A DNA stretch of 64,000 nt from Bdellovibrio sp. NC01 (GCF_006874625.1 NZ_CP030034.1:3348001-3412000); one strand, 5' to 3'; counted from the first letter of the stretch, positions 1 through 64,000 are shown. The notes: generated from the letters alone by a model not told the origin. Numbers and translations: made by a program.

Positions 1-550
1 GCCCTGCCCAGTCCAAGAATCCAGAAAATTCAAAGGGCCACGCCTCAGTACCAAATTTTTTCAACCACACTAACGTCAACTGACCGGTGTGACCGTCACC
101 ACCGAATGAATCGCGATAAAGAAATTGTGTCGCAAAATAATCAAAGCCAATATTCCACTCGAAAGTCAGACCACCCAGCACCGCACGTTTCGCCGGACCT
201 TGCGGCATTTCCCAGTTTCCTTGAATCGCAACGTCACGAAGAACACCTTGAGGTTTTTCGATCAAACCCATTTTGCTAAGACTGAATGCCGGAGAAAACT
301 CTCCATAATAAGAGGCATTGGCATCAGAATCTGGATTCGAGATATCTATAAAAAAGTAGTTACTGCCGTAAGCCCACGAGTCGACGTGTTCTAGGGTGAC
401 AATCATTTGCGAAACGGATTTATCGTCAAACGTCCGATAATCAGAGCCATGTAGAAACTGAATATTCGTTTCTTGCCAGTCCGCTGCATGGGACAATAAA
501 GGTGATGAGATCAGGGCGAATAAAGAGATTGCGAGATTTTTTTTTAACAT
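1..550 (-). CDS. Tsx/OmpK-like nucleoside-specific outer-membrane channel, 3' end cut by window edge
   Basis: The minus-strand frame begins at the ATG at 550-548 and runs off the window start, so only about 183 N-terminal residues are seen. It opens with a signal peptide (MLKKNLAISLFALISS, then LLSHA-AD) and continues with alternating aromatic/polar strands. The stretch HGSDYRTFDDKSV, then LEHVDSWAYGSNYFFIDI, resembles the N-terminal part of the Tsx/OmpK family, 12-strand barrels for nucleosides in the outer membrane. No clear Shine-Dalgarno precedes the start. It lies 61 nt downstream of a MASE1-like gene but a T-rich hairpin separates them. The family call is from motif memory and is fairly good; substrate is unknown. 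Confidence 0.7.
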   Translation of the reverse strand, partial: MLKKNLAISLFALISSPLLSHAADWQETNIQFLHGSDYRTFDDKSVSQMIVTLEHVDSWAYGSNYFFIDISNPDSDANASYYGEFSPAFSLSKMGLIEKPQGVLRDVAIQGNWEMPQGPAKRAVLGGLTFEWNIGFDYFATQFLYRDSFGGDGHTGQLTLVWLKKFGTEAWPFEFSGFLDWAG

Positions 551-566
551 GCGATAAGCAGGCTAT

Positions 567-595
567 AAAAAAAATGAGTCGCTTATTACTCGCAT
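567..595 (-). terminator. Possible rho-independent terminator after the MASE1-like operon
   Basis: Read on the minus strand, an imperfect stem (ATGcGAGT paired with ACTCAT) is followed by eight T residues. It sits between the stop of the 612-1214 gene and the Tsx-like start. The stem is short and bulged, so efficiency is uncertain. Confidence 0.35.
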
Positions 596-611
596 TTGGC
601 AAAACTAATCT

Positions 612-1214
612 TTAGTCCACCTCGGTGGGATTAATGAAGAAGTCCGTGCGAGCCAGACCGCGCTCCCGTAAAAATGGTGTCGCAAAAACTAAAATTCCAT
701 AGATGATGATCATCGCTTCGACACAATCGATGGCGGTGATGATCAAATACTGTCGCCAGAACATCGCCGATCCATAAGCACCCGTCTGAACGTACGCTGA
801 TAGGAATAAAAAATTACCGACAAGATTCTGAATCAATACTCCCCATGCAAAGAATTTCAAAAATCCTTGCAGTGATTTCAAAGCAACTTTAGTTCCCGCA
901 ATTTGGCGATAGATCAAATAGCCCATATAAACTTTTGAAGCATTGGCCAAAGCGTAAAACAGAATGACCATCCAGTCGTTAAGGCCCGTCATACTTCCCG
1001 TAGCCATTTCCGCAAGAACATGTTGTGGAAAGACACGCGATCCCCACCAGAAATACATCGGCATTGAAATCAAATACGGTAAATACAACACCTGAAGATG
1101 ACCATAAGACAGATAATGAAAACTAATAACTTTTGAAATCGCTAAAACTAAAAACGGCGCCCAGTAAGTGAATGCAGGAAGATCTTCTTTTAATGGAACG
1201 GACTCTTTTTCCAC
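612..1214 (-). CDS. MASE1-like multi-pass membrane protein, second of a tandem pair
   Basis: A 200-residue integral membrane protein with about six hydrophobic segments and no soluble output domain. The patterns YLPYLISMPMYFWWGSRVFP and LANASKVYMGYLIY match the paralogue just upstream (YFPYITGVPMALWWGPRVF; FSETSKVAMGWAM), so the two are tandem duplicates. The YLP..G..MALWWG pattern recalls MASE1, a membrane sensory domain usually fused to kinases or cyclases. The longest frame would start at a TTG (1223). I prefer the GTG at 1214, which has AGGG upstream at a better distance. Its 5' end overlaps the upstream gene by 25 bp, implying translational coupling. Ligand and partner are unknown. Confidence 0.6.
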   Translation of the reverse strand: MEKESVPLKEDLPAFTYWAPFLVLAISKVISFHYLSYGHLQVLYLPYLISMPMYFWWGSRVFPQHVLAEMATGSMTGLNDWMVILFYALANASKVYMGYLIYRQIAGTKVALKSLQGFLKFFAWGVLIQNLVGNFLFLSAYVQTGAYGSAMFWRQYLIITAIDCVEAMIIIYGILVFATPFLRERGLARTDFFINPTEVD

Positions 1215-1795
1215 TGCGACCAACCCTTTTGTACAAAAATATGATTCAAGAAAATGAACAATGGAAAGCTTATAAATAAGCCCATCGCTGTGTCTATTAA
1301 ACTTACTTTAAGATATTGGAACCAAAAAGTGTTTTGTGGATATACACCCTGCAAAGTTAAAACCGCGACCACCGCGTAACTGCCAAAGATGTTCGGTAAA
1401 GCAAAACAGCTTAACCAGCACAGGAATAACTGCCTCGTCCCACGCAGGTCGCGCTTGTGGAATTTCAACAGCCACCACATCGCCCAACCCATAGCAACTT
1501 TCGAAGTTTCAGAAAATGCTAAGAAGAAAGTCAATGCTCCGCCGACTCCGGCCAGATGTGCACCCACTGCGCTCGCGATAAACACGGCGATGAACACTCG
1601 AGGTCCCCACCACAATGCCATCGGTACGCCGGTTATATAAGGAAAGTAGAAAAGATAAACACCAGGAGAAATGGTGACAAGAGTGCTTAAAAAACGTCCA
1701 CTTAATTGTATGAACAACGGGGCAACCCAGGTCCACCAGGGAAGGGAGTTCGAAGACTCCCCTTCTGTGATGCGAGCCGGATTGTGTGTTTCCAA
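1190..1795 (-). CDS. MASE1-like multi-pass membrane protein, first of a tandem pair
   Basis: A 201-residue protein, mostly hydrophobic, with about six membrane segments. Key patterns are PLFIQLSGRFLS, YFPYITGVPMALWWGPRVF and AHLAGVGGALTFFLAFSETS, which fit a stand-alone MASE1-like sensor domain. The only early start is a TTG at 1795 directly after the TAG stop of the coiled-coil gene, with no clear Shine-Dalgarno, so translation probably depends on coupling to the upstream gene. Standing alone without a kinase or GGDEF module is unusual for MASE1, and a different family is possible. It forms an operon with 1796-2311 and 612-1214. Confidence 0.6.
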   Translation of the reverse strand: METHNPARITEGESSNSLPWWTWVAPLFIQLSGRFLSTLVTISPGVYLFYFPYITGVPMALWWGPRVFIAVFIASAVGAHLAGVGGALTFFLAFSETSKVAMGWAMWWLLKFHKRDLRGTRQLFLCWLSCFALPNIFGSYAVVAVLTLQGVYPQNTFWFQYLKVSLIDTAMGLFISFPLFIFLNHIFVQKGWSQWKKSPFH

Positions 1796-2311
1796 CTACA
1801 GACGCTTCAATCTCGCGATTTCCATTTTTGCTTCATTCAAAGCAGCTTGGCAGGAAATCATTTGGGCTTCTTTTTCAGCCAAAAGTTTTTGCAGGTGGTT
1901 CATACGAACTTCGAAACTTTTGATTACGTTGTTGTGGCGATCAACCATCTCTTGAACTTTCAAATCCAAAGATTTGCGTTCGTTCACACGCTGAGAAAGT
2001 TGGGTGATTTTTTGACCCGCTTCCGTCGCAAGACCATTGTGGCTTTGCTCTAGACGAGTCAGTAATGCTTGTTGACGCTCAAACTTCGCGTTGCTGCTTT
2101 TGATTAGCTCATTCACCGTTCCAACGATCTTGTTCATTTGGTCGGCCATCGCTTGGTTTTGCGCCTTTAATTCGAAAATTTGGCGGTCGGTATTTAGGTA
2201 GTTTGCACCTGTAGCACTCAATGCTGACGCGGCTTCCAAGGTTCTGTCCATAGTGGAAGTTTTCGTCATTTTCTTTTCACCGAAAAGTTCAGGATTTAAT
2301 TCTTTTTGCAT
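1796..2311 (-). CDS. Coiled-coil protein, first gene of the MASE1-like operon
   Basis: A 171-residue soluble protein with no signal peptide or membrane segment. Residues from about 30 to the end are heptad-rich (FELKAQNQAMADQMNKIVG; RMNHLQKLLAEKEAQ) and predict one long coiled coil. The frame is open from an ATG at 2326, but the ATG at 2311 is chosen because GGAGGGG lies directly before it. I do not recognise the family. Its stop codon abuts the TTG start of the next gene, so it is likely co-expressed with the two membrane proteins and may be their cytoplasmic partner (inference). Confidence 0.75.
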   Translation of the reverse strand: MQKELNPELFGEKKMTKTSTMDRTLEAASALSATGANYLNTDRQIFELKAQNQAMADQMNKIVGTVNELIKSSNAKFERQQALLTRLEQSHNGLATEAGQKITQLSQRVNERKSLDLKVQEMVDRHNNVIKSFEVRMNHLQKLLAEKEAQMISCQAALNEAKMEIARLKRL

Positions 2312-2377
2312 TTTGCGCCCCTCCATAGGACCGTTGGCACTCCGAGAAGATTTTTTCCTCAGAAATTGCTCTTTCTA

Positions 2378-2406
2378 AGTATATTTTTTCTGGACTAAAA
2401 ATTCAA
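2378..2406 (-). promoter_or_regulatory. Sigma-70-type promoter for the coiled-coil/MASE1-like operon
   Basis: On the minus strand TTGAAT (2406-2401), a 17-nt spacer and TATACT (2383-2378) form a near-consensus promoter about 70 nt before the ATG at 2311. Confidence 0.6.
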
Positions 2407-2438
2407 ATGTTCATACGTTAGCAGGCGAAGGATAAATA

Positions 2439-3488
2439 ATGCTAAAAGTTGGACAACTTCTAAAATTTGTATCTGATTTGAATCCGCAAAACACGCCAAC
2501 GCGTTTGTCTTTCTTCAATTTCTTACGCGGATTTCCTCATGCCGATGACGTTTTGACTCCCGAGCTGATCGAAATGTTCTTCAATTACTGCATGGACTAC
2601 CCGCATTGGGCGTCGAATAAGCAGCAATTGGGTCATGAAGTTCAGTTCTTGCTAGAAAACTTTAACAGTTTCTATCAACAAAAGTTCGACCTAGCCCCGA
2701 TCCGCTTCCCGCAGCACACTCAGATCATTGAAATTGAACAAGCTTCGGATCTTCTTGACGCGGTGGGTTCATATGTAAAAGCCATGGTGAGCGAAGGCGA
2801 CAAGTTCCGCATTCTTCCCGATCAGAACAAACGCGTGGTTGCGATCATCCTTCGTGCCGACAAATCTTTGGAAGTTCGTACTTTCGATCGTAAATTCACT
2901 ATCCGCAAAGGGGCTCTAGAGCCGCTTCGCAATGATTTGGTGCTTTACTACACTCCTGAATTGGAATTGAGCTCACACCACACACATAAAATTGAGGTGG
3001 CTCCGTACATCACAGCGCAATTCCGCGTGATGAATGACAAGATTTCAGGCGTTTTGATGCGCGGTTATGTCTTCCAAAAGCTCCTTGAGATGAAAAACGA
3101 GCCTCTGCAAGAGACGACTCGCGTTTTATTCCCAATTAAGCGCTTGGAACAATTCTTCTTGGATCGTCGTACTGACCCTTATTATCAAGATTTGATCTCG
3201 CAACTGGAAAGAACGGCCGCCCTGATTCAACAAGGCGATGTCGAGGCTTTAAAATGGGCGAATATCATTCTGAGCAAGGCTGACACGGCTCTTGATAATA
3301 TTTTCCTAGGCGATAAGCTCATGACTTTATTGGCAAGAGACCTCCGCCATGCCCTTGGAGAGCACAATCGCAAGAATATCTCCTCTTCAGCCATCAGTAG
3401 TGATATATTGATCACTCAACAATTACCCGAGGCTGACGAAGAATGTCTGAAGATAGCTCCACTCAAAGAGTTCGACTTAACAAATTAA
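2439..3488 (+). CDS. Conserved-looking cytoplasmic protein of unknown function
   Basis: A 349-residue soluble protein with no signal peptide, membrane segment or motif that I recognise. It is rich in charged and aromatic residues, with an N-terminal helical part (LLKFVSDLNP; ELIEMFFNYCMDYPHW) and a central mixed region. AAGGA lies 6 nt before the ATG, supporting the start. Its 3' end overlaps the start of the rluB-like gene by 46 bp in another frame, so the two are probably translated together. Nothing in the sequence gives a function. Confidence 0.8.
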   Translation: MLKVGQLLKFVSDLNPQNTPTRLSFFNFLRGFPHADDVLTPELIEMFFNYCMDYPHWASNKQQLGHEVQFLLENFNSFYQQKFDLAPIRFPQHTQIIEIEQASDLLDAVGSYVKAMVSEGDKFRILPDQNKRVVAIILRADKSLEVRTFDRKFTIRKGALEPLRNDLVLYYTPELELSSHHTHKIEVAPYITAQFRVMNDKISGVLMRGYVFQKLLEMKNEPLQETTRVLFPIKRLEQFFLDRRTDPYYQDLISQLERTAALIQQGDVEALKWANIILSKADTALDNIFLGDKLMTLLARDLRHALGEHNRKNISSSAISSDILITQQLPEADEECLKIAPLKEFDLTN

Positions 3489-4372
3489 TCGCTGATAGCG
3501 GCTTGGCTTCTCGCCGTCATGCAGACCGCATGATCGAAGAAGGCCTTGTTACTGTAAACGGCAAACGCGTTTACGAGTTGGGTGTTAAAGTCGATCCTAC
3601 TCACGACAAAATCATGGTTGATGGTAAACCTTTGCGCAAACCTCTTACGCAAAAGCTCTTCCTTGTTTTCAATAAACCAACTGGCGTTCTAACAACGATG
3701 GAAGATCCTGAAGGTCGTCCAACTGTTGCCGAATATCTTGCGAAAGTTCCTGGTCGCGTATTCCCTGTGGGTCGTCTGGACTGGGATTCTGAAGGCATGC
3801 TTCTTTTGACGAACGATGGTGATTACGCCAACAAAGTGATGCATCCAAAAGCAGAAGTTACGAAAACGTACCTTGTGAAGTTGGACGGCCAACCGCAACC
3901 ACACCAACTTGAGAAATTGCGTAAAGGTGTAACAATCATTGGTGGTAAAGTTTCTGCGAAACACATCGAGAAAATCAAAAAAACTGGCGACAATAAATCT
4001 GATAAATACGAATGGCTGAAAATCGTGATCACAGAGGGTAAAAACCGTCAGATCCGTCAGATGTTCGCAAAAATCGGTTTCGACGTTTTAAGACTTCAAC
4101 GTGTGGCGATCGGTCGCCTGCGTATGGGTGCTTTGAAAGCTGGCGAATTGGTTTACATCAATGACGTTGCTGCAAATCGCGTTTTCTTGGCTGATGATCC
4201 AGATGACTTGAAAAAGAAAAAGGATTCATACAAGGGTCGCGCTGGCGAGCAAGGACCTGCAGCGAAAAGAAAAGCTGCTAAATTGAATTCTCGTGGAAAA
4301 CCAAAATTGACTGGCACAAAAGCGCAACGTGCTTACAAAGCTAAAGCGGCTTCCGCTTCTGCAAAAAAATAA
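3443..4372 (+). CDS. rluB: RluB/RsuA-family rRNA pseudouridine synthase
   Basis: A 309-residue protein that should isomerise uridine to pseudouridine in large-subunit rRNA. It has an N-terminal S4 RNA-binding domain (about residues 10-70: RLNKLIADSGLASRRHADRM) and a pseudouridine synthase domain. The signature GRLDWDSEGMLLLTNDGD carries the catalytic Asp near residue 113, and the late motif ITEGKNRQIRQMFAKIG is typical of the RsuA/RluB/E/F group. A Lys/Ala-rich tail follows from about residue 250, as in RluB. RluB is preferred over RsuA because of length and tail. It starts inside the preceding gene and is followed 5 nt later by the EamA gene. Confidence 0.88.
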   Translation: MSEDSSTQRVRLNKLIADSGLASRRHADRMIEEGLVTVNGKRVYELGVKVDPTHDKIMVDGKPLRKPLTQKLFLVFNKPTGVLTTMEDPEGRPTVAEYLAKVPGRVFPVGRLDWDSEGMLLLTNDGDYANKVMHPKAEVTKTYLVKLDGQPQPHQLEKLRKGVTIIGGKVSAKHIEKIKKTGDNKSDKYEWLKIVITEGKNRQIRQMFAKIGFDVLRLQRVAIGRLRMGALKAGELVYINDVAANRVFLADDPDDLKKKKDSYKGRAGEQGPAAKRKAAKLNSRGKPKLTGTKAQRAYKAKAASASAKK

Positions 4373-4377
4373 ACCTT

Positions 4378-5274
4378 ATGAAAATCAACCCACGCCTTCG
4401 CGGAATTATTGAAATTTCCATCGGTAGCGTGGGTTTTGGTTTTTTAGGGATCTTCGGTAAAACAGCTTTCAATTCCGGCCTTTCTGTTGGCCAATTTCTT
4501 TCTTACCGTTTCACTCTTGCAGCCGTGATCCTGTGGATCTTCCTTTTGCTCTTTAAACCTGCTTGGGTTCGTCTTTCAAAACGCCAAATTTTTGTGACTG
4601 TTTTATTGGGTGTTTTCGGTTACGCCTTCTTTTCGACTCTGTATTTTAAAGCGATTGAAGGAGTCAGCGTCACGCTGGCTGCTTTGTTGCTTTATACGTA
4701 TCCGTTCTGGGTGAATATCTTTTCGCACTTCTTTACTCACGATAAGATTTCGAAAAATGAAGTCGCATGTTTGTTCGGCGCTTCAGCGGGTTTGCTGTTG
4801 TTATTGTGGGGCCACTTGGAAGTTCGTAACTTCTGGGCTGTGCTTGCAGGACTTGGCGCGGGCATTAGCTATGCCGCTTACGTGATGTTGTCGGGTCGTT
4901 TTCAAAAAGATGTGCGCCCGATTTCTTCAAGCCTTTACGTGATCACTTTCGGCGCCATTGCTCTTTCCATTTTCCATCACCCGAATTTTTCTGATTTAAA
5001 AAGTCTGACACCCGTTCAAGCTTCCAGCATTTTAGGAATCGCTATTATCAGTACGATCATTCCTTTGACGATGGAACTTGCGGCGTTACAAAAACTGAAA
5101 AGCTCTGAGGTTGCGTTGTTAATGATGATCGAACCAATCACGGCTGCGATCTTAGGCGCGTGGATTTTTTCAGAGACATTAAGCCTGCGCCAACTGTGCG
5201 GAGCTTTGATTATTGCTATCTGCTTAGTGATAAATACTCTCAGTCGCAGCAAGGCTCTTGAGCGCGCCTCTTAA
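4378..5274 (+). CDS. EamA/DMT-family transporter
   Basis: A 298-residue inner-membrane protein with about ten hydrophobic helices arranged as two EamA repeats (roughly 8-140 and 150-290), the usual size and layout of drug/metabolite transporters. Markers are FGKTAFNSGLSVGQFLSYRF near the start and IEPITAAILGAWIFSETLS in the last repeat. It begins 5 nt after the rluB-like stop, without a visible Shine-Dalgarno, so translation is likely coupled to the upstream gene. The substrate cannot be read from the sequence; members move amino acids, metabolites or drugs. Confidence 0.85.
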   Translation: MKINPRLRGIIEISIGSVGFGFLGIFGKTAFNSGLSVGQFLSYRFTLAAVILWIFLLLFKPAWVRLSKRQIFVTVLLGVFGYAFFSTLYFKAIEGVSVTLAALLLYTYPFWVNIFSHFFTHDKISKNEVACLFGASAGLLLLLWGHLEVRNFWAVLAGLGAGISYAAYVMLSGRFQKDVRPISSSLYVITFGAIALSIFHHPNFSDLKSLTPVQASSILGIAIISTIIPLTMELAALQKLKSSEVALLMMIEPITAAILGAWIFSETLSLRQLCGALIIAICLVINTLSRSKALERAS

Positions 5275-5275
5275 T

Positions 5276-5296
5276 ACTGTCTCGTTCTGAGACAGT
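5276..5296. terminator. Hairpin after the EamA gene, possible terminator or operator
   Basis: A perfect 8-bp inverted repeat ACTGTCTC/GAGACAGT with a 5-nt loop begins 2 nt after the EamA stop. It has no T tract. A shorter version (GTCTC/GAGAC) follows adhesin 1, and a half site GAGAC follows adhesin 2, so it may instead be a shared binding site upstream of the adhesin promoters. Confidence 0.4.
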
Positions 5297-5337
5297 CAGG
5301 ATTACAAGCCTGCTAGATCTCGAGATTTCTTTAACAT

Positions 5338-5380
5338 TCTGGACCTAAGCACTTCAAATATCCTGTTAAGAATCCGATAA
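5338..5380 (+). promoter_or_regulatory. Composite sigma-28-type promoter of adhesin 1
   Basis: TCTGGAC (5338-5344), 9 nt, TCAA (5354-5357), 15 nt, TCCGATAA (5373-5380). The last two blocks match the FliA consensus TAAA-N15-GCCGATAA. The ATG at 5388 follows after exactly 7 nt, so the transcript is predicted to begin at or next to the start codon. The same layout precedes adhesins 2 and 3. Confidence 0.8.
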
Positions 5381-5387
5381 AATGTTC

Positions 5388-8300
5388 ATGCGAACACGAA
5401 CGTTAATTAATGCATGCATAGGACTGCTATTGGTGGCACTGATTTCATCAGTCGCGGTCGCAGCTCCTAACACGTTAACGTATCAAGGTCGCATTCTTAA
5501 AGACGACGGTTCCCCCCTAGAATACTCAAGTGTCAGTTTTTCGTTCACGATCATGAATGCTTCTGGCAATTGCGTGATCTATCGTGAACAACGCAACAAC
5601 ATCAACATGCAAGGTTCAAAAGGCGTGTTCGATGTTCCGATTGGTTCAGGTGGTACAAAACTTTATCCGTCATCACCAACTTTCAAATTGAACGATGCTT
5701 TCAACAACTCTGCTGTTTTGAATTGTGAAGGCGGATCAACATACACTCCTGGCGAAGAAGATATTCGCGTGTTGGCCGTACAATTCCACGATGGCACCGG
5801 TTGGAAAGCGATCACTCCGAATGCAGAAATTCGCTCGGTCCCTTATGCTTCATTTGCTGGCGCGGCGGCACGCTTAGGTGATAAATTGCCTTCGGACTTT
5901 GTACAGAAAGCAGCGATTTCAACGTGTGCGGCGGGGCAGTACTTAACTTACGATGGCACCAACTTCGTTTGTCAAAACGATGCGGGCGGTGCTGGTATGG
6001 TGAGCGATGTGAATGTGTCTGCGCCACTAGTTAAAGGCGGCACGGCAAGTATTCCTTCGATTTCAATTTCAGTTGGCACAACGGCTGGTACTGTCGCTGC
6101 TGGTAACGATTCACGTTTTACGGATTCTCGTCCACCGAATGGTTCTGCGACCGGTGACCTTTCTGGATCTTATCCGAATCCAACAGTTGCGAAACTTCGT
6201 GGTGTGAGTATTTCTGCGACGGCACCATCATCAGGTGAGTTTTTAAAATTCGATGGCTCTTCGTGGATTGGCTCAGCAATTAACATCTCTGATGTTACAA
6301 ATTTAACTTCGACTCTTTCAGGTTATCAAACTTCGGCGGCATTCAATACCGCTGTTGGTTCAGCAAACTGTCATGATTATGAAACTCCTTATTGGAATTC
6401 AGTTGCTGGGAAATTCTTGTGTCAGGCAATTAATGTATCGCTTGCTGGCGATGTCAGCGGGACGATTGGCGCGACGTCAGTAGACAAAATCAAAGGTTAC
6501 GGCATCGATCTTTCGACTGCGCCAACAAATGGTCAGGTTTTAAAATACAACGGCACAAAGTGGGTTGCCGGTAGTGATAATAATGGTGGCGGTACGGTGA
6601 CGACTGTTTCCGGTACCTCACCCATTTCAGTGACGAATGGTTCGACAACTCCTTCAATCACTATTTCTCAAGCGACGACTTCGACAAACGGTTATTTATC
6701 TTCGACGGATTGGAACACTTTTAATTCTAAACAAGCCGCCGGCAATTATGTTACCGCATTGACTGGCGACGTAACTGCTTCAGGTCCTGGTTCTGCGGCA
6801 GCGACTGTCGCGAAACTTCAAGGCTCGACACTGACGCTGACTTCGCCTGCGAATAAGGATTATTTGAAATTCAATGGCACAGCTTTCGTGAATTCGCCTT
6901 TGGCAGCAAGTGATTTGACGGGTTCACTTCCCGCTTCCACGTTGCCAGCATTTACAGGTGACGTAACATCTTCAGCGGGTTCGACGACATTGACATTGGC
7001 TGCGGCAGGAACTGCTGGGACTTATTATAAAGTGACAACAGATTCCAAGGGCCGTGTGACTTCGGGAGCTGCTTCTTTGGTGGCTGCCGATATTCCCTCT
7101 CTTGATTGGTCGAAAATCACGACTGGCAAACCCAATTCTTTAAGTGGTTACGGCATTAATGACCCGTTGGTTTCTAATGCAGGTGGGACACCTTCAATCC
7201 AAACAGGTCTTGATGCTTCAAAACCATCTTCGCCTTCTGCGGGTGCGATTTACTTCGCGACAGATTCGAAAAATATCTATCAATATAACTCAGGCGCGTG
7301 GGTATCGATTGCTTCTTCCAGTGGTTCTGGCGGCACAGTGACGAATGTAACTGCGTCGGCGCCACTATCTGTGACTAACGGTTCTTCGACTCCTGCTTTG
7401 ACGATTTCTCAAGCAACGACTTCAACGAACGGTTATTTATCTTCAGCCGATTGGAATACTTTTAATTCTAAACAGGCCGCTGGCAATTATGTTACTGCAT
7501 TGACTGGTGACGTAACGGCTTCGGGTCCTGGTTCGGCGGCAGCGACTGTCGCAAAACTTCAAGGCTCGACACTGACGCTGACTTCGCCTGCGAATAAAGA
7601 TTATTTGAAATTCAACGGTACAGCGTTCATTAATTCGCCTTTGGCGGCTAGCGATTTAAGCGGAACTATTCCGGCTGCGAATCTTCCTGCTTTTACTGGC
7701 GACGTCACTTCCTCTGCTGGATCTACAACATTGGCTCTTGCGGCGGCAGGAACTGCTGGGACTTATTATAAAGTGACGACAGATTCGAAAGGTCGTGTGA
7801 CTTCGGGAGCCGCGTCTTTAGTTGCCGCCGACATTCCTGCTCTTGATTGGTCGAAAATCACGACTGGTAAACCTAATTCTTTAAGTGGTTATGGCATTAA
7901 TGACCCGTTGGTTTCTAATGCAGGTGGGACACCTTCAATACAAACAGGTCTTGATGCTTCAAAACCTTCTTCGCCTTCAGCAGGTGCAATCTACTTTGCA
8001 ACAGATTCGAAAGTTATTTACCAATATAACTCCGGTGCTTGGGTTTCTATTGCATCAGCCACTGGTTCTGGTGGCACAATCACAGGTGTGACTGCTGGCA
8101 CCGGTTTATCTGGCGGCGGCACAACTGGTTCCGTCACAGTGAATCTTGCGAACACAGCAGTCTCTGCGGGCTCTTACACTCGTGCGAACATCACCGTCGA
8201 TGCGCAAGGTAGAATTACGGCGGCTTCGAACGGAGCTGCGATTGATTTAACTTCCGGCGTGACAAATATTTTACCGATCGCAAATGGTGGTACTGGAGCA

Positions 8301-10628
8301 TCGACGGCGCTTGGTGCTTTCAACGCACTTTCTCCTTTGACGACGAAGGGTGATATTCTTACTCGCGATGCGACGAACAACATTCGTTTGCCGGTTGGTA
8401 CGAATGGACAAGTTCTGTCTGCGGATTCCGCACAAACAAGTGGTTTGAAATGGATTACTCCAAATGCGGGTACGGTGACCAATGTTACCGGAACTTTGCC
8501 AATCGTCGTCGCAACTGGCACGACTACTCCAACGATCAGTGTGAATGCAGCAACAACATCCACTCAAGGTGTGGTGCAAGTTGGATCGGGTATCGCGGTT
8601 TCTTCAGGAACTATTTCTGCAGATCCCACAAACTTCCCGTCTGCGGTTCCTGTTTCTAAAGGCGGTACGGGCGCCACTTCAATTACTGCAAACAGTTTGG
8701 TTGCAGCGAACGGAACTGGAACTGCTTATCAAGCATTCACTTGCGGTGTTGGCCAAACAATTACTTTCAATGCTTCAGGTGTTGCAGGATGTACGACTTA
8801 TACTGCGGCAGGAATGTACTTGAATGGTGGTAATAGTTTTGGTTCAGCGGCAACACTGGGCACGAACGATAACTACTCTTTAGGATTTAAAACGAACAAT
8901 GCTGTGGTTGCGACATTAACGACAACAGGTCGCCTGGGTATCGGTACAGCGACACCACAGACTAAGTTGGTGGTGAACGACAACACCGTTACACCTAATA
9001 TTTTCGGCGGACGTCAGCTTCATCTTATCGGTGCCGACACTGCGAATGCCGGTATGCAAATTGATTCCTTCGGAACAGCAGCCGCGACAAGACCGACAAT
9101 CACTTTCAGACAAGCAGGAGGAACAGCGGCCTCGCCGACTGCTTCACAGACAGATAATATTTTGGGTGATATCGGTTTTTGGGGTTACGGCGCGACAGAC
9201 TATTCAACAGTACAACGCGCTTCGATCCGTGCCTTCGCAAAGGAAAATTGGACCGACGCTGCCCAAGGTACTTATTTAACTTTCTCTACGACTCCGGCGG
9301 GTTCTACGACAACTCCGGAAAGAATGAGAATTGATAGTACGGGTTATGTTGGCATTGGAACATCCTCTCCTGCTTCGATGTTGGACGTTGCGGCTACAAC
9401 ACGTGTTGGTATCACGACTTCAGGAATTCAAACAGCAACAGATGGCACGACACAAATTGCAGTGGCGTCGCAATCCAGCATGCGACCAACTAGCAATACA
9501 ACGAACGTGGTTGGTGTTGGCTCGTGGACGGGATTTGCACCACCATCGGGTGTGACTATCACAAACGGCGCGATGTTCATGAGTTCTTCCGGTGGAGCGA
9601 ATGGTGGCGCAGGTACTATCACAAATGGTTATGGTATTTATTTAAACAAACCAGCATTCGCCACAAATAACTATGGTGGTTACATCGATGGAAATTTGGG
9701 ATTGGGTGATCCGACTCCGGGTTATCCGCTTTCGATCAACAATCCATCGACGACCGTAAATGTGAATATCAATGCACAGCAACCTAACCTCGCAGCAGGG
9801 AACTCCAATTACATTAAAATGGGTCATGACATTGCAACGACCTATAATGCTGCTGACTTTGCTTTTTATTACGCGGGCTCAGGCTCAACAAGTAATCGCA
9901 TCGATTTTGGTTTCCACGGTTCAGGTAAGACGATGTCCATTCGTGCGGATAATAGAGTTGGTATCAACAATCTGAATCCGTCCACCAATCTTGATGTCAG
10001 CGGTGCTGCCTATGTCAATGATGGCTCTTCTTATGTGCAAATCTTGAATCGTCCCGATTCAGCTTTCAACGTACAGAATAATAACACTACGAAACGCGGT
10101 ATCACACTCCATCACTACAATCACGTCGGTTATGTTCTGCAAACCTACGATTGTACGAGCGGTACATGTAACGAAAACTTGCACATGGACTATGCCGGAA
10201 ATCTTTGGGTCTTAGGTGGATATACGAGTGGTTCTGACAGACGCTTGAAAAAAGAAATTCAACCACTTCAAAACAGTCTGGACAAAATCCTGCGCTTACA
10301 AGGTGTCGGATATTACTGGAAAACAGATGAAAATCATTCTAGACCTCAGGTCGGGTTGATTGCCCAGGAAGTTCAAAAAGAATTTCCGGAGCTTGTTTCA
10401 AAAAGCAAAGACACAGGTATGCTCGGCGTAAACTATGCGAACCTTGTCGCGCCAATTATTGAAAGCATCAAAGAGTTCTATGCGAAGTTTGTGACAACAA
10501 CAGAGAAGCAAAATCGCGAGATCGCATCTTTGAAAGATAAGGTCCAAACTCTCGAACAACAAAACCAAGCTTTAAAAAGCGCGATCTGTGAAATTAACGC
10601 CAAAGCTGACGTGTGTAAGAAGAAGTAA
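5388..10628 (+). CDS. Giant secreted trimeric-fibre-like adhesin 1 with S74 C-terminal chaperone domain
   Basis: A 1746-residue exported fibre protein. A signal peptide (cleavage near AVA-AP) leads to a domain shared by all three paralogues (LTYQGRILKDDGSPLEY; CVIYREQ), then a low-complexity Ser/Thr/Gly stem with two copies of a 247-residue module (GDVTASGPGSAAATVAKL; YYKVTTDSKGRVTSG). A paralogue-specific tip starts around residue 1180. The end is a peptidase S74/endosialidase-type intramolecular chaperone (SDRRLKKEI; GLIAQEVQKEFPELV) and a coiled coil ending CEINAKADVCKKK. S74 domains trimerise phage tailspikes and may self-cleave before SD.RLK. The layout resembles the mosaic adhesive trimer proteins described in Bdellovibrio. 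An ATG exists at 5382; 5388 is chosen because its spacing from the sigma-28 box matches the paralogues. Confidence 0.85.
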   Translation: MRTRTLINACIGLLLVALISSVAVAAPNTLTYQGRILKDDGSPLEYSSVSFSFTIMNASGNCVIYREQRNNINMQGSKGVFDVPIGSGGTKLYPSSPTFKLNDAFNNSAVLNCEGGSTYTPGEEDIRVLAVQFHDGTGWKAITPNAEIRSVPYASFAGAAARLGDKLPSDFVQKAAISTCAAGQYLTYDGTNFVCQNDAGGAGMVSDVNVSAPLVKGGTASIPSISISVGTTAGTVAAGNDSRFTDSRPPNGSATGDLSGSYPNPTVAKLRGVSISATAPSSGEFLKFDGSSWIGSAINISDVTNLTSTLSGYQTSAAFNTAVGSANCHDYETPYWNSVAGKFLCQAINVSLAGDVSGTIGATSVDKIKGYGIDLSTAPTNGQVLKYNGTKWVAGSDNNGGGTVTTVSGTSPISVTNGSTTPSITISQATTSTNGYLSSTDWNTFNSKQAAGNYVTALTGDVTASGPGSAAATVAKLQGSTLTLTSPANKDYLKFNGTAFVNSPLAASDLTGSLPASTLPAFTGDVTSSAGSTTLTLAAAGTAGTYYKVTTDSKGRVTSGAASLVAADIPSLDWSKITTGKPNSLSGYGINDPLVSNAGGTPSIQTGLDASKPSSPSAGAIYFATDSKNIYQYNSGAWVSIASSSGSGGTVTNVTASAPLSVTNGSSTPALTISQATTSTNGYLSSADWNTFNSKQAAGNYVTALTGDVTASGPGSAAATVAKLQGSTLTLTSPANKDYLKFNGTAFINSPLAASDLSGTIPAANLPAFTGDVTSSAGSTTLALAAAGTAGTYYKVTTDSKGRVTSGAASLVAADIPALDWSKITTGKPNSLSGYGINDPLVSNAGGTPSIQTGLDASKPSSPSAGAIYFATDSKVIYQYNSGAWVSIASATGSGGTITGVTAGTGLSGGGTTGSVTVNLANTAVSAGSYTRANITVDAQGRITAASNGAAIDLTSGVTNILPIANGGTGASTALGAFNALSPLTTKGDILTRDATNNIRLPVGTNGQVLSADSAQTSGLKWITPNAGTVTNVTGTLPIVVATGTTTPTISVNAATTSTQGVVQVGSGIAVSSGTISADPTNFPSAVPVSKGGTGATSITANSLVAANGTGTAYQAFTCGVGQTITFNASGVAGCTTYTAAGMYLNGGNSFGSAATLGTNDNYSLGFKTNNAVVATLTTTGRLGIGTATPQTKLVVNDNTVTPNIFGGRQLHLIGADTANAGMQIDSFGTAAATRPTITFRQAGGTAASPTASQTDNILGDIGFWGYGATDYSTVQRASIRAFAKENWTDAAQGTYLTFSTTPAGSTTTPERMRIDSTGYVGIGTSSPASMLDVAATTRVGITTSGIQTATDGTTQIAVASQSSMRPTSNTTNVVGVGSWTGFAPPSGVTITNGAMFMSSSGGANGGAGTITNGYGIYLNKPAFATNNYGGYIDGNLGLGDPTPGYPLSINNPSTTVNVNINAQQPNLAAGNSNYIKMGHDIATTYNAADFAFYYAGSGSTSNRIDFGFHGSGKTMSIRADNRVGINNLNPSTNLDVSGAAYVNDGSSYVQILNRPDSAFNVQNNNTTKRGITLHHYNHVGYVLQTYDCTSGTCNENLHMDYAGNLWVLGGYTSGSDRRLKKEIQPLQNSLDKILRLQGVGYYWKTDENHSRPQVGLIAQEVQKEFPELVSKSKDTGMLGVNYANLVAPIIESIKEFYAKFVTTTEKQNREIASLKDKVQTLEQQNQALKSAICEINAKADVCKKK
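6741..8078 (+). repeat. Tandem 741-bp module repeat inside adhesin 1
   Basis: Copy 1 is 6741-7481 and copy 2, incomplete, is 7482 to about 8078, offset by 741 bp (247 codons). Long stretches are nearly identical at DNA level (for example around GGCAATTATG at 6741 and 7482), pointing to recent duplication or gene conversion. A further half copy lies just upstream (6592-6740). Confidence 0.85.
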
Positions 10629-10635
10629 TGTTCGC

Positions 10636-10650
10636 GTCTCATCCTGAGAC
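10636..10650. terminator. Short hairpin after adhesin 1, possible terminator or operator
   Basis: GTCTC, 5-nt loop, GAGAC, 7 nt after the adhesin 1 stop and without a T tract. It mirrors the longer hairpin at 5276-5296; the third intergenic region keeps only the GAGAC half (16233-16237). Confidence 0.3.
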
Positions 10651-10704
10651 AGCTCCCACCTCGTGGAACAAGCAGATTCGATAAGTCCTTATAAATACTT
10701 GTAA

Positions 10705-10747
10705 TCTAGACCAATAGCCCTCAAATCCTCTGTTAAAAAGCCGATAA
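10705..10747 (+). promoter_or_regulatory. Composite sigma-28-type promoter of adhesin 2
   Basis: TCTAGAC (10705-10711), 9 nt, TCAA (10721-10724), 15 nt, GCCGATAA (10740-10747), then 7 nt to the ATG at 10755. The -10 octamer is a perfect FliA match. All spacings equal those before adhesins 1 and 3, and no Shine-Dalgarno fits between promoter and start. Confidence 0.85.
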
Positions 10748-10754
10748 GAATAGC

Positions 10755-13700
10755 ATGAATTACGGAACGTACCTTGCAACATTCTTGTTCGCATTGCTTA
10801 TTGGTTTAAATACCGAAGCGTCTCCGAATTCATTAACTTATCAAGGTCGAATTCTTAAATCAGATAGCACTCCCCTTGAATACAATAACGTTAGCTTTCT
10901 TTTTGAAATCACAAACCCATCAGGCAATTGCGTTATCTATCGTGAACAACGCAACACCGTGAACATGCAAAACTCTGGTGGTGTGTTTGACGTACCTATC
11001 GGTTCAGGCACAAAACTTTTCCCTGCCGATCCACTCTTCACGATGCTTGATTCGTTCAATAATGCGAAAGTTCAGAATTGCGATGGCGGAGCAACTTATA
11101 CTCCTGCGCAAGGTGATATTCGTCTTTTGAAAGTGCAATTTCATGATGGCGTTGGTTGGAAAGTGATTTCTCCTTCGAGTGAAATTCGTTCTGTTCCTTA
11201 TGCTGCCTTTTCTTTAGCTTCTGAAAAATTAGGAACGAATACAGCCAGCGATTTCGTTTTAAAAAACGAAGTGAATGCCAATGCCACTTGTGATGGCGGC
11301 AATTTCTTAACGTGGAATGCGACAACTAAAACTTTCGGTTGCTCTGGTGTCAGTGGCGCTTCTGGCGGTACTGTTACAAACGTTGGTTCAACGAACGCGT
11401 ATCTAACTGTGACAAATGGAGCTGCGAACGCTTCTTTAACTGTCAATGTAGGAACAGTTGCGGGCACCGTTGCAGCTGGTAATGATCCGCGCTTGGTGAA
11501 TGCTATTCAAAGTGGTGGCACAGCCAGCGGTGATCTTAGCGGAACTTATCCAGGTCCTACCGTTGTCGCACTTCAAGGTGTAGGCGTTTCAAACACAACT
11601 CCAACAAGCGGTCAGTTCTTTAAATTCAATGGCACAAACTGGATTGGTTCTGCGATCGCCATTTCCGATGTCACAAACTTATCTTCGACATTAACTGGTT
11701 ACCAAACTTCAGCGGCTTTCAATACGGCCGTGGGTTCTGCAAACTGTGCTGCTTACGAAACTCCTTATTGGAGTTCTGTATCAGGCAAGTTTTTGTGTCA
11801 GCCCATCAATGTCTCCTTAGCTGGCGATGTCAGTGGTGCGATTGGTGCCACAAGTGTTGATAAAATTAAAGGCTACGATATTGATTTATCTTCAGCACCA
11901 ACAAATGGTCAGGTCTTAAAATACAATGGCACGAAATGGGTTGCGGGTAGCGATAACAATGGTGGCGGTACTGTTACGTCGGTATCTGGTTCTGCTCCAA
12001 TTACAGTTTCAAATGGTACGACGACACCTTCGATTTCAATTTCTCAAGCAACGACTTCAACGAATGGTTACTTGTCTTCTGCTGATTGGAATACATTTAA
12101 TAACAAACAAGCTGCTGGCAATTACGTAACCGCTTTAACGGGCGATGTGACTGCTTCCGGTCCTGGTTCTGCGGCAGCGACAGTTGCAAAACTTCAGGGT
12201 TCAACTTTAACGATTACGACTCCTGCAAATAAAGATTATTTGAAATTCAATGGTACAGCGTTTGTGAACTCTCCGTTAGCTGCGAGTGATTTGACTGGTT
12301 CACTTCCCGCTTCAACGTTGCCAGCTTTTACTGGTGATGTGACGTCATCGGCAGGCTCGACGACTTTAACGTTAGCGGCCACTGGCACTGCGGGCACATA
12401 TTATAAAGTAACGACGGATTCTAAAGGACGTGTGACTTCGGGATCTGCGTCTTTGGTTGCTACAGATATTCCTTCGCTTGATTGGTCGAAAATTACCACG
12501 GGTAAACCGACAACTTTAAGTGGTTATGGAATCACAGATTCAATTCTAAATGCGGGTGGTACGCCATCGGTTCAATCAGGCCTTGATGCTTCAAAACCAG
12601 CCTCGCCTGGCGCCGGTGCCATTTACTTCGCGACGGACTCAAAAGTTATTTATCAATATAATTCTGGCGCGTGGGTTTCCATTGCTTCTTCGAGTGGTTC
12701 TGGCGGTACCGTTACGAATGTGACGGCCTCTGCTCCACTGTCTGTGACGAACGGTTCTTCGACTCCTGCTTTGACGATTTCGCAAGCGACGACTTCAACG
12801 AATGGATATTTGTCTTCTGCTGATTGGAATACGTTTAATGGAAAGCAAGCGGCAGGTAACTATATCACAGCGTTGACTGGAGATATCACTGCAACAGGTC
12901 CTGGTTCCGCAGCGGCATCAGTTGCGAAACTCCAAGGCTCGACACTGACGTTAACTTCGCCAGCGAATAAAGATTATTTGAAATTCAATGGTACTGCGTT
13001 TGTGAATTCTCCTTTAGCTGCGAGTGATTTAAGCGGAACTATTCCTGCTGCGAACATGCCTGCGTTCACAGGCGATGCAACTTCGTCTGCTGGTTCGACG
13101 GCTTTGACGTTAGCGGCTGTTGGAACTGCTGGGACTTATTATAAAGTCACGACGGATTCAAAAGGTCGCGTGACTTCGGGTTCCACGTCTTTAGTTGCTA
13201 CTGATATTCCATCTCTTGATTGGTCAAAAATTACTACTGGTAAACCGACGACTTTAAGTGGTTATGGCATTACGGATTCAGTTCTGAATGCAGGTGGTAC
13301 GCCATCAATCCAAACAGGTCTTGATGCTTCAAAACCTGCGTCACCTTCTGCCGGCGCGATTTACTTCGCGACGGATTCAAAAGTTATTTATCAGTATAAC
13401 TCTGGTGCTTGGGTATCGATTGCTTCTGCGACCGGTTCTGGAGGTACGATCACAGGTGTGACTGCCGGTACGGGTTTGTCAGGTGGTGGTACGACAGGTG
13501 CTGTGACATTAAATCTTGCGAACACCGCCGTTACCGCAGGTTCTTATACTCGTGCGACGATCACGGTGGACGCTCAAGGTCGCATCACTTCTGCAGCGAA
13601 TGGCGCAGCGATCGATTTAACTTCTGGTGTAACGAATATTTTGCCAATTGCGAATGGTGGTACTGGTGCATCGACTGCTCTTGGTGCTATCAATGCGCTT

Positions 13701-16211
13701 TCTCCTTTAACAACAAAGGGTGATATTCTCACTCGCGATGCAACGAACAACATTCGTTTAGCTGTTGGCACAAACGGCCAGGTATTATCTGCTGATTCTT
13801 CACAAGCAAGCGGCTTGAAATGGATTACTCCAACTGCGGGAACTGTGACGAATGTCACTGGCACTTTGCCAATAGTGGTTGCGACAGGTACGACAACTCC
13901 GGCAATTAGCGTGAATGCGGCAACAACATCCGCGCAAGGTGTGGTGCAAGTTGGTGCTGGTATCGCGGTTTCTTCAGGTACAATCTCTGCTGATCCTGCG
14001 AACTTCCCATCGGCAGTTCCGGTTTCAAAAGGTGGTACGGGTTCTACGACGATGACAGCGAATCGTCTTATCGCATCGGATGGGACAGGTTCATCGTACA
14101 TTCCATTTAACTGTGGTGTCGGTCAGACCATCAGTTTCGACGCTGCTGGTGTTGCAGGATGTTCTACTTATACTGCTTCGGGAATGTTTATCAATGGTGG
14201 TAACAGCTTTGGTGCTGCTGCGACTCTTGGTACTAACGACAATAATACTTTGGGCTTTAGAACGAATAACACTGTGAAGATGTTGATTGATACGACTGGT
14301 AAAGTGGGTATCGGCACATCGTCACCGACGGATCTTTTAACTTTATCACAAGCGGACTCGGCTCTTGGTTTGACGATTTTGAATACGTCTTCGACTGCGG
14401 GACGTTCACCAAGTGTGATGATTAAAAACTTTAACGGATCATTCTCGGGTGGCGGCGGATTGATTTTTGAAAATGCTCGCGGCTCTTCAGCATCTGCAAC
14501 GGCTTTGCAATCAGGCGATGCCATGGGACAGATTTTATTCCAAGGCTTACGCAGCGGTTCTAGCTATTCAGTGGGCGCACAAATTAATGCGCAGGCTGCA
14601 GAAAACTGGACGAATACAACTGCTGGTACAAATCTTCTTTTCAATACGACTTCGACAGGTTCGACTTCGACAACGGAACGCATGCGTATCGATAGCAATG
14701 GTCGCGTGGGAATCGGCGCCAGCAGCATCAACAACCTATTGCAAGTCGGACCTAATGGTTCGCAAGCAAGCAAATATGGTATTTACGTAGGATCGTATTT
14801 AAGCTCTGCGGGGCAAGCCCAGTATGTGGGTAACTGGACAAGCTCTGGTTATTGGGGGATCGGTCCTTCAACAAATGCATCGGACAGTACGATTCGTATT
14901 GGTCTGACGTCAGATCAACAAGGCACTTGGTCTGCGACACAAACGGCTTCAGTCGTTGTGGGTGGCAAAGTCACGGTTGAAGCTGAAGGAACGGATTCGC
15001 TCATTTATTCTCGATCATATACTTCTGGCTCTACAAATAGTGGTGGTACATTCATTGGTTCAAGAACTCGCGGAACTATTGCTGCGCCAACTCACCCGCT
15101 TGCTGGTGACTTGATGGCTCAGTATCTTGGTAAGAACGGCATCACGGGGATAACAAATCCTGGTATGGTTATTTGGGCATCAGAAAATCAATCAGCGACG
15201 GCTCTTGGTGACTATATTACGTTCATCACAACCCCGAATGGTACGACGACTTCGAGTGAAAAGATGCGCATCACGAATAATGGTTTGGTTGGTATCGGTA
15301 CATCAACACCAACAAATCTTCTTCATCTGAAAGGTGCGACAAGCGGAAGCAAGCTATTGAATATCACCGCGACAGGCCTTGCTGGAGATCAACGTGCATC
15401 CATGATGGTGGGCGGTTGGGAAGTCGGCCAAGACGTCACGATCGACGGTTCAAAAAACTTTTTTCTTTGGGATAGTAATACCAATAACACTCGCTTCGTC
15501 ATCGATACCAATGGTTGGATTTCTTTAAACAAAGGCTCAACAACATCGATTGCTCCATTAGCACTTTACAATGCTTCGGCTCCATATATGGGTTTTGAAG
15601 AGGGTGACACGGGTCAAAAATTCTTCGTTGGTGTGGATGCTTCGACTTATTGGATTCGTCCAGGGTCAACAGCTAATCCTAATGCGATTTCGGTGACTTC
15701 AGCGGGAGCCGTCGGCATCAATGCTTCTACTGGCGCAGGATATAATTTTTATGTGAACGGTACTTCTGCAGGTACAAGCGCATTTGTGAATGCTTCAGAT
15801 GCACGTCTGAAAAAAGACGTACAGTTGGTTCCAAATGCATTAAATAAAATTCTGCAACTTCGTGGTGTGACGTTCGATTGGCGCCATGATGTCCGACCTG
15901 ATTTGCAATTCCCACAATCGCGCGATATGGGTGTGATCGCTCAAGAAGTTGAAAAAGTTTTCCCTGAAGCTGTGACCACAGACTCAGAAGGATTCAAGGC
16001 CGTTGGCTATACGAAACTGATCGCGCCGTTAATTGAGTCGACAAAAGAACTTGCGGGCATTTGTAAAATGAACGACTCGCAAATTGCGCAGTTGAAAGTC
16101 ACAATCGAGAAACAATCCCGTGATATTGCCTCACTAAAAGAAGAGAACGCCGAGTTGCGTGCTGCGATCTGCGAGATCAATCCTAAAGCTAAAGTCTGTA
16201 AGAAGAAATAA
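10755..16211 (+). CDS. Giant secreted trimeric-fibre-like adhesin 2 with S74 C-terminal chaperone domain
   Basis: An 1818-residue paralogue of adhesin 1. A short signal peptide (to about TEASP) precedes the shared N-terminal domain (LTYQGRILKSDSTPLEYNN; CVIYREQRNTVNM), a stem with two copies of a 246-residue module, and a tip region from about residue 1190 that no longer aligns with adhesin 1. The tip contains repeated GKVGIGTSSP/GRVGIG-type turns and ERMRI motifs common in such fibres. The C-terminus has the S74 signature (ASDARLKKDV; GVIAQEVEKVFPEAV) and a coiled coil ending CEINPKAKVCKKK. Expected to be a surface or vesicle-exposed trimer that contacts prey or other surfaces; this is inference from family knowledge. 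Confidence 0.85.
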   Translation: MNYGTYLATFLFALLIGLNTEASPNSLTYQGRILKSDSTPLEYNNVSFLFEITNPSGNCVIYREQRNTVNMQNSGGVFDVPIGSGTKLFPADPLFTMLDSFNNAKVQNCDGGATYTPAQGDIRLLKVQFHDGVGWKVISPSSEIRSVPYAAFSLASEKLGTNTASDFVLKNEVNANATCDGGNFLTWNATTKTFGCSGVSGASGGTVTNVGSTNAYLTVTNGAANASLTVNVGTVAGTVAAGNDPRLVNAIQSGGTASGDLSGTYPGPTVVALQGVGVSNTTPTSGQFFKFNGTNWIGSAIAISDVTNLSSTLTGYQTSAAFNTAVGSANCAAYETPYWSSVSGKFLCQPINVSLAGDVSGAIGATSVDKIKGYDIDLSSAPTNGQVLKYNGTKWVAGSDNNGGGTVTSVSGSAPITVSNGTTTPSISISQATTSTNGYLSSADWNTFNNKQAAGNYVTALTGDVTASGPGSAAATVAKLQGSTLTITTPANKDYLKFNGTAFVNSPLAASDLTGSLPASTLPAFTGDVTSSAGSTTLTLAATGTAGTYYKVTTDSKGRVTSGSASLVATDIPSLDWSKITTGKPTTLSGYGITDSILNAGGTPSVQSGLDASKPASPGAGAIYFATDSKVIYQYNSGAWVSIASSSGSGGTVTNVTASAPLSVTNGSSTPALTISQATTSTNGYLSSADWNTFNGKQAAGNYITALTGDITATGPGSAAASVAKLQGSTLTLTSPANKDYLKFNGTAFVNSPLAASDLSGTIPAANMPAFTGDATSSAGSTALTLAAVGTAGTYYKVTTDSKGRVTSGSTSLVATDIPSLDWSKITTGKPTTLSGYGITDSVLNAGGTPSIQTGLDASKPASPSAGAIYFATDSKVIYQYNSGAWVSIASATGSGGTITGVTAGTGLSGGGTTGAVTLNLANTAVTAGSYTRATITVDAQGRITSAANGAAIDLTSGVTNILPIANGGTGASTALGAINALSPLTTKGDILTRDATNNIRLAVGTNGQVLSADSSQASGLKWITPTAGTVTNVTGTLPIVVATGTTTPAISVNAATTSAQGVVQVGAGIAVSSGTISADPANFPSAVPVSKGGTGSTTMTANRLIASDGTGSSYIPFNCGVGQTISFDAAGVAGCSTYTASGMFINGGNSFGAAATLGTNDNNTLGFRTNNTVKMLIDTTGKVGIGTSSPTDLLTLSQADSALGLTILNTSSTAGRSPSVMIKNFNGSFSGGGGLIFENARGSSASATALQSGDAMGQILFQGLRSGSSYSVGAQINAQAAENWTNTTAGTNLLFNTTSTGSTSTTERMRIDSNGRVGIGASSINNLLQVGPNGSQASKYGIYVGSYLSSAGQAQYVGNWTSSGYWGIGPSTNASDSTIRIGLTSDQQGTWSATQTASVVVGGKVTVEAEGTDSLIYSRSYTSGSTNSGGTFIGSRTRGTIAAPTHPLAGDLMAQYLGKNGITGITNPGMVIWASENQSATALGDYITFITTPNGTTTSSEKMRITNNGLVGIGTSTPTNLLHLKGATSGSKLLNITATGLAGDQRASMMVGGWEVGQDVTIDGSKNFFLWDSNTNNTRFVIDTNGWISLNKGSTTSIAPLALYNASAPYMGFEEGDTGQKFFVGVDASTYWIRPGSTANPNAISVTSAGAVGINASTGAGYNFYVNGTSAGTSAFVNASDARLKKDVQLVPNALNKILQLRGVTFDWRHDVRPDLQFPQSRDMGVIAQEVEKVFPEAVTTDSEGFKAVGYTKLIAPLIESTKELAGICKMNDSQIAQLKVTIEKQSRDIASLKEENAELRAAICEINPKAKVCKKK
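12117..13446 (+). repeat. Tandem 738-bp module repeat inside adhesin 2
   Basis: Copy 1 runs 12117-12854 and a partial copy 2 runs 12855 to about 13446. The module is the same as that in adhesin 1 (AGNY.TALTGD.TA.GPGSAAA). Adhesin 3 carries one full-length copy from 17982 and only a truncated remnant upstream. Confidence 0.8.
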
Positions 16212-16269
16212 GGTCCTGTTCCATCTTGTTCTGAGACACCAACATGTAAGTTGCTTAATTTACTCACGA

Positions 16270-16312
16270 TCTAGACTGAAAGTGCTCAAATTTACTGTAA
16301 AGATTCCGATAA
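16270..16312 (+). promoter_or_regulatory. Composite sigma-28-type promoter of adhesin 3
   Basis: TCTAGAC (16270-16276), 9 nt, TCAA (16286-16289), 15 nt, TCCGATAA (16305-16312), then 7 nt to the ATG at 16320. Third instance of an identical layout. Confidence 0.8.
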
Positions 16313-16319
16313 GATTCCT

Positions 16320-19300
16320 ATGAACAACGGCACGTATATTGTACTTTTCATGGTGCTCTTATTTGGTGAACTAAGTTTCGCTTCGCCGAATAGTCTTACC
16401 TATCAAGGCCGAATTTTAAAAACCGATGGTACTGCGCTTGAATATAATAACGTGAGCTTTTTATTTGAAGTCACGAATGCTGCCGGTACTTGCGTAATCT
16501 ATCGTGAACAAAAAAATGGTGTGAACCTTGTAAACTCTGGCGGTGTGTTTGATGTACCGATCGGCACAGGCACAAAACTTTTCCCAAGCTCCCCAACAAA
16601 AACTTTATTGAGTGTCTTTGATAATACGTCGGCCCTTGATTGTGCGGACGCGAATAACAACGTTGCAAGTTCATTCACGCCTGCCCAAGGACAATCGCGT
16701 TTGTTGCGCGTGCAATTCCACGATGGCACAGGTTGGAAAGTTATCAGTCCTGATGCTGAAATTCGCACAGTCCCTTACGCGGCTTACGCGCAATCGGCGC
16801 AAACTCTTGGAACAAAATCTGCTGACGACTTCATATTAAAAACAGGTTTGCCAACTTGCGGTCCCGGCACATTCTTAAGTTATGATGGTACTAACATGAC
16901 GTGTGCCGCGGTCAGTGGTGCTTCTGGTGGTACGGTTACGAATGTGACTTCAGGCAACTCGTACATCACGATCGTAAACAATACTTCGACGCCAGCTTTA
17001 ACTTTGAATGTCGGTACAACAGCAAATACAGTGGCAGCAGGTAATGACCCGCGCTTAGTAAATGCTCTGCAAGCGGGTTCCTCTGCGAGTGGTGACTTGA
17101 GTGGTACATATCCAGGTCCAACAGTCGTTGCGATTCATGGGGTTGGCGTCGCAAATACGATTCCAACCACAGGACAGTTCTTTAAATTTAACGGCACGAA
17201 TTGGACTCCATCAGCGATTGCTATTTCTGATGTAACAAATCTTTCTTCGACATTAACTGGCTATCAAACTGTCGCTGCATTTAATACGGCAGTCGGTTCT
17301 GCAAACTGTGCGGCTTATGAAACTCCGTATTGGAGTTCCGTATCCGGTAAGTTCTTGTGTCAGGCGATCAACGTGTCTCTTGCCGGTGACGTGAGTGGCT
17401 CCATTGGGGCCGCTTCCGTTGATAAAATCAAAGGTTATGACATCGACTTGTCGACGGCGCCTACGAATGGTCAAGTCTTGAAGTACAATGGTACGAAATG
17501 GATTGCCGGCGCAGATAATAGCGGCGTTGGCACAGTGACTTCTGTATCTGGCTCTGCACCAATCAGTGTTGCAACAGGCACATCAACTCCAGTCATTTCA
17601 ATTTCTCAAGCGACGACTTCAACGAATGGTTATTTATCTTCGACTGATTGGAACACGTTCAACGGCAAAGTTAATAATGGCGGTGGTGCGCCTTCACTGC
17701 AATCTGGTCTGGATGCTGCGAAACCGGCCTCACCTTCTGCGGGTGCTATTTACTTCGCCACGGATTCAAAAGTTATTTATCAATATAATTCTGGTTCATG
17801 GGTATCAATCGCATCGTCATCGGGCTCTGGTGGTACGGTTACGAACGTTACCGCATCAGCTCCGTTGTCAGTATCGAATGGTTCTTCGACGCCGGCTTTA
17901 ACGATTTCTCAAGCGACGACTTCGACAAATGGTTATTTGTCTTCTGCCGATTGGAATACTTTTAATAATAAACAAGCTGCTGGCAATTACATCACCGCTT
18001 TAACTGGTGATATCACGGCCAGCGGCCCTGGTTCTGCGGCAGCCACAGTTGCGAAGCTTCAAGGTTCGACTTTAACAGTGACGACTCCTGCGAATAAAGA
18101 TCACTTGCGCTTTAACGGAACGGCTTTTGTGAACTCACCTTTGCTTGCGAGTGATTTAAGCGGAACTATTCCCGCTGCGAATATGCCGGCATTTACCGGT
18201 GATGCGACTTCATCTGCGGGTTCAACGGCTTTAACATTAACTGCTGTGGGAACTGCTGGAACTTACTATAAAGTGACAACAGATTCGAAAGGTCGTGTGA
18301 CTTCTGGTGCTGCCTCTTTGGTGGCTGCCGATATTCCTGCGCTTGATTGGGCAAAAATCACAACGGGCAAACCAACGAACTTAAGTGGTTATGGAATCAG
18401 TGATGCCATTTTAAATGCAGGTGGTACGCCTTCTATTCAAACAGGTACGGATGCTTCCAAACCTGCGTCACCGGGTGCCGGTGCGATTTATTTCGCGACA
18501 GATTCAAAAGTTATTTATCAATACAATGGTGGCGCGTGGATTTCTATCGCGTCTGCCACTGGTTCTGGTGGTACGATTACTGGCGTGACTGCTGGTACGG
18601 GCTTGTCTGGTGGTGGGTCTTCAGGCGCTGTCACTTTAAATTTAGCAAATACTGCGGTAAGCGCTGGTTCATACACTCGTGCTAATATCACAGTCGACGC
18701 GCAAGGTAGAATTACCGCGGCAGCAAACGGTTCAGCAGTTAATTTAGCTTCTGAAGTGACGGGAGTTTTACCGATCGTAAATGGTGGTACTGGAAATACG
18801 ACAGCACTTGCGTCTTTCAATGCTTTATCACCGTTAACGACGAAGGGTGATTTACTTACTCGCGATGGCACGAATAACATTCGTTTAGGTGTGGGTTCTG
18901 ACGGCCAAGCTTTGATTGCTGACAGTGCGCAGACTTCGGGGCTTAAATGGGGTTCACCGACGGCTTCTGATATCTTAAGTCTTGCGACAACGGGTATCGT
19001 GCAAAGAACTGGTGCCGGTGCTTATACAACTTTGGGTGTCACTGCCCCAATCAATATCACAGCTTCAAATATCGGTATCGCAACAGGGGCTGGTTTGACT
19101 TTAAGTTCAGGTTCATTAGTTGTCGATTCCGGCACGACGGCGAATAAAGTTTTAGCGTTGGATGCTTCAGCAAAAATTCCTGCAGTCGATGGTAGCCAAC
19201 TTACAAATTTAAATGCATCAAACTTAGCTAGCGGTACAATCCCTGCTGCTCGCCTGCCCGCAGCACCTTACGATACGACGTATTTTAAAAACGGCGGTAA

Positions 19301-21176
19301 CACCTGGGGTGCCGCAAGTGCGATTGGCAATAACGACAACTACGATATTAACTTCAAAACTAACAACACAACAAAAATGACTTTAACTGCAGCCGGTAAT
19401 TTTGGTATTGCAACAACGACTCCAATTTCTCGTCTGCATGTTAGTGGCAATGCCGTTATAGGTACTGGCAATACCACTTGGAGTGACGGTAACTACATCC
19501 TTGGTAGCTCGAATACGCTTTCATCAGGCGGCGGTTCGACGACTGGTAACGTGATTGTTGGTGGCAGCAACTCGGTGACCACAACACTTTCAAACTACAG
19601 CTATAATCTCGCAATTTTCGGGCGCAGTAATACTATTACCAATAATGCTGGTAACGCTATCATTTATGGTGACTCGAATAACGTGAGTGCAGCAAACACC
19701 TACACTTATGGTTATAACATCACAAACAGTATTTCGAGTTCCATGCAGATCGGTAATAGCGACTCTGCAAAAATGACTTTCCTGAATACGGGTTTTATTG
19801 GCGTCGGCACAACAGCCCCGAATGTTCTTTTGCATCTTTCTTCGGCGTCGACATCTGGAACCCCACTGAAACTTGCAAGTACGGATACCGGTGGTAAACA
19901 ATATGGTTTGATTTCATCCGGTTCTGCTTCAACGGGCGGCGCGGGTAAACTTCATATTTATGATTTCAGTACTCCACGTTCAATCATGACGATGGATTCT
20001 TCTGGCAACGTGGGTGTAAATACGACGTCACCAGCTAATAAATTTCAGGTTGTCGATACAACCGTTTATCCGATTAACGTGAGCTCAAACAATACCGATG
20101 TGGCAGGGATTGAGATCTCGAACACTTCGTCAACTCGCAACTGGGGCGTTGCTGTCGGCGGTTCTGGAGTCGGCACAGCTGGTTTAATCAATGGTAAATT
20201 CGGTATCATCGACCGCACAGCAGGCGCTTCGCGCTTGATCATCGATACGAACGGCAATATGTCTGTGGGTCCTTTGGCGACTCCACTTGCAAACATTCAC
20301 GTTGTAGGCTCGGGCACAGGAGCAACAGCCTATTCTTCAATGCAATTTGGTGCAGATTCCACTGTTACGAACAACTTCCATTTTGTGAATGAAAACACCA
20401 GCGGCACTCGCTACTTCAGACTTTACAATGGCAGTCTGGGTTCTGGCACTCCATTGATGTCCATGACTTCAGTAGGCAATGTATCATTCGGCGAATCAAC
20501 GAGTGGTGGTGGTGCCGGTGTTTTAAGTATTAAAGGCGGCAACTTAGATCACACTTACATGCAATTCTTCCCGCGCACGAGTGCACCAACTGTACGTGGT
20601 GGCTGGATGGGTTATGGTGCTGCAGGAACAACACAACTTTCTTTATATAATGAGTACGCATCTGGAGGCATTGATTTCGGTGCGGGTGCCGCAGTCAGAA
20701 TGCAGTTATCTGCTGCGGGAAATCTGACGGTCACAGGCACAGTGACGGGTTCTTCAGATATCCGTCTGAAAAAAGATATCGTGCCGCTTGAAAATTCTCT
20801 GGAAAAAGTTTTGCAATTCAATCCAGTAAACTATCACTGGAAAGACGCGAAAGCAGACCCAGAAAAGCAATTGGGTTTCATCGCACAAGAAGTTGAAAAG
20901 CTTTATCCGGAAGCAGTGAAAACAGACAGCAAAGGTTTGAAGTCGATCTCTTACATGACTTTGACTGCTCCCCTTGCTGGCGCGATCAAAGAGATGTATG
21001 CGAAATTCACTTCGATGTTTGCGAATCATGAAAGCCGCATCCGCTCGCTTGAATCGCAGATGGGCGCTCTAAAACAGCAGAATGAAGCATTAAGAAAACA
21101 AAATGAGGAGCTTTTGAAGTTCATCAAGTCTCAGAATGAGAAAGCTCAAAGAATTCCGGCAAGTGCCGATAAGTAA
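16320..21176 (+). CDS. Giant secreted trimeric-fibre-like adhesin 3 with S74 C-terminal chaperone domain
   Basis: A 1618-residue paralogue of the two preceding genes, with signal peptide (to about SFASP), shared N-terminal domain (LTYQGRILKTDGTALEYNN; CVIYREQKNGVNL) and stem. The stem is shorter: after STDWNTFNGK it jumps to NNGGGAPSLQSGLDAAKP, losing most of one module. The tip (from about residue 1000) is unlike the other two and is rich in Asn/Ser/Thr. The S74 domain is present (SSDIRLKKDI; GFIAQEVEKLYPEAV). The C-terminus differs: the double-Cys tail of adhesins 1 and 2 is replaced by QNEKAQRIPASADK, and the DNA encoding that tail contains a sigma-28-type promoter for the next gene. Confidence 0.85.
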   Translation: MNNGTYIVLFMVLLFGELSFASPNSLTYQGRILKTDGTALEYNNVSFLFEVTNAAGTCVIYREQKNGVNLVNSGGVFDVPIGTGTKLFPSSPTKTLLSVFDNTSALDCADANNNVASSFTPAQGQSRLLRVQFHDGTGWKVISPDAEIRTVPYAAYAQSAQTLGTKSADDFILKTGLPTCGPGTFLSYDGTNMTCAAVSGASGGTVTNVTSGNSYITIVNNTSTPALTLNVGTTANTVAAGNDPRLVNALQAGSSASGDLSGTYPGPTVVAIHGVGVANTIPTTGQFFKFNGTNWTPSAIAISDVTNLSSTLTGYQTVAAFNTAVGSANCAAYETPYWSSVSGKFLCQAINVSLAGDVSGSIGAASVDKIKGYDIDLSTAPTNGQVLKYNGTKWIAGADNSGVGTVTSVSGSAPISVATGTSTPVISISQATTSTNGYLSSTDWNTFNGKVNNGGGAPSLQSGLDAAKPASPSAGAIYFATDSKVIYQYNSGSWVSIASSSGSGGTVTNVTASAPLSVSNGSSTPALTISQATTSTNGYLSSADWNTFNNKQAAGNYITALTGDITASGPGSAAATVAKLQGSTLTVTTPANKDHLRFNGTAFVNSPLLASDLSGTIPAANMPAFTGDATSSAGSTALTLTAVGTAGTYYKVTTDSKGRVTSGAASLVAADIPALDWAKITTGKPTNLSGYGISDAILNAGGTPSIQTGTDASKPASPGAGAIYFATDSKVIYQYNGGAWISIASATGSGGTITGVTAGTGLSGGGSSGAVTLNLANTAVSAGSYTRANITVDAQGRITAAANGSAVNLASEVTGVLPIVNGGTGNTTALASFNALSPLTTKGDLLTRDGTNNIRLGVGSDGQALIADSAQTSGLKWGSPTASDILSLATTGIVQRTGAGAYTTLGVTAPINITASNIGIATGAGLTLSSGSLVVDSGTTANKVLALDASAKIPAVDGSQLTNLNASNLASGTIPAARLPAAPYDTTYFKNGGNTWGAASAIGNNDNYDINFKTNNTTKMTLTAAGNFGIATTTPISRLHVSGNAVIGTGNTTWSDGNYILGSSNTLSSGGGSTTGNVIVGGSNSVTTTLSNYSYNLAIFGRSNTITNNAGNAIIYGDSNNVSAANTYTYGYNITNSISSSMQIGNSDSAKMTFLNTGFIGVGTTAPNVLLHLSSASTSGTPLKLASTDTGGKQYGLISSGSASTGGAGKLHIYDFSTPRSIMTMDSSGNVGVNTTSPANKFQVVDTTVYPINVSSNNTDVAGIEISNTSSTRNWGVAVGGSGVGTAGLINGKFGIIDRTAGASRLIIDTNGNMSVGPLATPLANIHVVGSGTGATAYSSMQFGADSTVTNNFHFVNENTSGTRYFRLYNGSLGSGTPLMSMTSVGNVSFGESTSGGGAGVLSIKGGNLDHTYMQFFPRTSAPTVRGGWMGYGAAGTTQLSLYNEYASGGIDFGAGAAVRMQLSAAGNLTVTGTVTGSSDIRLKKDIVPLENSLEKVLQFNPVNYHWKDAKADPEKQLGFIAQEVEKLYPEAVKTDSKGLKSISYMTLTAPLAGAIKEMYAKFTSMFANHESRIRSLESQMGALKQQNEALRKQNEELLKFIKSQNEKAQRIPASADK
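21146..21172 (+). promoter_or_regulatory. Sigma-28-type promoter inside the 3' end of adhesin 3
   Basis: TCAA (21146-21149), 15 nt, GCCGATAA (21165-21172), the same spacing and a perfect -10 octamer. It lies within the last coding codons of adhesin 3, and a start about 7 nt later would give a 27-nt leader carrying GGAGGG before the lipoprotein ATG at 21206. The upstream TCTRGAC block is absent. Confidence 0.7.
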
Positions 21177-21205
21177 GATGTGAACGTCGTCTGGAGGGTT
21201 TCGGT

Positions 21206-21502
21206 ATGATGATGAGAATAGCACTTTTAGGAATGATGATTTTAGCAACGGGTTGTTCGATGGATGCAACTCTTCAAAGCCTTGCGCAAAATCCTGGCAG
21301 CGTCATCAAAGCTCAAGATCCAGCGAAAACAACGGGTCTCGTTTCCGGTTCCACTCAGACAGGTACGGCTTCTGGTGGTGGTGGTGCAACTTACCAAGTG
21401 CAAAGCACAGTCGGTTCATACATGTCGGGTATCGAGCAAACAACTTCGGATGGCAGCTACAAAGTATATAGCTCTGTTCAAGGTGCGATCGTTTCTAACT
21501 AA
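21206..21502 (+). CDS. Small lipoprotein downstream of the adhesin array
   Basis: A 98-residue lipoprotein. A short hydrophobic leader ends in the lipobox LATGC, with the lipidated Cys followed by Ser. The mature part is Gly/Ser/Thr-rich with a central TASGGGGATYQVQ segment and ends QGAIVSN; no known domain is seen. GGAGGG lies 7 nt before the ATG. It starts 29 nt after adhesin 3 and has its own sigma-28-type promoter, so it is probably made with the fibres. A role as an anchor or assembly partner for the fibres is a guess from position. A strong terminator follows. Confidence 0.8.
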   Translation: MMMRIALLGMMILATGCSMDATLQSLAQNPGSVIKAQDPAKTTGLVSGSTQTGTASGGGGATYQVQSTVGSYMSGIEQTTSDGSYKVYSSVQGAIVSN

Positions 21503-21530
21503 TCGGTCGGTAAATTTGAATTCAATGACG

Positions 21531-21560
21531 AAGGCTTTAAAGAGATTTAAAGCCTTTTTT
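21531..21560 (+). terminator. Strong rho-independent terminator ending the adhesin region
   Basis: AAGGCTTTAAA, loop gaga, TTTAAAGCC then TTTTTT: an 11-bp AT-flanked stem followed by a T run, 28 nt after the lipoprotein stop. Confidence 0.9.
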
Positions 21561-21593
21561 ATTTCCTCTTACTGGACCTAGGACCGTAACGCT

Positions 21594-21620
21594 TAAGTTT
21601 CAAAATAAGACAACCGATAG
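21594..21620 (+). promoter_or_regulatory. Sigma-28-like promoter before 21652
   Basis: TAAG (21594-21597; extended TAAGTTT), 15 nt, ACCGATAG (21613-21620). It keeps the FliA spacing with one mismatch at each end of the octamer. A leader of about 25 nt with AGGAAGG follows. Confidence 0.5.
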
Positions 21621-21651
21621 AGAGAACAGAACGAACCAGGAAGGTTGTTTT

Positions 21652-22416
21652 ATGATGTCTATCTTACTTTTGATCTTAGGCTTTTCTTCAAGCGCCAAGG
21701 CCGCTGATATCACAGTCGTTGATGTTCGCCGCAACATCACGTTGGCTGAAGACGACACTGTCTACAAAGATTTCTACATCAGTGCGGGACCCGCATCAGG
21801 CTTAAAGAAAAATCTTGTCGTCACGGCTGTTCGCAAAATAAACATTCGCGATGCAAGTGGTGCCAACTCTTTTGGTGAAATTGCAGTTCCCGTAGGACAA
21901 CTAAAAATCATCGCAATTTATGACAAAGTTGCAGTCGCTCGCGAGTTTACTCTATTGTCGCGCGATGAACTGCCAATGCTTGAACAAACAGGCATCATGA
22001 CGGGCGACCGTATCGATCTTCAAGGTTCTTTCATCGACAATTCAAAACCGAAAAAACGTAAAGTTGCGGCGATCGACGAAGCGAAACCATTCGCGGGTAC
22101 GACAACGACGACGACTTTAACTACAACGACAACAACAACTACGACAACTCCAGCGGCTGCGCCCCTCCCAAATACAGTAGCAGCGGCTGGAGCTTTAGCT
22201 CCGCCAATATCTGGAGCTGTAAACCCTCCTCCAACACCAGCGGCCCTGCCTTCCACAGAGAAGGTTTTACAAAGTGCCGGCGATCTTAAACCAGCTTCAA
22301 ATAAAGCTGAAGAGAGCCCTGTAAAACCGGGTGCTAAGGAAGTGGCAAAAGCCTCTACGCCAGCGGAAACACTTGAAAAAGTGGCGGATTCTGGTAACAA
22401 CTCGGAGCATGAGTGA
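21652..22416 (+). CDS. Secreted protein with poly-Thr linker and Pro/Ala-rich tail, unknown function
   Basis: A 254-residue exported protein: signal peptide to about AKAAD, a compact domain to about residue 140 (DITVVDVRRNITLAEDDTVY; VPVGQLKIIAIYDKVAVARE), then a run of about 18 Thr residues broken by one Leu, then a disordered Pro/Ala tail. AGGAAGG precedes the ATG. The conserved-looking domain with charged strands could be an envelope or flagellar accessory module, but I do not recognise it. Its end overlaps the prmA start by 8 nt (ATGAGTGA), so it may be co-transcribed with prmA. A sigma-28-like box upstream suggests expression with motility genes. Confidence 0.75.
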   Translation: MMSILLLILGFSSSAKAADITVVDVRRNITLAEDDTVYKDFYISAGPASGLKKNLVVTAVRKINIRDASGANSFGEIAVPVGQLKIIAIYDKVAVAREFTLLSRDELPMLEQTGIMTGDRIDLQGSFIDNSKPKKRKVAAIDEAKPFAGTTTTTTLTTTTTTTTTTPAAAPLPNTVAAAGALAPPISGAVNPPPTPAALPSTEKVLQSAGDLKPASNKAEESPVKPGAKEVAKASTPAETLEKVADSGNNSEHE

Positions 22417-23314
22417 CAATTCTTATTTCCGCGTTCGCCTAAGCCAAGTTCCTGAGGAACTTGAAGACATCATCACAACACACAGTTTCGACTGCGGAGC
22501 CTCTGGAGTGACAGAGGCTTTGGTGTTTACACAGCCTGACCTCACTTACGATCCTCGCATCACAACAGTTGCGAACCATGACTTGGATGTTTTCTTCCCT
22601 GAAAATCCAAGCCAAGATTTCTTTGATGGTTTGCAAGAGTACGATCGCAACATCAAATGGTCGATCTTCGAAGAAGAAAACAAAGACTGGCTTGAAGAGT
22701 GGAAGAAAGGTTTCAAACCTTTCAAACTTGTCGGCGACTTCTGGGTTATTCCTTCGTGGTTAACTCCCCCACCGGAATGCAAACATGCGATCTATATCGA
22801 TCCAGGCATGGCATTCGGTACGGGCACTCACGCCACAACTCAAATGATGGCGTTCTTCATTCACAAATTGGCAGAGAAATACAAAGCCAATCTTGCTGAC
22901 TGGGCAATGCTTGACGTGGGCACTGGCACTGCGATCTTAGCAATGCTTGCACAGATGAGTGGCATGGGACTTGTTGCTGGTATCGAGATTGATCCCGAAG
23001 CGCGTCGCGTAGCTCGTGAAAACGTGAAACTGAATAAATTGGAACAAATCGATATTCCTGATTCACTTCTTGAAGAAGTGCGCGGTCCTTACGACGTTGT
23101 TGTTGCAAATATCATCGACGGCGTTTTGATCAACATCAAAAAAGATTTGATGCGCGTATTGAAGCCAGGTGGTCACATGCTTCTGACAGGTATTCTTGAA
23201 GAGCGTGACAATCATTTCTTTGAAAACTTCTTAGAAAATTCAGGCCTGACAGTCGTCCGTCGTCTTGAAAAAGACGAATGGGTTGGTTACTGGGTTCAAT
23301 CTTCTGCACAATAA
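22409..23314 (+). CDS. prmA: Ribosomal protein L11 methyltransferase
   Basis: A 301-residue SAM-dependent enzyme that trimethylates ribosomal protein L11. The N-terminal L11-binding region leads into FGTGTHATTQMM (about 136-147), motif I LDVGTGTA (168-175) and the catalytic-region VVANIIDGVLI, all characteristic of PrmA. The frame is open from 22331, but the ATG at 22409 is chosen: it overlaps the upstream stop (ATGAGTGA), follows CGGAG, and gives the usual family length and N-terminus. It is followed 12 nt later by rsmE, an association seen in many genomes. Confidence 0.9.
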   Translation: MSDNSYFRVRLSQVPEELEDIITTHSFDCGASGVTEALVFTQPDLTYDPRITTVANHDLDVFFPENPSQDFFDGLQEYDRNIKWSIFEEENKDWLEEWKKGFKPFKLVGDFWVIPSWLTPPPECKHAIYIDPGMAFGTGTHATTQMMAFFIHKLAEKYKANLADWAMLDVGTGTAILAMLAQMSGMGLVAGIEIDPEARRVARENVKLNKLEQIDIPDSLLEEVRGPYDVVVANIIDGVLINIKKDLMRVLKPGGHMLLTGILEERDNHFFENFLENSGLTVVRRLEKDEWVGYWVQSSAQ

Positions 23315-23326
23315 CGAGCGGGAATC

Positions 23327-24088
23327 ATGAGACGTTACTGGATCGAGAAAAAAGATCTTTTCCAAGACCAAGTGAATTTCACGGGCGATGTGTTTCATCA
23401 CATCTTCGATGTCTGTCGCCAAGAGGTCGGATCTAAATTCGAAGTTCTAACAGAAGATAGCAAAGCCTATTTCGTTGAAGTCACTCAGGTGACAAAAAAA
23501 ACCGCGGTGGGCCGCGTGCTTGAAGAACGTATCATCCCCGCTTTGAAAACTCCGCACATTCATTTGGTGCTTTCGATTTCGCGCTTCCCCGTTATGGATG
23601 CCGTAATGGAAAAAGCCGTGGAGTTGGGAGTGAAATCGGTTCAGCCTTTCTTTTCTGAATTTAGCTTCCTTCGTAAGGGCGAAAAGTTGTCAGACAATAA
23701 GCTTGAGCGTTGGGACAAAATCGTTCGCTCCGCGACTCAACAAAGTGGCCGTGGCGACCTGATGCAGGTTCAAGATCCGATTCCATTCGAGAAGATTTCA
23801 TCTTTAATTAACCAAAAAGACGGCCAAGTGGGTCTATTTGCTTATGAGGGCACTTCAACACTAAGCATCAAAGACTACTGCAACAAGGTAAAGTCGGAGC
23901 ACCCCCAAGGCGTCAAAGACATCTGGATTATCGTTGGTTCTGAAGGCGGTTTTTCACACAATGAAGTCAAACACTTCACTGAACTAGGCCTTCATCCAGT
24001 GACTTTAGGCCAGCAGGTTTTGCGAGTTGAAACGGCTTGCATGGCTCTTGTATCAGTCCTAAAGTATGACTTTGATTTGATGTGTTGA
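23327..24088 (+). CDS. rsmE: 16S rRNA m3U1498 methyltransferase
   Basis: A 253-residue SPOUT-class methyltransferase acting on U1498 of 16S rRNA. It has an N-terminal PUA-like domain and a C-terminal knotted domain with the signatures GSEGGFSHNEV (204-214) and LGQQVLRVETA (227-237) that form the SAM site. Length is typical. GCGGGA precedes the ATG. It lies between prmA and an RDD protein in a same-strand run, probably one operon. Confidence 0.9.
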   Translation: MRRYWIEKKDLFQDQVNFTGDVFHHIFDVCRQEVGSKFEVLTEDSKAYFVEVTQVTKKTAVGRVLEERIIPALKTPHIHLVLSISRFPVMDAVMEKAVELGVKSVQPFFSEFSFLRKGEKLSDNKLERWDKIVRSATQQSGRGDLMQVQDPIPFEKISSLINQKDGQVGLFAYEGTSTLSIKDYCNKVKSEHPQGVKDIWIIVGSEGGFSHNEVKHFTELGLHPVTLGQQVLRVETACMALVSVLKYDFDLMC

Positions 24089-24100
24089 TAGGAGCAGGTC

Positions 24101-24901
24101 ATGGTTGATCCTTTTGAAGAGTTTGAGTTTAAGCCACTCACTGACGGGCTTGGATTTCATAAAAAGAAAACGACTCCAGCGGCGAAAGCAGAAGCTGAAG
24201 CGGACACTTTTACATCTCAAAAGTTCATTAAGGACCAAGGTCTAGAGTTGATCGAAGAATCTTCGGTTGATCCTCTTCGTCCACCGCTTCCGCGCAAAAA
24301 AGCGAACACGCCTGCAGCAGCTCCTGGCACTTTGACAGAAGTTGGCGGTGACGGTTCGACTTCAAATTCATCAGCAGCGGTTGATGAAATTCTTAAGACT
24401 CTTCAAAAAAGCCGTCGTTTCGATTTCGAAGAAAAGACAGCTAAAAACAAAATCAGCCAAACTGCTGCAAAAGAAGAATACAAAGCGACGACTTGGAACT
24501 TCTCTTCTGCACTTTTGGATTCAATGTTGGTTATCGCAGCAAGTTTGTTGTGCATGATCATCTTGCTAGTGATCACGAAAGTAGATTTGATCGGCAACCT
24601 GACTCATCCAGATGAAGCAGGCATGATTTATATTTCTACAGTTGCGATGTTTGCGACTGTGGCATTCATCTATATGACTGTGAACCGCATCTTCATGGGT
24701 GCGACACCTGGTGAATGGGCCTTCGATCAACGCATCGGCACGCCAAAAGAGTTGAATACTGCTGGTTACGCTTTGAAAGTGGTTGCTAGAAGTGCTCTTG
24801 TGATCGTGACGGGTTTCATCTTGTTCCCGATCTTGTCTGTTTTGATGAATAAAGACTACGCTGGTAAAATCACTGGCGCGAAACTTCTTAAGAAAGTTTA
24901 G
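24101..24901 (+). CDS. RDD-family membrane protein
   Basis: A 266-residue protein with a long charged, disordered N-terminal half (about 1-135) and a C-terminal RDD-type domain with three to four membrane helices ([54 protein letters not shown]). The Asp of FSSALLDS and the loop [12 protein letters not shown] fit the RDD family, whose members are linked to ion or solute movement but mostly uncharacterised. GGAG precedes the ATG by about 6 nt. It sits between rsmE and the rfaE2-like gene. Confidence 0.8.
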
Positions 24902-24906
24902 AGTTC

Positions 24907-25383
24907 ATGGGCCAAGTCCGAACATTTGATACGATTGAAGCGGCTTTGGCTCCTCTTCGTTCCCAAGGTAAAAAAATTGTTTTCACAAATGGCGTGTTTG
25001 ATTTACTTCACATCGGACACGTTCGTTATTTGCAGGAAGCCCGCTCGTTGGGTGATGTTTTGGTTATCGGTGTAAATGCCGATGCCAGTGTAAAACGTCT
25101 TAAAGGTCCTACTCGTCCTATTCAAAATGAAAATGACCGTGCCGAGATTTTAGCAGCACTTGCGTGCGTTGATTTCACTGCGATCTTTACTGAAGACACT
25201 CCGGAAAACTTGATTCATAAAGTTCGTCCTGATGTTTTGGTAAAAGGTGGCGACTGGAAAATCGAATCTATCGTAGGCGCACCGTTCGTGATGTCATACG
25301 GTGGTAAAGTCATGTCCTTGCAATTCGTTGACGGCAAATCGACAACGAAGATCATCGAAAAATCTCAATTACCAGAGAACTAA
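24907..25383 (+). CDS. rfaE2: D-beta-heptose-1-phosphate adenylyltransferase-like cytidylyltransferase-fold enzyme
   Basis: A 158-residue nucleotidyltransferase that should activate a heptose-1-phosphate for lipopolysaccharide core synthesis. The family motif [18 protein letters not shown] places HIGH at 35-38, and [13 protein letters not shown] near 112-124 matches the C-terminal half of HldE/RfaE. It is the stand-alone adenylyltransferase (RfaE2/HldC) without the kinase half. It starts 5 nt after the RDD gene. The stop abuts the stop of the convergent outer-membrane protein gene with no spacer and no terminator. Confidence 0.85.
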
Positions 25384-26118
25384 TTAGAAGCGGAATCCAA
25401 GCTTACCCGCGTAGACGGAATCGACGTACTTATCGATTTCTAACGCCACAAAGAATTTGGAAACGTTGACGTTCACACCTGCGAATGTGTGATTTTCTGA
25501 ACTTGTTTGTGTTTCAGTTTCACCACTTGAAGTGATCCCATTCGTGCCACCGATAAATTTACCGTGAGCATTGATACGACCACCACCAAAGTACAAAGCG
25601 ACGTTGTCAATAGCTACAGTCGCAACCAAATCCCAACCCATTGTTGTGACGTTGATCAGATTCGAAAAGTTCGCGCCACCCGCATACAAATTTGCAGAGA
25701 ATGAAATGGGGAAGAAGCTTGCTTCATAAAAGCCCCAACGAAGTTGACCACCAAACGTTTGCACCTTCTGATCTTGAATCGCCGGAGTAAAATACAACAA
25801 TGTATCGATGTTGTAGTAAAGACCTTTACCAATTGTCAGGGTGTAGTAATTGAATTCGCCGGAATCATTGGTTTGTGTTCCCAAGTTCGAAAGGTCTTCC
25901 AGAGGAATAAACTCTGCTGTCAGCCCTACTTCTACGCCAGTGTAACCACCCAATGGATAAGGGTTCGCAAGAATTTTGGACGCCGAACCTAAACCCAGAA
26001 TTTCCAATGCACGCTTTTGCTCGCTCGTCGAAAGATTGCGAGGCAAATCACTAGCGGCTTGAACGGTAAAACCGACAAACAACAGTGCTGCAAAAATGAA
26101 AGAATGGGCCATTTTCAT
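25384..26118 (-). CDS. Outer-membrane beta-barrel protein of unknown function
   Basis: A 244-residue protein with a signal peptide (VGFTVQAAS) and alternating strands rich in Gly and aromatics (YTGVEVGLTAEFIPL; FGGQLRWGFYEASFFPISFS), ending in Phe (AGKLGFRF), the usual outer-membrane sorting signal. It is the size of an 8-10-strand barrel. I do not recognise the family. The start codon lies in the loop of a 9-bp inverted repeat (26101-26129), which may affect translation. Its 3' end abuts the convergent rfaE2-like gene. Confidence 0.75.
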   Translation of the reverse strand: MKMAHSFIFAALLFVGFTVQAASDLPRNLSTSEQKRALEILGLGSASKILANPYPLGGYTGVEVGLTAEFIPLEDLSNLGTQTNDSGEFNYYTLTIGKGLYYNIDTLLYFTPAIQDQKVQTFGGQLRWGFYEASFFPISFSANLYAGGANFSNLINVTTMGWDLVATVAIDNVALYFGGGRINAHGKFIGGTNGITSSGETETQTSSENHTFAGVNVNVSKFFVALEIDKYVDSVYAGKLGFRF

Positions 26119-26129
26119 GAGCCCATTCT
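26101..26129 (-). other. Hairpin enclosing the start codon of the outer-membrane protein gene
   Basis: AGAATGGGC (26101-26109) and GCCCATTCT (26121-26129) form a perfect 9-bp inverted repeat with an 11-nt loop that contains the ATG (26118-26116). The upstream arm covers the only purine-rich stretch before the start, so it may restrict ribosome access. Confidence 0.45.
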
Positions 26130-26162
26130 CAACGATATTCCTATTAGCTGTCCAGCAGGATC

Positions 26163-27221
26163 TTAGAGTGCTGCGACTACGCTTTGCATTTGGCTAAGAG
26201 CTTGAGATGCGATGTCACCGATCTCGCCACCAGCAGCCCTTAACTGTGTAAGCGCATCAACGTAAGGCTTATAAGTTTCCGCAGTTGGCGTTGAAGTCGA
26301 TACCACATCGCCACGAGTGTTACGTGGGTCAGAGATCGATTTTGTTTGGTAAGCTTTAACAATGACTTGCGAAGCAAGTGTCACAACATCTGTGTCATTG
26401 CTTTTCAATGCGCCAACTAATGCACCCGAAGCATTTTTAGTACCGTAGCTTTGCATATAGCTCATCGCTGTATTTTGATTGGCAGTAGCAAGCAGACTGT
26501 AATTTTCAGCAACAACTGTGAAACCTTGAGTCGTATATACTGGGCTTAAAGCGTACAAGCCAACAGCTTGCGTATCAGATTTAGTGCTTTTCAAAAGACC
26601 GTTAACAATGCTGTAGAAAGAAGCCGCATCCAATTTACCAGCCACGAAAGCCGTTACCATCTTATATGCGTTTTCTTTCGTTGGTTGCGCAGATAACAAA
26701 GCACTCCATTGAGCACCGCTTAAAGTATTCTCATCATTTGCTGGGTCGTTGGCAGCACCTGTGTTTGCAACATTGTTATTTGCAATCGCACCAGCACCCG
26801 CGCCGTCAGCGCCGTTCGCGATATCGCTACCAGTAAGACCGTTGTGCGAGTCCGCACCTACAACTTTAACGTCAACAGAAGGCTTTTTCGCAGCATCCGC
26901 TTTTTTAGCGTCTGCCTTCTTAGCCGCAACTTGTGCAGGAGCCGCTGGTTTTTTAGCGTCTTTTGCATCAGCCGTTTTCTTTTTGTCGTCAGCTTTTTTC
27001 TTATCGAATGGATTTACGTATTTACGATCGATTTCGCGATCTTCTAAACCCAGACCGAACAACGCTGCCAAGAATGATTTTGGACGAGGCATCTCGTAAA
27101 CCAGTTCGGCGTTCGCCAAAACAGCTTGCACAGGAGACTTCATAAGGTATCCAAGTCCGCCAACCAAAACCGCAACAAGGGTAAAGATCGCCATTTCGAA
27201 TTTCTTATCTGTGAAGCTCAT
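26163..27221 (-). CDS. Single-TM protein with Lys/Ala-rich linker and helical repeat domain
   Basis: A 352-residue protein. Residues about 10-30 form one membrane helix (MAIFTLVAVLVGGLGYLM), followed by a charged linker with KKADAKKADAAKKPS, an Asn/Gly-rich spacer and a C-terminal helical domain from about 180 (WSALLSAQPTKENAYKMV; SDTQAVGLYALSPV) that may be HEAT-like. The frame is open from 27269, but the ATG at 27221 has AGGAGG about 6 nt upstream. The likely topology is inner-membrane anchor with a periplasmic domain. A TTGACA sits at 27304-27299 with a poor -10. Function is unknown. Confidence 0.75.
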   Translation of the reverse strand: MSFTDKKFEMAIFTLVAVLVGGLGYLMKSPVQAVLANAELVYEMPRPKSFLAALFGLGLEDREIDRKYVNPFDKKKADDKKKTADAKDAKKPAAPAQVAAKKADAKKADAAKKPSVDVKVVGADSHNGLTGSDIANGADGAGAGAIANNNVANTGAANDPANDENTLSGAQWSALLSAQPTKENAYKMVTAFVAGKLDAASFYSIVNGLLKSTKSDTQAVGLYALSPVYTTQGFTVVAENYSLLATANQNTAMSYMQSYGTKNASGALVGALKSNDTDVVTLASQVIVKAYQTKSISDPRNTRGDVVSTSTPTAETYKPYVDALTQLRAAGGEIGDIASQALSQMQSVVAAL

Positions 27222-27395
27222 GTGAGGCCTCCTGTTCTTAATACTTACTAAGAGCAGTGCCCGTGCCATTTCTTCTTGAATTTACGAGGGTTTAGCCATG
27301 TCAAAGCGAGACTGCGCCATGAAAGCGCCCTTTTCGCGCTCACGGCTGTCTACAGTTCAGTCAAATCTCAAAGTGAGACGATGCTATTAACGAAT

Positions 27396-27776
27396 CTATT
27401 TGCGAGGAGCACCAGGGCAAAATCCCGGGCGAGGACCGATCGAAGGAAACTGGCGACACGTATCGGGACGCTTGTCATACACCGTACACAAACGCGTCAC
27501 CGAATCTAAAAACAAACAGTCGTTATTGGCTTTTTGCTGGAGCATGAAGAACTCCGTCCCCGAACGGTAAGAGACGATGATGCCTTCTTTAATCAGGCGC
27601 TTCGCAAGCTTTTTCACAGAGCCTATGACTTCATCTTCGGAAGCCACACCCAAGCGCACCAGATCGGAAGATTTCACTTCGACCGGCATTGTGCAACAGC
27701 CGCCCCAGCAGCCATTGCACATATCGTTTTTATAGGATTTCCATGTGGAAGGTCTATCTACGTCAGGTCTTTTCAT
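27396..27776 (-). CDS. YkgJ-type cysteine-cluster protein
   Basis: A 126-residue protein with the YkgJ-family Cys pattern: C20, C23, C27, C28 (MCNGCWGGCC), then C87, C97, C107 and C120 (DKRPDTCRQFP). Such proteins bind zinc or iron-sulphur clusters and are mostly uncharacterised. It begins 5 nt after the stop of the polysaccharide deacetylase gene and is the last gene of that minus-strand run. No membrane segment or signal peptide is seen. A role linked to the polysaccharide operon is not evident. Confidence 0.85.
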   Translation of the reverse strand: MKRPDVDRPSTWKSYKNDMCNGCWGGCCTMPVEVKSSDLVRLGVASEDEVIGSVKKLAKRLIKEGIIVSYRSGTEFFMLQQKANNDCLFLDSVTRLCTVYDKRPDTCRQFPSIGPRPGFCPGAPRK

Positions 27777-27781
27777 TCACT

Positions 27782-28921
27782 CTAAGGCAGGTTCTTTTTA
27801 ACCAATTTGCTGTTGTACTTTGCGTTTGGATCCGCAGATTGAAGTTGTACAACAGAATAACCTCGAGTGTAAAGTTCTCGCAAAAGTTGTGGCAGAATTT
27901 CAGCCGTTCTTCTTTGGATATCGTGGAAAAGAATAATTCCGCGACCCTTAGAATCCAACTGAGCCAACGTGTTCTGAAGAAGGTTCTCATTTGTTTGAGC
28001 TTTCCAGTCTTCACTGTCGATGTTCCAGTAAAACTCAGCCGTCGCCGCTTGCTTCAAAACACCACGAAGTTCCGGTGACGCCGCACCGTAAGGGAAACGG
28101 AAGATCGGATCCACGTAACCAAGAACGTCGTAAACCGCTTGGTGACCACCTTTCAATTCAACCATCGCATCGTCGAAGCTGAACTGTTTGCCACCATTCG
28201 CGTGACCGCACTCTTTCAAGTTACCGATGCAGTAGTGATTGATTGTGTGCGAACCAACCATGTGACCGCCAGCCGCAACAAGTTTCGTAATTTCTGGATT
28301 CAAGCGCACAGCTTTACCCAATTCAAAGAAGTGAGCTTTCGCATTCACTTCCTTCAACGCTTGAAGAATCGTTTTTGTGTACTCTGGGCTTGGACCGTCG
28401 TCGAAAGTCAGAATCACTTCTTTCTTTTGTACGTCACCCGTTACCGCCAAATAACCGTTCGAGTAATCGCGTTTTTGCACGTTCACTGGGAATTGGAAGT
28501 TGTTCGAAGTTTGTTTCGGCTTCAACGCGTTCACTTGCACTTGCAATGTCGCGCGCTCTGCTGCGTAGTAACGCTCTAGTTGCGCAAGCAAAGCCTCTTT
28601 ACAAGGTGCCAGCATTTCGCGGTTCGCATCGGATTTGATTTCAATTTCAAATACCGAAAGCGATTGACCATCAAGTCCTTGCAATTCTTGGCAAAGATCT
28701 TTTTTCAGTTCTTCTTTTTTCGCAGGAGCTTGCTGCGCTTCTTCGCGCCAGTCTTGGAATAAAACTTCCGGATGAGCCGGAGAAGATTCCCACTCTGCAA
28801 GTGATTTTGCATTTTGATTATCCTGAACCGATTGTTGAAGCTTCTGGTTCACCTTGTTGCCACAACCGGCTAAGGCTAACGAAGCGATCAGGAATAAGCT
28901 AGAGGCTGTTGTCTTTTTCAT
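27782..28921 (-). CDS. Polysaccharide deacetylase (NodB-type) lipoprotein
   Basis: A 379-residue lipoprotein: the leader ends LALAGC with lipidated C20. A helical, Gln-rich region precedes the NodB homology domain from about residue 165. Motif 1 TFDDGPSPEYT (172-182) supplies the catalytic base and metal Asp; metal histidines are in GSHTINH (H225, H229); RFPYGA (275-280) and DSEDW (302-306) complete the site. It probably removes N-acetyl groups from a surface polysaccharide or peptidoglycan in the periplasm. It follows the Wzz-like gene by 19 nt with AAGGA before the start. Bdellovibrio is known to use peptidoglycan deacetylases, but operon context favours exopolysaccharide. Confidence 0.85.
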   Translation of the reverse strand: MKKTTASSLFLIASLALAGCGNKVNQKLQQSVQDNQNAKSLAEWESSPAHPEVLFQDWREEAQQAPAKKEELKKDLCQELQGLDGQSLSVFEIEIKSDANREMLAPCKEALLAQLERYYAAERATLQVQVNALKPKQTSNNFQFPVNVQKRDYSNGYLAVTGDVQKKEVILTFDDGPSPEYTKTILQALKEVNAKAHFFELGKAVRLNPEITKLVAAGGHMVGSHTINHYCIGNLKECGHANGGKQFSFDDAMVELKGGHQAVYDVLGYVDPIFRFPYGAASPELRGVLKQAATAEFYWNIDSEDWKAQTNENLLQNTLAQLDSKGRGIILFHDIQRRTAEILPQLLRELYTRGYSVVQLQSADPNAKYNSKLVKKNLP

Positions 28922-28940
28922 AAGTGCATCCTTAATGAAA

Positions 28941-30356
28941 TTACTGGGTCATGTCGGACCCTTGACCGACGTTCAAAACATTCCAAGAGTCATCTCTATG
29001 GCCTTCCAATTCAGAAAGGCTTTGTGGCTTCTTCAAGCTAAATTTAATTTTCGAATTCTCGATGATCACGCGCGGATCAACAGAGTGGTTATCGAAAATC
29101 ATCAAGTTGCGCGAAGCCTGCGCTGTTACAACATCTGGATTCCACAAGTAGCGGAAGTAGATGATCAATGAACCGAAAAACTGACTTAACAACACTGACA
29201 ACAAACCCAAAGCCACTAAACCAATTTGTGGCAACGTGTTTTCCCAGCGTGCGTGATCTAAAACTTCAAAACGAGTTCCGATTGAAAGTTTCGCCGCTTC
29301 CAACTTTCCTAAAGCCGCTGATAGTTCTTTGTAGCGGTTGAATTCCAATTCCGATTTCTTACGAAGATCGTCAGCCAATTGCGCTTGATATGGAAGTTCC
29401 TTCGCATCTTTCTTCAAGCGATCAATCGATTGTTGAACCTGTGCAAGCTTGCCTTCGATCAAACTGTTTTCAATCTTCAAAGCTTCGATCTTGCCACCGA
29501 TACCGTACAAAGAACTTTCTTGTTGAGCCGTGCGACCTTTTTGCAAGTACTCAATCATTTTTCTGTTCTCGGCCATTTTCAATTTCAATTCGTTTCCGCG
29601 AACCAAAAGTTCAGACACGTATTCGCCCATTTTATCTTTTGAAGCGAGCGGAAGAATTGATTCATCTTTTGTTTGCGTTTCAGCTAACTGTTTTCCAAGT
29701 TCTGCCAACTTTTCATCAGAAAGTTTTTTTTGCGTGATCATGAACTCTTCAACGCGAGCGATCTCTTCTGATTCACGCTTCTTCAACAAGTCACCGGCCA
29801 ATTCAGTCGCCGTGTTTGCAAGAAACAACGACATCGGACGACTTGGAATTGCCACAGAAAGCTTGATCTCAAAGTCAGAATCTAGAGTTGCCTTTGTCCA
29901 CTTATCAAACTTCTGCAAGATCTCTAGCTTCGTTTCTGGTTTTGTCGCATCAATCTTGTTTAAGTAATCGTTCTTCAATTGCTCGTAACCTTGACGTTCT
30001 TCCATCGTGATTTTAGCGCTGTTGCCACGCTCATCAACTTTTGCAAGAAGAGCTTCAAAGAACTCACGCGTCTTCAAGTACTCGATATGTTTTGAAAGAA
30101 GGCTGCTGCCTTTTTTCGATTCCTGAAGAGATTTTGACAAACCGAAATACTGGCTTGAGAAAGCTTGTAGAGACGAATTCTGAGTATCGTTGAACACCAT
30201 GCTCGTCGTTGCAACGTACGGAATTTTAACAACATAAATAATCGCGCTGATGGAAAAAAGAATGACTGTAAAGACCACAAACATGCGCCAGTGGGACATA
30301 TAAAGCTTAATGATTTCGCCCACTGTGAGTTCTGGTTCGATGTGTTGCTCAGCCAT
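28941..30356 (-). CDS. Wzz/GumC-like polysaccharide co-polymerase
   Basis: A 471-residue inner-membrane protein with the Wzz layout: an N-terminal membrane helix (WRMFVVFTVILFSISAIIYV, about 18-38), a long periplasmic coiled-coil part rich in Lys/Glu/Leu, and a second helix (IGLVALGLLSVLLSQFFGSL) near 375-395. There is no fused tyrosine kinase domain; a short cytoplasmic tail follows. Such proteins set chain length or link polymerisation to export. It lies between the O-antigen ligase/polymerase-like gene and the deacetylase, supporting one polysaccharide pathway. The 101-nt gap upstream holds a small ACAGGC/GCCTGT hairpin. Confidence 0.82.
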   Translation of the reverse strand: MAEQHIEPELTVGEIIKLYMSHWRMFVVFTVILFSISAIIYVVKIPYVATTSMVFNDTQNSSLQAFSSQYFGLSKSLQESKKGSSLLSKHIEYLKTREFFEALLAKVDERGNSAKITMEERQGYEQLKNDYLNKIDATKPETKLEILQKFDKWTKATLDSDFEIKLSVAIPSRPMSLFLANTATELAGDLLKKRESEEIARVEEFMITQKKLSDEKLAELGKQLAETQTKDESILPLASKDKMGEYVSELLVRGNELKLKMAENRKMIEYLQKGRTAQQESSLYGIGGKIEALKIENSLIEGKLAQVQQSIDRLKKDAKELPYQAQLADDLRKKSELEFNRYKELSAALGKLEAAKLSIGTRFEVLDHARWENTLPQIGLVALGLLSVLLSQFFGSLIIYFRYLWNPDVVTAQASRNLMIFDNHSVDPRVIIENSKIKFSLKKPQSLSELEGHRDDSWNVLNVGQGSDMTQ

Positions 30357-30457
30357 ACCTACTCACTTTCTGTGATGATCTGTCTAAGCATTCGTTGTGC
30401 CATTATTTGACAGGCTTGGCCTGTGTTTAATCTGCAATGATGGTTAAGAATTTGAAA

Positions 30458-31750
30458 TTAGTTCTGGGCAGGGCGCGAAACCGTCACCGAGGCTACCGCT
30501 AGTAGACCGAACACCATCCAATACATTCGATCTGCCATGCCGCCAATGGACAAGTGCACGTGGTATATCACCAAAATTGGTATATGCGAGAGGAGGTAAA
30601 TCCCGACTTGGCGCTTAGCTATGTCGAAGGATTTAAGCGACTTAAGGGACCCAATCGTCATAAAGATCAGACACATCACCGCCAAACCCAAGAGCGGCCA
30701 CCCGCCAACAACCCCTGCGGAAACCAAAATATTATGGGGATCTTTCATCGCATTATAATTCGAAACATCGACGTCATTGCCAGCTGCAAACTTCGACATC
30801 ATCCCGTGACCAAGCCATGGCTCTTCCATGAAGATCTCGCTTCCGCGTTGCACTTCCTCCCAACGCGAAGCCACACCGTCTTGCGCTTGGCGCGAGCCCA
30901 AAGAGTTTTCACCCGTCGCAATACCGTGCGCGAATTCGTAAGTCTGCATTCCGAAAAACATCGTGAAAGTCATGATGAAACAAACGGTCGCAAATTTAAA
31001 AATGCGCCCCATATTGGTTTCGGTTTTATGCAAAACCATTGTCAGCACAAATGCGACAATCGCCGCCGCTGCCGAAGAACGCGTACCCGTTAGAATGATC
31101 GCAAGAAAACTTGCGACCAAAACCAACGCATCCCAAATCTTATGTTGCAGTTTTTGATCGGTCAGAATTGTTCCAAGTGAAAAGATGTAAGCAATCGTCG
31201 CGCAACTGACCATGTGAGGAATGTGTTTGAAGACGCCGATGAAACGGCCGCCTTTAAATTCCGCACCACTTGCTATTGGCAATAGCAAAAGCGAAATCAC
31301 AACTAAGGCACCCGTCCATCTTTGGATAAATCTTAGAAAATCCTCGACATTCCATAAACTCGGAATCACTAAACCATAGACGACGATCATGAAAAGTGTC
31401 GCGCCTAAAGCTCCCACCTGCATCAACGGCGATTCATCAAAGTTCACATAGTGAATCTGCAAAAGAGTTTCCACGGTTAAAGTCATCATCAACGCAAAAA
31501 CGAAGAGCTTATAGAAGCCACTGATATGCTGACGATCGCGAACCTTCATCCACAACAAAATCAGCGGCCCACCGAACAACGCACACAACACGACGTTGAC
31601 GTATGGATGCATGCCTTGCTGGAAAATCAGGTAAGGAATTTCACGTGGAATCGGCAAAATAACGCCGAAAGAAACTTTCGATAGGAAAGCCAGCGCCGCG
31701 AGCGCTTTAATCAGAAATAAAATTCTTCCGTCGCGGGCTTTCAAAATCAT
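30458..31750 (-). CDS. O-antigen ligase/polymerase-like membrane protein
   Basis: A 430-residue protein with about 11-12 membrane helices. The large periplasmic loop between late helices has WEEVQRGSEIFMEEPWLGHG followed by DPHNILVSAGVVGGWPLLG, the Wzy_C/O-antigen ligase signature. Members either polymerise repeat units (Wzy) or ligate glycans (WaaL, PglL). Position between an SLBB export protein and a Wzz-like protein favours a polymerase. Its start shares one base with the SLBB gene stop (TAATG), indicating coupling. Confidence 0.82.
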   Translation of the reverse strand: MILKARDGRILFLIKALAALAFLSKVSFGVILPIPREIPYLIFQQGMHPYVNVVLCALFGGPLILLWMKVRDRQHISGFYKLFVFALMMTLTVETLLQIHYVNFDESPLMQVGALGATLFMIVVYGLVIPSLWNVEDFLRFIQRWTGALVVISLLLLPIASGAEFKGGRFIGVFKHIPHMVSCATIAYIFSLGTILTDQKLQHKIWDALVLVASFLAIILTGTRSSAAAAIVAFVLTMVLHKTETNMGRIFKFATVCFIMTFTMFFGMQTYEFAHGIATGENSLGSRQAQDGVASRWEEVQRGSEIFMEEPWLGHGMMSKFAAGNDVDVSNYNAMKDPHNILVSAGVVGGWPLLGLAVMCLIFMTIGSLKSLKSFDIAKRQVGIYLLSHIPILVIYHVHLSIGGMADRMYWMVFGLLAVASVTVSRPAQN

Positions 31751-32301
31751 TATTTATGATCCGAGTTTTTTTGAATCAAAAGGCCTGTCAAAACAATCCC
31801 AGCCACCAAAGAAATCATTGTCACGTTGCGAGTCGTTTCGCTGCTGACCCACGTTGACTTCTGTGGCACGTAAACGAAATCATCTTGCGCCAATTTTAAA
31901 TCACGAGCACCGCCGTACTTAATAATTTTTTCGGCATCAACTTCGTAAGCGCCTTTGTATTCATTCACCGCTTTTGAATTCACACTACCCCAAGATTTTT
32001 GATCTTGCTTGCGAACAAGAACTTCACTGACGTCACCGACTTGTGAAGAACCACCTGCAAGAGTGATCAACTTCAACAAATCTGTATTCGCAGGCACATA
32101 GTAAATACCTGGCTTATTCACAGCGCCCATCAGTTGCACACTGATCAAAGATTCTTTTGGTGAAGAGCGAAAGATATATTCCGACGCTTGCTGTGGAGGT
32201 TTGATATCACTGAGCAACCCGTCCTCAGCGTGTGCGTATTGCACTGAAGTAATCATAATAATCGAAGCCATCAAAAGGCGGATGCTTTTCTGCATAGTCA
32301 T
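31750..32301 (-). CDS. SLBB-domain polysaccharide export-like protein, lacking the usual N-terminal export domain
   Basis: A 183-residue secreted protein: signal peptide to about AHAED, an SLBB domain (LMGAVNKPGIYYVPANTDLL to QDDFVYVPQKS, about 54-148) and a C-terminal membrane helix (VTMISLVAGIVLTGLLIQK). Wza/EpsA-type exporters normally have a Poly_export domain before SLBB and form an outer-membrane channel; here it is missing, and the C-terminal helix suggests inner-membrane anchoring. GGAGGA precedes the ATG. It is the first gene of the polysaccharide operon, with a promoter at 32357-32329. Confidence 0.78.
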   Translation of the reverse strand: MTMQKSIRLLMASIIMITSVQYAHAEDGLLSDIKPPQQASEYIFRSSPKESLISVQLMGAVNKPGIYYVPANTDLLKLITLAGGSSQVGDVSEVLVRKQDQKSWGSVNSKAVNEYKGAYEVDAEKIIKYGGARDLKLAQDDFVYVPQKSTWVSSETTRNVTMISLVAGIVLTGLLIQKNSDHK

Positions 32302-32328
32302 ACCTACAATTCCTCCTACACTACTGGA

Positions 32329-32357
32329 CCTACATCGGGAACCCCGACCTCTGTCAA
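32329..32357 (-). promoter_or_regulatory. Probable promoter of the polysaccharide operon
   Basis: On the minus strand TTGACA (32357-32352, perfect -35), 17 nt, TGTAGG (32334-32329, weak -10), about 28 nt before the SLBB start. The divergent coiled-coil gene starts just on the other side. Confidence 0.45.
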
Positions 32358-32402
32358 TATTTTTCCATGACTTGACTTCGGTCTGTGCATAACAATTATG
32401 AA

Positions 32403-33398
32403 ATGATGACGACGTCAGAAGTCCCAGAGCACGAAAAGTTATTTAACGAAATCTGCAACAAGCTCAATGAGCTGAGTACCGGACCTGTGGAGGAAGATCA
32501 ACCTCCACAACCTAAGTATGAGCAAATGCAAGTGCAGATGAAGAAATTCCACTCCGACCTTAAAGGTTCGCAAGAAGAACTGCGCGAGAAAATCAAAACT
32601 CTCGAGAATGTTTCTTACGGTCCTGCAACGTTGGATGCGCAGATGCAACAACTCGCTGATCAACTCAGTGCAGAACGTGCGAACAACGCAAAGCTCAGTG
32701 CCGATCTAGCAAAATCGCTAGAGTTGAGTTTGCAACTTCAACTTGAAATTCAAGGTTTGAAAGCGCGCGCGATGCAAATGCAAAGCGAAGAGAAAAAATA
32801 TTCTCAAGCGCTCTTCGATAAAACGCGCATCTTGCAACGCGACCTCGACCTCAACCAAGCGTTGAAAGAAGAAACAGCAATGGAACTTGCGAAAGCCAAA
32901 TCGGCTTTCGCTAAGGAACAAGAGTTGTGGGAAGAAAAACAAGAGCAACTTGAAGCTGAAATTCAAACTCTGAAAACTGATAAGCACGAACTTGAGCAAA
33001 CAGTGGAAGAGATGCAAGCGGCCTTGAATCAACGTGACGAAAAGATCGAATCTTTGAATCAAGAGATCGAAAAAATCTCGGCGTCATTCAACGAAGTCGA
33101 GTCTTCAGCTTCACAACAAAATGACGTGCTTCAAAACTTGATGAAAGTCGCTGAAGGCAAAATCATCGAGATGAAAATCGCTCTTGATAAGAAATCGTTG
33201 GAAGCCCAGGACTACTACAGCCATCTTCAACAATCTCTGACTCAAACAGGCATTATGAAACAAGAAAATGCAGCTTTGAAAGAGTACGTTGCGAAATTGA
33301 ACTACTACCATCAGCAGGCGCAACAAGCGCAAATGGCCGTGGCTCAAATGGCGCAAGTCGCTCACCAGCAAGTCCAGACCCAGACTCCGCAAACTTAA
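32403..33398 (+). CDS. Long coiled-coil protein of unknown function
   Basis: A 331-residue soluble protein that is almost wholly heptad-rich from about residue 40 to 290 (LADQLSAERANNAKLSADL; QKQEQLEAEIQTLKTDKHE-type segments), with a Gln/Met/Ala-rich tail (QQAQMAVAQMAQVAHQQ). It has no signal peptide, membrane helix or enzymatic motif. The frame is open from a GTG at 32385, but no Shine-Dalgarno fits any start. TTGACT (32372-32377), 16 nt and AATTAT (32394-32399) place transcription near the tandem ATGs at 32403/32406, so a leaderless message is likely. It may be a structural or cytoskeletal element; this is a guess. Confidence 0.7.
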   Translation: MMTTSEVPEHEKLFNEICNKLNELSTGPVEEDQPPQPKYEQMQVQMKKFHSDLKGSQEELREKIKTLENVSYGPATLDAQMQQLADQLSAERANNAKLSADLAKSLELSLQLQLEIQGLKARAMQMQSEEKKYSQALFDKTRILQRDLDLNQALKEETAMELAKAKSAFAKEQELWEEKQEQLEAEIQTLKTDKHELEQTVEEMQAALNQRDEKIESLNQEIEKISASFNEVESSASQQNDVLQNLMKVAEGKIIEMKIALDKKSLEAQDYYSHLQQSLTQTGIMKQENAALKEYVAKLNYYHQQAQQAQMAVAQMAQVAHQQVQTQTPQT

Positions 33399-33400
33399 CC

Positions 33401-33437
33401 TTGTTCTCCTCTATTTTGGACACCTAAAATAGAGGAG
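33401..33437 (+). promoter_or_regulatory. Promoter overlapped by a perfect 12-bp palindrome, abutting the ATG at 33438
   Basis: TTGTTC (33401-33406), 18 nt, TAAAAT (33425-33430), then 7 nt to ATG. CTCCTCTATTTT (33406-33417) and AAAATAGAGGAG (33426-33437) are perfect inverted repeats with an 8-nt spacer, covering spacer, -10 and the bases up to the start codon. The element could be an operator, or an RNA hairpin ending the upstream gene. Confidence 0.55.
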
Positions 33438-34373
33438 ATGAATCCTTTAAAACTATTCAAGCCCTACTTCGATCTCACTCTTGGTTCTAAGAAGTCAAAT
33501 GTGACACGCATTCTGGAAAGACCCGGATTGTGGATGACTCCCGAACAACTCAAACAACTTGTTGAAGATCTACGCACCGTTGTTAGTTCACTGAATATCG
33601 GTGAACTTGATTATGGAATCGTTAAAGGCAGTAAGCAGGCATTGGATAATGCCGTCATTACTTTGATTTATGATGGTCCTTCAGGAAAGCCATTCGCGTT
33701 CAATGCACTGACAATCATGACATGTACGGTGCGTGGTCATACGCAACAAGTTGTGCATTTAGGATTGGTTGCCGTTGATCCAAGCGCGCGCGCCAAAGGT
33801 TTGTCGTGGATTCTTTATGGTCTTACGACGTTCTTGCTATTTATTAAAAATCGTTTCAAGCCAATTTGGATCTCGAACGTCACGCAAGTGCCCGCGATCA
33901 TCGGGATGGTTTCTGAAAGCTTTGGTAACGTTTATCCAAATCCACTGAAGAAAACTCGCAGATCTTACGATCACCTGGTTTTGGCGCGCGAAATTACGAC
34001 TCGTTATCGTTATGTATTTGGTGTTGGACCAGAAGCGGAATTCGACGAAGATGCTTTCGTCTTGAAGAACGCTTACACAGGTGGCAGCGACAACTTGAAA
34101 AAAACTTTCGAGCAAGCGCCGAAACATCGTAACCCCATTTACAACGATTTCTCGAATCAAACATTAGACTACAATCGCGGCGACGATATTCTGCAATTGG
34201 GTCAAATGGATGTCAGCTCATACTATCACTACATGATCCACACGATTCCCAAGGGTTCCGCGTTGATCTTGTTTTATAAAATCGTATTCAGCTCCATTGA
34301 GTTTTCTTTAGTTCCCATTATTCAATGGTTCTCGACTAGCAAACAGATGGGCAGCTTGAGGCCACGTAAATGA
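33438..34373 (+). CDS. GNAT-like protein, unknown substrate
   Basis: A 311-residue protein. The central stretch HLGLVAVDPSARAKGLSWILY (about 115-135, written here in part) resembles the acetyl-CoA-binding motif of GNAT enzymes (V.P..R..G), and the surrounding strands fit the fold. The C-terminus carries a hydrophobic segment (SALILFYKIVFSSIEFSLVP) that could sit in or on the membrane. A GAGGAG touches the ATG with no spacing, so it cannot act normally; a leaderless start from the promoter at 33401-33430 is more likely. The next gene overlaps by 4 nt (ATGA), so the pair should act together. Substrate unknown. Confidence 0.65.
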   Translation: MNPLKLFKPYFDLTLGSKKSNVTRILERPGLWMTPEQLKQLVEDLRTVVSSLNIGELDYGIVKGSKQALDNAVITLIYDGPSGKPFAFNALTIMTCTVRGHTQQVVHLGLVAVDPSARAKGLSWILYGLTTFLLFIKNRFKPIWISNVTQVPAIIGMVSESFGNVYPNPLKKTRRSYDHLVLAREITTRYRYVFGVGPEAEFDEDAFVLKNAYTGGSDNLKKTFEQAPKHRNPIYNDFSNQTLDYNRGDDILQLGQMDVSSYYHYMIHTIPKGSALILFYKIVFSSIEFSLVPIIQWFSTSKQMGSLRPRK

Positions 34374-35620
34374 ATTTAAATCAGAACTTTCAAATCTTTG
34401 ATGCCTCGTTATCGTTGTTAGGTGCATTGGGTATTTGGCCGGCACTTCGCCGTTTGTATCGCCAAGAGTCTTTGAACCCTCTCGAGATCCGTCTGTGGGG
34501 TATCTTGGCTTCCATGATGGCGTTGTTCATCGTGCGCTTCCCGCTGACGGCTTTTGATATCAAAGCGTTCGGTGGAGCAACTTATATCGCTGCTGTGTGG
34601 TTGGCGTTCTTTGTGTTTTTATACTTCGAGGGCATGCTTCGTAAGCACATGCCATTCGTTTTAAAACTATTCATGGCTGTCGGCAGTATCGCGTTTGTGA
34701 TCGATGCCCTTGCCAACAATCTTTCAGGAAATAAACCGCACTTGATGGCTTTTGGCGCATTCATGTTAATCGCGCAAATTTCTGTGGCACTGGTTACGTT
34801 GTTCCGTAACCGCAAAGAACACAGTCGCTCTGAAAATACTCTTTTAGATATTTCAGTGCTTGGTCTGATCTTGTTGGGCCCTTTGTTCCTGACGGACGTT
34901 ACAACTTATGGTCTGCCACACATTCCAAAGTTGGGCGCCCTGGGTGGTTTGTTGTTCACGTACTTCTCATTGTTCAATCAGGCCTTAGTTAAAGATCGCA
35001 GCTTTGTGATCCGCAAATTAGGTAAGACGTTATTGTTTGCAGCAGTGCTGCTCGCTCCAGCGTCACTGTTGTTTGAGGACTTTAACTGGGACGTCGGACT
35101 TCGTCTGTATGTGTTCTTGGTCGATGTCTTACTCGTATTCCGTATTCACTCTGCAGTGAAGGTTCTGAACGGCGAAGACGACTTCTTTAAGTTCGTGCAT
35201 CAGTTTGTTTCGTCTGAAAAAACGACGTTTCAAGGGTTGCTTGATAAAATCGCTGAAGTCTTTGAAAAAACGGACTTCAAAGTTTGTTCTGGCAAAGACC
35301 TTCATGGCTATGACCTTCCAAAGATCATGAACTTCTTTAAACTGAACCAAACGCATATCTTCAATTTAGAAGACATCCGTCAGGTTTTGTTTGATGAAGG
35401 CAAAAAAGCGAATTTGCCTAAAGATGAACTTCAAATCTATGAAGAAATGCAGCACTTGATGGAAGAGCACAGCATGAACTATCTGTGTCTGCTATCAGAA
35501 AAAAATGGGGACATGCTTTTGCTGCACATCCCTTACGTTGCCTATAACGAAATCGTTCGCACGAAGACCGCTCTGATCCGCGATTATGCGAAATTGCTCG
35601 AGCGTCCTACAACAGCTTAA
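34370..35620 (+). CDS. Multi-pass membrane protein with cytoplasmic C-terminal domain, sensor-like
   Basis: A 416-residue protein with about seven to eight membrane helices in residues 10-270 (AAVWLAFFVFLYFEGML; LIAQISVALVTLFRN; LLFAAVLLAPASLLF), resembling the 7TM N-terminal region of some histidine kinases. The C-terminal 150 residues (DFKVCSGKDLHGYDLPKIMN; YEEMQHLMEEHSMNYLCLL) are soluble but show no kinase, GGDEF or phosphatase motif. It overlaps the GNAT-like gene by 4 nt. Its 3' end overlaps the convergent cytochrome gene by 14 bp. Function unknown; a sensor or a transporter-like partner of the GNAT-like protein are both possible. Confidence 0.7.
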   Translation: MNLNQNFQIFDASLSLLGALGIWPALRRLYRQESLNPLEIRLWGILASMMALFIVRFPLTAFDIKAFGGATYIAAVWLAFFVFLYFEGMLRKHMPFVLKLFMAVGSIAFVIDALANNLSGNKPHLMAFGAFMLIAQISVALVTLFRNRKEHSRSENTLLDISVLGLILLGPLFLTDVTTYGLPHIPKLGALGGLLFTYFSLFNQALVKDRSFVIRKLGKTLLFAAVLLAPASLLFEDFNWDVGLRLYVFLVDVLLVFRIHSAVKVLNGEDDFFKFVHQFVSSEKTTFQGLLDKIAEVFEKTDFKVCSGKDLHGYDLPKIMNFFKLNQTHIFNLEDIRQVLFDEGKKANLPKDELQIYEEMQHLMEEHSMNYLCLLSEKNGDMLLLHIPYVAYNEIVRTKTALIRDYAKLLERPTTA

Positions 35621-37298
35621 GATACTCTAACAAATCTTTCTTTTGATCCTGTGAAAGGCCCGCGAAGGGCTTTTCATGGCCTTTGTTAGAACGACCTGGT
35701 TGAGTCGTATCGTATTCCGTCGGCAAACTCCATGGTTGATAATCTTGTGGGTAAACGTATTTACCGTCTTCGTTCAGCTCACCTTTGATACCAACAAGCT
35801 GCATATCCAATGCATGTCCGCCCAATTCAAATTTCACTGGGCGCAGTTCTGGATTCATTAATTGCCACAATGTTGGAACAGAGCCGTTGTGAAGATACGG
35901 AGCCGTATACCACAAACCCGACAAAATCGGCGCCACATAACCGCCCATTGAATGACCGGCATCAACGTATTTACCAATCGCCGTTTTATCGCTGTAGTCT
36001 TTAATAGCTTGATCGACGTTCTGCCAACGAAGCGGGTCCGTACCAATCGCTTCCGATTTCATGAACTTATTCGGAAAGCTTAAAAGCTGAGGATTCAGGC
36101 CGTCTGAATAAACGCCATGACATTGCGAACAGCTTTTCGCAAATACTTGTGAACCACGAAGTGCCGCTTCGCTATCGATGACACCTGGATATGCCGGTGG
36201 TTTGTTATACTGAAGAACCGAAAAGATTTCTTTCACACGCGGCACCGCTTTTTCCGCATTTCCCATCGTGTTGCCCATGGCAGAGAACGTAAAGAAACTT
36301 GCAAGCTCTGCCAGCTTAGAACCCCATGACGGATTCATAGCTTCGTTTCTTTCGATATTTCTGAAGCGCTCGGTGTTCTTCACACCGTAAGCACCATCAT
36401 AAGTTAATGACGAACGGAAACCACGGTAAGAGATATCAGGAATCGACACGAAACCTGCTTCATGGGGATCATAAACAAAGGCGTCTTTTTTCAATTTCGC
36501 ATCACGCTTAAAGGCGCCTACACCGTTCGTGATCCCAGCTCCACCATTCGGGAACGGCAGAACTTTTCCAGACTTCGCTTCCATCTTCGCGAGTTCTTTT
36601 TTAATGATCGGCAATAGGTCTTTAGAAATAGTTTTGTATTCAAGCGCATCGATATTTGGATAAGCTTCTTTCAATTTAGCCAAGAACAAATCCGGATTGT
36701 TCGCTGCGATCTTAAGGCCTTTATAAATTCCGCCTAAGAAACCATCGAAATTCAACGAACTATTCGGAGCACCCAACCACACATTTCGTGTCGGCATACC
36801 TTGCGCATCGTAAGTTACGCCACCGTGGCAGGCAGCACACGTGATATTGGCCACCTCAAGGCCCATGCGACGGCCCACGATATTCACTTCAATATTTTGT
36901 CTTACCAAACCAAAAGTTTTTTCGCCCGTCAACTCGGGACGAACTGCCAAATCATCGCGCCAGTTAGCAATGCCTTGCGCACGAATGAAACCGAATTTCT
37001 GCATGGTTTTAGGAAGATTTTTTCCATCAATTTTTTGTTGAGTGTCTTGAGCATCAGCCAACAGCAAGGCTGTCCCGTAAACTTTCAAAGGTAAGATATT
37101 GGTATTCATCAAGCCGTTCAACGACAAGGAATTTAAGCTGTCGTAAACGAAGCGCACCTGCCCCAGGTTTTTCTGCTCCCCGTTTTTTTCGCGATAACGA
37201 TTGAACTCTAAAGAGTCCCACGGAGTCTCTAGACAACCTGATAAAAGCGCGCAAAACGACACTGCTGTCAAAAGCTTATATACCTTTGAGTGCTTCAT
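35607..37298 (-). CDS. Di-haem c-type cytochrome lipoprotein, RoxA/peroxidase-like
   Basis: A 563-residue lipoprotein: the leader ends LLSGC with lipidated C22. Two haem-binding motifs are present, CAACH at 154-158 and CSQCH at 390-394. The C-terminal TAPYLHNGSVPTLWQL segment is typical of the RoxA-type/di-haem peroxidase-like cytochromes. It should be exported, haem-loaded and held at a membrane facing the periplasm or outside, acting in electron transfer or as a peroxidase or oxygenase. AAGGA lies 7 nt before the ATG. It appears monocistronic, flanked upstream by a terminator and downstream by a convergent gene. Confidence 0.82.
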   Translation of the reverse strand: MKHSKVYKLLTAVSFCALLSGCLETPWDSLEFNRYREKNGEQKNLGQVRFVYDSLNSLSLNGLMNTNILPLKVYGTALLLADAQDTQQKIDGKNLPKTMQKFGFIRAQGIANWRDDLAVRPELTGEKTFGLVRQNIEVNIVGRRMGLEVANITCAACHGGVTYDAQGMPTRNVWLGAPNSSLNFDGFLGGIYKGLKIAANNPDLFLAKLKEAYPNIDALEYKTISKDLLPIIKKELAKMEAKSGKVLPFPNGGAGITNGVGAFKRDAKLKKDAFVYDPHEAGFVSIPDISYRGFRSSLTYDGAYGVKNTERFRNIERNEAMNPSWGSKLAELASFFTFSAMGNTMGNAEKAVPRVKEIFSVLQYNKPPAYPGVIDSEAALRGSQVFAKSCSQCHGVYSDGLNPQLLSFPNKFMKSEAIGTDPLRWQNVDQAIKDYSDKTAIGKYVDAGHSMGGYVAPILSGLWYTAPYLHNGSVPTLWQLMNPELRPVKFELGGHALDMQLVGIKGELNEDGKYVYPQDYQPWSLPTEYDTTQPGRSNKGHEKPFAGLSQDQKKDLLEYLKLL

Positions 37299-37356
37299 TG
37301 CTTATTCCTTTGTTTACTTACCTTAGGAAATAAACAAAGCAAAGACAGCGCCAACG

Positions 37357-37386
37357 AAAAAGCCCCGGAATCACCCAGGGCTTTTT
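37357..37386 (-). terminator. Rho-independent terminator of the eight-gene operon
   Basis: AAAAAGCCC and GGGCTTTTT form a 9-bp stem with T-rich sequence on both strands, 25 nt after the ThiF-like stop. On the minus strand it ends the operon that begins at 45703. Confidence 0.85.
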
Positions 37387-37411
37387 GGCTTTTTATATCT
37401 GAAATTTAATA

Positions 37412-38275
37412 CTAACTAAGACTCTTTAAGAACTTACGAACGAAGGATCTTTTAATCACGTTCAAAGGGAATTTCAGCGGCTTTTCAACGCGCATTTTCC
37501 AAGGATTCCAGAAAATCCCGCGATACGTCGCCTGCGTTTTTTTATTCAAAAGAACTTTCATCGCCTCGTAACTCATCATGATGCCGGTGCCCCACACCAT
37601 CGGAGCCAGCGAAATTCTTTTTCTTTTACCCGTAATCATTTCCGCTGCATATTTCAAAACCACATGATCGGAACTTGAGGAATTCGTTAGGACGTATTCC
37701 ATCTCTTTACCCGAACATTCCTTCACCATTTCATCCGTCAAACCCTCAGGGCGCAAACGCACCGAAGGAAATTGCATGAATTCTTCCGGACGAGGATCTT
37801 GCGGTTTCACGACGTAAACATTCGGCAAAGTAGAGGCAAAAGCATCGATTACCGTCTTGTTGTGATCGCGACCAGCACGCATCAACAACAACGTCGCTTT
37901 CACGTCATCGCAGCCGTTAATAACTAAATCCACACGCGGCATGATCTCATTCAAACGATCAGGCCACTCACCACCCCAAACTTCCAATTGAATTTCAGGA
38001 TTAATTTTTAGCAGAGCTTGGCGCGATACTTCCGCCTTCGACATGCCCACTGTATCCAAATTTGAAAAGATCTGACGATTGAAGTTACTGACTTCAAAAG
38101 TATCGATATCGGCGATGATGAATTTGCCTACACCCACACGTGCAAGACAGGCAAGAGCTGCTCCGCCCATGCCGCCGACTCCTGGAATGAAGATCGTGCT
38201 ATTGCGAAGTTTGGCTTGTTCTTCTTCAGTGATAAAACCTAAGTTGCGAGTGACAAATTCTTCATAGCTAAACAT
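37412..38275 (-). CDS. ThiF/MoeB-like E1 adenylating enzyme
   Basis: A 287-residue protein of the E1-like superfamily, which adenylates a carboxyl group, often of a carrier protein or peptide. The nucleotide site IPGVGGMGGAAL and the ATP-contacting DTFEVSNFNRQIF and GMSKAEVSRQ segments are present, as is NGCDDVKATLLL. The paired CxxC zinc motifs of MoeB/ThiF are not obvious. The frame is open from a GTG at 38287; the ATG at 38275 overlaps the upstream stop as TAATG and has GGAG 11 nt away. It directly follows a nitroreductase-like gene. A ThiF-nitroreductase fusion (Rv1355c family of mycobacteria) suggests the two act in one reaction. Confidence 0.75.
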   Translation of the reverse strand: MFSYEEFVTRNLGFITEEEQAKLRNSTIFIPGVGGMGGAALACLARVGVGKFIIADIDTFEVSNFNRQIFSNLDTVGMSKAEVSRQALLKINPEIQLEVWGGEWPDRLNEIMPRVDLVINGCDDVKATLLLMRAGRDHNKTVIDAFASTLPNVYVVKPQDPRPEEFMQFPSVRLRPEGLTDEMVKECSGKEMEYVLTNSSSSDHVVLKYAAEMITGKRKRISLAPMVWGTGIMMSYEAMKVLLNKKTQATYRGIFWNPWKMRVEKPLKFPLNVIKRSFVRKFLKSLS

Positions 38276-39249
38276 TATTTTTTCCACTCCATCTCTTGAT
38301 AAGAAAGACGAGCTGGTGCTGGCTTCTTATAAGAATCGCCCAGTGGACCGACTCTTAAAACGTTCACAATTTCTTGGCCTTTGGTATTCAATTTCTTTTG
38401 CACCAAATCCAAAGCAGGCTTGTCATCAGTTAATAACGATAGCGGCGCACCGAACAGATTCATCTCTGTCAAAGTCAGCCACGCACGCATAAACGCGCGG
38501 CCCTTATCGATATCATTATGTGATTTACATAAAATCACGGCTAAGGCTGAAGCAGATTGAATTTGTCCCGCTTCACTTACAAGAGCTTTCGCCATTCCAA
38601 GCTTTGCCAAGAAATCAAAAATTGATTTCTTCAAAACAACCGAGGCTCCCCATGCTTCCACTCCGCTAAGGCTCATTGATTCCGTATTCAAGCCATCCTT
38701 CGACCATTTGGGATGAGACGAACTAAAACGCATCCACGAATAAAGTTCTTCCAGATATCCAGGCAAAGTCAGAAAGCGGTAATTCACGTTATCGAAGATT
38801 TGTGAAACATCTTTTAAATCAGCAGGCTTCGTCAAAAACTCAATCGTAAAACCATCACTTGTTGCCAAGTGATTTTGGATTGATTTCTTCTTAGTGAATT
38901 TACCACGATAACTAAAACGTCTTGTCAGTTGATTGGCTAAAACATCTTTAGGCACACCGCTTGTGCGTTTTAAACGCGCCATCGGTTGACCTTGTTCAGC
39001 CGTTTGTTTTGCTTCGACAATTTCAATGCCTTCTCCCTCTGCCGACATTGCGATCGCCAAAGTTTCAATCAACGCACCTAGTGACTGACGCAAATCCTTT
39101 AAATGCGGATCGCCGACAGGTAAAAGTCTTTGAAAGTCTACATATACTAAAATTTCTGAATCCGAGGGAAACGCTAGACGAAACGGTTGCACGTTATGCG
39201 CGCTAATACTTAACGTCGCGGCTTTCAGAATTTGTTCTTTAGTCATCAT
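38275..39249 (-). CDS. Nitroreductase-like (Acg-type) FMN protein
   Basis: A 324-residue protein that resembles the nitroreductase superfamily, Acg/Rv3131 branch. The N-terminal ISAHNVQPFRLAFP corresponds to the FMN-contacting HN.QPW.F pattern, and LLPVGDPHLKDLRQSLGALI fits the following helix. LTRRFSYRGKF is the R.S.R-type segment common in this group. GGA precedes the tandem ATGs. Its stop overlaps the ThiF-like start, and the GNAT-like gene lies 27 nt upstream, so it is part of the eight-gene operon. Substrate is unknown; oxidising a bond formed by the adjacent E1-like enzyme is a hypothesis. Confidence 0.68.
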   Translation of the reverse strand: MMTKEQILKAATLSISAHNVQPFRLAFPSDSEILVYVDFQRLLPVGDPHLKDLRQSLGALIETLAIAMSAEGEGIEIVEAKQTAEQGQPMARLKRTSGVPKDVLANQLTRRFSYRGKFTKKKSIQNHLATSDGFTIEFLTKPADLKDVSQIFDNVNYRFLTLPGYLEELYSWMRFSSSHPKWSKDGLNTESMSLSGVEAWGASVVLKKSIFDFLAKLGMAKALVSEAGQIQSASALAVILCKSHNDIDKGRAFMRAWLTLTEMNLFGAPLSLLTDDKPALDLVQKKLNTKGQEIVNVLRVGPLGDSYKKPAPARLSYQEMEWKK

Positions 39250-39276
39250 ACCGGTTCCTTACTGTCGCCTAAATTC

Positions 39277-40380
39277 TTAGACAGACTTTCTGTAAAGGTT
39301 CAATTCATGCATCAAAGTCGCATTTAACTTTTCTGCCTGACGTAAAGAGGCTTTGTTATCCAATGAAATCCAAGTTCCACCGAAAGTCCTATAACCACGA
39401 CGCTTCAGTGCCGACATAATATCGTAAAGCATCACACCATTAAGACCACGTGATTGGAACTCTTTATAAACGGAATAGAAAATGATCGTCGCTGATTCGC
39501 GACGGAGTTTATGCATTAAGAAATGATATGGCGTCGTAATACCAAATTTCGAACCGATCGCTTTTAAGAACGGATTCAAATTTGGGATACAGATCAAAAC
39601 GCCCACCGGCTTGCCTTCGTAGTTGGCAATAACCGAAGTCTCTTTATCAATGATCAGCATCATGTCTTTAGCTTGGAAATAAATTTCTTCAGAAGTCAGT
39701 GGCACGAACATCGGGTTTTCAGAAAACCCATGGTTCAAACACTGTCTCATCGCTTCCATAACTTTTTCTAAGTTATCACTTTGTAGTTTTTCAAACGTAT
39801 ACTTCGGATCTGCCATGATCTCTTTTTGTTTTGGACCAAGCAGGCTTTCAGGATTGAATGCTTGAATATCTACTTCATGAGTGACCATTGGGAATGTCGC
39901 TTCATAGCCACACTTTTCCAAAAGCTTCGCGACGTATTCCGGGGCAAACACTTGATCCGTGTAGTGATAATTTTTATGAATTTTTGTTACGACACCGATC
40001 ATCTGCATCGCCGTCATGTTGAAGTTACCAATCACTTCATTGCAACCATGCGACTTCGCGAACTCTTCCGCTTTTTTAAGTAGCGCTTGCGCGACCTCAA
40101 CATCATCAATCAAATCAAAGAAACCGTAATAAGCTCTTTTCCAACCATACTTTTCATTCGATGCATGATGGATATGAGTCAGAATGCGACCCGCCAACTT
40201 ACCGTTTTTGTAAGCGGTGAAATAAGAAAAATCCTTTTCTGTTCTGAATAACGGATTTTTCATACTTAAAAAGCGTTCAAGGTCCATTTTCAACTGTGAT
40301 ACAAATGGAAAATCTTTTGGATAAACCACTGACGGAGTTTTGAAAAAGTCGTTAAAGTTCTTCTCTTTAATTTCAACCAT
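39277..40380 (-). CDS. YghO-like GNAT-family acyltransferase
   Basis: A 367-residue cytoplasmic protein of the long GNAT type. Markers are NPLFRTEKDFSYFTAYKNGK, GRILTHIHHASN, YGFFDLIDDVEVAQALLKKA, and GNFNMTAMQMIGVV in the first half; YEGKPVGVLICIPNLNPFLK and YKEFQSRGLNGVMLYD in the second. These match my memory of the E. coli YghO group, to which the bacterial ceramide synthase of Caulobacter has been related. GGGAG precedes the ATG. It lies 11 nt after the outer-membrane barrel gene. N-acylation of a lipid base or amine is plausible but not shown by the sequence. Confidence 0.65.
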   Translation of the reverse strand: MVEIKEKNFNDFFKTPSVVYPKDFPFVSQLKMDLERFLSMKNPLFRTEKDFSYFTAYKNGKLAGRILTHIHHASNEKYGWKRAYYGFFDLIDDVEVAQALLKKAEEFAKSHGCNEVIGNFNMTAMQMIGVVTKIHKNYHYTDQVFAPEYVAKLLEKCGYEATFPMVTHEVDIQAFNPESLLGPKQKEIMADPKYTFEKLQSDNLEKVMEAMRQCLNHGFSENPMFVPLTSEEIYFQAKDMMLIIDKETSVIANYEGKPVGVLICIPNLNPFLKAIGSKFGITTPYHFLMHKLRRESATIIFYSVYKEFQSRGLNGVMLYDIMSALKRRGYRTFGGTWISLDNKASLRQAEKLNATLMHELNLYRKSV

Positions 40381-40391
40381 AGTGGCTCCCT

Positions 40392-41648
40392 TTACAGCGC
40401 CCAGCGGACGCCGACGCTGCCTTGCACGCCGTACAACAAACGAAACTCTGTATTTTCTTTTCCGAATGAGCTAAGAACTTCAAGATATCCAGTCCACGCA
40501 TCACTTAATGCTTTATCCGCGCTGACTTGCACAACACCCGATTGATCCTGCATTGATAAAATATTTCTCATGTACAGGCTGGCATCTTTCTTTTTACCCA
40601 AATCTGGGACGCGCAAAGAAAGATACAGGTAGTTCTGACCTGGCAGTTCCAACCCTGAGTGCGAATAGCGCTTCAAGTTTTCAACCAGATACGGATTCGG
40701 AAAGGTAATACCTTGAATTGAATATTTCAAAGCATCTGCATCCCAGCCAAGGCCATTATAAAACCACTCTAAACGGACATCGACACGTCCTTCATAACGG
40801 ATACCCCAATCGGCGATCGTAAACATCTGGCCCGAATCAGGATTCGTTTCAACCAGCTGTACGAAGCCCATACCATCAACAACAGGATCATAACTGTAAC
40901 TGCCGATGCTGTGGCGAAGATCCGCATAGAACGAAAAAGCGTCTGTAATATACCAATCAAAGTATTCACCAAAGAACGGACGACCGTAACCTTCCGTACC
41001 CGCAACGGCGCCTAAGAACGAACTGCCGGCGCCATGATATTCGACCTTCAATGTCGATTTCGGTTCGAATTCTTTTTCAACTTGGAACGGCTGTTCGTTG
41101 TTACTGATCGGTTCACCAATAGCAACCAAACTCCAATTCGGCGATGGCGTATAATTCACACGCGCAAGGACCAAACCTTTTTGCACAAAAAAGAAACTGC
41201 GCTGGTCGTTACTGAAATGGAAGAATACGTTCGATGGATTGATGAACTCACCCGGTCCCCATTGATACACTTGCAGACCTGCGACTGCTTTCCACTTTTC
41301 AGAGATATCCCAATCAAGATACGCTGCCGTTAAATCAAGCTTCCCTTTCGACATTGTCGAACTTGAATCCGGGTTTTCTTTTTGTGTCCAGGTATTATTC
41401 AAAGTCCAACGTGGACGAAACACCCACTTTGTTTTCGGAGTCAGAACATTAAAATCATCACGCAAATCGACCGTCGCCGTATTATACGGAAGGCCTAAGA
41501 TCTGGTTGTCAGGATTAATGCCATTATTTAATGGCTCGGAATAAGTATCGTACAAATACGTTTCAAAGGTATTGCGAAATTCCCACTTCGCGGCTTGCGC
41601 AACACTCGAAGCCGCTAAAATTAGAAACAAGGGCAGCAGTTTAAACAT
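40392..41648 (-). CDS. Outer-membrane beta-barrel protein of the Lol-like operon
   Basis: A 418-residue exported protein: signal peptide (ILAASSVAQAAKW), then alternating strands rich in Tyr, Trp and Gly (LDLTAAYLDWDISEKWKAV; ADWGIRYEGRVDVRLEWFY) through to a C-terminal GSVGVRWAL. The size fits a 14-18-strand barrel. Its start overlaps the end of the second permease gene by 8 bp, so it is tightly linked to the ABC transporter. It could be the outer-membrane acceptor or channel for the transported molecule. I do not recognise a precise family. Confidence 0.78.
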   Translation of the reverse strand: MFKLLPLFLILAASSVAQAAKWEFRNTFETYLYDTYSEPLNNGINPDNQILGLPYNTATVDLRDDFNVLTPKTKWVFRPRWTLNNTWTQKENPDSSSTMSKGKLDLTAAYLDWDISEKWKAVAGLQVYQWGPGEFINPSNVFFHFSNDQRSFFFVQKGLVLARVNYTPSPNWSLVAIGEPISNNEQPFQVEKEFEPKSTLKVEYHGAGSSFLGAVAGTEGYGRPFFGEYFDWYITDAFSFYADLRHSIGSYSYDPVVDGMGFVQLVETNPDSGQMFTIADWGIRYEGRVDVRLEWFYNGLGWDADALKYSIQGITFPNPYLVENLKRYSHSGLELPGQNYLYLSLRVPDLGKKKDASLYMRNILSMQDQSGVVQVSADKALSDAWTGYLEVLSSFGKENTEFRLLYGVQGSVGVRWAL

Positions 41649-42963
41649 GCCCTAGGTTCTCCACGATCTTTTTACGTAAAGTGCCACGACATACAAGTGC
41701 CGTCACCACCAAACCAATCGAAATCAACACGGCTGCTGCCACGATATATACGATCAAAGCCGCTTTGATGTGGAATGGAACCGGCATCGATAGCAAGCCT
41801 GCTTTATAATAGATACCCGCGTGATTCACGATGAAGCTTGTCACGAGGGCTGCAACCGCTCCGATAATGATACCCATCGCTGACAAAAAGAACGACTCCC
41901 ACATAAAGATGTTGCGAATAAAGCCAGGTGAAAAACCAAGACTGCGCAGAGTACCGATTTCTTTTGTACGTTCTTTAATTGATTTAATTTTCGTATTCGC
42001 TACCGACAGCGTCGTAATCGAAATAATGATAATCACAACGAAGTTTCGGAAAACTGACAACAAGTCGATCGATTTACGATACAACTCTCCAACGGGATGA
42101 TCCTGCCAGCGAGTCAAACGCAGGTCCGGATATTTACTGCCGATTTGTTCATTAAAACGTTTTTCAAATTCATGACGGTACTTTTGATCTTTCATTAAGA
42201 ACGTCACGTACGAAACTTTGTCAGTGTTCATCAACTGTTGTGCCGCCGGAAGCGACATCATAATGAAACGGTTATCGATTTCTTGATAACCACCATCAAC
42301 GAAACCCGCGATATCGAAATCCATCGCGTTAAGCTGTCCTGATTCCGTTGTCACACTCATTTGCACTTGCGGGCTGTCGCAATCGAACGGACGTTCTTCC
42401 GCAATGTAACCTTGATCGGGACTCATGATTTGTACGGGTTTGGTGTGACAGCTTAGGGAACGACCTAAAATTTGTCCCACTAGAATCGCATTGGGATTAT
42501 TCGTTAAATGCAGTGGCTTACCGTAAAGAGCATTCCAACCCCAAACCGGTTCACGCATTTTTTTGGATTCTTCAATATCCATCGCTTTCGCAAAGAAAAT
42601 CACCGACGTTTTACCGTTCGTCACCATGCCCTGCAAAGCCAAAAAACGAGCTGATTCTTCAACGATATCAGAGTTCTTTGCGGTGAACTCTTTCATGGCC
42701 TTTTGCTCATCCGCAGTCACGGCATATTGAAAAGGTTCGGCACGGCCTTCTGGAGTTTGGGCTTTTGCGTTTTCCACGACAAAATCCCCGAACATATTGC
42801 GTGAATGGTAACCATCATAATAAAGATCACCGACATCGCGAATGTAACCTTCAAAGAACACAATAGAATAAAAAGCGGCAACAACTGATAGAAGTGCCGA
42901 CAATGAATGTCGCCAATTCACCATTACGTTTCTAAATGCCAGCGAGATCAGTCGTTGCTGCAT
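41641..42963 (-). CDS. FtsX/LolC/E-type ABC transporter permease (second)
   Basis: A 440-residue permease: one N-terminal helix (SLAFRNVMVNWRHSLSALLS start), a large periplasmic domain (about 45-300), then three C-terminal helices with the FtsX signature (TKIKSIKERTKEIGTLRSLG). The cytoplasmic EIGTLRSLGF segment contacts the ATPase. It pairs with the permease at 43710-45017 and the LolD-like ATPase. The family includes LolCDE (lipoprotein release) and MacB (efflux), and neither can be chosen from sequence alone. It lies 19 nt after the LolA-like gene. Confidence 0.85.
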   Translation of the reverse strand: MQQRLISLAFRNVMVNWRHSLSALLSVVAAFYSIVFFEGYIRDVGDLYYDGYHSRNMFGDFVVENAKAQTPEGRAEPFQYAVTADEQKAMKEFTAKNSDIVEESARFLALQGMVTNGKTSVIFFAKAMDIEESKKMREPVWGWNALYGKPLHLTNNPNAILVGQILGRSLSCHTKPVQIMSPDQGYIAEERPFDCDSPQVQMSVTTESGQLNAMDFDIAGFVDGGYQEIDNRFIMMSLPAAQQLMNTDKVSYVTFLMKDQKYRHEFEKRFNEQIGSKYPDLRLTRWQDHPVGELYRKSIDLLSVFRNFVVIIIISITTLSVANTKIKSIKERTKEIGTLRSLGFSPGFIRNIFMWESFFLSAMGIIIGAVAALVTSFIVNHAGIYYKAGLLSMPVPFHIKAALIVYIVAAAVLISIGLVVTALVCRGTLRKKIVENLGHV

Positions 42964-42982
42964 GATCTAAAGTATCCTTATC

Positions 42983-43708
42983 TTAGCGGCTCAAGTTATT
43001 GATGTTGAACAATGAAGCGGCGTGGTTTTCAACTTTCGGTTCGTCGTAGCTGATCACGCTCTTATTGTCTTTGAATTTAGCATCAACGATCGTCATTTTA
43101 CTTACGAATGGATTTTTCTTACCACCGACAGTGATTGTGTTTTTATACTCCATCTCGCCAACTTTAAAAGTCTGACCTTGCAAAGTCAGGAATTCAGCTT
43201 TTTCAGCCAATTTCGTTTTACCGTTGATGTAGTAACGAATTTGATCGTAAGTCAGATTCGGAGATTTCGCTTTTAACAACAAAACATAGATTTTATCAGC
43301 ACCACGCGCTTCGGTTTTTTCCAAAGTCGCCGTGTAGTCACGTGCATAGTGGGTACTTGCGATATCACCGTTTGCGGCCTGACCACTCAATTTCTGACGA
43401 GGAGAAATCGACACTGGCTTTTTCAAGCTTGGTTTAAAGAACCACATATTGCGATCATTGAACAAATAAACTTCACCCTTAGTTCTTGCAGGCGCTGTTG
43501 CCTCAACCAAAGCGTCATGTTCTTTCGCTTTGACGATGAATTCACGTTCAGACGTTTCGCCGTCTTCAGTCGTTTCAATTTTCGTTTTCCATGTCAAACC
43601 GCCTTCGATACCACCACGAGCACCGTCAGACGCTTTCAAAAGATCAGACGCCATATCGGCATATGAAGTACTTGCACAAAGAAGAAGAACACATAACAAG
43701 CTTTTCAT
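42983..43708 (-). CDS. LolA-like outer-membrane lipoprotein-sorting protein
   Basis: A 241-residue periplasmic protein: signal peptide (CVLLLCASTSYAD), then a half-barrel fold of the LolA/LolB type. The segments VYLFNDRNMWFFKPSLKKPV, RQKLSGQAANGDIASTHYA and YINGKTKLAEKAEFLTLQGQ are characteristic of the COG2834 'outer membrane lipoprotein-sorting' group, which carries lipid-like cargo across the periplasm. It lies between the two permease genes with gaps of 1 and 19 nt. This is probably not the housekeeping LolA but a dedicated carrier for this transporter. Confidence 0.82.
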   Translation of the reverse strand: MKSLLCVLLLCASTSYADMASDLLKASDGARGGIEGGLTWKTKIETTEDGETSEREFIVKAKEHDALVEATAPARTKGEVYLFNDRNMWFFKPSLKKPVSISPRQKLSGQAANGDIASTHYARDYTATLEKTEARGADKIYVLLLKAKSPNLTYDQIRYYINGKTKLAEKAEFLTLQGQTFKVGEMEYKNTITVGGKKNPFVSKMTIVDAKFKDNKSVISYDEPKVENHAASLFNINNLSR

Positions 43709-43709
43709 T

Positions 43710-45017
43710 TTAAGCTCCTGTATCTGCTAAGAGTTCAATGATTTTAGATTTATTTTTAATATAACTAACGATCGCGGCACTGATTGTCGTCAACGCAATC
43801 AAGAACAGCGCGGCCCCTAAACACAGGCCCACATTCAAGATCAACAAGAACTGAATCGAACCTTGAGTTCCCGGAGGACTAAATTGAATATTCGCTGAAT
43901 TCACTGCCGAAGCGATAATCAACGAACAAATCAGACCTGCCCCTACGCCAAGACTGCCCAGTAAGAACACTTCTTGAACGAACAAAGAAGACACTTTACC
44001 TGGAGTAAAGCCAATCGCACGCAAAGTTCCGATCTCTTTCAAACGCTCAAGCAGCCCCATCGTTGTGGAGTTTACGATCGACAAAATGATCGCACCACAA
44101 ATCAAGAAGATGAAGAACGTGATCATCACGTACAAGAAACCCATCGATCCGACAAAGTATGAATTCCACGCTTCATCATTGTAAGCGTAAACCTCCATGG
44201 GCAAGCCCTGCGCATCGAGTTCTTTCTGCAACATCTTCTTGAATGACGACGTGTCGCCGACGTGCTTCAAGAAGACCGCCATATATTCGATGCCATCCGT
44301 TGAATACAGCTGCTGCAATAACGCTAACGGAGCACGCAAACTGGTATCTTCCGCTAATGAAAGACCTGTCGTATGCACAGTTCCTAAATCAGCGTTCACG
44401 GCATTCAGATCATTATAAAAACTCTTACCTGCCAACTGCACCGTACGAACATTTTCCGGAAGATTTGACAGATCTTGCGGCAACCCTAGAAGCTCTGCCA
44501 TTCGGTGAGTAATGGAAATCTGCAATGGGTTTTTAATAAAGTCGTCAAACTTATCGCCTTCTTTGCGAAGAACCCAGTCACTGGCCCACTTCAAGGGTTC
44601 GGGATGCATATTCGTCTTTTGATAGACTTCAGGTTCAAATCCCAAAGCAATGAATGGAACGGACTTATGACCATTCGAGATCAAACCAGTCCCTGTTAAA
44701 TATTTACCCGTGAATTCGATTTGATCCGCATGAGCTTTTAAAATGTCATCAAGCTTTACGATCTCTTCACCGTTGATCACATATTTTTTAGGTTTCGAAA
44801 AATACGATGTTAAAGAATCTTTTTTAACGATCGCGATATGACCTTTGTGATTCAAATAAACGCTTGCCGCACGCAAACCGCTTTGCGCACGAACTAGATA
44901 CGCACCCAACAGCACTAAACCGATGTAGCCCGTTAAAATAGCAATACCCGTCGCAAGACTGCGGCGCTTATTACGAAGCAAATTTCTGAAAGCCAACTTC
45001 CAGCTAAGTGATTCCAT
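43710..45017 (-). CDS. FtsX/LolC/E-type ABC transporter permease (first)
   Basis: A 435-residue permease with the same layout as the one at 41641-42963: N-terminal helix (FRNLLRNKRRSLATGIAI), large periplasmic domain and three C-terminal helices, including GLLERLKEIGTLRAIGF at the ATPase contact. It shares one base with the stop of the ATPase gene upstream. Two different permeases in one operon imply a heterodimeric transporter like LolCE. Confidence 0.86.
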   Translation of the reverse strand: MESLSWKLAFRNLLRNKRRSLATGIAILTGYIGLVLLGAYLVRAQSGLRAASVYLNHKGHIAIVKKDSLTSYFSKPKKYVINGEEIVKLDDILKAHADQIEFTGKYLTGTGLISNGHKSVPFIALGFEPEVYQKTNMHPEPLKWASDWVLRKEGDKFDDFIKNPLQISITHRMAELLGLPQDLSNLPENVRTVQLAGKSFYNDLNAVNADLGTVHTTGLSLAEDTSLRAPLALLQQLYSTDGIEYMAVFLKHVGDTSSFKKMLQKELDAQGLPMEVYAYNDEAWNSYFVGSMGFLYVMITFFIFLICGAIILSIVNSTTMGLLERLKEIGTLRAIGFTPGKVSSLFVQEVFLLGSLGVGAGLICSLIIASAVNSANIQFSPPGTQGSIQFLLILNVGLCLGAALFLIALTTISAAIVSYIKNKSKIIELLADTGA

Positions 45018-45703
45018 TAGCCGTTCTCGATCTGTCCGTCGGCGATACGCACAACTCTGCCCACACGACCCATCAATTTTTCGTCATGAGTACAGAAGAA
45101 GAATGTCACGTGGCGCTTTTTATTAATCTCTAAAAGCAAATCGATAATTTTGTGAGTCGTATCAGAATCCAAATTCGCAGTCGGCTCATCAGCCAAAATC
45201 AAAGCGGGTTCTGTTACAAGAGCGCGCGCAATCGCAACACGCTGACGTTGACCGCCGGAAAGTTTATTCGGCAAATAGTCGCGGAATTTTTCCAAGCCCA
45301 CGTCTTGAATTGCTTGTTCAACACGACGTTTTCTTTCTTCGGCAGAAAGATCGTGTTGCACGATCAACGGCAATTCGATGTTTTCAAAAACCGTTAAGAC
45401 CGGAATTAAGTTAAACGATTGAAAAATGAATCCAACGCGACGATTGCGCAAGTGACTTAACTCTTGTTCGCTCATCTTAGCGATGTCTTGACCTTCAATT
45501 TCAACGGTGCCGTTATCAGGAATATCTAAACAGCCAATCAGGTTCAGCAAAGTACTTTTGCCTGATCCGGAAGCCCCAATAAGCGCCGTAAATTCACCCT
45601 TATAAAGAGTCAAATTGAGGCCGCGTAAAGCTTTTACTTCTGTTTCGCCAAGTTGATAGGTTTTAACTACTTGCTGCACTTTTACAATAGGCTGTGAATT
45701 CAT
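45017..45703 (-). CDS. LolD/MacB-type ABC transporter ATPase
   Basis: A 228-residue ATPase with Walker A GASGSGKS (43-50), Q-loop in IFQSFNLIPVLTV, signature LSGGQRQRVAIARAL, Walker B LILADEPTANLDS and a switch His in FFFCTHDEKL. This is the LolD/MacB/FtsE subgroup that works with FtsX-type permeases. The frame is open far upstream (45862), but the ATG at 45703 begins the conserved domain and gives the family length. No Shine-Dalgarno is visible before it, and no strong promoter. It is the first gene of the eight-gene operon. Confidence 0.9.
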   Translation of the reverse strand: MNSQPIVKVQQVVKTYQLGETEVKALRGLNLTLYKGEFTALIGASGSGKSTLLNLIGCLDIPDNGTVEIEGQDIAKMSEQELSHLRNRRVGFIFQSFNLIPVLTVFENIELPLIVQHDLSAEERKRRVEQAIQDVGLEKFRDYLPNKLSGGQRQRVAIARALVTEPALILADEPTANLDSDTTHKIIDLLLEINKKRHVTFFFCTHDEKLMGRVGRVVRIADGQIENG

Positions 45704-45861
45704 AAACTTTATTCTGAATTTGTTTTTCTGGGATGGGCACAACTTCCTCACCAAGCCAGACTTAAGATGGGCGATTCTGCGTCCGTTTGGGAGCGACTTC
45801 ATCTCCGCAGTGGTGCCGTTTTGGATATTCATTTTATGAATGACGGAATTCGAATCATTCA

Positions 45862-45891
45862 TTGGAACCTAAACCCGATTGCCCATATAAG
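45862..45891 (+). promoter_or_regulatory. Sigma-70-type promoter for the secreted protein at 45914
   Basis: TTGGAA (45862-45867), 18 nt, TATAAG (45886-45891); AGAGGTG precedes the ATG. It lies in the 210-nt divergent region before the ABC operon. Confidence 0.5.
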
Positions 45892-45913
45892 AGTCCCTCT
45901 TTAGAGGTGAACC

Positions 45914-46414
45914 ATGAAAGCATTATTTATCCTACTTCTTACATTCTCTGCAGCCGTAGCGAAGGCTGACCTTAACGATGAATTCACAAATTTTATTGTG
46001 ACGTATTCAGAACAATCTCATTTGTATGGCGAGCGTGAAGTAAAACTTGAAAAATTTTCCCCAGCGCAACAAGCACAGCTCTTGAAGCTTGCAACAGCTG
46101 AAGCTGACATTTGGGTCGATACAATTCTGGAAGGCGATTATGCTCTTACAAATGATCCCTTGACGATCGACATGGTGACAGCTTTGTACCAAGGTCAAAA
46201 ACTGGTTGCATATCAAATCGTGTATTCACAACGCGCGTTCGATACTTCAAACTGTGAATATGATTTTGAAGCGTTAGACGATAAGAGCTCGAATGTTGAT
46301 GAAGTGTTTGCACAATGCACTCAAGGTCGTATTTACGGGACGTCTTTCGTGTCGCCAAACCTGCAAGTTGTTGAAAGAGACATCAACAATATCGAATACT
46401 TCGAAGAACAGTAG
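45914..46414 (+). CDS. Small secreted protein of unknown function
   Basis: A 166-residue exported protein with a clear signal peptide (LLTFSAAVAKAD) and an acidic mature part of about 148 residues. Two Cys (SNCEYDF and FAQCTQG) could form a disulphide. No family is recognised. GAGGTG lies about 5 nt before the ATG. It stands alone between the divergent ABC operon and a bidirectional terminator. Confidence 0.75.
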   Translation: MKALFILLLTFSAAVAKADLNDEFTNFIVTYSEQSHLYGEREVKLEKFSPAQQAQLLKLATAEADIWVDTILEGDYALTNDPLTIDMVTALYQGQKLVAYQIVYSQRAFDTSNCEYDFEALDDKSSNVDEVFAQCTQGRIYGTSFVSPNLQVVERDINNIEYFEEQ

Positions 46415-46440
46415 TTCTTCCCTAGTCTAATTTAGACATA

Positions 46441-46504
46441 AAAAAGCCGCGAGATCCTGTTACACTCCCGCTTCGCTGGAGTAGGCATTCGCGGCATTTT
46501 TTTT
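46441..46504. terminator. Bidirectional rho-independent terminator
   Basis: AAAAA-GCCGCGA (46446-46452) pairs with TCGCGGC (46489-46495), followed by A and eight T. An inner ACTCC/GGAGT pair extends the stem. It lies between convergent genes ending at 46414 and 46522. Confidence 0.85.
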
Positions 46505-46521
46505 GAACTTCTTAAAGCGAA

Positions 46522-47826
46522 CTACTGAATGTAGTGCACGTACATCTTCAGATAAAAACCTTCAGGGAATTGCATCAGCGTTGGATGGTCCGCCGCATGG
46601 CCACCACGCAAAACACTGCGCACTTCTGTGTAGTTACGCAAAGAGGCTTTACGAATAGCATCGCGGAACTCTTCTTCCTCTAGCAAACCAGAGCATGAAC
46701 AAGAAGCCACGAAGCCGTTTTTCTTCGTTAAACGGAAAGCGTGTGTGTTCATCTTCACGTAAGCCGCTTTACCCGTCGGAATATCTTTTTTCGCTTTAAT
46801 AAACGCCGGTGGATCAGCGATGCAAATGTCATAATGCTGACTTGGCAAATTCGCTAAACCTTCAAGCACGTCCATTTCGTGAACCGTGACTTTAGCTCCT
46901 TCACGTTCTGCATTTTCTTTTGCAAACGCCAAAGCCGTTTTAGAAACGTCGACCAAGTGCACTTCCACTTCAAAACCTTGAGCCTTCAAAGCACGAGTGA
47001 TTTGCGTCGACCAGTGACCGACATAACAACAAAGATCCAACACACGGATCACTTTCGTGTTTTGTTGTTTTGCCCAGTTCTTAAATAAATTTACGGCCAA
47101 ATAAATATTATGAGTTTGATCCAAGAAGAAGCCTGTCTTTTGGCCCTCTTTTAAATCACAACTCATTTTGATAACGCCTTCGTCAGCAGCAGCATTCAAC
47201 AAGATCTCAACATGTTCCAAGTTGAAGCCTGGAAGATCTTTGATCACAAGCGGAGCATTGACCGTCATGCCTTCAAGTTTGCGAATACCAACGTCGTTAC
47301 GAATCACAACTGCTGTTTCATCCCACGAGAATGGCGAAAAGCCTTGTGCCTTTGCTTTTTCAGTCAAACCTTTAAAGAACTCTTCTGAATTCTTCAAAGC
47401 TTCATCCATACCTGCTGTCACAAGCTGAGCAACGAAAACTTGCGCCTTCTTGCCGTTTTGTTCGATCAAATAATAATCAAGTACCAGACCCGGAATATAA
47501 TCAGACTCGCCGAAACACAAACGGAAGCTACCACGGAAACCTGCGGCTTTACGAACTTTCCATGACGTAAATACTTTTTCGTGAAGGAAATCAAAACTTG
47601 TCGGCTGTGCATCTTGGCTATTGAACGTCAGGGCACGAAACGCAATCAACGAATGCGGATTGCCGTAACCACGAGCTAAAAACTGCCCTTTCGCGTCTTG
47701 CAACTCCACCGCTGACCCAGGAGGTAAACCTTTTGGCGATGCCGATAGTTCATTCGAAAATACCCACGGATGGCCCGAGCGCACACGTTTATCCGCACCA
47801 GGGCGAAGTCTCCATACTGTCATCAT
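46522..47826 (-). CDS. RlmI-like class I rRNA cytosine methyltransferase
   Basis: A 434-residue enzyme: N-terminal PUA domain (VWRLRPGADKRVRSGHPWVF; PPGSAVELQDAKGQFLARGY) and a Rossmann methyltransferase domain with VLDLCCYVGHWS as motif I, the catalytic-site DICIADPPAFIKAKKDI and the late SCSCSGLLEEEEF with its cysteines. This is the RlmI family that makes m5C in 23S rRNA. It is slightly longer than E. coli RlmI. It starts 3 nt after the esterase-like gene and ends the folD-led operon. Confidence 0.83.
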   Translation of the reverse strand: MMTVWRLRPGADKRVRSGHPWVFSNELSASPKGLPPGSAVELQDAKGQFLARGYGNPHSLIAFRALTFNSQDAQPTSFDFLHEKVFTSWKVRKAAGFRGSFRLCFGESDYIPGLVLDYYLIEQNGKKAQVFVAQLVTAGMDEALKNSEEFFKGLTEKAKAQGFSPFSWDETAVVIRNDVGIRKLEGMTVNAPLVIKDLPGFNLEHVEILLNAAADEGVIKMSCDLKEGQKTGFFLDQTHNIYLAVNLFKNWAKQQNTKVIRVLDLCCYVGHWSTQITRALKAQGFEVEVHLVDVSKTALAFAKENAEREGAKVTVHEMDVLEGLANLPSQHYDICIADPPAFIKAKKDIPTGKAAYVKMNTHAFRLTKKNGFVASCSCSGLLEEEEFRDAIRKASLRNYTEVRSVLRGGHAADHPTLMQFPEGFYLKMYVHYIQ

Positions 47827-47829
47827 AGC

Positions 47830-48966
47830 TTATTCACCTTCGACTGCGAAAACGATGAACTCTGTCAGTTCATTTTTAGAAAAATTATTATCAACCATCA
47901 CCAGAAGACTGCGACGGCCATCTGGAAGAGTCGGACCCCAAGCCATGGCTTCGAAGTTTTGAATTGTCTTCGTGCCACGTTCTTTCGTTAGATCCGTTTC
48001 GAAGTCGACCAATTTAACTTTATCGACTGTTTTGTATTTGCCATCTTCCAATTTATCCATGGCAAGAGTGCTTGTGCCCTTGGAAAGATCCGCCAAGTAG
48101 ATCGCAACTGTTTGCGCCCACAAGTGTTGACCTAAAATACGCACACCACGTTCCATCACAAGAAGTTTTGTTTCTGACAACGCTAAGATTTCAGAAACGC
48201 CTCTCATCACTTCTTTGCCTTTGTCGTTATCTTTGAAGGCATCGATGTGATATGCGAACTCAGTAACGGGTTTATAGGAAGCCGCGCTGGCTTGCCCACC
48301 TGACTGAGTTGATGAAAGCTGATTTTCGAATTTCAAAATACGAATGACATCGCCGTCAGCTTCTTTGCCACTGACGATATCTTGAGACAAACAAGCTTCA
48401 GTACTTGTAAAAACAAACTTGCCATCGTTCCAAGTCGTTAAACCCTCGAACGCCAAATTGTTTTGAATGCCTTTTGTTTGTTTGCCAGTTCTTTCAGGTA
48501 GATATTTTTCTGGAACCGGAAGATCTAACTTCCATGCACCGTCAGCCGACGCTTTAAAAATTCTTGGCATCGAACGTGGTTTCGCGTCGTTGCTGCCTTC
48601 AGAAGAAATAAAAATATCGCCAGAAGAAAGACGGATCAAACCTTCAGGATCAAGCATCGCTTTACGCTCACCATCCAGAGGCAGACCTGTCACAAAGTGT
48701 ACGGACTTTGGTGTCAGCGTGATCTTTTTGTCTTTTTCAATCTTCAAATCGAATTCATAAAAACGAGGATCGCCGACACGACCTTTATCATCAGACAAAG
48801 CAGTCAACGTGCCATTTTGAAAAGCGATTGCCGACAAACCACCGATCGTTGTCTTTTCATACTTCGTTCCTGTTGGGATTGAAGTCTCACCAAAATATTC
48901 CAAACGCAAAGCGTGGGCTTGAGCACAGGCGAAGAGCAACGAGAGTGCGATTAAATTCTTCATCAT
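47830..48966 (-). CDS. Secreted esterase-like phytase-family protein
   Basis: A 378-residue exported protein with signal peptide (SLLFACAQAHALR) and a beta-propeller-like body. GGLSAIAFQNGTLTALSDDK, LDPEGLIRLSSGDIFISSEG and NLAFEGLTTWNDGKFVFTS fit the 'esterase-like activity of phytase' family (PF13449 type), whose substrates are poorly known. The frame is open from 48978; the ATG at 48966 overlaps the Rieske gene stop as TAATG and has GGAG 6 nt upstream. Confidence 0.8.
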   Translation of the reverse strand: MMKNLIALSLLFACAQAHALRLEYFGETSIPTGTKYEKTTIGGLSAIAFQNGTLTALSDDKGRVGDPRFYEFDLKIEKDKKITLTPKSVHFVTGLPLDGERKAMLDPEGLIRLSSGDIFISSEGSNDAKPRSMPRIFKASADGAWKLDLPVPEKYLPERTGKQTKGIQNNLAFEGLTTWNDGKFVFTSTEACLSQDIVSGKEADGDVIRILKFENQLSSTQSGGQASAASYKPVTEFAYHIDAFKDNDKGKEVMRGVSEILALSETKLLVMERGVRILGQHLWAQTVAIYLADLSKGTSTLAMDKLEDGKYKTVDKVKLVDFETDLTKERGTKTIQNFEAMAWGPTLPDGRRSLLVMVDNNFSKNELTEFIVFAVEGE

Positions 48967-50006
48967 TAACTTCTCCAACGAAGTTCAGTTTCTTTCACAG
49001 GGTGCTGGAATTCGCGCTTTTGTTCCAAGTGATCATGATATTCTGTCTTCAAAGCATAATACCATTTCGCTTGCGTGTCGGCGTCTTTGATTAACATCAA
49101 GCTTGGATCGTATTTCAGACCATCTTGTTGTTTTGTGACAGCATCCATATCTTGACCCAAGAACACTTCACCGAATTTACGCACCGCTGGCTTCAAGATG
49201 CTCAACCATGGAATATCCCAGTAAACCAATTGCGTGATGCGTGTGTTTTTCTCATCCACCGGAGTCAACGCCGTGAATGAATAGAAATTACGTTTACCCA
49301 CTTCGATGTGTTCAATGCGCACACATGGCAGAGTGAAAGTGATCTCTGTCGTAGGAACACCGCCTAGCAAACGATATGCTTTTGAGTTTTTTGAAGGTTG
49401 ATGCCGAACCATTTGGAAACCGTAGTCCACTGGAGCAAACAGTTTCTTTTTCTCTAACATTGATTTTTCTGAACGCCAGAACCAGCTTTTGTGCACGTAC
49501 GGACCGTGCGCTGGGTCCATCAAACCAATCACCGCGTGATCGACGTGACATGGGAAATTCACAACGAATTCCAATTTCGGTTTCACGTCAGCAGGGAACG
49601 CTTTCATCACAGGAACCTGTGGTGCTTTCGTCATGTCGTAATTTTTATCGCCAACGAAAATCCAAATGATGCCTTGAGCTTCATGCACAGGATAACTGCG
49701 CACTTTGATTTTGTTTGGATTCAAATCTTGATCTGGAAGAAGAGAAGGAATCTCTGTGCAAGTTCCCGTGCAATCAAATTTCCAACCATGATACGGGCAT
49801 TCCAATTGATCGTTCACAACACGACCATAGCTCAACGGAATTCCACGATGAGGACAGATGTCACGCATCGCTGCTACTTTTCCCTTAGAGTCGCGGTAAA
49901 ACACGACAGGCTCGCCCATGATTTTGCGAGCAACCGGTTTTGCATCTTTCACTTCAGAAGATGGCAAAGCCACATACCATACGTTTTTCAAAAAACCTGT
50001 GTACAT
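48966..50006 (-). CDS. Rieske [2Fe-2S] oxygenase, catalytic subunit type
   Basis: A 346-residue protein of the ring-hydroxylating/demethylase oxygenase type. The N-terminal Rieske domain ligands are C51 and H53 (CPHRG) and C70 and H73 (CPYHGW). The following part has a candidate mononuclear iron site around VDHAVIGLMDPAHGPYVHKS. Such enzymes use a separate reductase, which is not in the window. Substrate cannot be told; VanA/PaO-like proteins act on aromatics, sterols or pigments. AGGAT lies 7 nt before the ATG. It follows folD by 37 nt. Confidence 0.83.
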   Translation of the reverse strand: MYTGFLKNVWYVALPSSEVKDAKPVARKIMGEPVVFYRDSKGKVAAMRDICPHRGIPLSYGRVVNDQLECPYHGWKFDCTGTCTEIPSLLPDQDLNPNKIKVRSYPVHEAQGIIWIFVGDKNYDMTKAPQVPVMKAFPADVKPKLEFVVNFPCHVDHAVIGLMDPAHGPYVHKSWFWRSEKSMLEKKKLFAPVDYGFQMVRHQPSKNSKAYRLLGGVPTTEITFTLPCVRIEHIEVGKRNFYSFTALTPVDEKNTRITQLVYWDIPWLSILKPAVRKFGEVFLGQDMDAVTKQQDGLKYDPSLMLIKDADTQAKWYYALKTEYHDHLEQKREFQHPVKETELRWRS

Positions 50007-50043
50007 TCAGAAATCCTATTTAGCTGTTTTTGCAGAGTTTTTT

Positions 50044-50901
50044 CTAAAAGAGTCGTGCTCTTTTTTCCGCTAGGAGGCAAGTATTTTGTAGAAGAGTTGT
50101 AATCGTCATAGGCCCAACTCCACCAGGAACCGGAGTCGCGGCAGCCACCCACCCGTTGAGCTCTTCAAAACGCACATCTCCGCAGAGTTTTCCACCCTGG
50201 CCAGAGCCGTGCATTCCAACATCGATGACAACTGCGTCTTTTTTGAAGTCTTCTTTACCAAGCAGACCGGCCTTACCCGCAGCCACCACTACAAGATCCG
50301 CCTCTTTCGTGTATTGCGAAAGATTCTTCGTTTTAGAGTGGCAGATCGTGACCGTCGCATTGGCCTCAGTCAGCATGTGCGCCATGGGTTTGCCGACGAT
50401 ATTGCTACGCCCGACAACCACCACACGCTTGCCTTCAACTTCAATGTTGTAGTGCTTAAGAATCGTCATCACTCCTTCAGGAGTACACGGACGAACAATC
50501 GGTTTTCCCGCAAAGAAATAACCCAGCGATTTGAAAGTCAAACCATCCGCATCTTTTTCTGGAGAAACAACACTTAAAACTTCATCAGAACTTAAATGTT
50601 TTGGCAGAGGAAACTGCACCAAAATGCCGTCCACTTTCGCGTCGTTATTCAGCTCGCGCAATAAAGTATTCAGTTCGTTTTGTGTCGCCGTATCCGGCAG
50701 AGCGTGGATACTGGAAGTCATTCCCAATTTCTCGCAAGCGATTTTCTTATTACGAACATAGACGTGGCTGGCTTTATCATCCCCCACAATGACAACCGTC
50801 AAATGAGGAGGACGCCCGACTTTTTCGTGGAATTTTTCAATTCGAGGGATCAGGGACGCGCGAACCTTGTTAGAGACTTCTTTGCCATCTAAAACAACCA
50901 T
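50044..50901 (-). CDS. folD: Bifunctional methylenetetrahydrofolate dehydrogenase/cyclohydrolase
   Basis: A 285-residue enzyme interconverting 5,10-methylene-, methenyl- and 10-formyl-THF with NADP. The catalytic region VYVRNKKIACEKLGM, the QFPLPKHL loop, and the nucleotide site VVVGRSNIVGKPMAHML are all typical, as is the C-terminal TPVPGGVGPMTITTLLQNT. Length is normal. GGGGG precedes the ATG by about 6 nt. It heads a minus-strand run with a Rieske oxygenase, an esterase-like protein and an RlmI-like enzyme. Confidence 0.93.
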   Translation of the reverse strand: MVVLDGKEVSNKVRASLIPRIEKFHEKVGRPPHLTVVIVGDDKASHVYVRNKKIACEKLGMTSSIHALPDTATQNELNTLLRELNNDAKVDGILVQFPLPKHLSSDEVLSVVSPEKDADGLTFKSLGYFFAGKPIVRPCTPEGVMTILKHYNIEVEGKRVVVVGRSNIVGKPMAHMLTEANATVTICHSKTKNLSQYTKEADLVVVAAGKAGLLGKEDFKKDAVVIDVGMHGSGQGGKLCGDVRFEELNGWVAAATPVPGGVGPMTITTLLQNTCLLAEKRARLF

Positions 50902-50929
50902 GTCACACCCCCGATAAATCTGATGACTT

Positions 50930-50957
50930 ATTTTCTACGTTTTCTAAAGAAATTCAA
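50930..50957 (-). promoter_or_regulatory. Possible promoter of folD
   Basis: Minus strand: TTGAAT (50957-50952), 16 nt, GAAAAT (50935-50930), about 29 nt before the ATG. Confidence 0.4.
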
Positions 50958-51012
50958 TGATTTAGTAGACCTTAACCATATTCAAAAATAACCTCACCGA
51001 GTCATTTTGTAC

Positions 51013-51041
51013 TTGCATCAAACCGGGCATTTTTGTACAAG
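51013..51041 (+). promoter_or_regulatory. Possible promoter of the small basic protein gene
   Basis: TTGCAT (51013-51018), 17 nt, TACAAG (51036-51041). Similar TTTTGTAC words at about 51005 and 51032 flank it and could be protein-binding repeats. Confidence 0.4.
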
Positions 51042-51067
51042 TTCTTAAAAAGACAGGGGTTTTAATA

Positions 51068-51358
51068 ATGGCAGACAAAGTTAAGCTTTCCAAAGACGGC
51101 AGCTCGATCGATTTCGTTCAATCTGACAGCCTTCCTACGTCCCTAAAAAAGTTCCGCCAAAGCCCTGAAATCGAAGGTTTCTACCGCTTTGTTTACGAAA
51201 ACGATCTGCAAAAAGAATCTTACGAGATCCTAGATCGTATTATTCAACTTCGTAAGGCGAAAAAGAACGAAGCGAAGAAAGAAGCTCAAGCCGCTGCCAA
51301 AGAAGAAAAAGCAGCAGCGAAAAAAGCTGAAGCCGCTAAAGGCGCAAAAAAGAAATAG
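51068..51358 (+). CDS. Small basic protein with Lys/Ala-rich tail
   Basis: A 96-residue cytoplasmic protein. The first 60 residues look folded (FVQSDSLPTSLKKFRQSPEI; GFYRFVYENDLQKESYEIL), and the rest is a Lys/Ala/Glu tail (AAKEEKAAAKKAEAAKGAKK) like those of histone H1-like or nucleic-acid-binding proteins. AGGGG lies about 8 nt before the ATG. It is monocistronic with its own terminator. DNA or RNA binding is a guess from charge alone. Confidence 0.75.
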   Translation: MADKVKLSKDGSSIDFVQSDSLPTSLKKFRQSPEIEGFYRFVYENDLQKESYEILDRIIQLRKAKKNEAKKEAQAAAKEEKAAAKKAEAAKGAKKK

Positions 51359-51379
51359 CCTAAAAAATATCAAGCTCTC

Positions 51380-51409
51380 AAAGTCCGGACCACCCGGACT
51401 TTGTTTTTT
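51380..51409 (+). terminator. Rho-independent terminator
   Basis: AAAGTCCGG (51380-51388), 5-nt loop, CCGGACTTT (51394-51402), then G and six T. Confidence 0.9.
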
Positions 51410-51474
51410 GATACATCCCTCTTTAGCAAGATTCCCATTTTGCTTAACGACCTCTGAATCCGTTGGAGGTCATT

Positions 51475-51747
51475 ATGAAAAAATCCCTAATTAAAAATAA
51501 AAAAGGCCAAGGCTTGATCGAGTATTTGATCATCGTTGCGATTGTCGCAGTTGGCAGTATCGCCGTGATTAAAGTCGTTGGCGCAAACATCGACGTACAA
51601 TTCGCCAACGTCGCACAAGCCTTAGGTGGCACCGATTCCAAAAAGAAAAATGCCTATGAAGTCACAGAGGGTTTGTATAAGAAGCGCGACTTCAGCAATT
51701 TCTTTGAAGACTCCGTCAACAGTTCCGGCAAAGGTAAGCAGAAGTAG
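51475..51747 (+). CDS. flp: Flp-type (type IVb) pilin
   Basis: A 90-residue prepilin and the structural subunit of a Tad pilus. A short basic leader (MKKSLIKNKKG) ends in Gly before QGLIEYLIIVAIVAVGSIAV, the Flp motif with Glu at +5 and a hydrophobic stalk. A variable, charged C-terminal part follows (NAYEVTEGLYKKRDFSNFF). The frame is open from a TTG at 51463, but the ATG at 51475 has GGAGGT 4 nt upstream. Tad pili are required for predation in Bdellovibrio (established knowledge). It heads a run of Tad genes on the plus strand. Confidence 0.9.
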   Translation: MKKSLIKNKKGQGLIEYLIIVAIVAVGSIAVIKVVGANIDVQFANVAQALGGTDSKKKNAYEVTEGLYKKRDFSNFFEDSVNSSGKGKQK

Positions 51748-51749
51748 CC

Positions 51750-52124
51750 ATGGGCTATCTTCTGCGCAATCGCCGCGGGCAAGGTTTGGTGGAAAGCCTT
51801 CTTGCTTTGCCGGTGATTTTCTTAAGCCTGTTCGCTTTGAGTTTTCTTTGTTATCGCGGAATTATTTTTTACTGCGCCGATCATTATCTTCATGAAGCTT
51901 TGCTGTGTACGAACGAATCCACGGCAATGACGTGTTCATTCGAATACGAACAACGTTTAGCAAAAATTATGATGCATAAAAACTGGGGCCGCTTATCCGT
52001 GCATAAAAGCGGATCGCAAAGTCGCGGCGAAGTGGAAGTAAATTTCCCGTTGATCGCGAAAAACTTCGGCCCTCCCCTTGTGATTGAAAAGAAAGTCTCG
52101 TTCCCTCTGAAATCGAGTTTCTAA
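51750..52124 (+). CDS. TadE-like pseudopilin
   Basis: A 124-residue minor pilin-like protein. The N-terminus NRRGQGLVESLLALPVIFLS carries a prepilin-type processing site (Gly-Gln with Glu at +5) and one membrane helix (to about residue 40), followed by a small periplasmic domain with two Cys (LLCTNES; MTCSFEY). TadE-type proteins help start or tip the Flp pilus. It begins 2 nt after the flp stop and shares one base with the next gene start. Confidence 0.8.
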   Translation: MGYLLRNRRGQGLVESLLALPVIFLSLFALSFLCYRGIIFYCADHYLHEALLCTNESTAMTCSFEYEQRLAKIMMHKNWGRLSVHKSGSQSRGEVEVNFPLIAKNFGPPLVIEKKVSFPLKSSF

Positions 52125-52912
52125 TGGCAAAGTTTCGCACTGATCTTTTTATTAATAATACTCTTTTGCGTTTTGTGAAGGCTTTTCGCACCGATCCTTC
52201 CGTTGCTGCGAACAACAAAGGTTTCGCTACAGCATTAATCTTAGCTTTGCTGCCAGCATTGGTGGGTGCTGTGCTTGTGACATTTGCGATTGTTTCTTTT
52301 GTGCAAGTTGAAGCTCGCATCAAGTATGCGTGTCGCAACACTTTGATTGAAGGGCAAAGCAAGGTTGCTGTTCATCTTGAAAAACTCTTGGCGATGAATC
52401 CGCAAGCTCTTATTCTTCGTGCACAGCTGATCGCTGCCCGAAGAGCCGCCGAATCAGGCGCATCCCCCGCAGCCCTAGCAACACTCGCTACCATAGAAGC
52501 AAGAGTCCGCGTTTTTATGGCGAAACAACAACAACTCATCATTCAAAGCAACTTGCGAATGCTGAAGTCGCAGACACAAACACGTTCGCGGGTTTTAAGT
52601 GAAGGACATAAATCCTTAAGCACCATTCCCCTTTTCACTTATGAATTATCAGGACCCATTGCCATGCCAAAGACTTTGGCTGTCCGTCCGGAGGGTTTCG
52701 AACCTCCGACTTATAATCCTGTCGAGAACTTTTCTGATGCCCAAGCGCTGGAGCAATCTTGGCAATATCGTCTGAAAGTCGTTCCGATGCTTGCGCCTTT
52801 CTTAAGTGGTGATTACCGCTTCCAAGAGCGTTGTAGCGTCTCTTTACAACAGCAGGAGTTACAGTGGGTTCCCCAAATCAAAAAGGACAAGTCCTTGTCG
52901 AAGCGGCTTTAG
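52124..52912 (+). CDS. TadG-like pilus-associated protein
   Basis: A 262-residue protein with a single N-terminal membrane helix after NNKGFATALILALLPALVGA, in the style of TadG/TadF proteins, and an Ala/Arg/Gln-rich helical body. The C-terminal part is less structured (RPEGFEPPTYNP at about 188-199) and contains a late Cys. It overlaps tadE by one base (TAATG), and the very short pseudopilin gene starts within its last 49 bp. Similarity to TadG is from layout and context only. Confidence 0.65.
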   Translation: MAKFRTDLFINNTLLRFVKAFRTDPSVAANNKGFATALILALLPALVGAVLVTFAIVSFVQVEARIKYACRNTLIEGQSKVAVHLEKLLAMNPQALILRAQLIAARRAAESGASPAALATLATIEARVRVFMAKQQQLIIQSNLRMLKSQTQTRSRVLSEGHKSLSTIPLFTYELSGPIAMPKTLAVRPEGFEPPTYNPVENFSDAQALEQSWQYRLKVVPMLAPFLSGDYRFQERCSVSLQQQELQWVPQIKKDKSLSKRL

Positions 52913-53034
52913 TCTTATCGCTGATTATTCTGATTTTCTTCGCAGCGATGAATAACTTAACCAAGATCAAAACACGAAATCACTCGTACCAATTCACTCA
53001 AGAGGTTTCCCATGGAAAAACTGCGCGCCCTTAA
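52864..53034 (+). CDS. Very short TadE/F-like pseudopilin (56 aa)
   Basis: A GTG start at 52864 with GGAG 5 nt upstream opens a 56-codon frame. The N-terminus QKGQVLVEAALVLSLIILIF is a class-III-prepilin-like cleavage site (Gly then Gln, Glu at +5) plus a hydrophobic helix, the same plan as the Flp and TadE-like proteins nearby. A charged tail of about 25 residues follows. It overlaps the TadG-like gene by 49 bp and the CpaB-like gene by 23 bp, which is easily missed by length filters. The pilin-like N-terminus, ribosome site and position argue that it is real. Confidence 0.75.
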   Translation: MGSPNQKGQVLVEAALVLSLIILIFFAAMNNLTKIKTRNHSYQFTQEVSHGKTARP

Positions 53035-53497
53035 GTTCGATACTAAAATTTATCTAGCGGCTTTCATCATTTTGGGTTTGATTTCACTGATCTTTTCTTT
53101 CAACAAAGAATCGGTTGCACCCATCGCTAAAGAAGATCCCGCACCCACTTCAGTCGATACATTCATTCCAAAAGGTTACGTCTTAGTTCCCGTAGACTTG
53201 GCCAATGCCGATTCGTTAAGCTCACTCGTCGGCGACATGGGCGGAGTCGTCGATCTGTACCTGAGCGGCGGTAGCGATCACAAACGTCGCAATATCAAGG
53301 TCGCATCCAGAATTAAATTATTAAGAGCACCACTGAACCCACAGCAGTATGCCGTCTTGGCGAAAGAAAACGACAGCTCTAAAATTTTAAGTCTTCCAGG
53401 GCCTTTCATCGCGGTTGTGCAAAACCCGGACTCAAAGGGAACCGAAGTGACTCAAAGTGCCAGCAAGTCTTCAGTACACATTGAATACCAAAATTAG
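53012..53497 (+). CDS. CpaB/RcpC-like Tad pilus assembly protein, short form
   Basis: A 161-residue protein with an N-terminal membrane helix (IYLAAFIILGLISLIFSF) and a periplasmic domain in which IPKGYVLVPVDLANADSLSSLV, then VVDLYLSGG (quoted in parts), resemble the SAF/CpaB region that binds near the secretin. CpaB is usually 250-300 residues, so this is a shortened version. GAGG lies 6 nt before the ATG. Position between pseudopilins and the next secreted protein supports the Tad role. Confidence 0.65.
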   Translation: MEKLRALKFDTKIYLAAFIILGLISLIFSFNKESVAPIAKEDPAPTSVDTFIPKGYVLVPVDLANADSLSSLVGDMGGVVDLYLSGGSDHKRRNIKVASRIKLLRAPLNPQQYAVLAKENDSSKILSLPGPFIAVVQNPDSKGTEVTQSASKSSVHIEYQN

Positions 53498-53505
53498 GAT
53501 GAGTT

Positions 53506-54375
53506 ATGAAAAACATGATCTTACTAACAACATTGTTATTACTTTCATTCAAAGTAAGCGCCCAAGAACTGCTTGTCGTGCAGGCCCCGGGTGCGGATCC
53601 AGCAACGTACAAAGAAGTGATTCGCAATACGCAAGGTGCAGTGACCTACGCGGAAATTCAAAGTCAGCAACTTCGTCGTAACGCTATTCAAGAAGAACAA
53701 GTTTTTGCTTTGGGTGATCAATTGCAAAAACCCGAAGCTGATTTAAAAAAAGAAGTTGAATCACTTCAACGTCAAGCTCCCCTAACTGAAAACAGCATGA
53801 TGTTCCTTAAAGATTTCTCTTCTAAGAAGTCACAAGATTCACGTTCTGCAGATTGGGATATTCAAACGTGCAAGGTCAGCGCTTTAGTCGATGCTCTTCC
53901 AGAACCGTCGTGCCAATTGCAAAAAGTAGATATCCAACAGGTGAAACGTCAGTGGCCGCAAGCAGATCTTTTGATGATTGAATCGATCACCATTGATCTT
54001 GCCGAGCCAAAAACTGTGTCGGTTGATTCGCGTGCAAGTTATCACTGGACATTGCTTTCAAGCGCCTACAAAAAGATTTCGTTCTATGGAACTTATCAAC
54101 AGTTTCAACAACAGCATTTCTTTTCGGATCCATTTATCGAAGGCGCTTGCGATGGCTTTTCTTCGAACATCGATGACTTTGATACAAATAATCGCGCGCT
54201 GGTATTTTTCTCTAAAGAATGCACGAAGAAAGCTTACACGCCGCCTGTACAAAAGACTTCGTTCGCCCAATGGGTTGATGATCACAAGGTGCTGGTTTAT
54301 TCGCTGGGTGCCGTTCTTGCCGGAGGAGCGGTGGTCGCGATGCAAGGCAAGACACTCGTTATCGATAAAAACTAA
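53506..54375 (+). CDS. Exported protein of the Tad cluster, unknown function
   Basis: A 289-residue protein with a signal peptide (LLLLSFKVSAQEL), a long helical Gln-rich segment, an acidic central part with three or four Cys, and a C-terminal hydrophobic helix (VLVYSLGAVLAGGAVVAM) near 262-280. It starts 8 nt after the CpaB-like gene with GGATGA upstream and ends the plus-strand Tad run. I do not recognise it. Its export and position suggest a periplasmic component of pilus assembly. Confidence 0.7.
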   Translation: MKNMILLTTLLLLSFKVSAQELLVVQAPGADPATYKEVIRNTQGAVTYAEIQSQQLRRNAIQEEQVFALGDQLQKPEADLKKEVESLQRQAPLTENSMMFLKDFSSKKSQDSRSADWDIQTCKVSALVDALPEPSCQLQKVDIQQVKRQWPQADLLMIESITIDLAEPKTVSVDSRASYHWTLLSSAYKKISFYGTYQQFQQQHFFSDPFIEGACDGFSSNIDDFDTNNRALVFFSKECTKKAYTPPVQKTSFAQWVDDHKVLVYSLGAVLAGGAVVAMQGKTLVIDKN

Positions 54376-54399
54376 ATGAATTCAAATTAAGAGATCGAA

Positions 54400-55662
54400 T
54401 TAAAGAAGCGTTTTTCCGCAGAAAACGACTTCTTTGATTTTTCCATCTTCAATCACCGTGTGTGAATTCGGAGCGAAAGAAGAATCCGGATGCGCATGCA
54501 CTTCTTCTAAAGAGCCGTTGAACTTTTTAATTCGTGCAGCGGGGCTTTCTTCAAGCGCTTGATAGTTCGACATGAATGATGACGGTTCAACAGGGCTGTC
54601 ACAACCAAATGACATTGGAATTTGCGCCATTCGCAGCGCTTCCCAAGGAAATGCATAACGATAAAGATCTCGCAGTTTATCTTGCAACCACGCTTTGTCG
54701 CTTAGCCAGTGACAAGGTTGCATGTGACAACGCACATGCAACGGCTTCATCATCTGAATCGTTTCAGGGCGAATCACTTGGGCGTGTTCAAGATTCAAAC
54801 GTCCCACAAATCCTTGCGCTGAAACTTTGCGGGCAAGGCTCACCATATCGTGCACAGCTTGATCACCGATCACGTGCACAGAAACCTCGAGCTTTGCTTC
54901 CCACGTGCGCTTCATCAAAACTTCAACATCCTCTAGAGACCACAACGTGCGACCACGTGGACCATCAGGGATACCGCGATAAGGACGAGACAAGTAAGCA
55001 GTCTCTGAACCCAACGATCCGTCATAGAAAAATTTAATGCCTTTAGAGCGCAACAACGGCGTTTCGTGCTGACGCGTGTACAACGCCAATTTCAATGAGT
55101 CTTCAAACCCCTTCAAGTCATAACACGTGAAGTTTTCTTCAAGTGCCACAGTCAGAAGTTTTTCATTTTCTAAATCAACCAAAGAATTCCACAACGACTC
55201 AGTCCCCGTCATGTCACGCACGTGCGTGAAACCCGCAGTGTTATAGACATTGCAGGCAGCAAGGATGTGTTGTTTTCTTTGCTCTTTGGAAAAATCAGGA
55301 AGGCGATCCCATGAAGAAAGGTGTTCAGCCTCTTTCAAAATTCCAGAATCAGACTGCAATCCCAAACGTTGTAAACCCAATGAGTTCACCCAGGCCGAGT
55401 GACCATCGCCTTTTGCCAAATAGACAGGACGATGAGGAAACAAACGATCAAGAATTTCTTTTGTGGGTTTGACTGACCAGTCTTTATCATTCCATCCGAA
55501 ACCAACAAGCCAGTCTTCGCGATAGAAACTGTTTTTGGAAAGATCCCAATTGGCCAATTCCTCTGCCGATTGCAGCTTCTGCAAATACAGGCCCGAAGCG
55601 AATTCGCCGGTTGCAAGGAAGTGAGTATGGCTGTCGTAAAGACGTGGGATCTTAAAAAACAT
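54400..55662 (-). CDS. YtcJ-like amidohydrolase
   Basis: A 420-residue metal-dependent hydrolase without signal peptide. DSHTHF (residues 10-15) gives the HxH metal site; SVHVIGDQAVHDM and RLNLEHAQVI supply further His ligands; CDSPVEPSSFMSNYQAL holds the late Asp. This is the YtcJ/AepA branch of amidohydrolases with unknown substrates. The frame is open from 55692, but the ATG at 55662 begins the conserved domain. That start and its AGAGGGG site lie at the edge of a strong hairpin (55665-55688) that follows the Gly/Met-rich protein gene. Confidence 0.8.
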   Translation of the reverse strand: MFFKIPRLYDSHTHFLATGEFASGLYLQKLQSAEELANWDLSKNSFYREDWLVGFGWNDKDWSVKPTKEILDRLFPHRPVYLAKGDGHSAWVNSLGLQRLGLQSDSGILKEAEHLSSWDRLPDFSKEQRKQHILAACNVYNTAGFTHVRDMTGTESLWNSLVDLENEKLLTVALEENFTCYDLKGFEDSLKLALYTRQHETPLLRSKGIKFFYDGSLGSETAYLSRPYRGIPDGPRGRTLWSLEDVEVLMKRTWEAKLEVSVHVIGDQAVHDMVSLARKVSAQGFVGRLNLEHAQVIRPETIQMMKPLHVRCHMQPCHWLSDKAWLQDKLRDLYRYAFPWEALRMAQIPMSFGCDSPVEPSSFMSNYQALEESPAARIKKFNGSLEEVHAHPDSSFAPNSHTVIEDGKIKEVVFCGKTLL

Positions 55663-55664
55663 AA

Positions 55665-55688
55665 GCCCCTCTGTTTTAGCAGAGGGGC
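55665..55688 (-). terminator. Terminator-like hairpin that also holds the ribosome site of the amidohydrolase
   Basis: GCCCCTCTG and CAGAGGGGC form a perfect 9-bp stem with a 6-nt loop. On the minus strand it is followed by TTATGTTTTTT, which is both a T tract and the amidohydrolase start codon. The only Shine-Dalgarno (AGAGGGG) is the 3' arm. Confidence 0.65.
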
Positions 55689-55716
55689 CCACATTGTTTA
55701 AGTTTTAATTTTTAAA

Positions 55717-57888
55717 TTAGCGACCTGTTCCGATTGGCGTTGTCGCTGTCGCGCCGCCAACTGGAGTTGGGATCGAAGGAACTGCGGAACCGATTGGAGT
55801 TGTAGCTGTCACACCACCACCAACGCCACCGTAACCTGGAGACGTCAAACCACCAATTGGGTACGAAGAACTCATGTAACCCGTACCAATTGTACCGCCA
55901 ATACCGATAGAACCACCGATGTAACCAGTCGTGCCGTAGCCGTACTGAACTTGTTGGATTCTAGAGATCAAACCGTAAAGCTCTGTTTGCAAGCTCGCTA
56001 CGACTTGTTGACGTTGCATTTGTTGTTGCATGTAAGTTTGTTGCTGCTGCATGTACGATTGGTACTGTTGCATTTGCATTTGCATCATTTGTTGCTGCAT
56101 TTGCATCATGCCCAAGCTGCCAGCCATACCGCCCATGCCCATCATTGAGCCGTCCATCATAGAGCCCATTGGCATACCCATCATGCCACCGGCAACACCG
56201 CCAAGCATTGAACCCATCGGCATCCCCATCATCGCGCCCATTGGCATGCCCATCAAGCCACCTGCCATTGAACCCATTGGCATACCCATCATACCACCAG
56301 CCATCATAGAGCCCATCGGCATACCCATGATACCACCGGCAACACCGCCAAGCATTGAACCCATCGGCATACCCATCATAGAGCCCATTGGCATGCCCAT
56401 CATTCCGCCTGCCATTGAACCCATTGGATAACCCATCATACCACCGGCCATCATAGAGCCCATCGGCATACCCATGATACCACCAGCAACACCACCGACC
56501 ATCGAACCCATCGGCATGCCCATCATATAGCCACCGGCCATCGCGCCCATTGGCATACCCATCATGTAACCGCCAGCCATAGAGCCCATCGGCATTCCCA
56601 TGATACCGCCAGCTACACCGCCGATCATGTTACCCATTGGCATACCCATCATGCCGCCCATCATTGGGTAACCCATCGCACCTGCGTATGGACCACCAAT
56701 GCCCCACGGACCTGCTGCGCCCCAAGGACCCATGCCAGGAAGGAACAATCCACCCATCATTGATGGATTCATACCAGCCATCATATATGGGTTGCCCCAC
56801 ATACCATTACCCATTGCACCACCGAATGGACCTTGCATACCGTAAGGACCACCGTTGTTACCTGCGCAACCGAAACCACCAGCACCTACACCGCCGCCGA
56901 TAGCACCGTAAATACCGCTACCACCGCCGATTGCTTGTGAAAGACCTTGCGCGAAGAATGGAAAGCCGAAGCCCCATGCTGGATAAGGATTTGAAGGATA
57001 ACCTAGGCTAGAGTTTGCATCGACAACCATTTGGTTTGTTTTGTAACCAGCATAAGTAGCCAAGCCACCCAATACCAAGTTACCTGCAACACTCGCCCAA
57101 TCAGTTTCTGGTTTTTGATAAGTGTAACCGTTACCAGTCATCGCACAAGTTTCACAGATACCACCTTCAAGGCGATCTTGTTGAGCTTGGCGTTGAGCAT
57201 CGATAGCGTCTTGTCTTGCATCTTTCAATGCATCTTTTTGTGCAGCGATTTGACGATCCAAAGCTGCTACTTCACGTTTCAATTTATCTTGTTGAAGTTT
57301 TTGTTTTCTATAATCAACCAAAGCACGACGGCAATCTTCTACAGTGTAAGCGCCTTTGTCTTCAGCTCTGAATTTTTTAACAGAACAAACTGAACCCGAT
57401 ACAGAGCCCACTTTAGATTTGTCACACATTTGATTCCACTCAGAAGATTCAAATGGAGATGTCTCTTCAGTTCCAGGAGCTTGAACTGCAGTTCCACCTT
57501 CATCACCTTGAGCGATAGTGTCACCTTCTTGGCCGATACCTTTATATTCAGTACAGCTTCTGCCTGTGTCGATGTGATTGAAGATGAAGTCTGCGTAGTC
57601 AGCGCTAATCACGCCTTCAATCGCTTTCTTCGAGTCTCTCATATCGCGCGTTTGCAAACGCTTCAACTCTGTGTCTTTAGATCTTTTTTGTTTTTGGAGT
57701 TCAGTGATACTCTGCTGAATCTCTTTAATCGCGTCTTGTTCGCTTGAAGCGCCCGCGCCAGCAGAAACTTGGTATGGGCAAGATTGCATTCCGCCCCACA
57801 TACCATAACCATAGGATTGTGCCTGAGCACTTGCTGCAATTCCCATCACGATTGTGAATGGAGTTGCGATGCGAATCCATAACTTCAT
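55717..57888 (-). CDS. Secreted Gly/Met-rich repeat protein with coiled coil
   Basis: A 723-residue exported protein in four parts. A signal peptide (AASAQAQSY) is followed by a helical coiled-coil region to about 255 with several Cys (SCTEYKG; GGICETCAMTG). A Gly-rich region to about 400 leads into 13 copies of MG[MY]PMG[SAN]M (about 410-580) with GGVAGG linkers. A Gln/Met-rich segment (MQMQQQMMQMQMQQYQSYMQ) and a Gly/Thr/Pro tail close it. The frame is open to 58191, but the ATG at 57888 has GGAGAT upstream and starts the signal peptide. It may be an extracellular or envelope material-type protein, perhaps pilus-related or metal-binding through Met. No family is recognised. Confidence 0.8.
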   Translation of the reverse strand: MKLWIRIATPFTIVMGIAASAQAQSYGYGMWGGMQSCPYQVSAGAGASSEQDAIKEIQQSITELQKQKRSKDTELKRLQTRDMRDSKKAIEGVISADYADFIFNHIDTGRSCTEYKGIGQEGDTIAQGDEGGTAVQAPGTEETSPFESSEWNQMCDKSKVGSVSGSVCSVKKFRAEDKGAYTVEDCRRALVDYRKQKLQQDKLKREVAALDRQIAAQKDALKDARQDAIDAQRQAQQDRLEGGICETCAMTGNGYTYQKPETDWASVAGNLVLGGLATYAGYKTNQMVVDANSSLGYPSNPYPAWGFGFPFFAQGLSQAIGGGSGIYGAIGGGVGAGGFGCAGNNGGPYGMQGPFGGAMGNGMWGNPYMMAGMNPSMMGGLFLPGMGPWGAAGPWGIGGPYAGAMGYPMMGGMMGMPMGNMIGGVAGGIMGMPMGSMAGGYMMGMPMGAMAGGYMMGMPMGSMVGGVAGGIMGMPMGSMMAGGMMGYPMGSMAGGMMGMPMGSMMGMPMGSMLGGVAGGIMGMPMGSMMAGGMMGMPMGSMAGGLMGMPMGAMMGMPMGSMLGGVAGGMMGMPMGSMMDGSMMGMGGMAGSLGMMQMQQQMMQMQMQQYQSYMQQQQTYMQQQMQRQQVVASLQTELYGLISRIQQVQYGYGTTGYIGGSIGIGGTIGTGYMSSSYPIGGLTSPGYGGVGGGVTATTPIGSAVPSIPTPVGGATATTPIGTGR
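56160..56655 (-). repeat. Array of 13 MGMPMGSM-type repeats
   Basis: Thirteen octamer-like units of the form MG[MY]PMG[SAN]M are spaced by short Gly/Ala linkers (AGGM, GGVAGGIM). Higher-order blocks recur, for example around 56205-56300 and 56350-56440, indicating unequal-crossover growth. Confidence 0.85.
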
Positions 57889-58072
57889 AAATGATCTCCT
57901 GATTGGAAAAAACACTTCTTCAGTTTCACTCATCGTCAGGATTGGACTAGGACTTGACTCAAAATCAGGCAAATCTATGGAAAACCGGTGGAAACTAGAC
58001 TGTCGAGCAGCATTTTGGTTACACCAGTTTAAGTCGTCATCCATGACAACAAGAGCGACAGTTACATTTCCT

Positions 58073-58101
58073 TTGCACTGCCCTATTCGAAATCCTACAC
58101 T
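58073..58101 (+). promoter_or_regulatory. Sigma-70-type promoter with predicted leaderless start
   Basis: TTGCAC (58073-58078), 17 nt, TACACT (58096-58101), then exactly 7 nt to the ATG at 58109, leaving no room for a leader. Confidence 0.6.
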
Positions 58102-58108
58102 AGCAAGT

Positions 58109-59212
58109 ATGACTAAGCACACAATTCTTTGTGTAGATGATGAAATAGACAACGTAGACGCCCTAGAACGGCTCTTTCGTCGTAAGTACACTGTACTAAA
58201 GGCTACCTCTGGAAAAGAGGCGTTGGCTGTTCTCGACCAAAATCCAGGACCCCTTGCTCTTATTATTACTGACCAACGAATGCCAGAAATGACAGGCGTA
58301 GAGTTTCTAGAAAAAACTCTGGAATCTCATCCTGAGACAACTCGTATTCTTCTGACTGGTTACACAGATCTTGAATCTGTGATCATGGCAGTAAATAAAG
58401 GACAGATCTTCCGTTATCTCACAAAACCGTGGGACCCCGTGGACCTTGCGAATACGGTTGATCATGCAGTTGAAAGATTTGCGCTGGGACAAGAGCTTGC
58501 AAAGAAAAACGCAGAGCTTGCGAAAGCTTTGGAAGAACTTAAGAGCTTAGATGTCGCGAAATCTAACTTCATGATTCTGATCAATCATGAATTGAAAACG
58601 CCGCTGACTTCGATCTTAAGCTTTTCTTCTTTGTTGGCAGAATCGAAACTGAATGATGAAGACAAGTTGATGGTCAATCGAATCGGTAAAAGTGCCGAGC
58701 GTTTGAAGAACTTAGTTGAAGATGTGTTATTGGTTGTTCGCGCCGAAACGAATCAGTTGAAGATTGATCGTCAAAGCGTCGCCTTCACACAGTTCGATGA
58801 TATGCCAAAAGATTTACAAACCCTGATGGCGCAAAAACAACAGACGATCGCGGTGAAATTAGAACCGTTGCATGTGAATGCCGATGTGCGCCTGATTAAA
58901 CAAGTGATGCAGCGACTGATTCACAATGCTGCGAAGTTTGGTTCTGAAAGCAGCGCGATTCACGTTGAAAGCATGAAGAGTGGTTCGAATCTACGCTTCA
59001 TCGTCCACAACAAAGGCCCGCAATTGCCTGCGAACGTGATGGATAAGATCACGAAGCCCTTCTATATTGACGAAGACGTTATGCACCACTCGACGGGAAC
59101 TGGTTTGGGTCTAACGATCTGTCAGTCGATCTTGAAATCGCATAATTCGACTTTGCAGTTTAAAAACACCGATCAAGGTGTGATGGTTTATTTCGAACTG
59201 CCGCTAGCCTAG
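58109..59212 (+). CDS. Response regulator-histidine kinase hybrid
   Basis: A 367-residue cytoplasmic signalling protein. A receiver domain (1-120) has VDDE at 9-12, phospho-acceptor D55 in LIITDQRMPEM and K107 in TKPWDP. It is followed by a short helix, a HisKA domain with H160 in INHELKTPLTS, and an ATPase domain with N-box HNAAKFG and GTGTGLGLTI. The kinase order (REC first) suggests a regulator whose own phosphorylation controls kinase output. The frame is open from 57854; the ATG at 58109 starts the receiver and follows the promoter by 7 nt. It lies between parts of the Tad cluster and may regulate them. Confidence 0.88.
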   Translation: MTKHTILCVDDEIDNVDALERLFRRKYTVLKATSGKEALAVLDQNPGPLALIITDQRMPEMTGVEFLEKTLESHPETTRILLTGYTDLESVIMAVNKGQIFRYLTKPWDPVDLANTVDHAVERFALGQELAKKNAELAKALEELKSLDVAKSNFMILINHELKTPLTSILSFSSLLAESKLNDEDKLMVNRIGKSAERLKNLVEDVLLVVRAETNQLKIDRQSVAFTQFDDMPKDLQTLMAQKQQTIAVKLEPLHVNADVRLIKQVMQRLIHNAAKFGSESSAIHVESMKSGSNLRFIVHNKGPQLPANVMDKITKPFYIDEDVMHHSTGTGLGLTICQSILKSHNSTLQFKNTDQGVMVYFELPLA

Positions 59213-59261
59213 TTCGGCTGTCCGGACGGCGACTGTCCTTCTAATATTTAATAGATGTATC

Positions 59262-59289
59262 AAAGCCCTGAAGATTGCTTCGGGGCTTT
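59262..59289 (+). other. Strong hairpin directly upstream of the secretin start
   Basis: AAAGCCCTGAAG (59262-59273) and CTTCGGGGCTTT (59278-59289) form a 12-bp stem (one G-U) with a 4-nt loop, 49 nt after the kinase stop and 3 nt before the secretin ATG. It has no T tract. It could be an attenuated terminator or a translational control element, since CGGGG is its 3' arm. Confidence 0.55.
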
Positions 59290-59292
59290 GTC

Positions 59293-60582
59293 ATGAAAAC
59301 ACTCAGCCTTTTCTTCATTGCTTTCCTTTTCGTCTCTTTCTCCTTCGCACGCGATCTGACGCTATCGTTGGGCGACACTTATGAATTGCGCCCGGGCCCG
59401 CGTACGGCTCGCGTATGGATTCAGGATGGACAAATCATTCAAGCGGAAGGCAAAGGTGGCCTCATCATCCTAAAGGCCCGCAAAGAGGGCCTGACAACCG
59501 TTCAAGCCGGCGGCGTCACTTACAAAGTGCAAGTCGTTCATCCCGAAAAAAGAACTGTTTACGAGTTCCTGCGTGACGCACTTAAAAGAATCGTCGGCCT
59601 GCAACCCGAAATCAGCGAGGGCGATCTTATGGTCAGCGGCCGCCTGTATCGCCTTCAAGACTGGTTGAAATTGTCAGAGATGGTTGCGCCCAGCACGATT
59701 TCATATCAAATGCGCGCTTCACTCAGTGAACCTTTGCAGAAAGAAGCGCAAACATATTTTAGTGAGCTATTCAACAAAGCAAAGGTTCCACCGCAAACGA
59801 TTATCTTTGAACCTGCGGCAGAGATTCGCGTCGCTGGCAATGATTTGATATTTAAAAAATACCAACAACTGCTTCGCCCTTATGGCGTCAACATCATCCG
59901 CGATCAGGAAAGTTTGGATATTGCTCCGACAATTAAGGTGCAAATCACTGTCGCCGAAGTTTCGCGCGAGCATTTGATTAAACATGGTATTTCGTGGCCG
60001 CCTGAATTTAAAGGCGTCTTGTCTTCTGGGGTATTAAGCGCAAAAGATGCAGAGTTTGCGATTCAGGCCATGGAAAAAATCGGCAAAGCGAAAATCTTAG
60101 CAAGTCCGAATCTTCTTTGCCGTAGCGGTAAAGAAGCCGAGTTCTTAGCAGGTGGTGAGTTCCCAATTAAGGTTATGAATTACGAAGTGCACGACATCTT
60201 GTGGAAACGTTTTGGTATCTTGATGAAAGTAAAACCCAAAGCTGATGCCGCTGGCCGCATGAGTATTTCAATTGAAACGGAAATTTCACGCGTTGACTAT
60301 GCTTTAAAGGTCGATGACGTTCCGGGAATTATGACCAACCGAGTTTCCAGTCATTTTGACATCACAAGCGCACAGACGATTGCATTATCAGGATTATTAA
60401 AAAGCGAAGATGCAAATGACGGCCAAGGTTTGCCGGGTCTTTCACGAATTCCCGTCATCGGTGAATTGTTTGGCAGTAAAGAGTTTAAAGAAAATCGTTC
60501 TGAGCTTGTGATCTTCGTTCGTCCGTCCATCATGCAAGAAGGCGACAATGCTCCGAACAATCAACATATCGGTAATCTTTAA
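59293..60582 (+). CDS. cpaC: Tad pilus outer-membrane secretin (CpaC/RcpA)
   Basis: A 429-residue exported protein with signal peptide (FLFVSFSFARDL). A pilotin/BON-like N-terminal part (RVWIQDGQIIQAEGKGGLII, about 35-55) precedes the secretin domain: VQITVAEVSREHLIKHGISW, LASPNLLCRSGKEAEFLAGG and GLPGLSRIPVIGELFGSKEF (quoted in parts), ending in ELVIFVRPSIM. It forms the outer-membrane ring for the Flp pilus. The frame is open from a TTG at 59275; the ATG at 59293 starts the signal peptide. It is followed by cpaF 71 nt later. Confidence 0.87.
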   Translation: MKTLSLFFIAFLFVSFSFARDLTLSLGDTYELRPGPRTARVWIQDGQIIQAEGKGGLIILKARKEGLTTVQAGGVTYKVQVVHPEKRTVYEFLRDALKRIVGLQPEISEGDLMVSGRLYRLQDWLKLSEMVAPSTISYQMRASLSEPLQKEAQTYFSELFNKAKVPPQTIIFEPAAEIRVAGNDLIFKKYQQLLRPYGVNIIRDQESLDIAPTIKVQITVAEVSREHLIKHGISWPPEFKGVLSSGVLSAKDAEFAIQAMEKIGKAKILASPNLLCRSGKEAEFLAGGEFPIKVMNYEVHDILWKRFGILMKVKPKADAAGRMSISIETEISRVDYALKVDDVPGIMTNRVSSHFDITSAQTIALSGLLKSEDANDGQGLPGLSRIPVIGELFGSKEFKENRSELVIFVRPSIMQEGDNAPNNQHIGNL

Positions 60583-60606
60583 TAAACATAGCGCCCAATC
60601 CGATAG
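60580..60606 (+). promoter_or_regulatory. Weak sigma-28-like sequence before cpaF
   Basis: TAAT (60580-60583), 15 nt, TCCGATAG (60599-60606). Spacing fits FliA, but the -35 and the last -10 base differ. It lies in the cpaC-cpaF gap. Confidence 0.25.
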
Positions 60607-60653
60607 CGAAAAGATAACGAAACTAAGTTATAGATTTTAAAAATTGGTGTTTT

Positions 60654-61766
60654 ATGAATTTAGAAGCAAAGACCTTATTTGAAAATATTCAAGACGAGAT
60701 CCGTGCTCTTCCAATTAATGAGTTTCTTCTGTCGGCTGACGAAGAATCGAATTTAAGATCGAAACGTATTGAACAATTAATCAGTGATCGATTGAACAAT
60801 AAAGAATCCTTACTTCAAGATCGCATTCGGGCTGAGTTCGATACTTGGGGACCTTTGACTCCCCTCTTTCAAGATGAAGAGATCACAGAAATCTTGGTCA
60901 ACGGCCCCGAACAAATTTGGTTTGAAAAAGGGGGACAGCTTTTTCATCACGCTGACACATTTTTTTCGGATTTGAGCTTTCGCAATTGCTTGGAAAGAAT
61001 TTGTCTTCAGGCGAAAGCGCATATTTCCATAGAACATCCCTGCGTGGATGCGCAGTTTTTGGATTTCCGCTTAAGTATTGTTGGCGATGAAGTTACACGC
61101 AGCAATTCTCATTTATCATTTCGTCGTCATCCTAAAAATCCATGGACCTTCCAAAAACTTGCAACTAACAACTGGTGCGATCAGAAATGGCTGCAAACTT
61201 TCGATAAACTTGTGCGTGATCGTAAGAACTTCTTAGTGATTGGCTCGACAGGATCAGGGAAAACTTCGGTCCTGAATTCGTTCTTAAATCTGCTTCCGCA
61301 GAATGAACGTGTGGTGATTATTGAAGACACTTCTGAAATCACCGTGCCTAATGGCGCCAGCATGAAATTGCTTACCCGTGATGATCCACATGGTATTTTG
61401 CCAAGTATTGATCAAACTCAATTGGTGAAGCGTTCGTTGCGTTTAAGACCGGATCGTATCGTGATGGGTGAAGTGCGTGGTGCTGAAGCCAAAGATTTTT
61501 TGATGGCGCTAGCGACAGGTCATTCAGGAAGTTTTGGAACTTTACATGCGCAAGATGCGGGACAAGCATTGATCCGATTGGAAATGCTTATACAAATGGG
61601 GGCTCCGCAATGGAGCCTAACTGCCATTAGAAAACTGATTCAGCTCTCGCTCGACTATATTGTCGTGACGGAAAGAACTGAATCAGGTCAAAGAAAACTT
61701 AAAGGGCTGTTTCGCCTCTGCTCATTGGAAGACCACGGTTTTCTGCTTGAAAGCGTGGAGCAATAA
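60654..61766 (+). CDS. cpaF: Tad pilus assembly ATPase CpaF/TadA
   Basis: A 370-residue hexameric secretion ATPase of the CpaF branch. The N-terminal domain holds WGPLTPLFQDEEITEILVNG (about 65-84). Walker A is GSTGSGKT (197-204), followed by VVIIEDTSEI with the Asp box, LRPDRIVMGEVRGAEAKDF and ALATGHSGSFGTLHAQDAG with the His box. It powers Flp polymerisation. The next genes in Tad operons are usually tadB and tadC; here the following gene is on the other strand and overlaps the cpaF end by 68 bp. Confidence 0.9.
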   Translation: MNLEAKTLFENIQDEIRALPINEFLLSADEESNLRSKRIEQLISDRLNNKESLLQDRIRAEFDTWGPLTPLFQDEEITEILVNGPEQIWFEKGGQLFHHADTFFSDLSFRNCLERICLQAKAHISIEHPCVDAQFLDFRLSIVGDEVTRSNSHLSFRRHPKNPWTFQKLATNNWCDQKWLQTFDKLVRDRKNFLVIGSTGSGKTSVLNSFLNLLPQNERVVIIEDTSEITVPNGASMKLLTRDDPHGILPSIDQTQLVKRSLRLRPDRIVMGEVRGAEAKDFLMALATGHSGSFGTLHAQDAGQALIRLEMLIQMGAPQWSLTAIRKLIQLSLDYIVVTERTESGQRKLKGLFRLCSLEDHGFLLESVEQ

Positions 61767-62121
61767 TTGGTTCTGTGTCTTCAACGTTATTCAGAACCTC
61801 TTCCGAACGAGTGATCGAGCTGTCATCACGAGCCAAATCTTTCGGATTCGAGAAGAACTTTTTGTTCAAATCATCGATCGTTTTCAATTTGCTGTTCTGA
61901 GCAGTGTTCTTGTAGGTCGGCGCATTTTCTGGTCCACCAGGTAGCTCCCCTGTTGCGCGCAGTTTTTCTAGCTCTTTGCTAAGAATAACGCGATCACCAA
62001 GTGAGTTCCTGCCTTCAACGCGTCCTTCTGCAGGTGCGCCTGGGCGAGCTGGTTGGGCAGTTGCAATTTCCGCGAGTTTCATGCGCGGGCTTGCTGGAAG
62101 AATGCCGCTGATTTTATCCAT
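61699..62121 (-). CDS. Small disordered protein under a sigma-28-type promoter
   Basis: A 140-residue soluble protein, Pro/Ala/Glu-rich and predicted mostly disordered, with no Cys and no membrane segment. The N-terminus MDKISGILPASPRM and NSLGDRVILSKELEKLRATG faintly recall FlgM-type anti-sigma proteins (a short N-terminal segment then a D.V.LS..L..L motif), but the C-terminal half does not fit well, so I leave it unnamed. GGAGG lies 6 nt before the ATG. The 3' end overlaps cpaF by 68 bp. The promoter suggests expression with flagellar genes. Confidence 0.65.
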   Translation of the reverse strand: MDKISGILPASPRMKLAEIATAQPARPGAPAEGRVEGRNSLGDRVILSKELEKLRATGELPGGPENAPTYKNTAQNSKLKTIDDLNKKFFSNPKDLARDDSSITRSEEVLNNVEDTEPIIAPRFQAENRGLPMSRGETAL

Positions 62122-62174
62122 TCCACACCTCCGTGTGTGTCTTTGCGAAAGCCATCCTAGCCTTCACAAACTAC

Positions 62175-62201
62175 GTATCGGAATGGAACGTCTGAACTTG
62201 A
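62175..62201 (-). promoter_or_regulatory. Sigma-28-type promoter of the small protein at 62121
   Basis: Minus strand: TCAA (62201-62198; extended TCAAGTTC), 15 nt, TCCGATAC (62182-62175). A second octamer TCCGATAA lies at 62215-62208 with a poorer -35 (TCTA). The leader carries GGAGG. Confidence 0.65.
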
Positions 62202-62217
62202 GACAATTTATCGGAAA

Positions 62218-62985
62218 CTAGACTAAAGAATAGAAAAGCCACGGACTTGCAGGGTGACCCAACAGTCTTTCGCAGACTTTTTTTACTTCGGGATCTTCTT
62301 CGCCTGCCCAGAATGTGCGGCCGATGATGAAGCTTAATGCAAACTCGCGCCAGTCTTTGAATTTCCCTGCGGCGATAGGTGCCATCTTTAAGATTTCAGC
62401 CCACGCCTCGTCATCAGAAATGTAACCGGCAATATAACTTAAGCGAGTCAAATGAACCAAACGACCGATATCCCAGCCAAGAACGCCGCACTCCCCAACG
62501 AAACGATCTGTTTTTTGCATCCATGTTGCAAGCAAAGCGTATTCGTCATCTTGCAACGCCATTTCTTGCTGATCGCCGAAGTCGAAAGTAAAAATCTGTT
62601 TGAACTTTTCCAAAGAGACTTTATCCAAGCCACCCTTCGGAATCGTATTTTTTAAGACATTAAATTTTGTGCGATGACCTTGTTGGCGAATGTCTTCCAA
62701 AGTTTTAAGCGCCGTTGTTTTATCAGCAACGCCCCAGAAATCGCGAAGGATTTCAATACAATCGCCGCGAATTTCTGAACCCCAGTTCAAATCCAAACGG
62801 AAAAAGTATTCATCCATTTCTTTTAAAACTTGTTCTTTCGCGTCCGCAGTCAGTTCTTTTCCATCCTGCAGGTCGGAACCTATAATGTCATAAAGGTCAT
62901 CCAAGACGTGGTTTTCTTCGATGAACACTGCGCCCATACACATCATTTGTTTTTCTAAATCTGTTTCTGGAAGTACGCGTTGCAC
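62218..62985 (-). CDS. DUF1266-family protein
   Basis: A 255-residue cytoplasmic protein. The C-terminal half contains VLGWDIGRLVHLTRLSYIAG, YISDDEAWAEI and KDWREFALSFIIGRTFWAG, the hallmark of DUF1266, whose members are uncharacterised. The N-terminal half is helical and acidic (ADAKEQVLKEMDEYFFRL). The start is GTG at 62985 with AGGGG about 5 nt upstream; there is no ATG near the beginning. It stands alone between the small protein gene and a divergent gene. Confidence 0.78.
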   Translation of the reverse strand: MQRVLPETDLEKQMMCMGAVFIEENHVLDDLYDIIGSDLQDGKELTADAKEQVLKEMDEYFFRLDLNWGSEIRGDCIEILRDFWGVADKTTALKTLEDIRQQGHRTKFNVLKNTIPKGGLDKVSLEKFKQIFTFDFGDQQEMALQDDEYALLATWMQKTDRFVGECGVLGWDIGRLVHLTRLSYIAGYISDDEAWAEILKMAPIAAGKFKDWREFALSFIIGRTFWAGEEDPEVKKVCERLLGHPASPWLFYSLV

Positions 62986-63059
62986 AGCAGCCCCTTTGAT
63001 TCCTTACGTTAATTCAATATCGTTTTCAGTGGATTTTCAATGTGTTAATCTCGAGGTCT

Positions 63060-64000
<941 letters not shown>

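Follow-up and report, generated by a model that had tools for sequence, protein, structure and literature searches.

Gene content and organization of the locus

The window (the whole 64,000 nt stretch that was analyzed of the genome of the predator-type bacterium Bdellovibrio sp. NC01, NZ_CP030034.1:3348001-3412000) carries an island of 11 genes (Table 1). ORF calling on the window found eight tightly packed ORFs between positions 45703 and 37412, all on the minus strand, in agreement with the original prediction, which had also described short overlaps, gaps of at most 27 nt and a single terminator at the end. Calculated from the coordinates, the successive junctions are a 1 nt overlap (ATPase/permease 1), gaps of 1 nt (permease 1/LolA_like) and 19 nt (LolA_like/permease 2), an 8 nt overlap (permease 2/barrel), gaps of 11 nt (barrel/GNAT) and 27 nt (GNAT/oxidase) and a 13 nt overlap (oxidase/ThiF). 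The start of the ATPase gene at 45703 agrees with that in the congener G130. A strong hairpin and T-run were located 3' of the ThiF gene; this hairpin was not listed by a simple consensus terminator scan of the window. The unit nevertheless extends past 37412: three more genes of the same conserved module lie beyond the terminator, at 33438-37298. The full locus is the 11-gene island, and the eight genes first described are two units, a five-gene transporter and three enzymes, that have been joined in one lineage.

Table 1. Features of the 11-gene island, with positions counted from the first nucleotide of the window.
Feature	Position	Strand	Evidence
A311, GNAT-fold acyltransferase, candidate N-acyl amino acid synthase	33438..34373	+	Invariant YTGGSD-LKK motif
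B416, membrane protein	34370..35620	+	About 8 long N-terminal helices, small C-terminal alpha/beta domain
Di-haem c-type cytochrome, RoxA-like/di-haem cytochrome c peroxidase type	35607..37298	-	PF21419, 2e-19
Terminator, GC hairpin followed by T5	37299..37411 (113 nt after ThiF)	-	z = -5.2
ThiF/E1-like adenylating enzyme, candidate oxazolone cyclase	37412..38287	-	PF00899, 7.7e-38
Acg/TyzC-type flavin oxidase, nitroreductase superfamily, candidate desaturase	38275..39249	-	NF047509, 1.4e-35
GNAT, 367 aa, distantly YghO-like, second acyltransferase	39277..40380	-	GNAT, 3e-10
Probable outer-membrane beta-barrel	40392..41648	-	Signal-peptide-like start; transporter-linked in other genomes
FtsX/LolE-like permease 2	41641..42963	-	FtsX family and curated profile matches
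LolA_like periplasmic carrier	42983..43708	-	PF17131, 8e-29; signal-peptide-like start
FtsX-like permease 1	43710..45017	-	FtsX family and curated profile matches
LolD/MacB-type ABC ATPase	45017..45703	-	ABC_tran, 2e-38; LolD profile, 241.8 bits

The transporter genes

The ATPase, the two permeases (FtsX E-values of 2.5e-13 and 7e-15) and the carrier are recognizable by domain; the ATPase and the permeases scored below the curated cut-offs (241.8 against 307.75 bits for LolD; 39.2 and 66.9 against 362.45 bits for LolC/E). The LolA-fold carrier that belongs to a LolCDE system is present in the form of PF17131, which is the LolA_like family and not canonical LolA. A search for LolA in viral contigs found none. 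The product of the fifth gene was named by no domain library searched, and Porin_O_P was detected, below threshold, in two of its homologues only, so that its assignment as an outer-membrane barrel is likely but short of proof.

The enzymes and the genes beyond the terminator

The ThiF-like protein retains the glycine loop of the ATP site and, in alignments with MoeB and ThiF, an invariant Asp (D127) at the position of the Asp in the CTDN motif of MoeB, features of the adenylating cyclases of the Oxz, Tyz and Trz systems. It matches the MoeB and ThiF profiles, with a better score than that for the profile of Rv1355c (TrzS), and among the few ThiF proteins compared its closest relative is encoded beside a FeeM gene at locus L162, described below. 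The adjoining oxidase, whose ORF overlaps that of ThiF, is of the Acg/TyzC group; in Oxz, Tyz and Trz, too, the oxidase gene adjoins that for ThiF or is fused to it. Its score against NF047509, the Acg-family FMN oxidoreductase model, is below the cut-off, as are partial matches to NF005901 and NF011424, while its profile matched Acg 2ymv at 2.8e-24, the nearest-homologue structure used in PMC12856293. The N-acylation, adenylation and oxidation originally proposed for this gene set fit the characterized Oxz/Tyz/Trz chemistry.

The 367 aa GNAT shares 40–49% identity with its orthologues at other loci of the module and 22–25% with YghO-like paralogues. Its description as YghO-like holds in so far as it is distant kin of the YghO/'dATP pyrophosphohydrolase' family (~23–25%), but it is no established ceramide synthase, a function that we rejected because the protein is only ~23% identical to its Roseomonas relatives and the island is free of sphingolipid genes.

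Beyond the terminator lie A311 and B416, two conserved families without a name in Pfam or NCBIfam, and a cytochrome. The predicted structure of A311 (pLDDT 88) has a GNAT fold (Z ~10.7), and the family alignment contains 34 invariant columns. A genome scan detected 145 relatives; the best 80 of the 145 are ~45–52% identical and come from several phyla. Weak relatives of ~275 aa in four genomes (G091, G138, G031 and G016) have unrelated gene neighborhoods. As possible N-acyl amino acid synthases of the FeeM/AHL-synthase kind, the island has two GNAT-type proteins, A311 and the 367 aa GNAT, the profiles of which do not match each other. As A311 showed no profile match to the single FeeM sequence compared, it was not accepted as a direct FeeM homologue, and a synthase role is suggested by its fold and position. 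Neither an AHL synthase nor FeeM was among the structural matches listed for A311, which is no evidence against such a role. In B416 (predicted structure, pLDDT 91), the residues E87, H93 and K99 are invariant and lie within a loop or next to it. At most loci of the module, the B416 gene adjoins that for A311 or ThiF. The best structural match of B416, to 7TM receptors (E 0.03), was not significant and no fold was assigned. The cytochrome has CxxCH motifs at residues 154 and 390 and an LSGC lipobox, matches NF040606 at 1.5e-37 (below the cut-off), and has homologues beside the module in many loci.

A widespread enzyme module

The block A311-ThiF-(B416)-GNAT-oxidase occurs in Alpha-, Beta- and Gammaproteobacteria, Acidobacteriota, Gemmatimonadota, Eisenbacteria and Bdellovibrionota, usually in the order A311-ThiF-B416-GNAT-flavin oxidase and often with a convergent gene for a RoxA-like di-haem cytochrome. 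ThiF is present in 60 of 89 A311 loci and directly follows A311 in 59 of these 60, the exception being the lineage of the window (L032); A311 and B416 occur without ThiF in 28 loci. Where enough downstream sequence was available, GNAT was found in 38 of 46 ThiF loci, and since the other eight lack it, the N-acyltransferase shared by all is more plausibly A311. At L033, L034 and L035, which represent distant families of the phylum, the enzyme orthologues lie beside relatives of A311, B416 and the cytochrome, with no transporter. Judged by these neighborhoods, the three enzymes of the window belong to a widespread and uncharacterized module. No paper describing it was found in a literature search that reached few subscription journals. 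Module ThiF proteins may be present, without comment, in the networks of the published oxazolone studies.

The transporter outside the window, and the island in the genus

The transporter is a separate, conserved five-gene block. It is complete in G107 and G079, and cut by the contig start in G075, in each case without the enzymes. Of 144 genomes surveyed in the phylum, seven have the barrel and five a strong A311 match, and the two occur together only in the window genome (G000) and G130. The conserved eight-gene block that had been expected is accordingly not seen; with no co-occurrence outside these two genomes, the enzyme genes are not co-conserved with the transporter in the wider phylum, an outcome that the original prediction had itself named as refuting it.

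In the majority of module loci, no LolA_like gene lies closer than 10 kb, so that the transporter does not generally belong to the pathway. Apart from the window, the linkage was seen at L109 and L162 but at no other of the module loci examined, and is thus occasional. L109 (Gemmatimonadota) carries, in a row, genes for LolA_like, a hypothetical secreted protein, A311, ThiF, B416, the cytochrome, GNAT and an MMPL protein. L162 carries, in this order, genes for FeeM N-acyl amino acid synthase (PF21926, 3e-23; the ORF seems to be broken in the draft), ThiF and a nitroreductase, beside those for MMPL, a Wzi/DUF1302-like protein and LolA_like. Both are independent clusters in which such enzymes are paired with LolA_like and MMPL. 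With 54 occurrences in 59 genomes, PF17131 averages about one copy per genome in the phylum, so that chance is an unlikely cause of adjacency as close as tens of bases. In further Gemmatimonadota and Acidobacteriota, A311 carriers are rare (6/298 and 2/297 genomes, respectively), and no LolA or MMPL linkage was present in the stretches examined around five new carriers. In L150 and L153, transporter genes of the same families have NRPS-type or AMP-ligase genes nearby, and related ATPase-permease-LolA_like-hypothetical blocks adjoin genes for beta-ketoacyl synthases on plasmids. Taken with the pairings in the window, L162 and L109, these plasmid blocks suggest that amphiphilic metabolites have a generic LolA_like path, which the oxazolone-type pathway may have recruited here.

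Within the genus, the island (detected by A311) is present in two of 24 congeners and absent from 22. It lies between genes for a coiled-coil protein (32385-33398) and an rlm-like protein (46522-47826), each conserved in 23 of 24. Calculated from the coordinates, the flanks are 13.1 kb apart in G000 and 13.9 kb in G130, and from ~1.0 to 18.6 kb, commonly 2.5 kb, in the other congeners with both flanks on one contig. Different genes occupy this site in the seven congeners examined (in L174, only up to 366 nt before the rlm-like gene). Island GC content (0.438) is close to that of the flanks (0.45). Between G000 and G130, the 11 proteins are 68–92% identical. Four of the genes show saturation at synonymous sites; for the others, whose synonymous distance was computable, dN/dS is 0.02–0.08. 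All 11 genes have thus been kept together under purifying selection. Transporter and enzymes form one island, intact in two diverged species.

These observations bear on the possibility that two unrelated operons, a stand-alone Lol-like exporter of lipoprotein or drug type and a set of oxazolone-type enzymes, have come to lie end to end by chance. The transporter without enzymes in G107, G079 and G075, and enzymes without transporter at most loci, are what it would lead one to expect. We nevertheless consider it unlikely, because the 11 nt junction in the window is equally close in G130, the joined set has been retained through divergence that saturates synonymous sites, transporter, enzymes, A311/B416 and cytochrome jointly fill a variable site between conserved flanks, and similar pairings occur in L109 and L162.

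Proposed function

The best explanation, to which we give a probability of roughly 0.55, is an 11-gene island in which a pathway of the oxazolone/N-acyl-dehydroamino-acid type has captured an ABC-LolA_like-barrel export path. The gene content, the domain assignments, the conservation of the module, the unity of the island and the purifying selection are observed, and from them we infer the chemistry, the order of the steps, the identity of the acyl acceptor and the substrate and direction of transport. A cytoplasmic acyl-amide pathway would yield a lipophilic small molecule: an amino group would be acylated by a GNAT-fold synthase, probably A311, with the 367 aa GNAT as a second acyltransferase; ThiF would adenylate the carboxyl group and then catalyze its cyclization; and the Acg/TyzC-like flavin oxidase would carry out the desaturation. 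The ABC-LolA_like-barrel path would then take the product out of the inner membrane, across the periplasm and into or beyond the outer membrane. Outside the cytoplasm, the final product or an intermediate would probably be oxidized by the RoxA-like di-haem lipoprotein, and B416 may be an accessory membrane protein. The more specific proposal of an envelope system, with an oxazolone-like N-acyl amino-acid lipid that is finished by the di-haem protein in the periplasm and delivered by this path to the outer membrane, is tentative and less likely than not. The dedicated make-and-place pathway that was first predicted gains from the single island in two diverged species and from the L109 and L162 pairings, but not from any wider co-conservation.

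It is improbable that ThiF instead activates a small ribosomal peptide or a ubiquitin-like protein by adenylation of its C-terminus, as in RiPP synthesis or protein conjugation, with GNAT and the flavin oxidase as tailoring enzymes. E1-like enzymes together with flavin oxidases do occur in RiPP systems, and the window ThiF matches MoeB/ThiF, but the packed or overlapping genes of the module leave little room for a further gene at the loci examined (ORFs shorter than ~80–100 aa fall outside the listing), no YcaO or peptidase is seen in the module, and the closest ThiF relative among the few compared is linked to FeeM. Synthesis of a sphingolipid- or ceramide-like envelope lipid, with GNAT as the ceramide synthase, is very improbable: GNAT is ~23% identical to the 'dATP pyrophosphohydrolase' family whose gene lies beside those for LptF/LptG permeases and a sterol desaturase family protein in Roseomonas, but serine palmitoyltransferase and CerR-like genes are absent from the module and the island, the YghO-like proteins of the phylum are a separate and widespread family (~25% identity), and that pathway has no step for either ThiF or the flavin oxidase.

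What is new at this locus is the joined set of enzymes and transporter, each part alone being known or widespread. If the proposed delivery to the envelope is correct, the island would supply an exporter for a class of metabolites whose role, that of bacterial oxazolones and N-acyl dehydroamino acids, has been called a major unresolved question (PMC12856293). The widespread five- to six-gene version of the pathway, with its outer-membrane path in one lineage, hints in a testable way at an action of the product in or beyond the envelope. Together with the unnamed families A311 and B416, it also provides a handle for genome mining.

Comparison with known systems

The transporter resembles LolCDE-LolA in its LolD-type ATPase, two FtsX/LolE-like permeases and LolA-fold carrier, but differs in profile scores below the LolD and LolC/E cut-offs, a PF17131 carrier, a barrel in place of LolB and the linkage to biosynthetic genes. 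FAS/PKS-like plasmid clusters of Enterobacter, Rahnella and Aliiroseovarius have ATPase, permease, LolA_like and a 450–495 aa hypothetical protein in a row; their chemistry is of the ketosynthase type, and carrier identity is 30–35% (Enterobacter, Rahnella) or 24–28% (Aliiroseovarius).

For the stieleriacine, thalassotalic acid and kyonggic acid clusters (NasY, ThiF and nitroreductase), the same three enzyme classes are the proposed set in the passages available of PMC12479983, which mention no LolA/ABC/barrel set; compared with the clusters as described there, the island has no methyltransferase and a different candidate synthase.

A further close likeness is to TyzACB, TrzAS and OxzAB of M. 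tuberculosis, M. smegmatis, Rhodococcus and Pseudoalteromonas rubra, with adjacent acyltransferase, ThiF-like cyclase and nitroreductase-superfamily flavin oxidase, a comparison that was made by enzyme class, profiles and published descriptions. TyzA, TyzB and TyzC produce C12 tyrazolone by N-acylation, ATP-dependent ThiF-like cyclization and O2-dependent desaturation, the last by a nitroreductase-superfamily oxidase (PMC10404671), and TrzAS performs the same steps with tryptophan, D217 and R540 of TrzS being needed for cyclase and desaturase activity (PMC12856293). The genes of the window are unfused, as in Tyz, and differ from all three systems in a putative synthase, A311, with no detected FeeM profile match, and in carrying an extra GNAT, B416, a di-haem cytochrome and an attached putative export path.

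Gene content at the variable site and elsewhere

The interval bounded by the coiled-coil and rlm-like genes, which holds the island in the window, varies in content across the genus, with differing genes filling about 1 to 18.6 kb in congeners; this interval is possibly an integration hotspot. In the congener G130, an additional gene (254 aa) separates ThiF from the cytochrome, and is absent from the window. A Rieske-type oxygenase gene of the window matches 4beta-methylsterol monooxygenase (NF052579) below threshold (105 bits of 600).

The window genome, G000, encodes a second LolA_like domain within an open frame of 1028 aa; several of the phylum's genomes contain long frames of this kind. 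At locus L162 (genome G115, same order), genes for FeeM, ThiF, nitroreductase, MMPL, Wzi/DUF1302-like and LolA_like proteins are grouped. The FeeM ORF is apparently broken, and a PilZ ORF lies behind it.

Partners of the module genes

Many Yoonia/Loktanella-type genomes carry the acyltransferase family A311 and the membrane protein B416 as a pair (L066, L073, L074 and about 25 more loci). Since the pair is kept without ThiF, GNAT or oxidase genes alongside, it may have a separate function of its own. Close to the module, 16 loci encode an Aas-like protein (MFS-PlsC-AMP-ligase, 1150 aa), which may hint at acyl supply.

Coordinates of the features described
Feature	Coordinates	Remark
Variable site	window 33399-46521	matching site in congeners
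Rieske-type oxygenase	window 48966-50006	
Additional G130 gene	L032:11057-11821	
Second LolA_like domain	G000:C1:1949240-1949785	
FeeM gene group	L162:5737-13931	
Aas-like MFS-PlsC-AMP-ligase gene	L042:6048-9506	similar gene in 15 other loci
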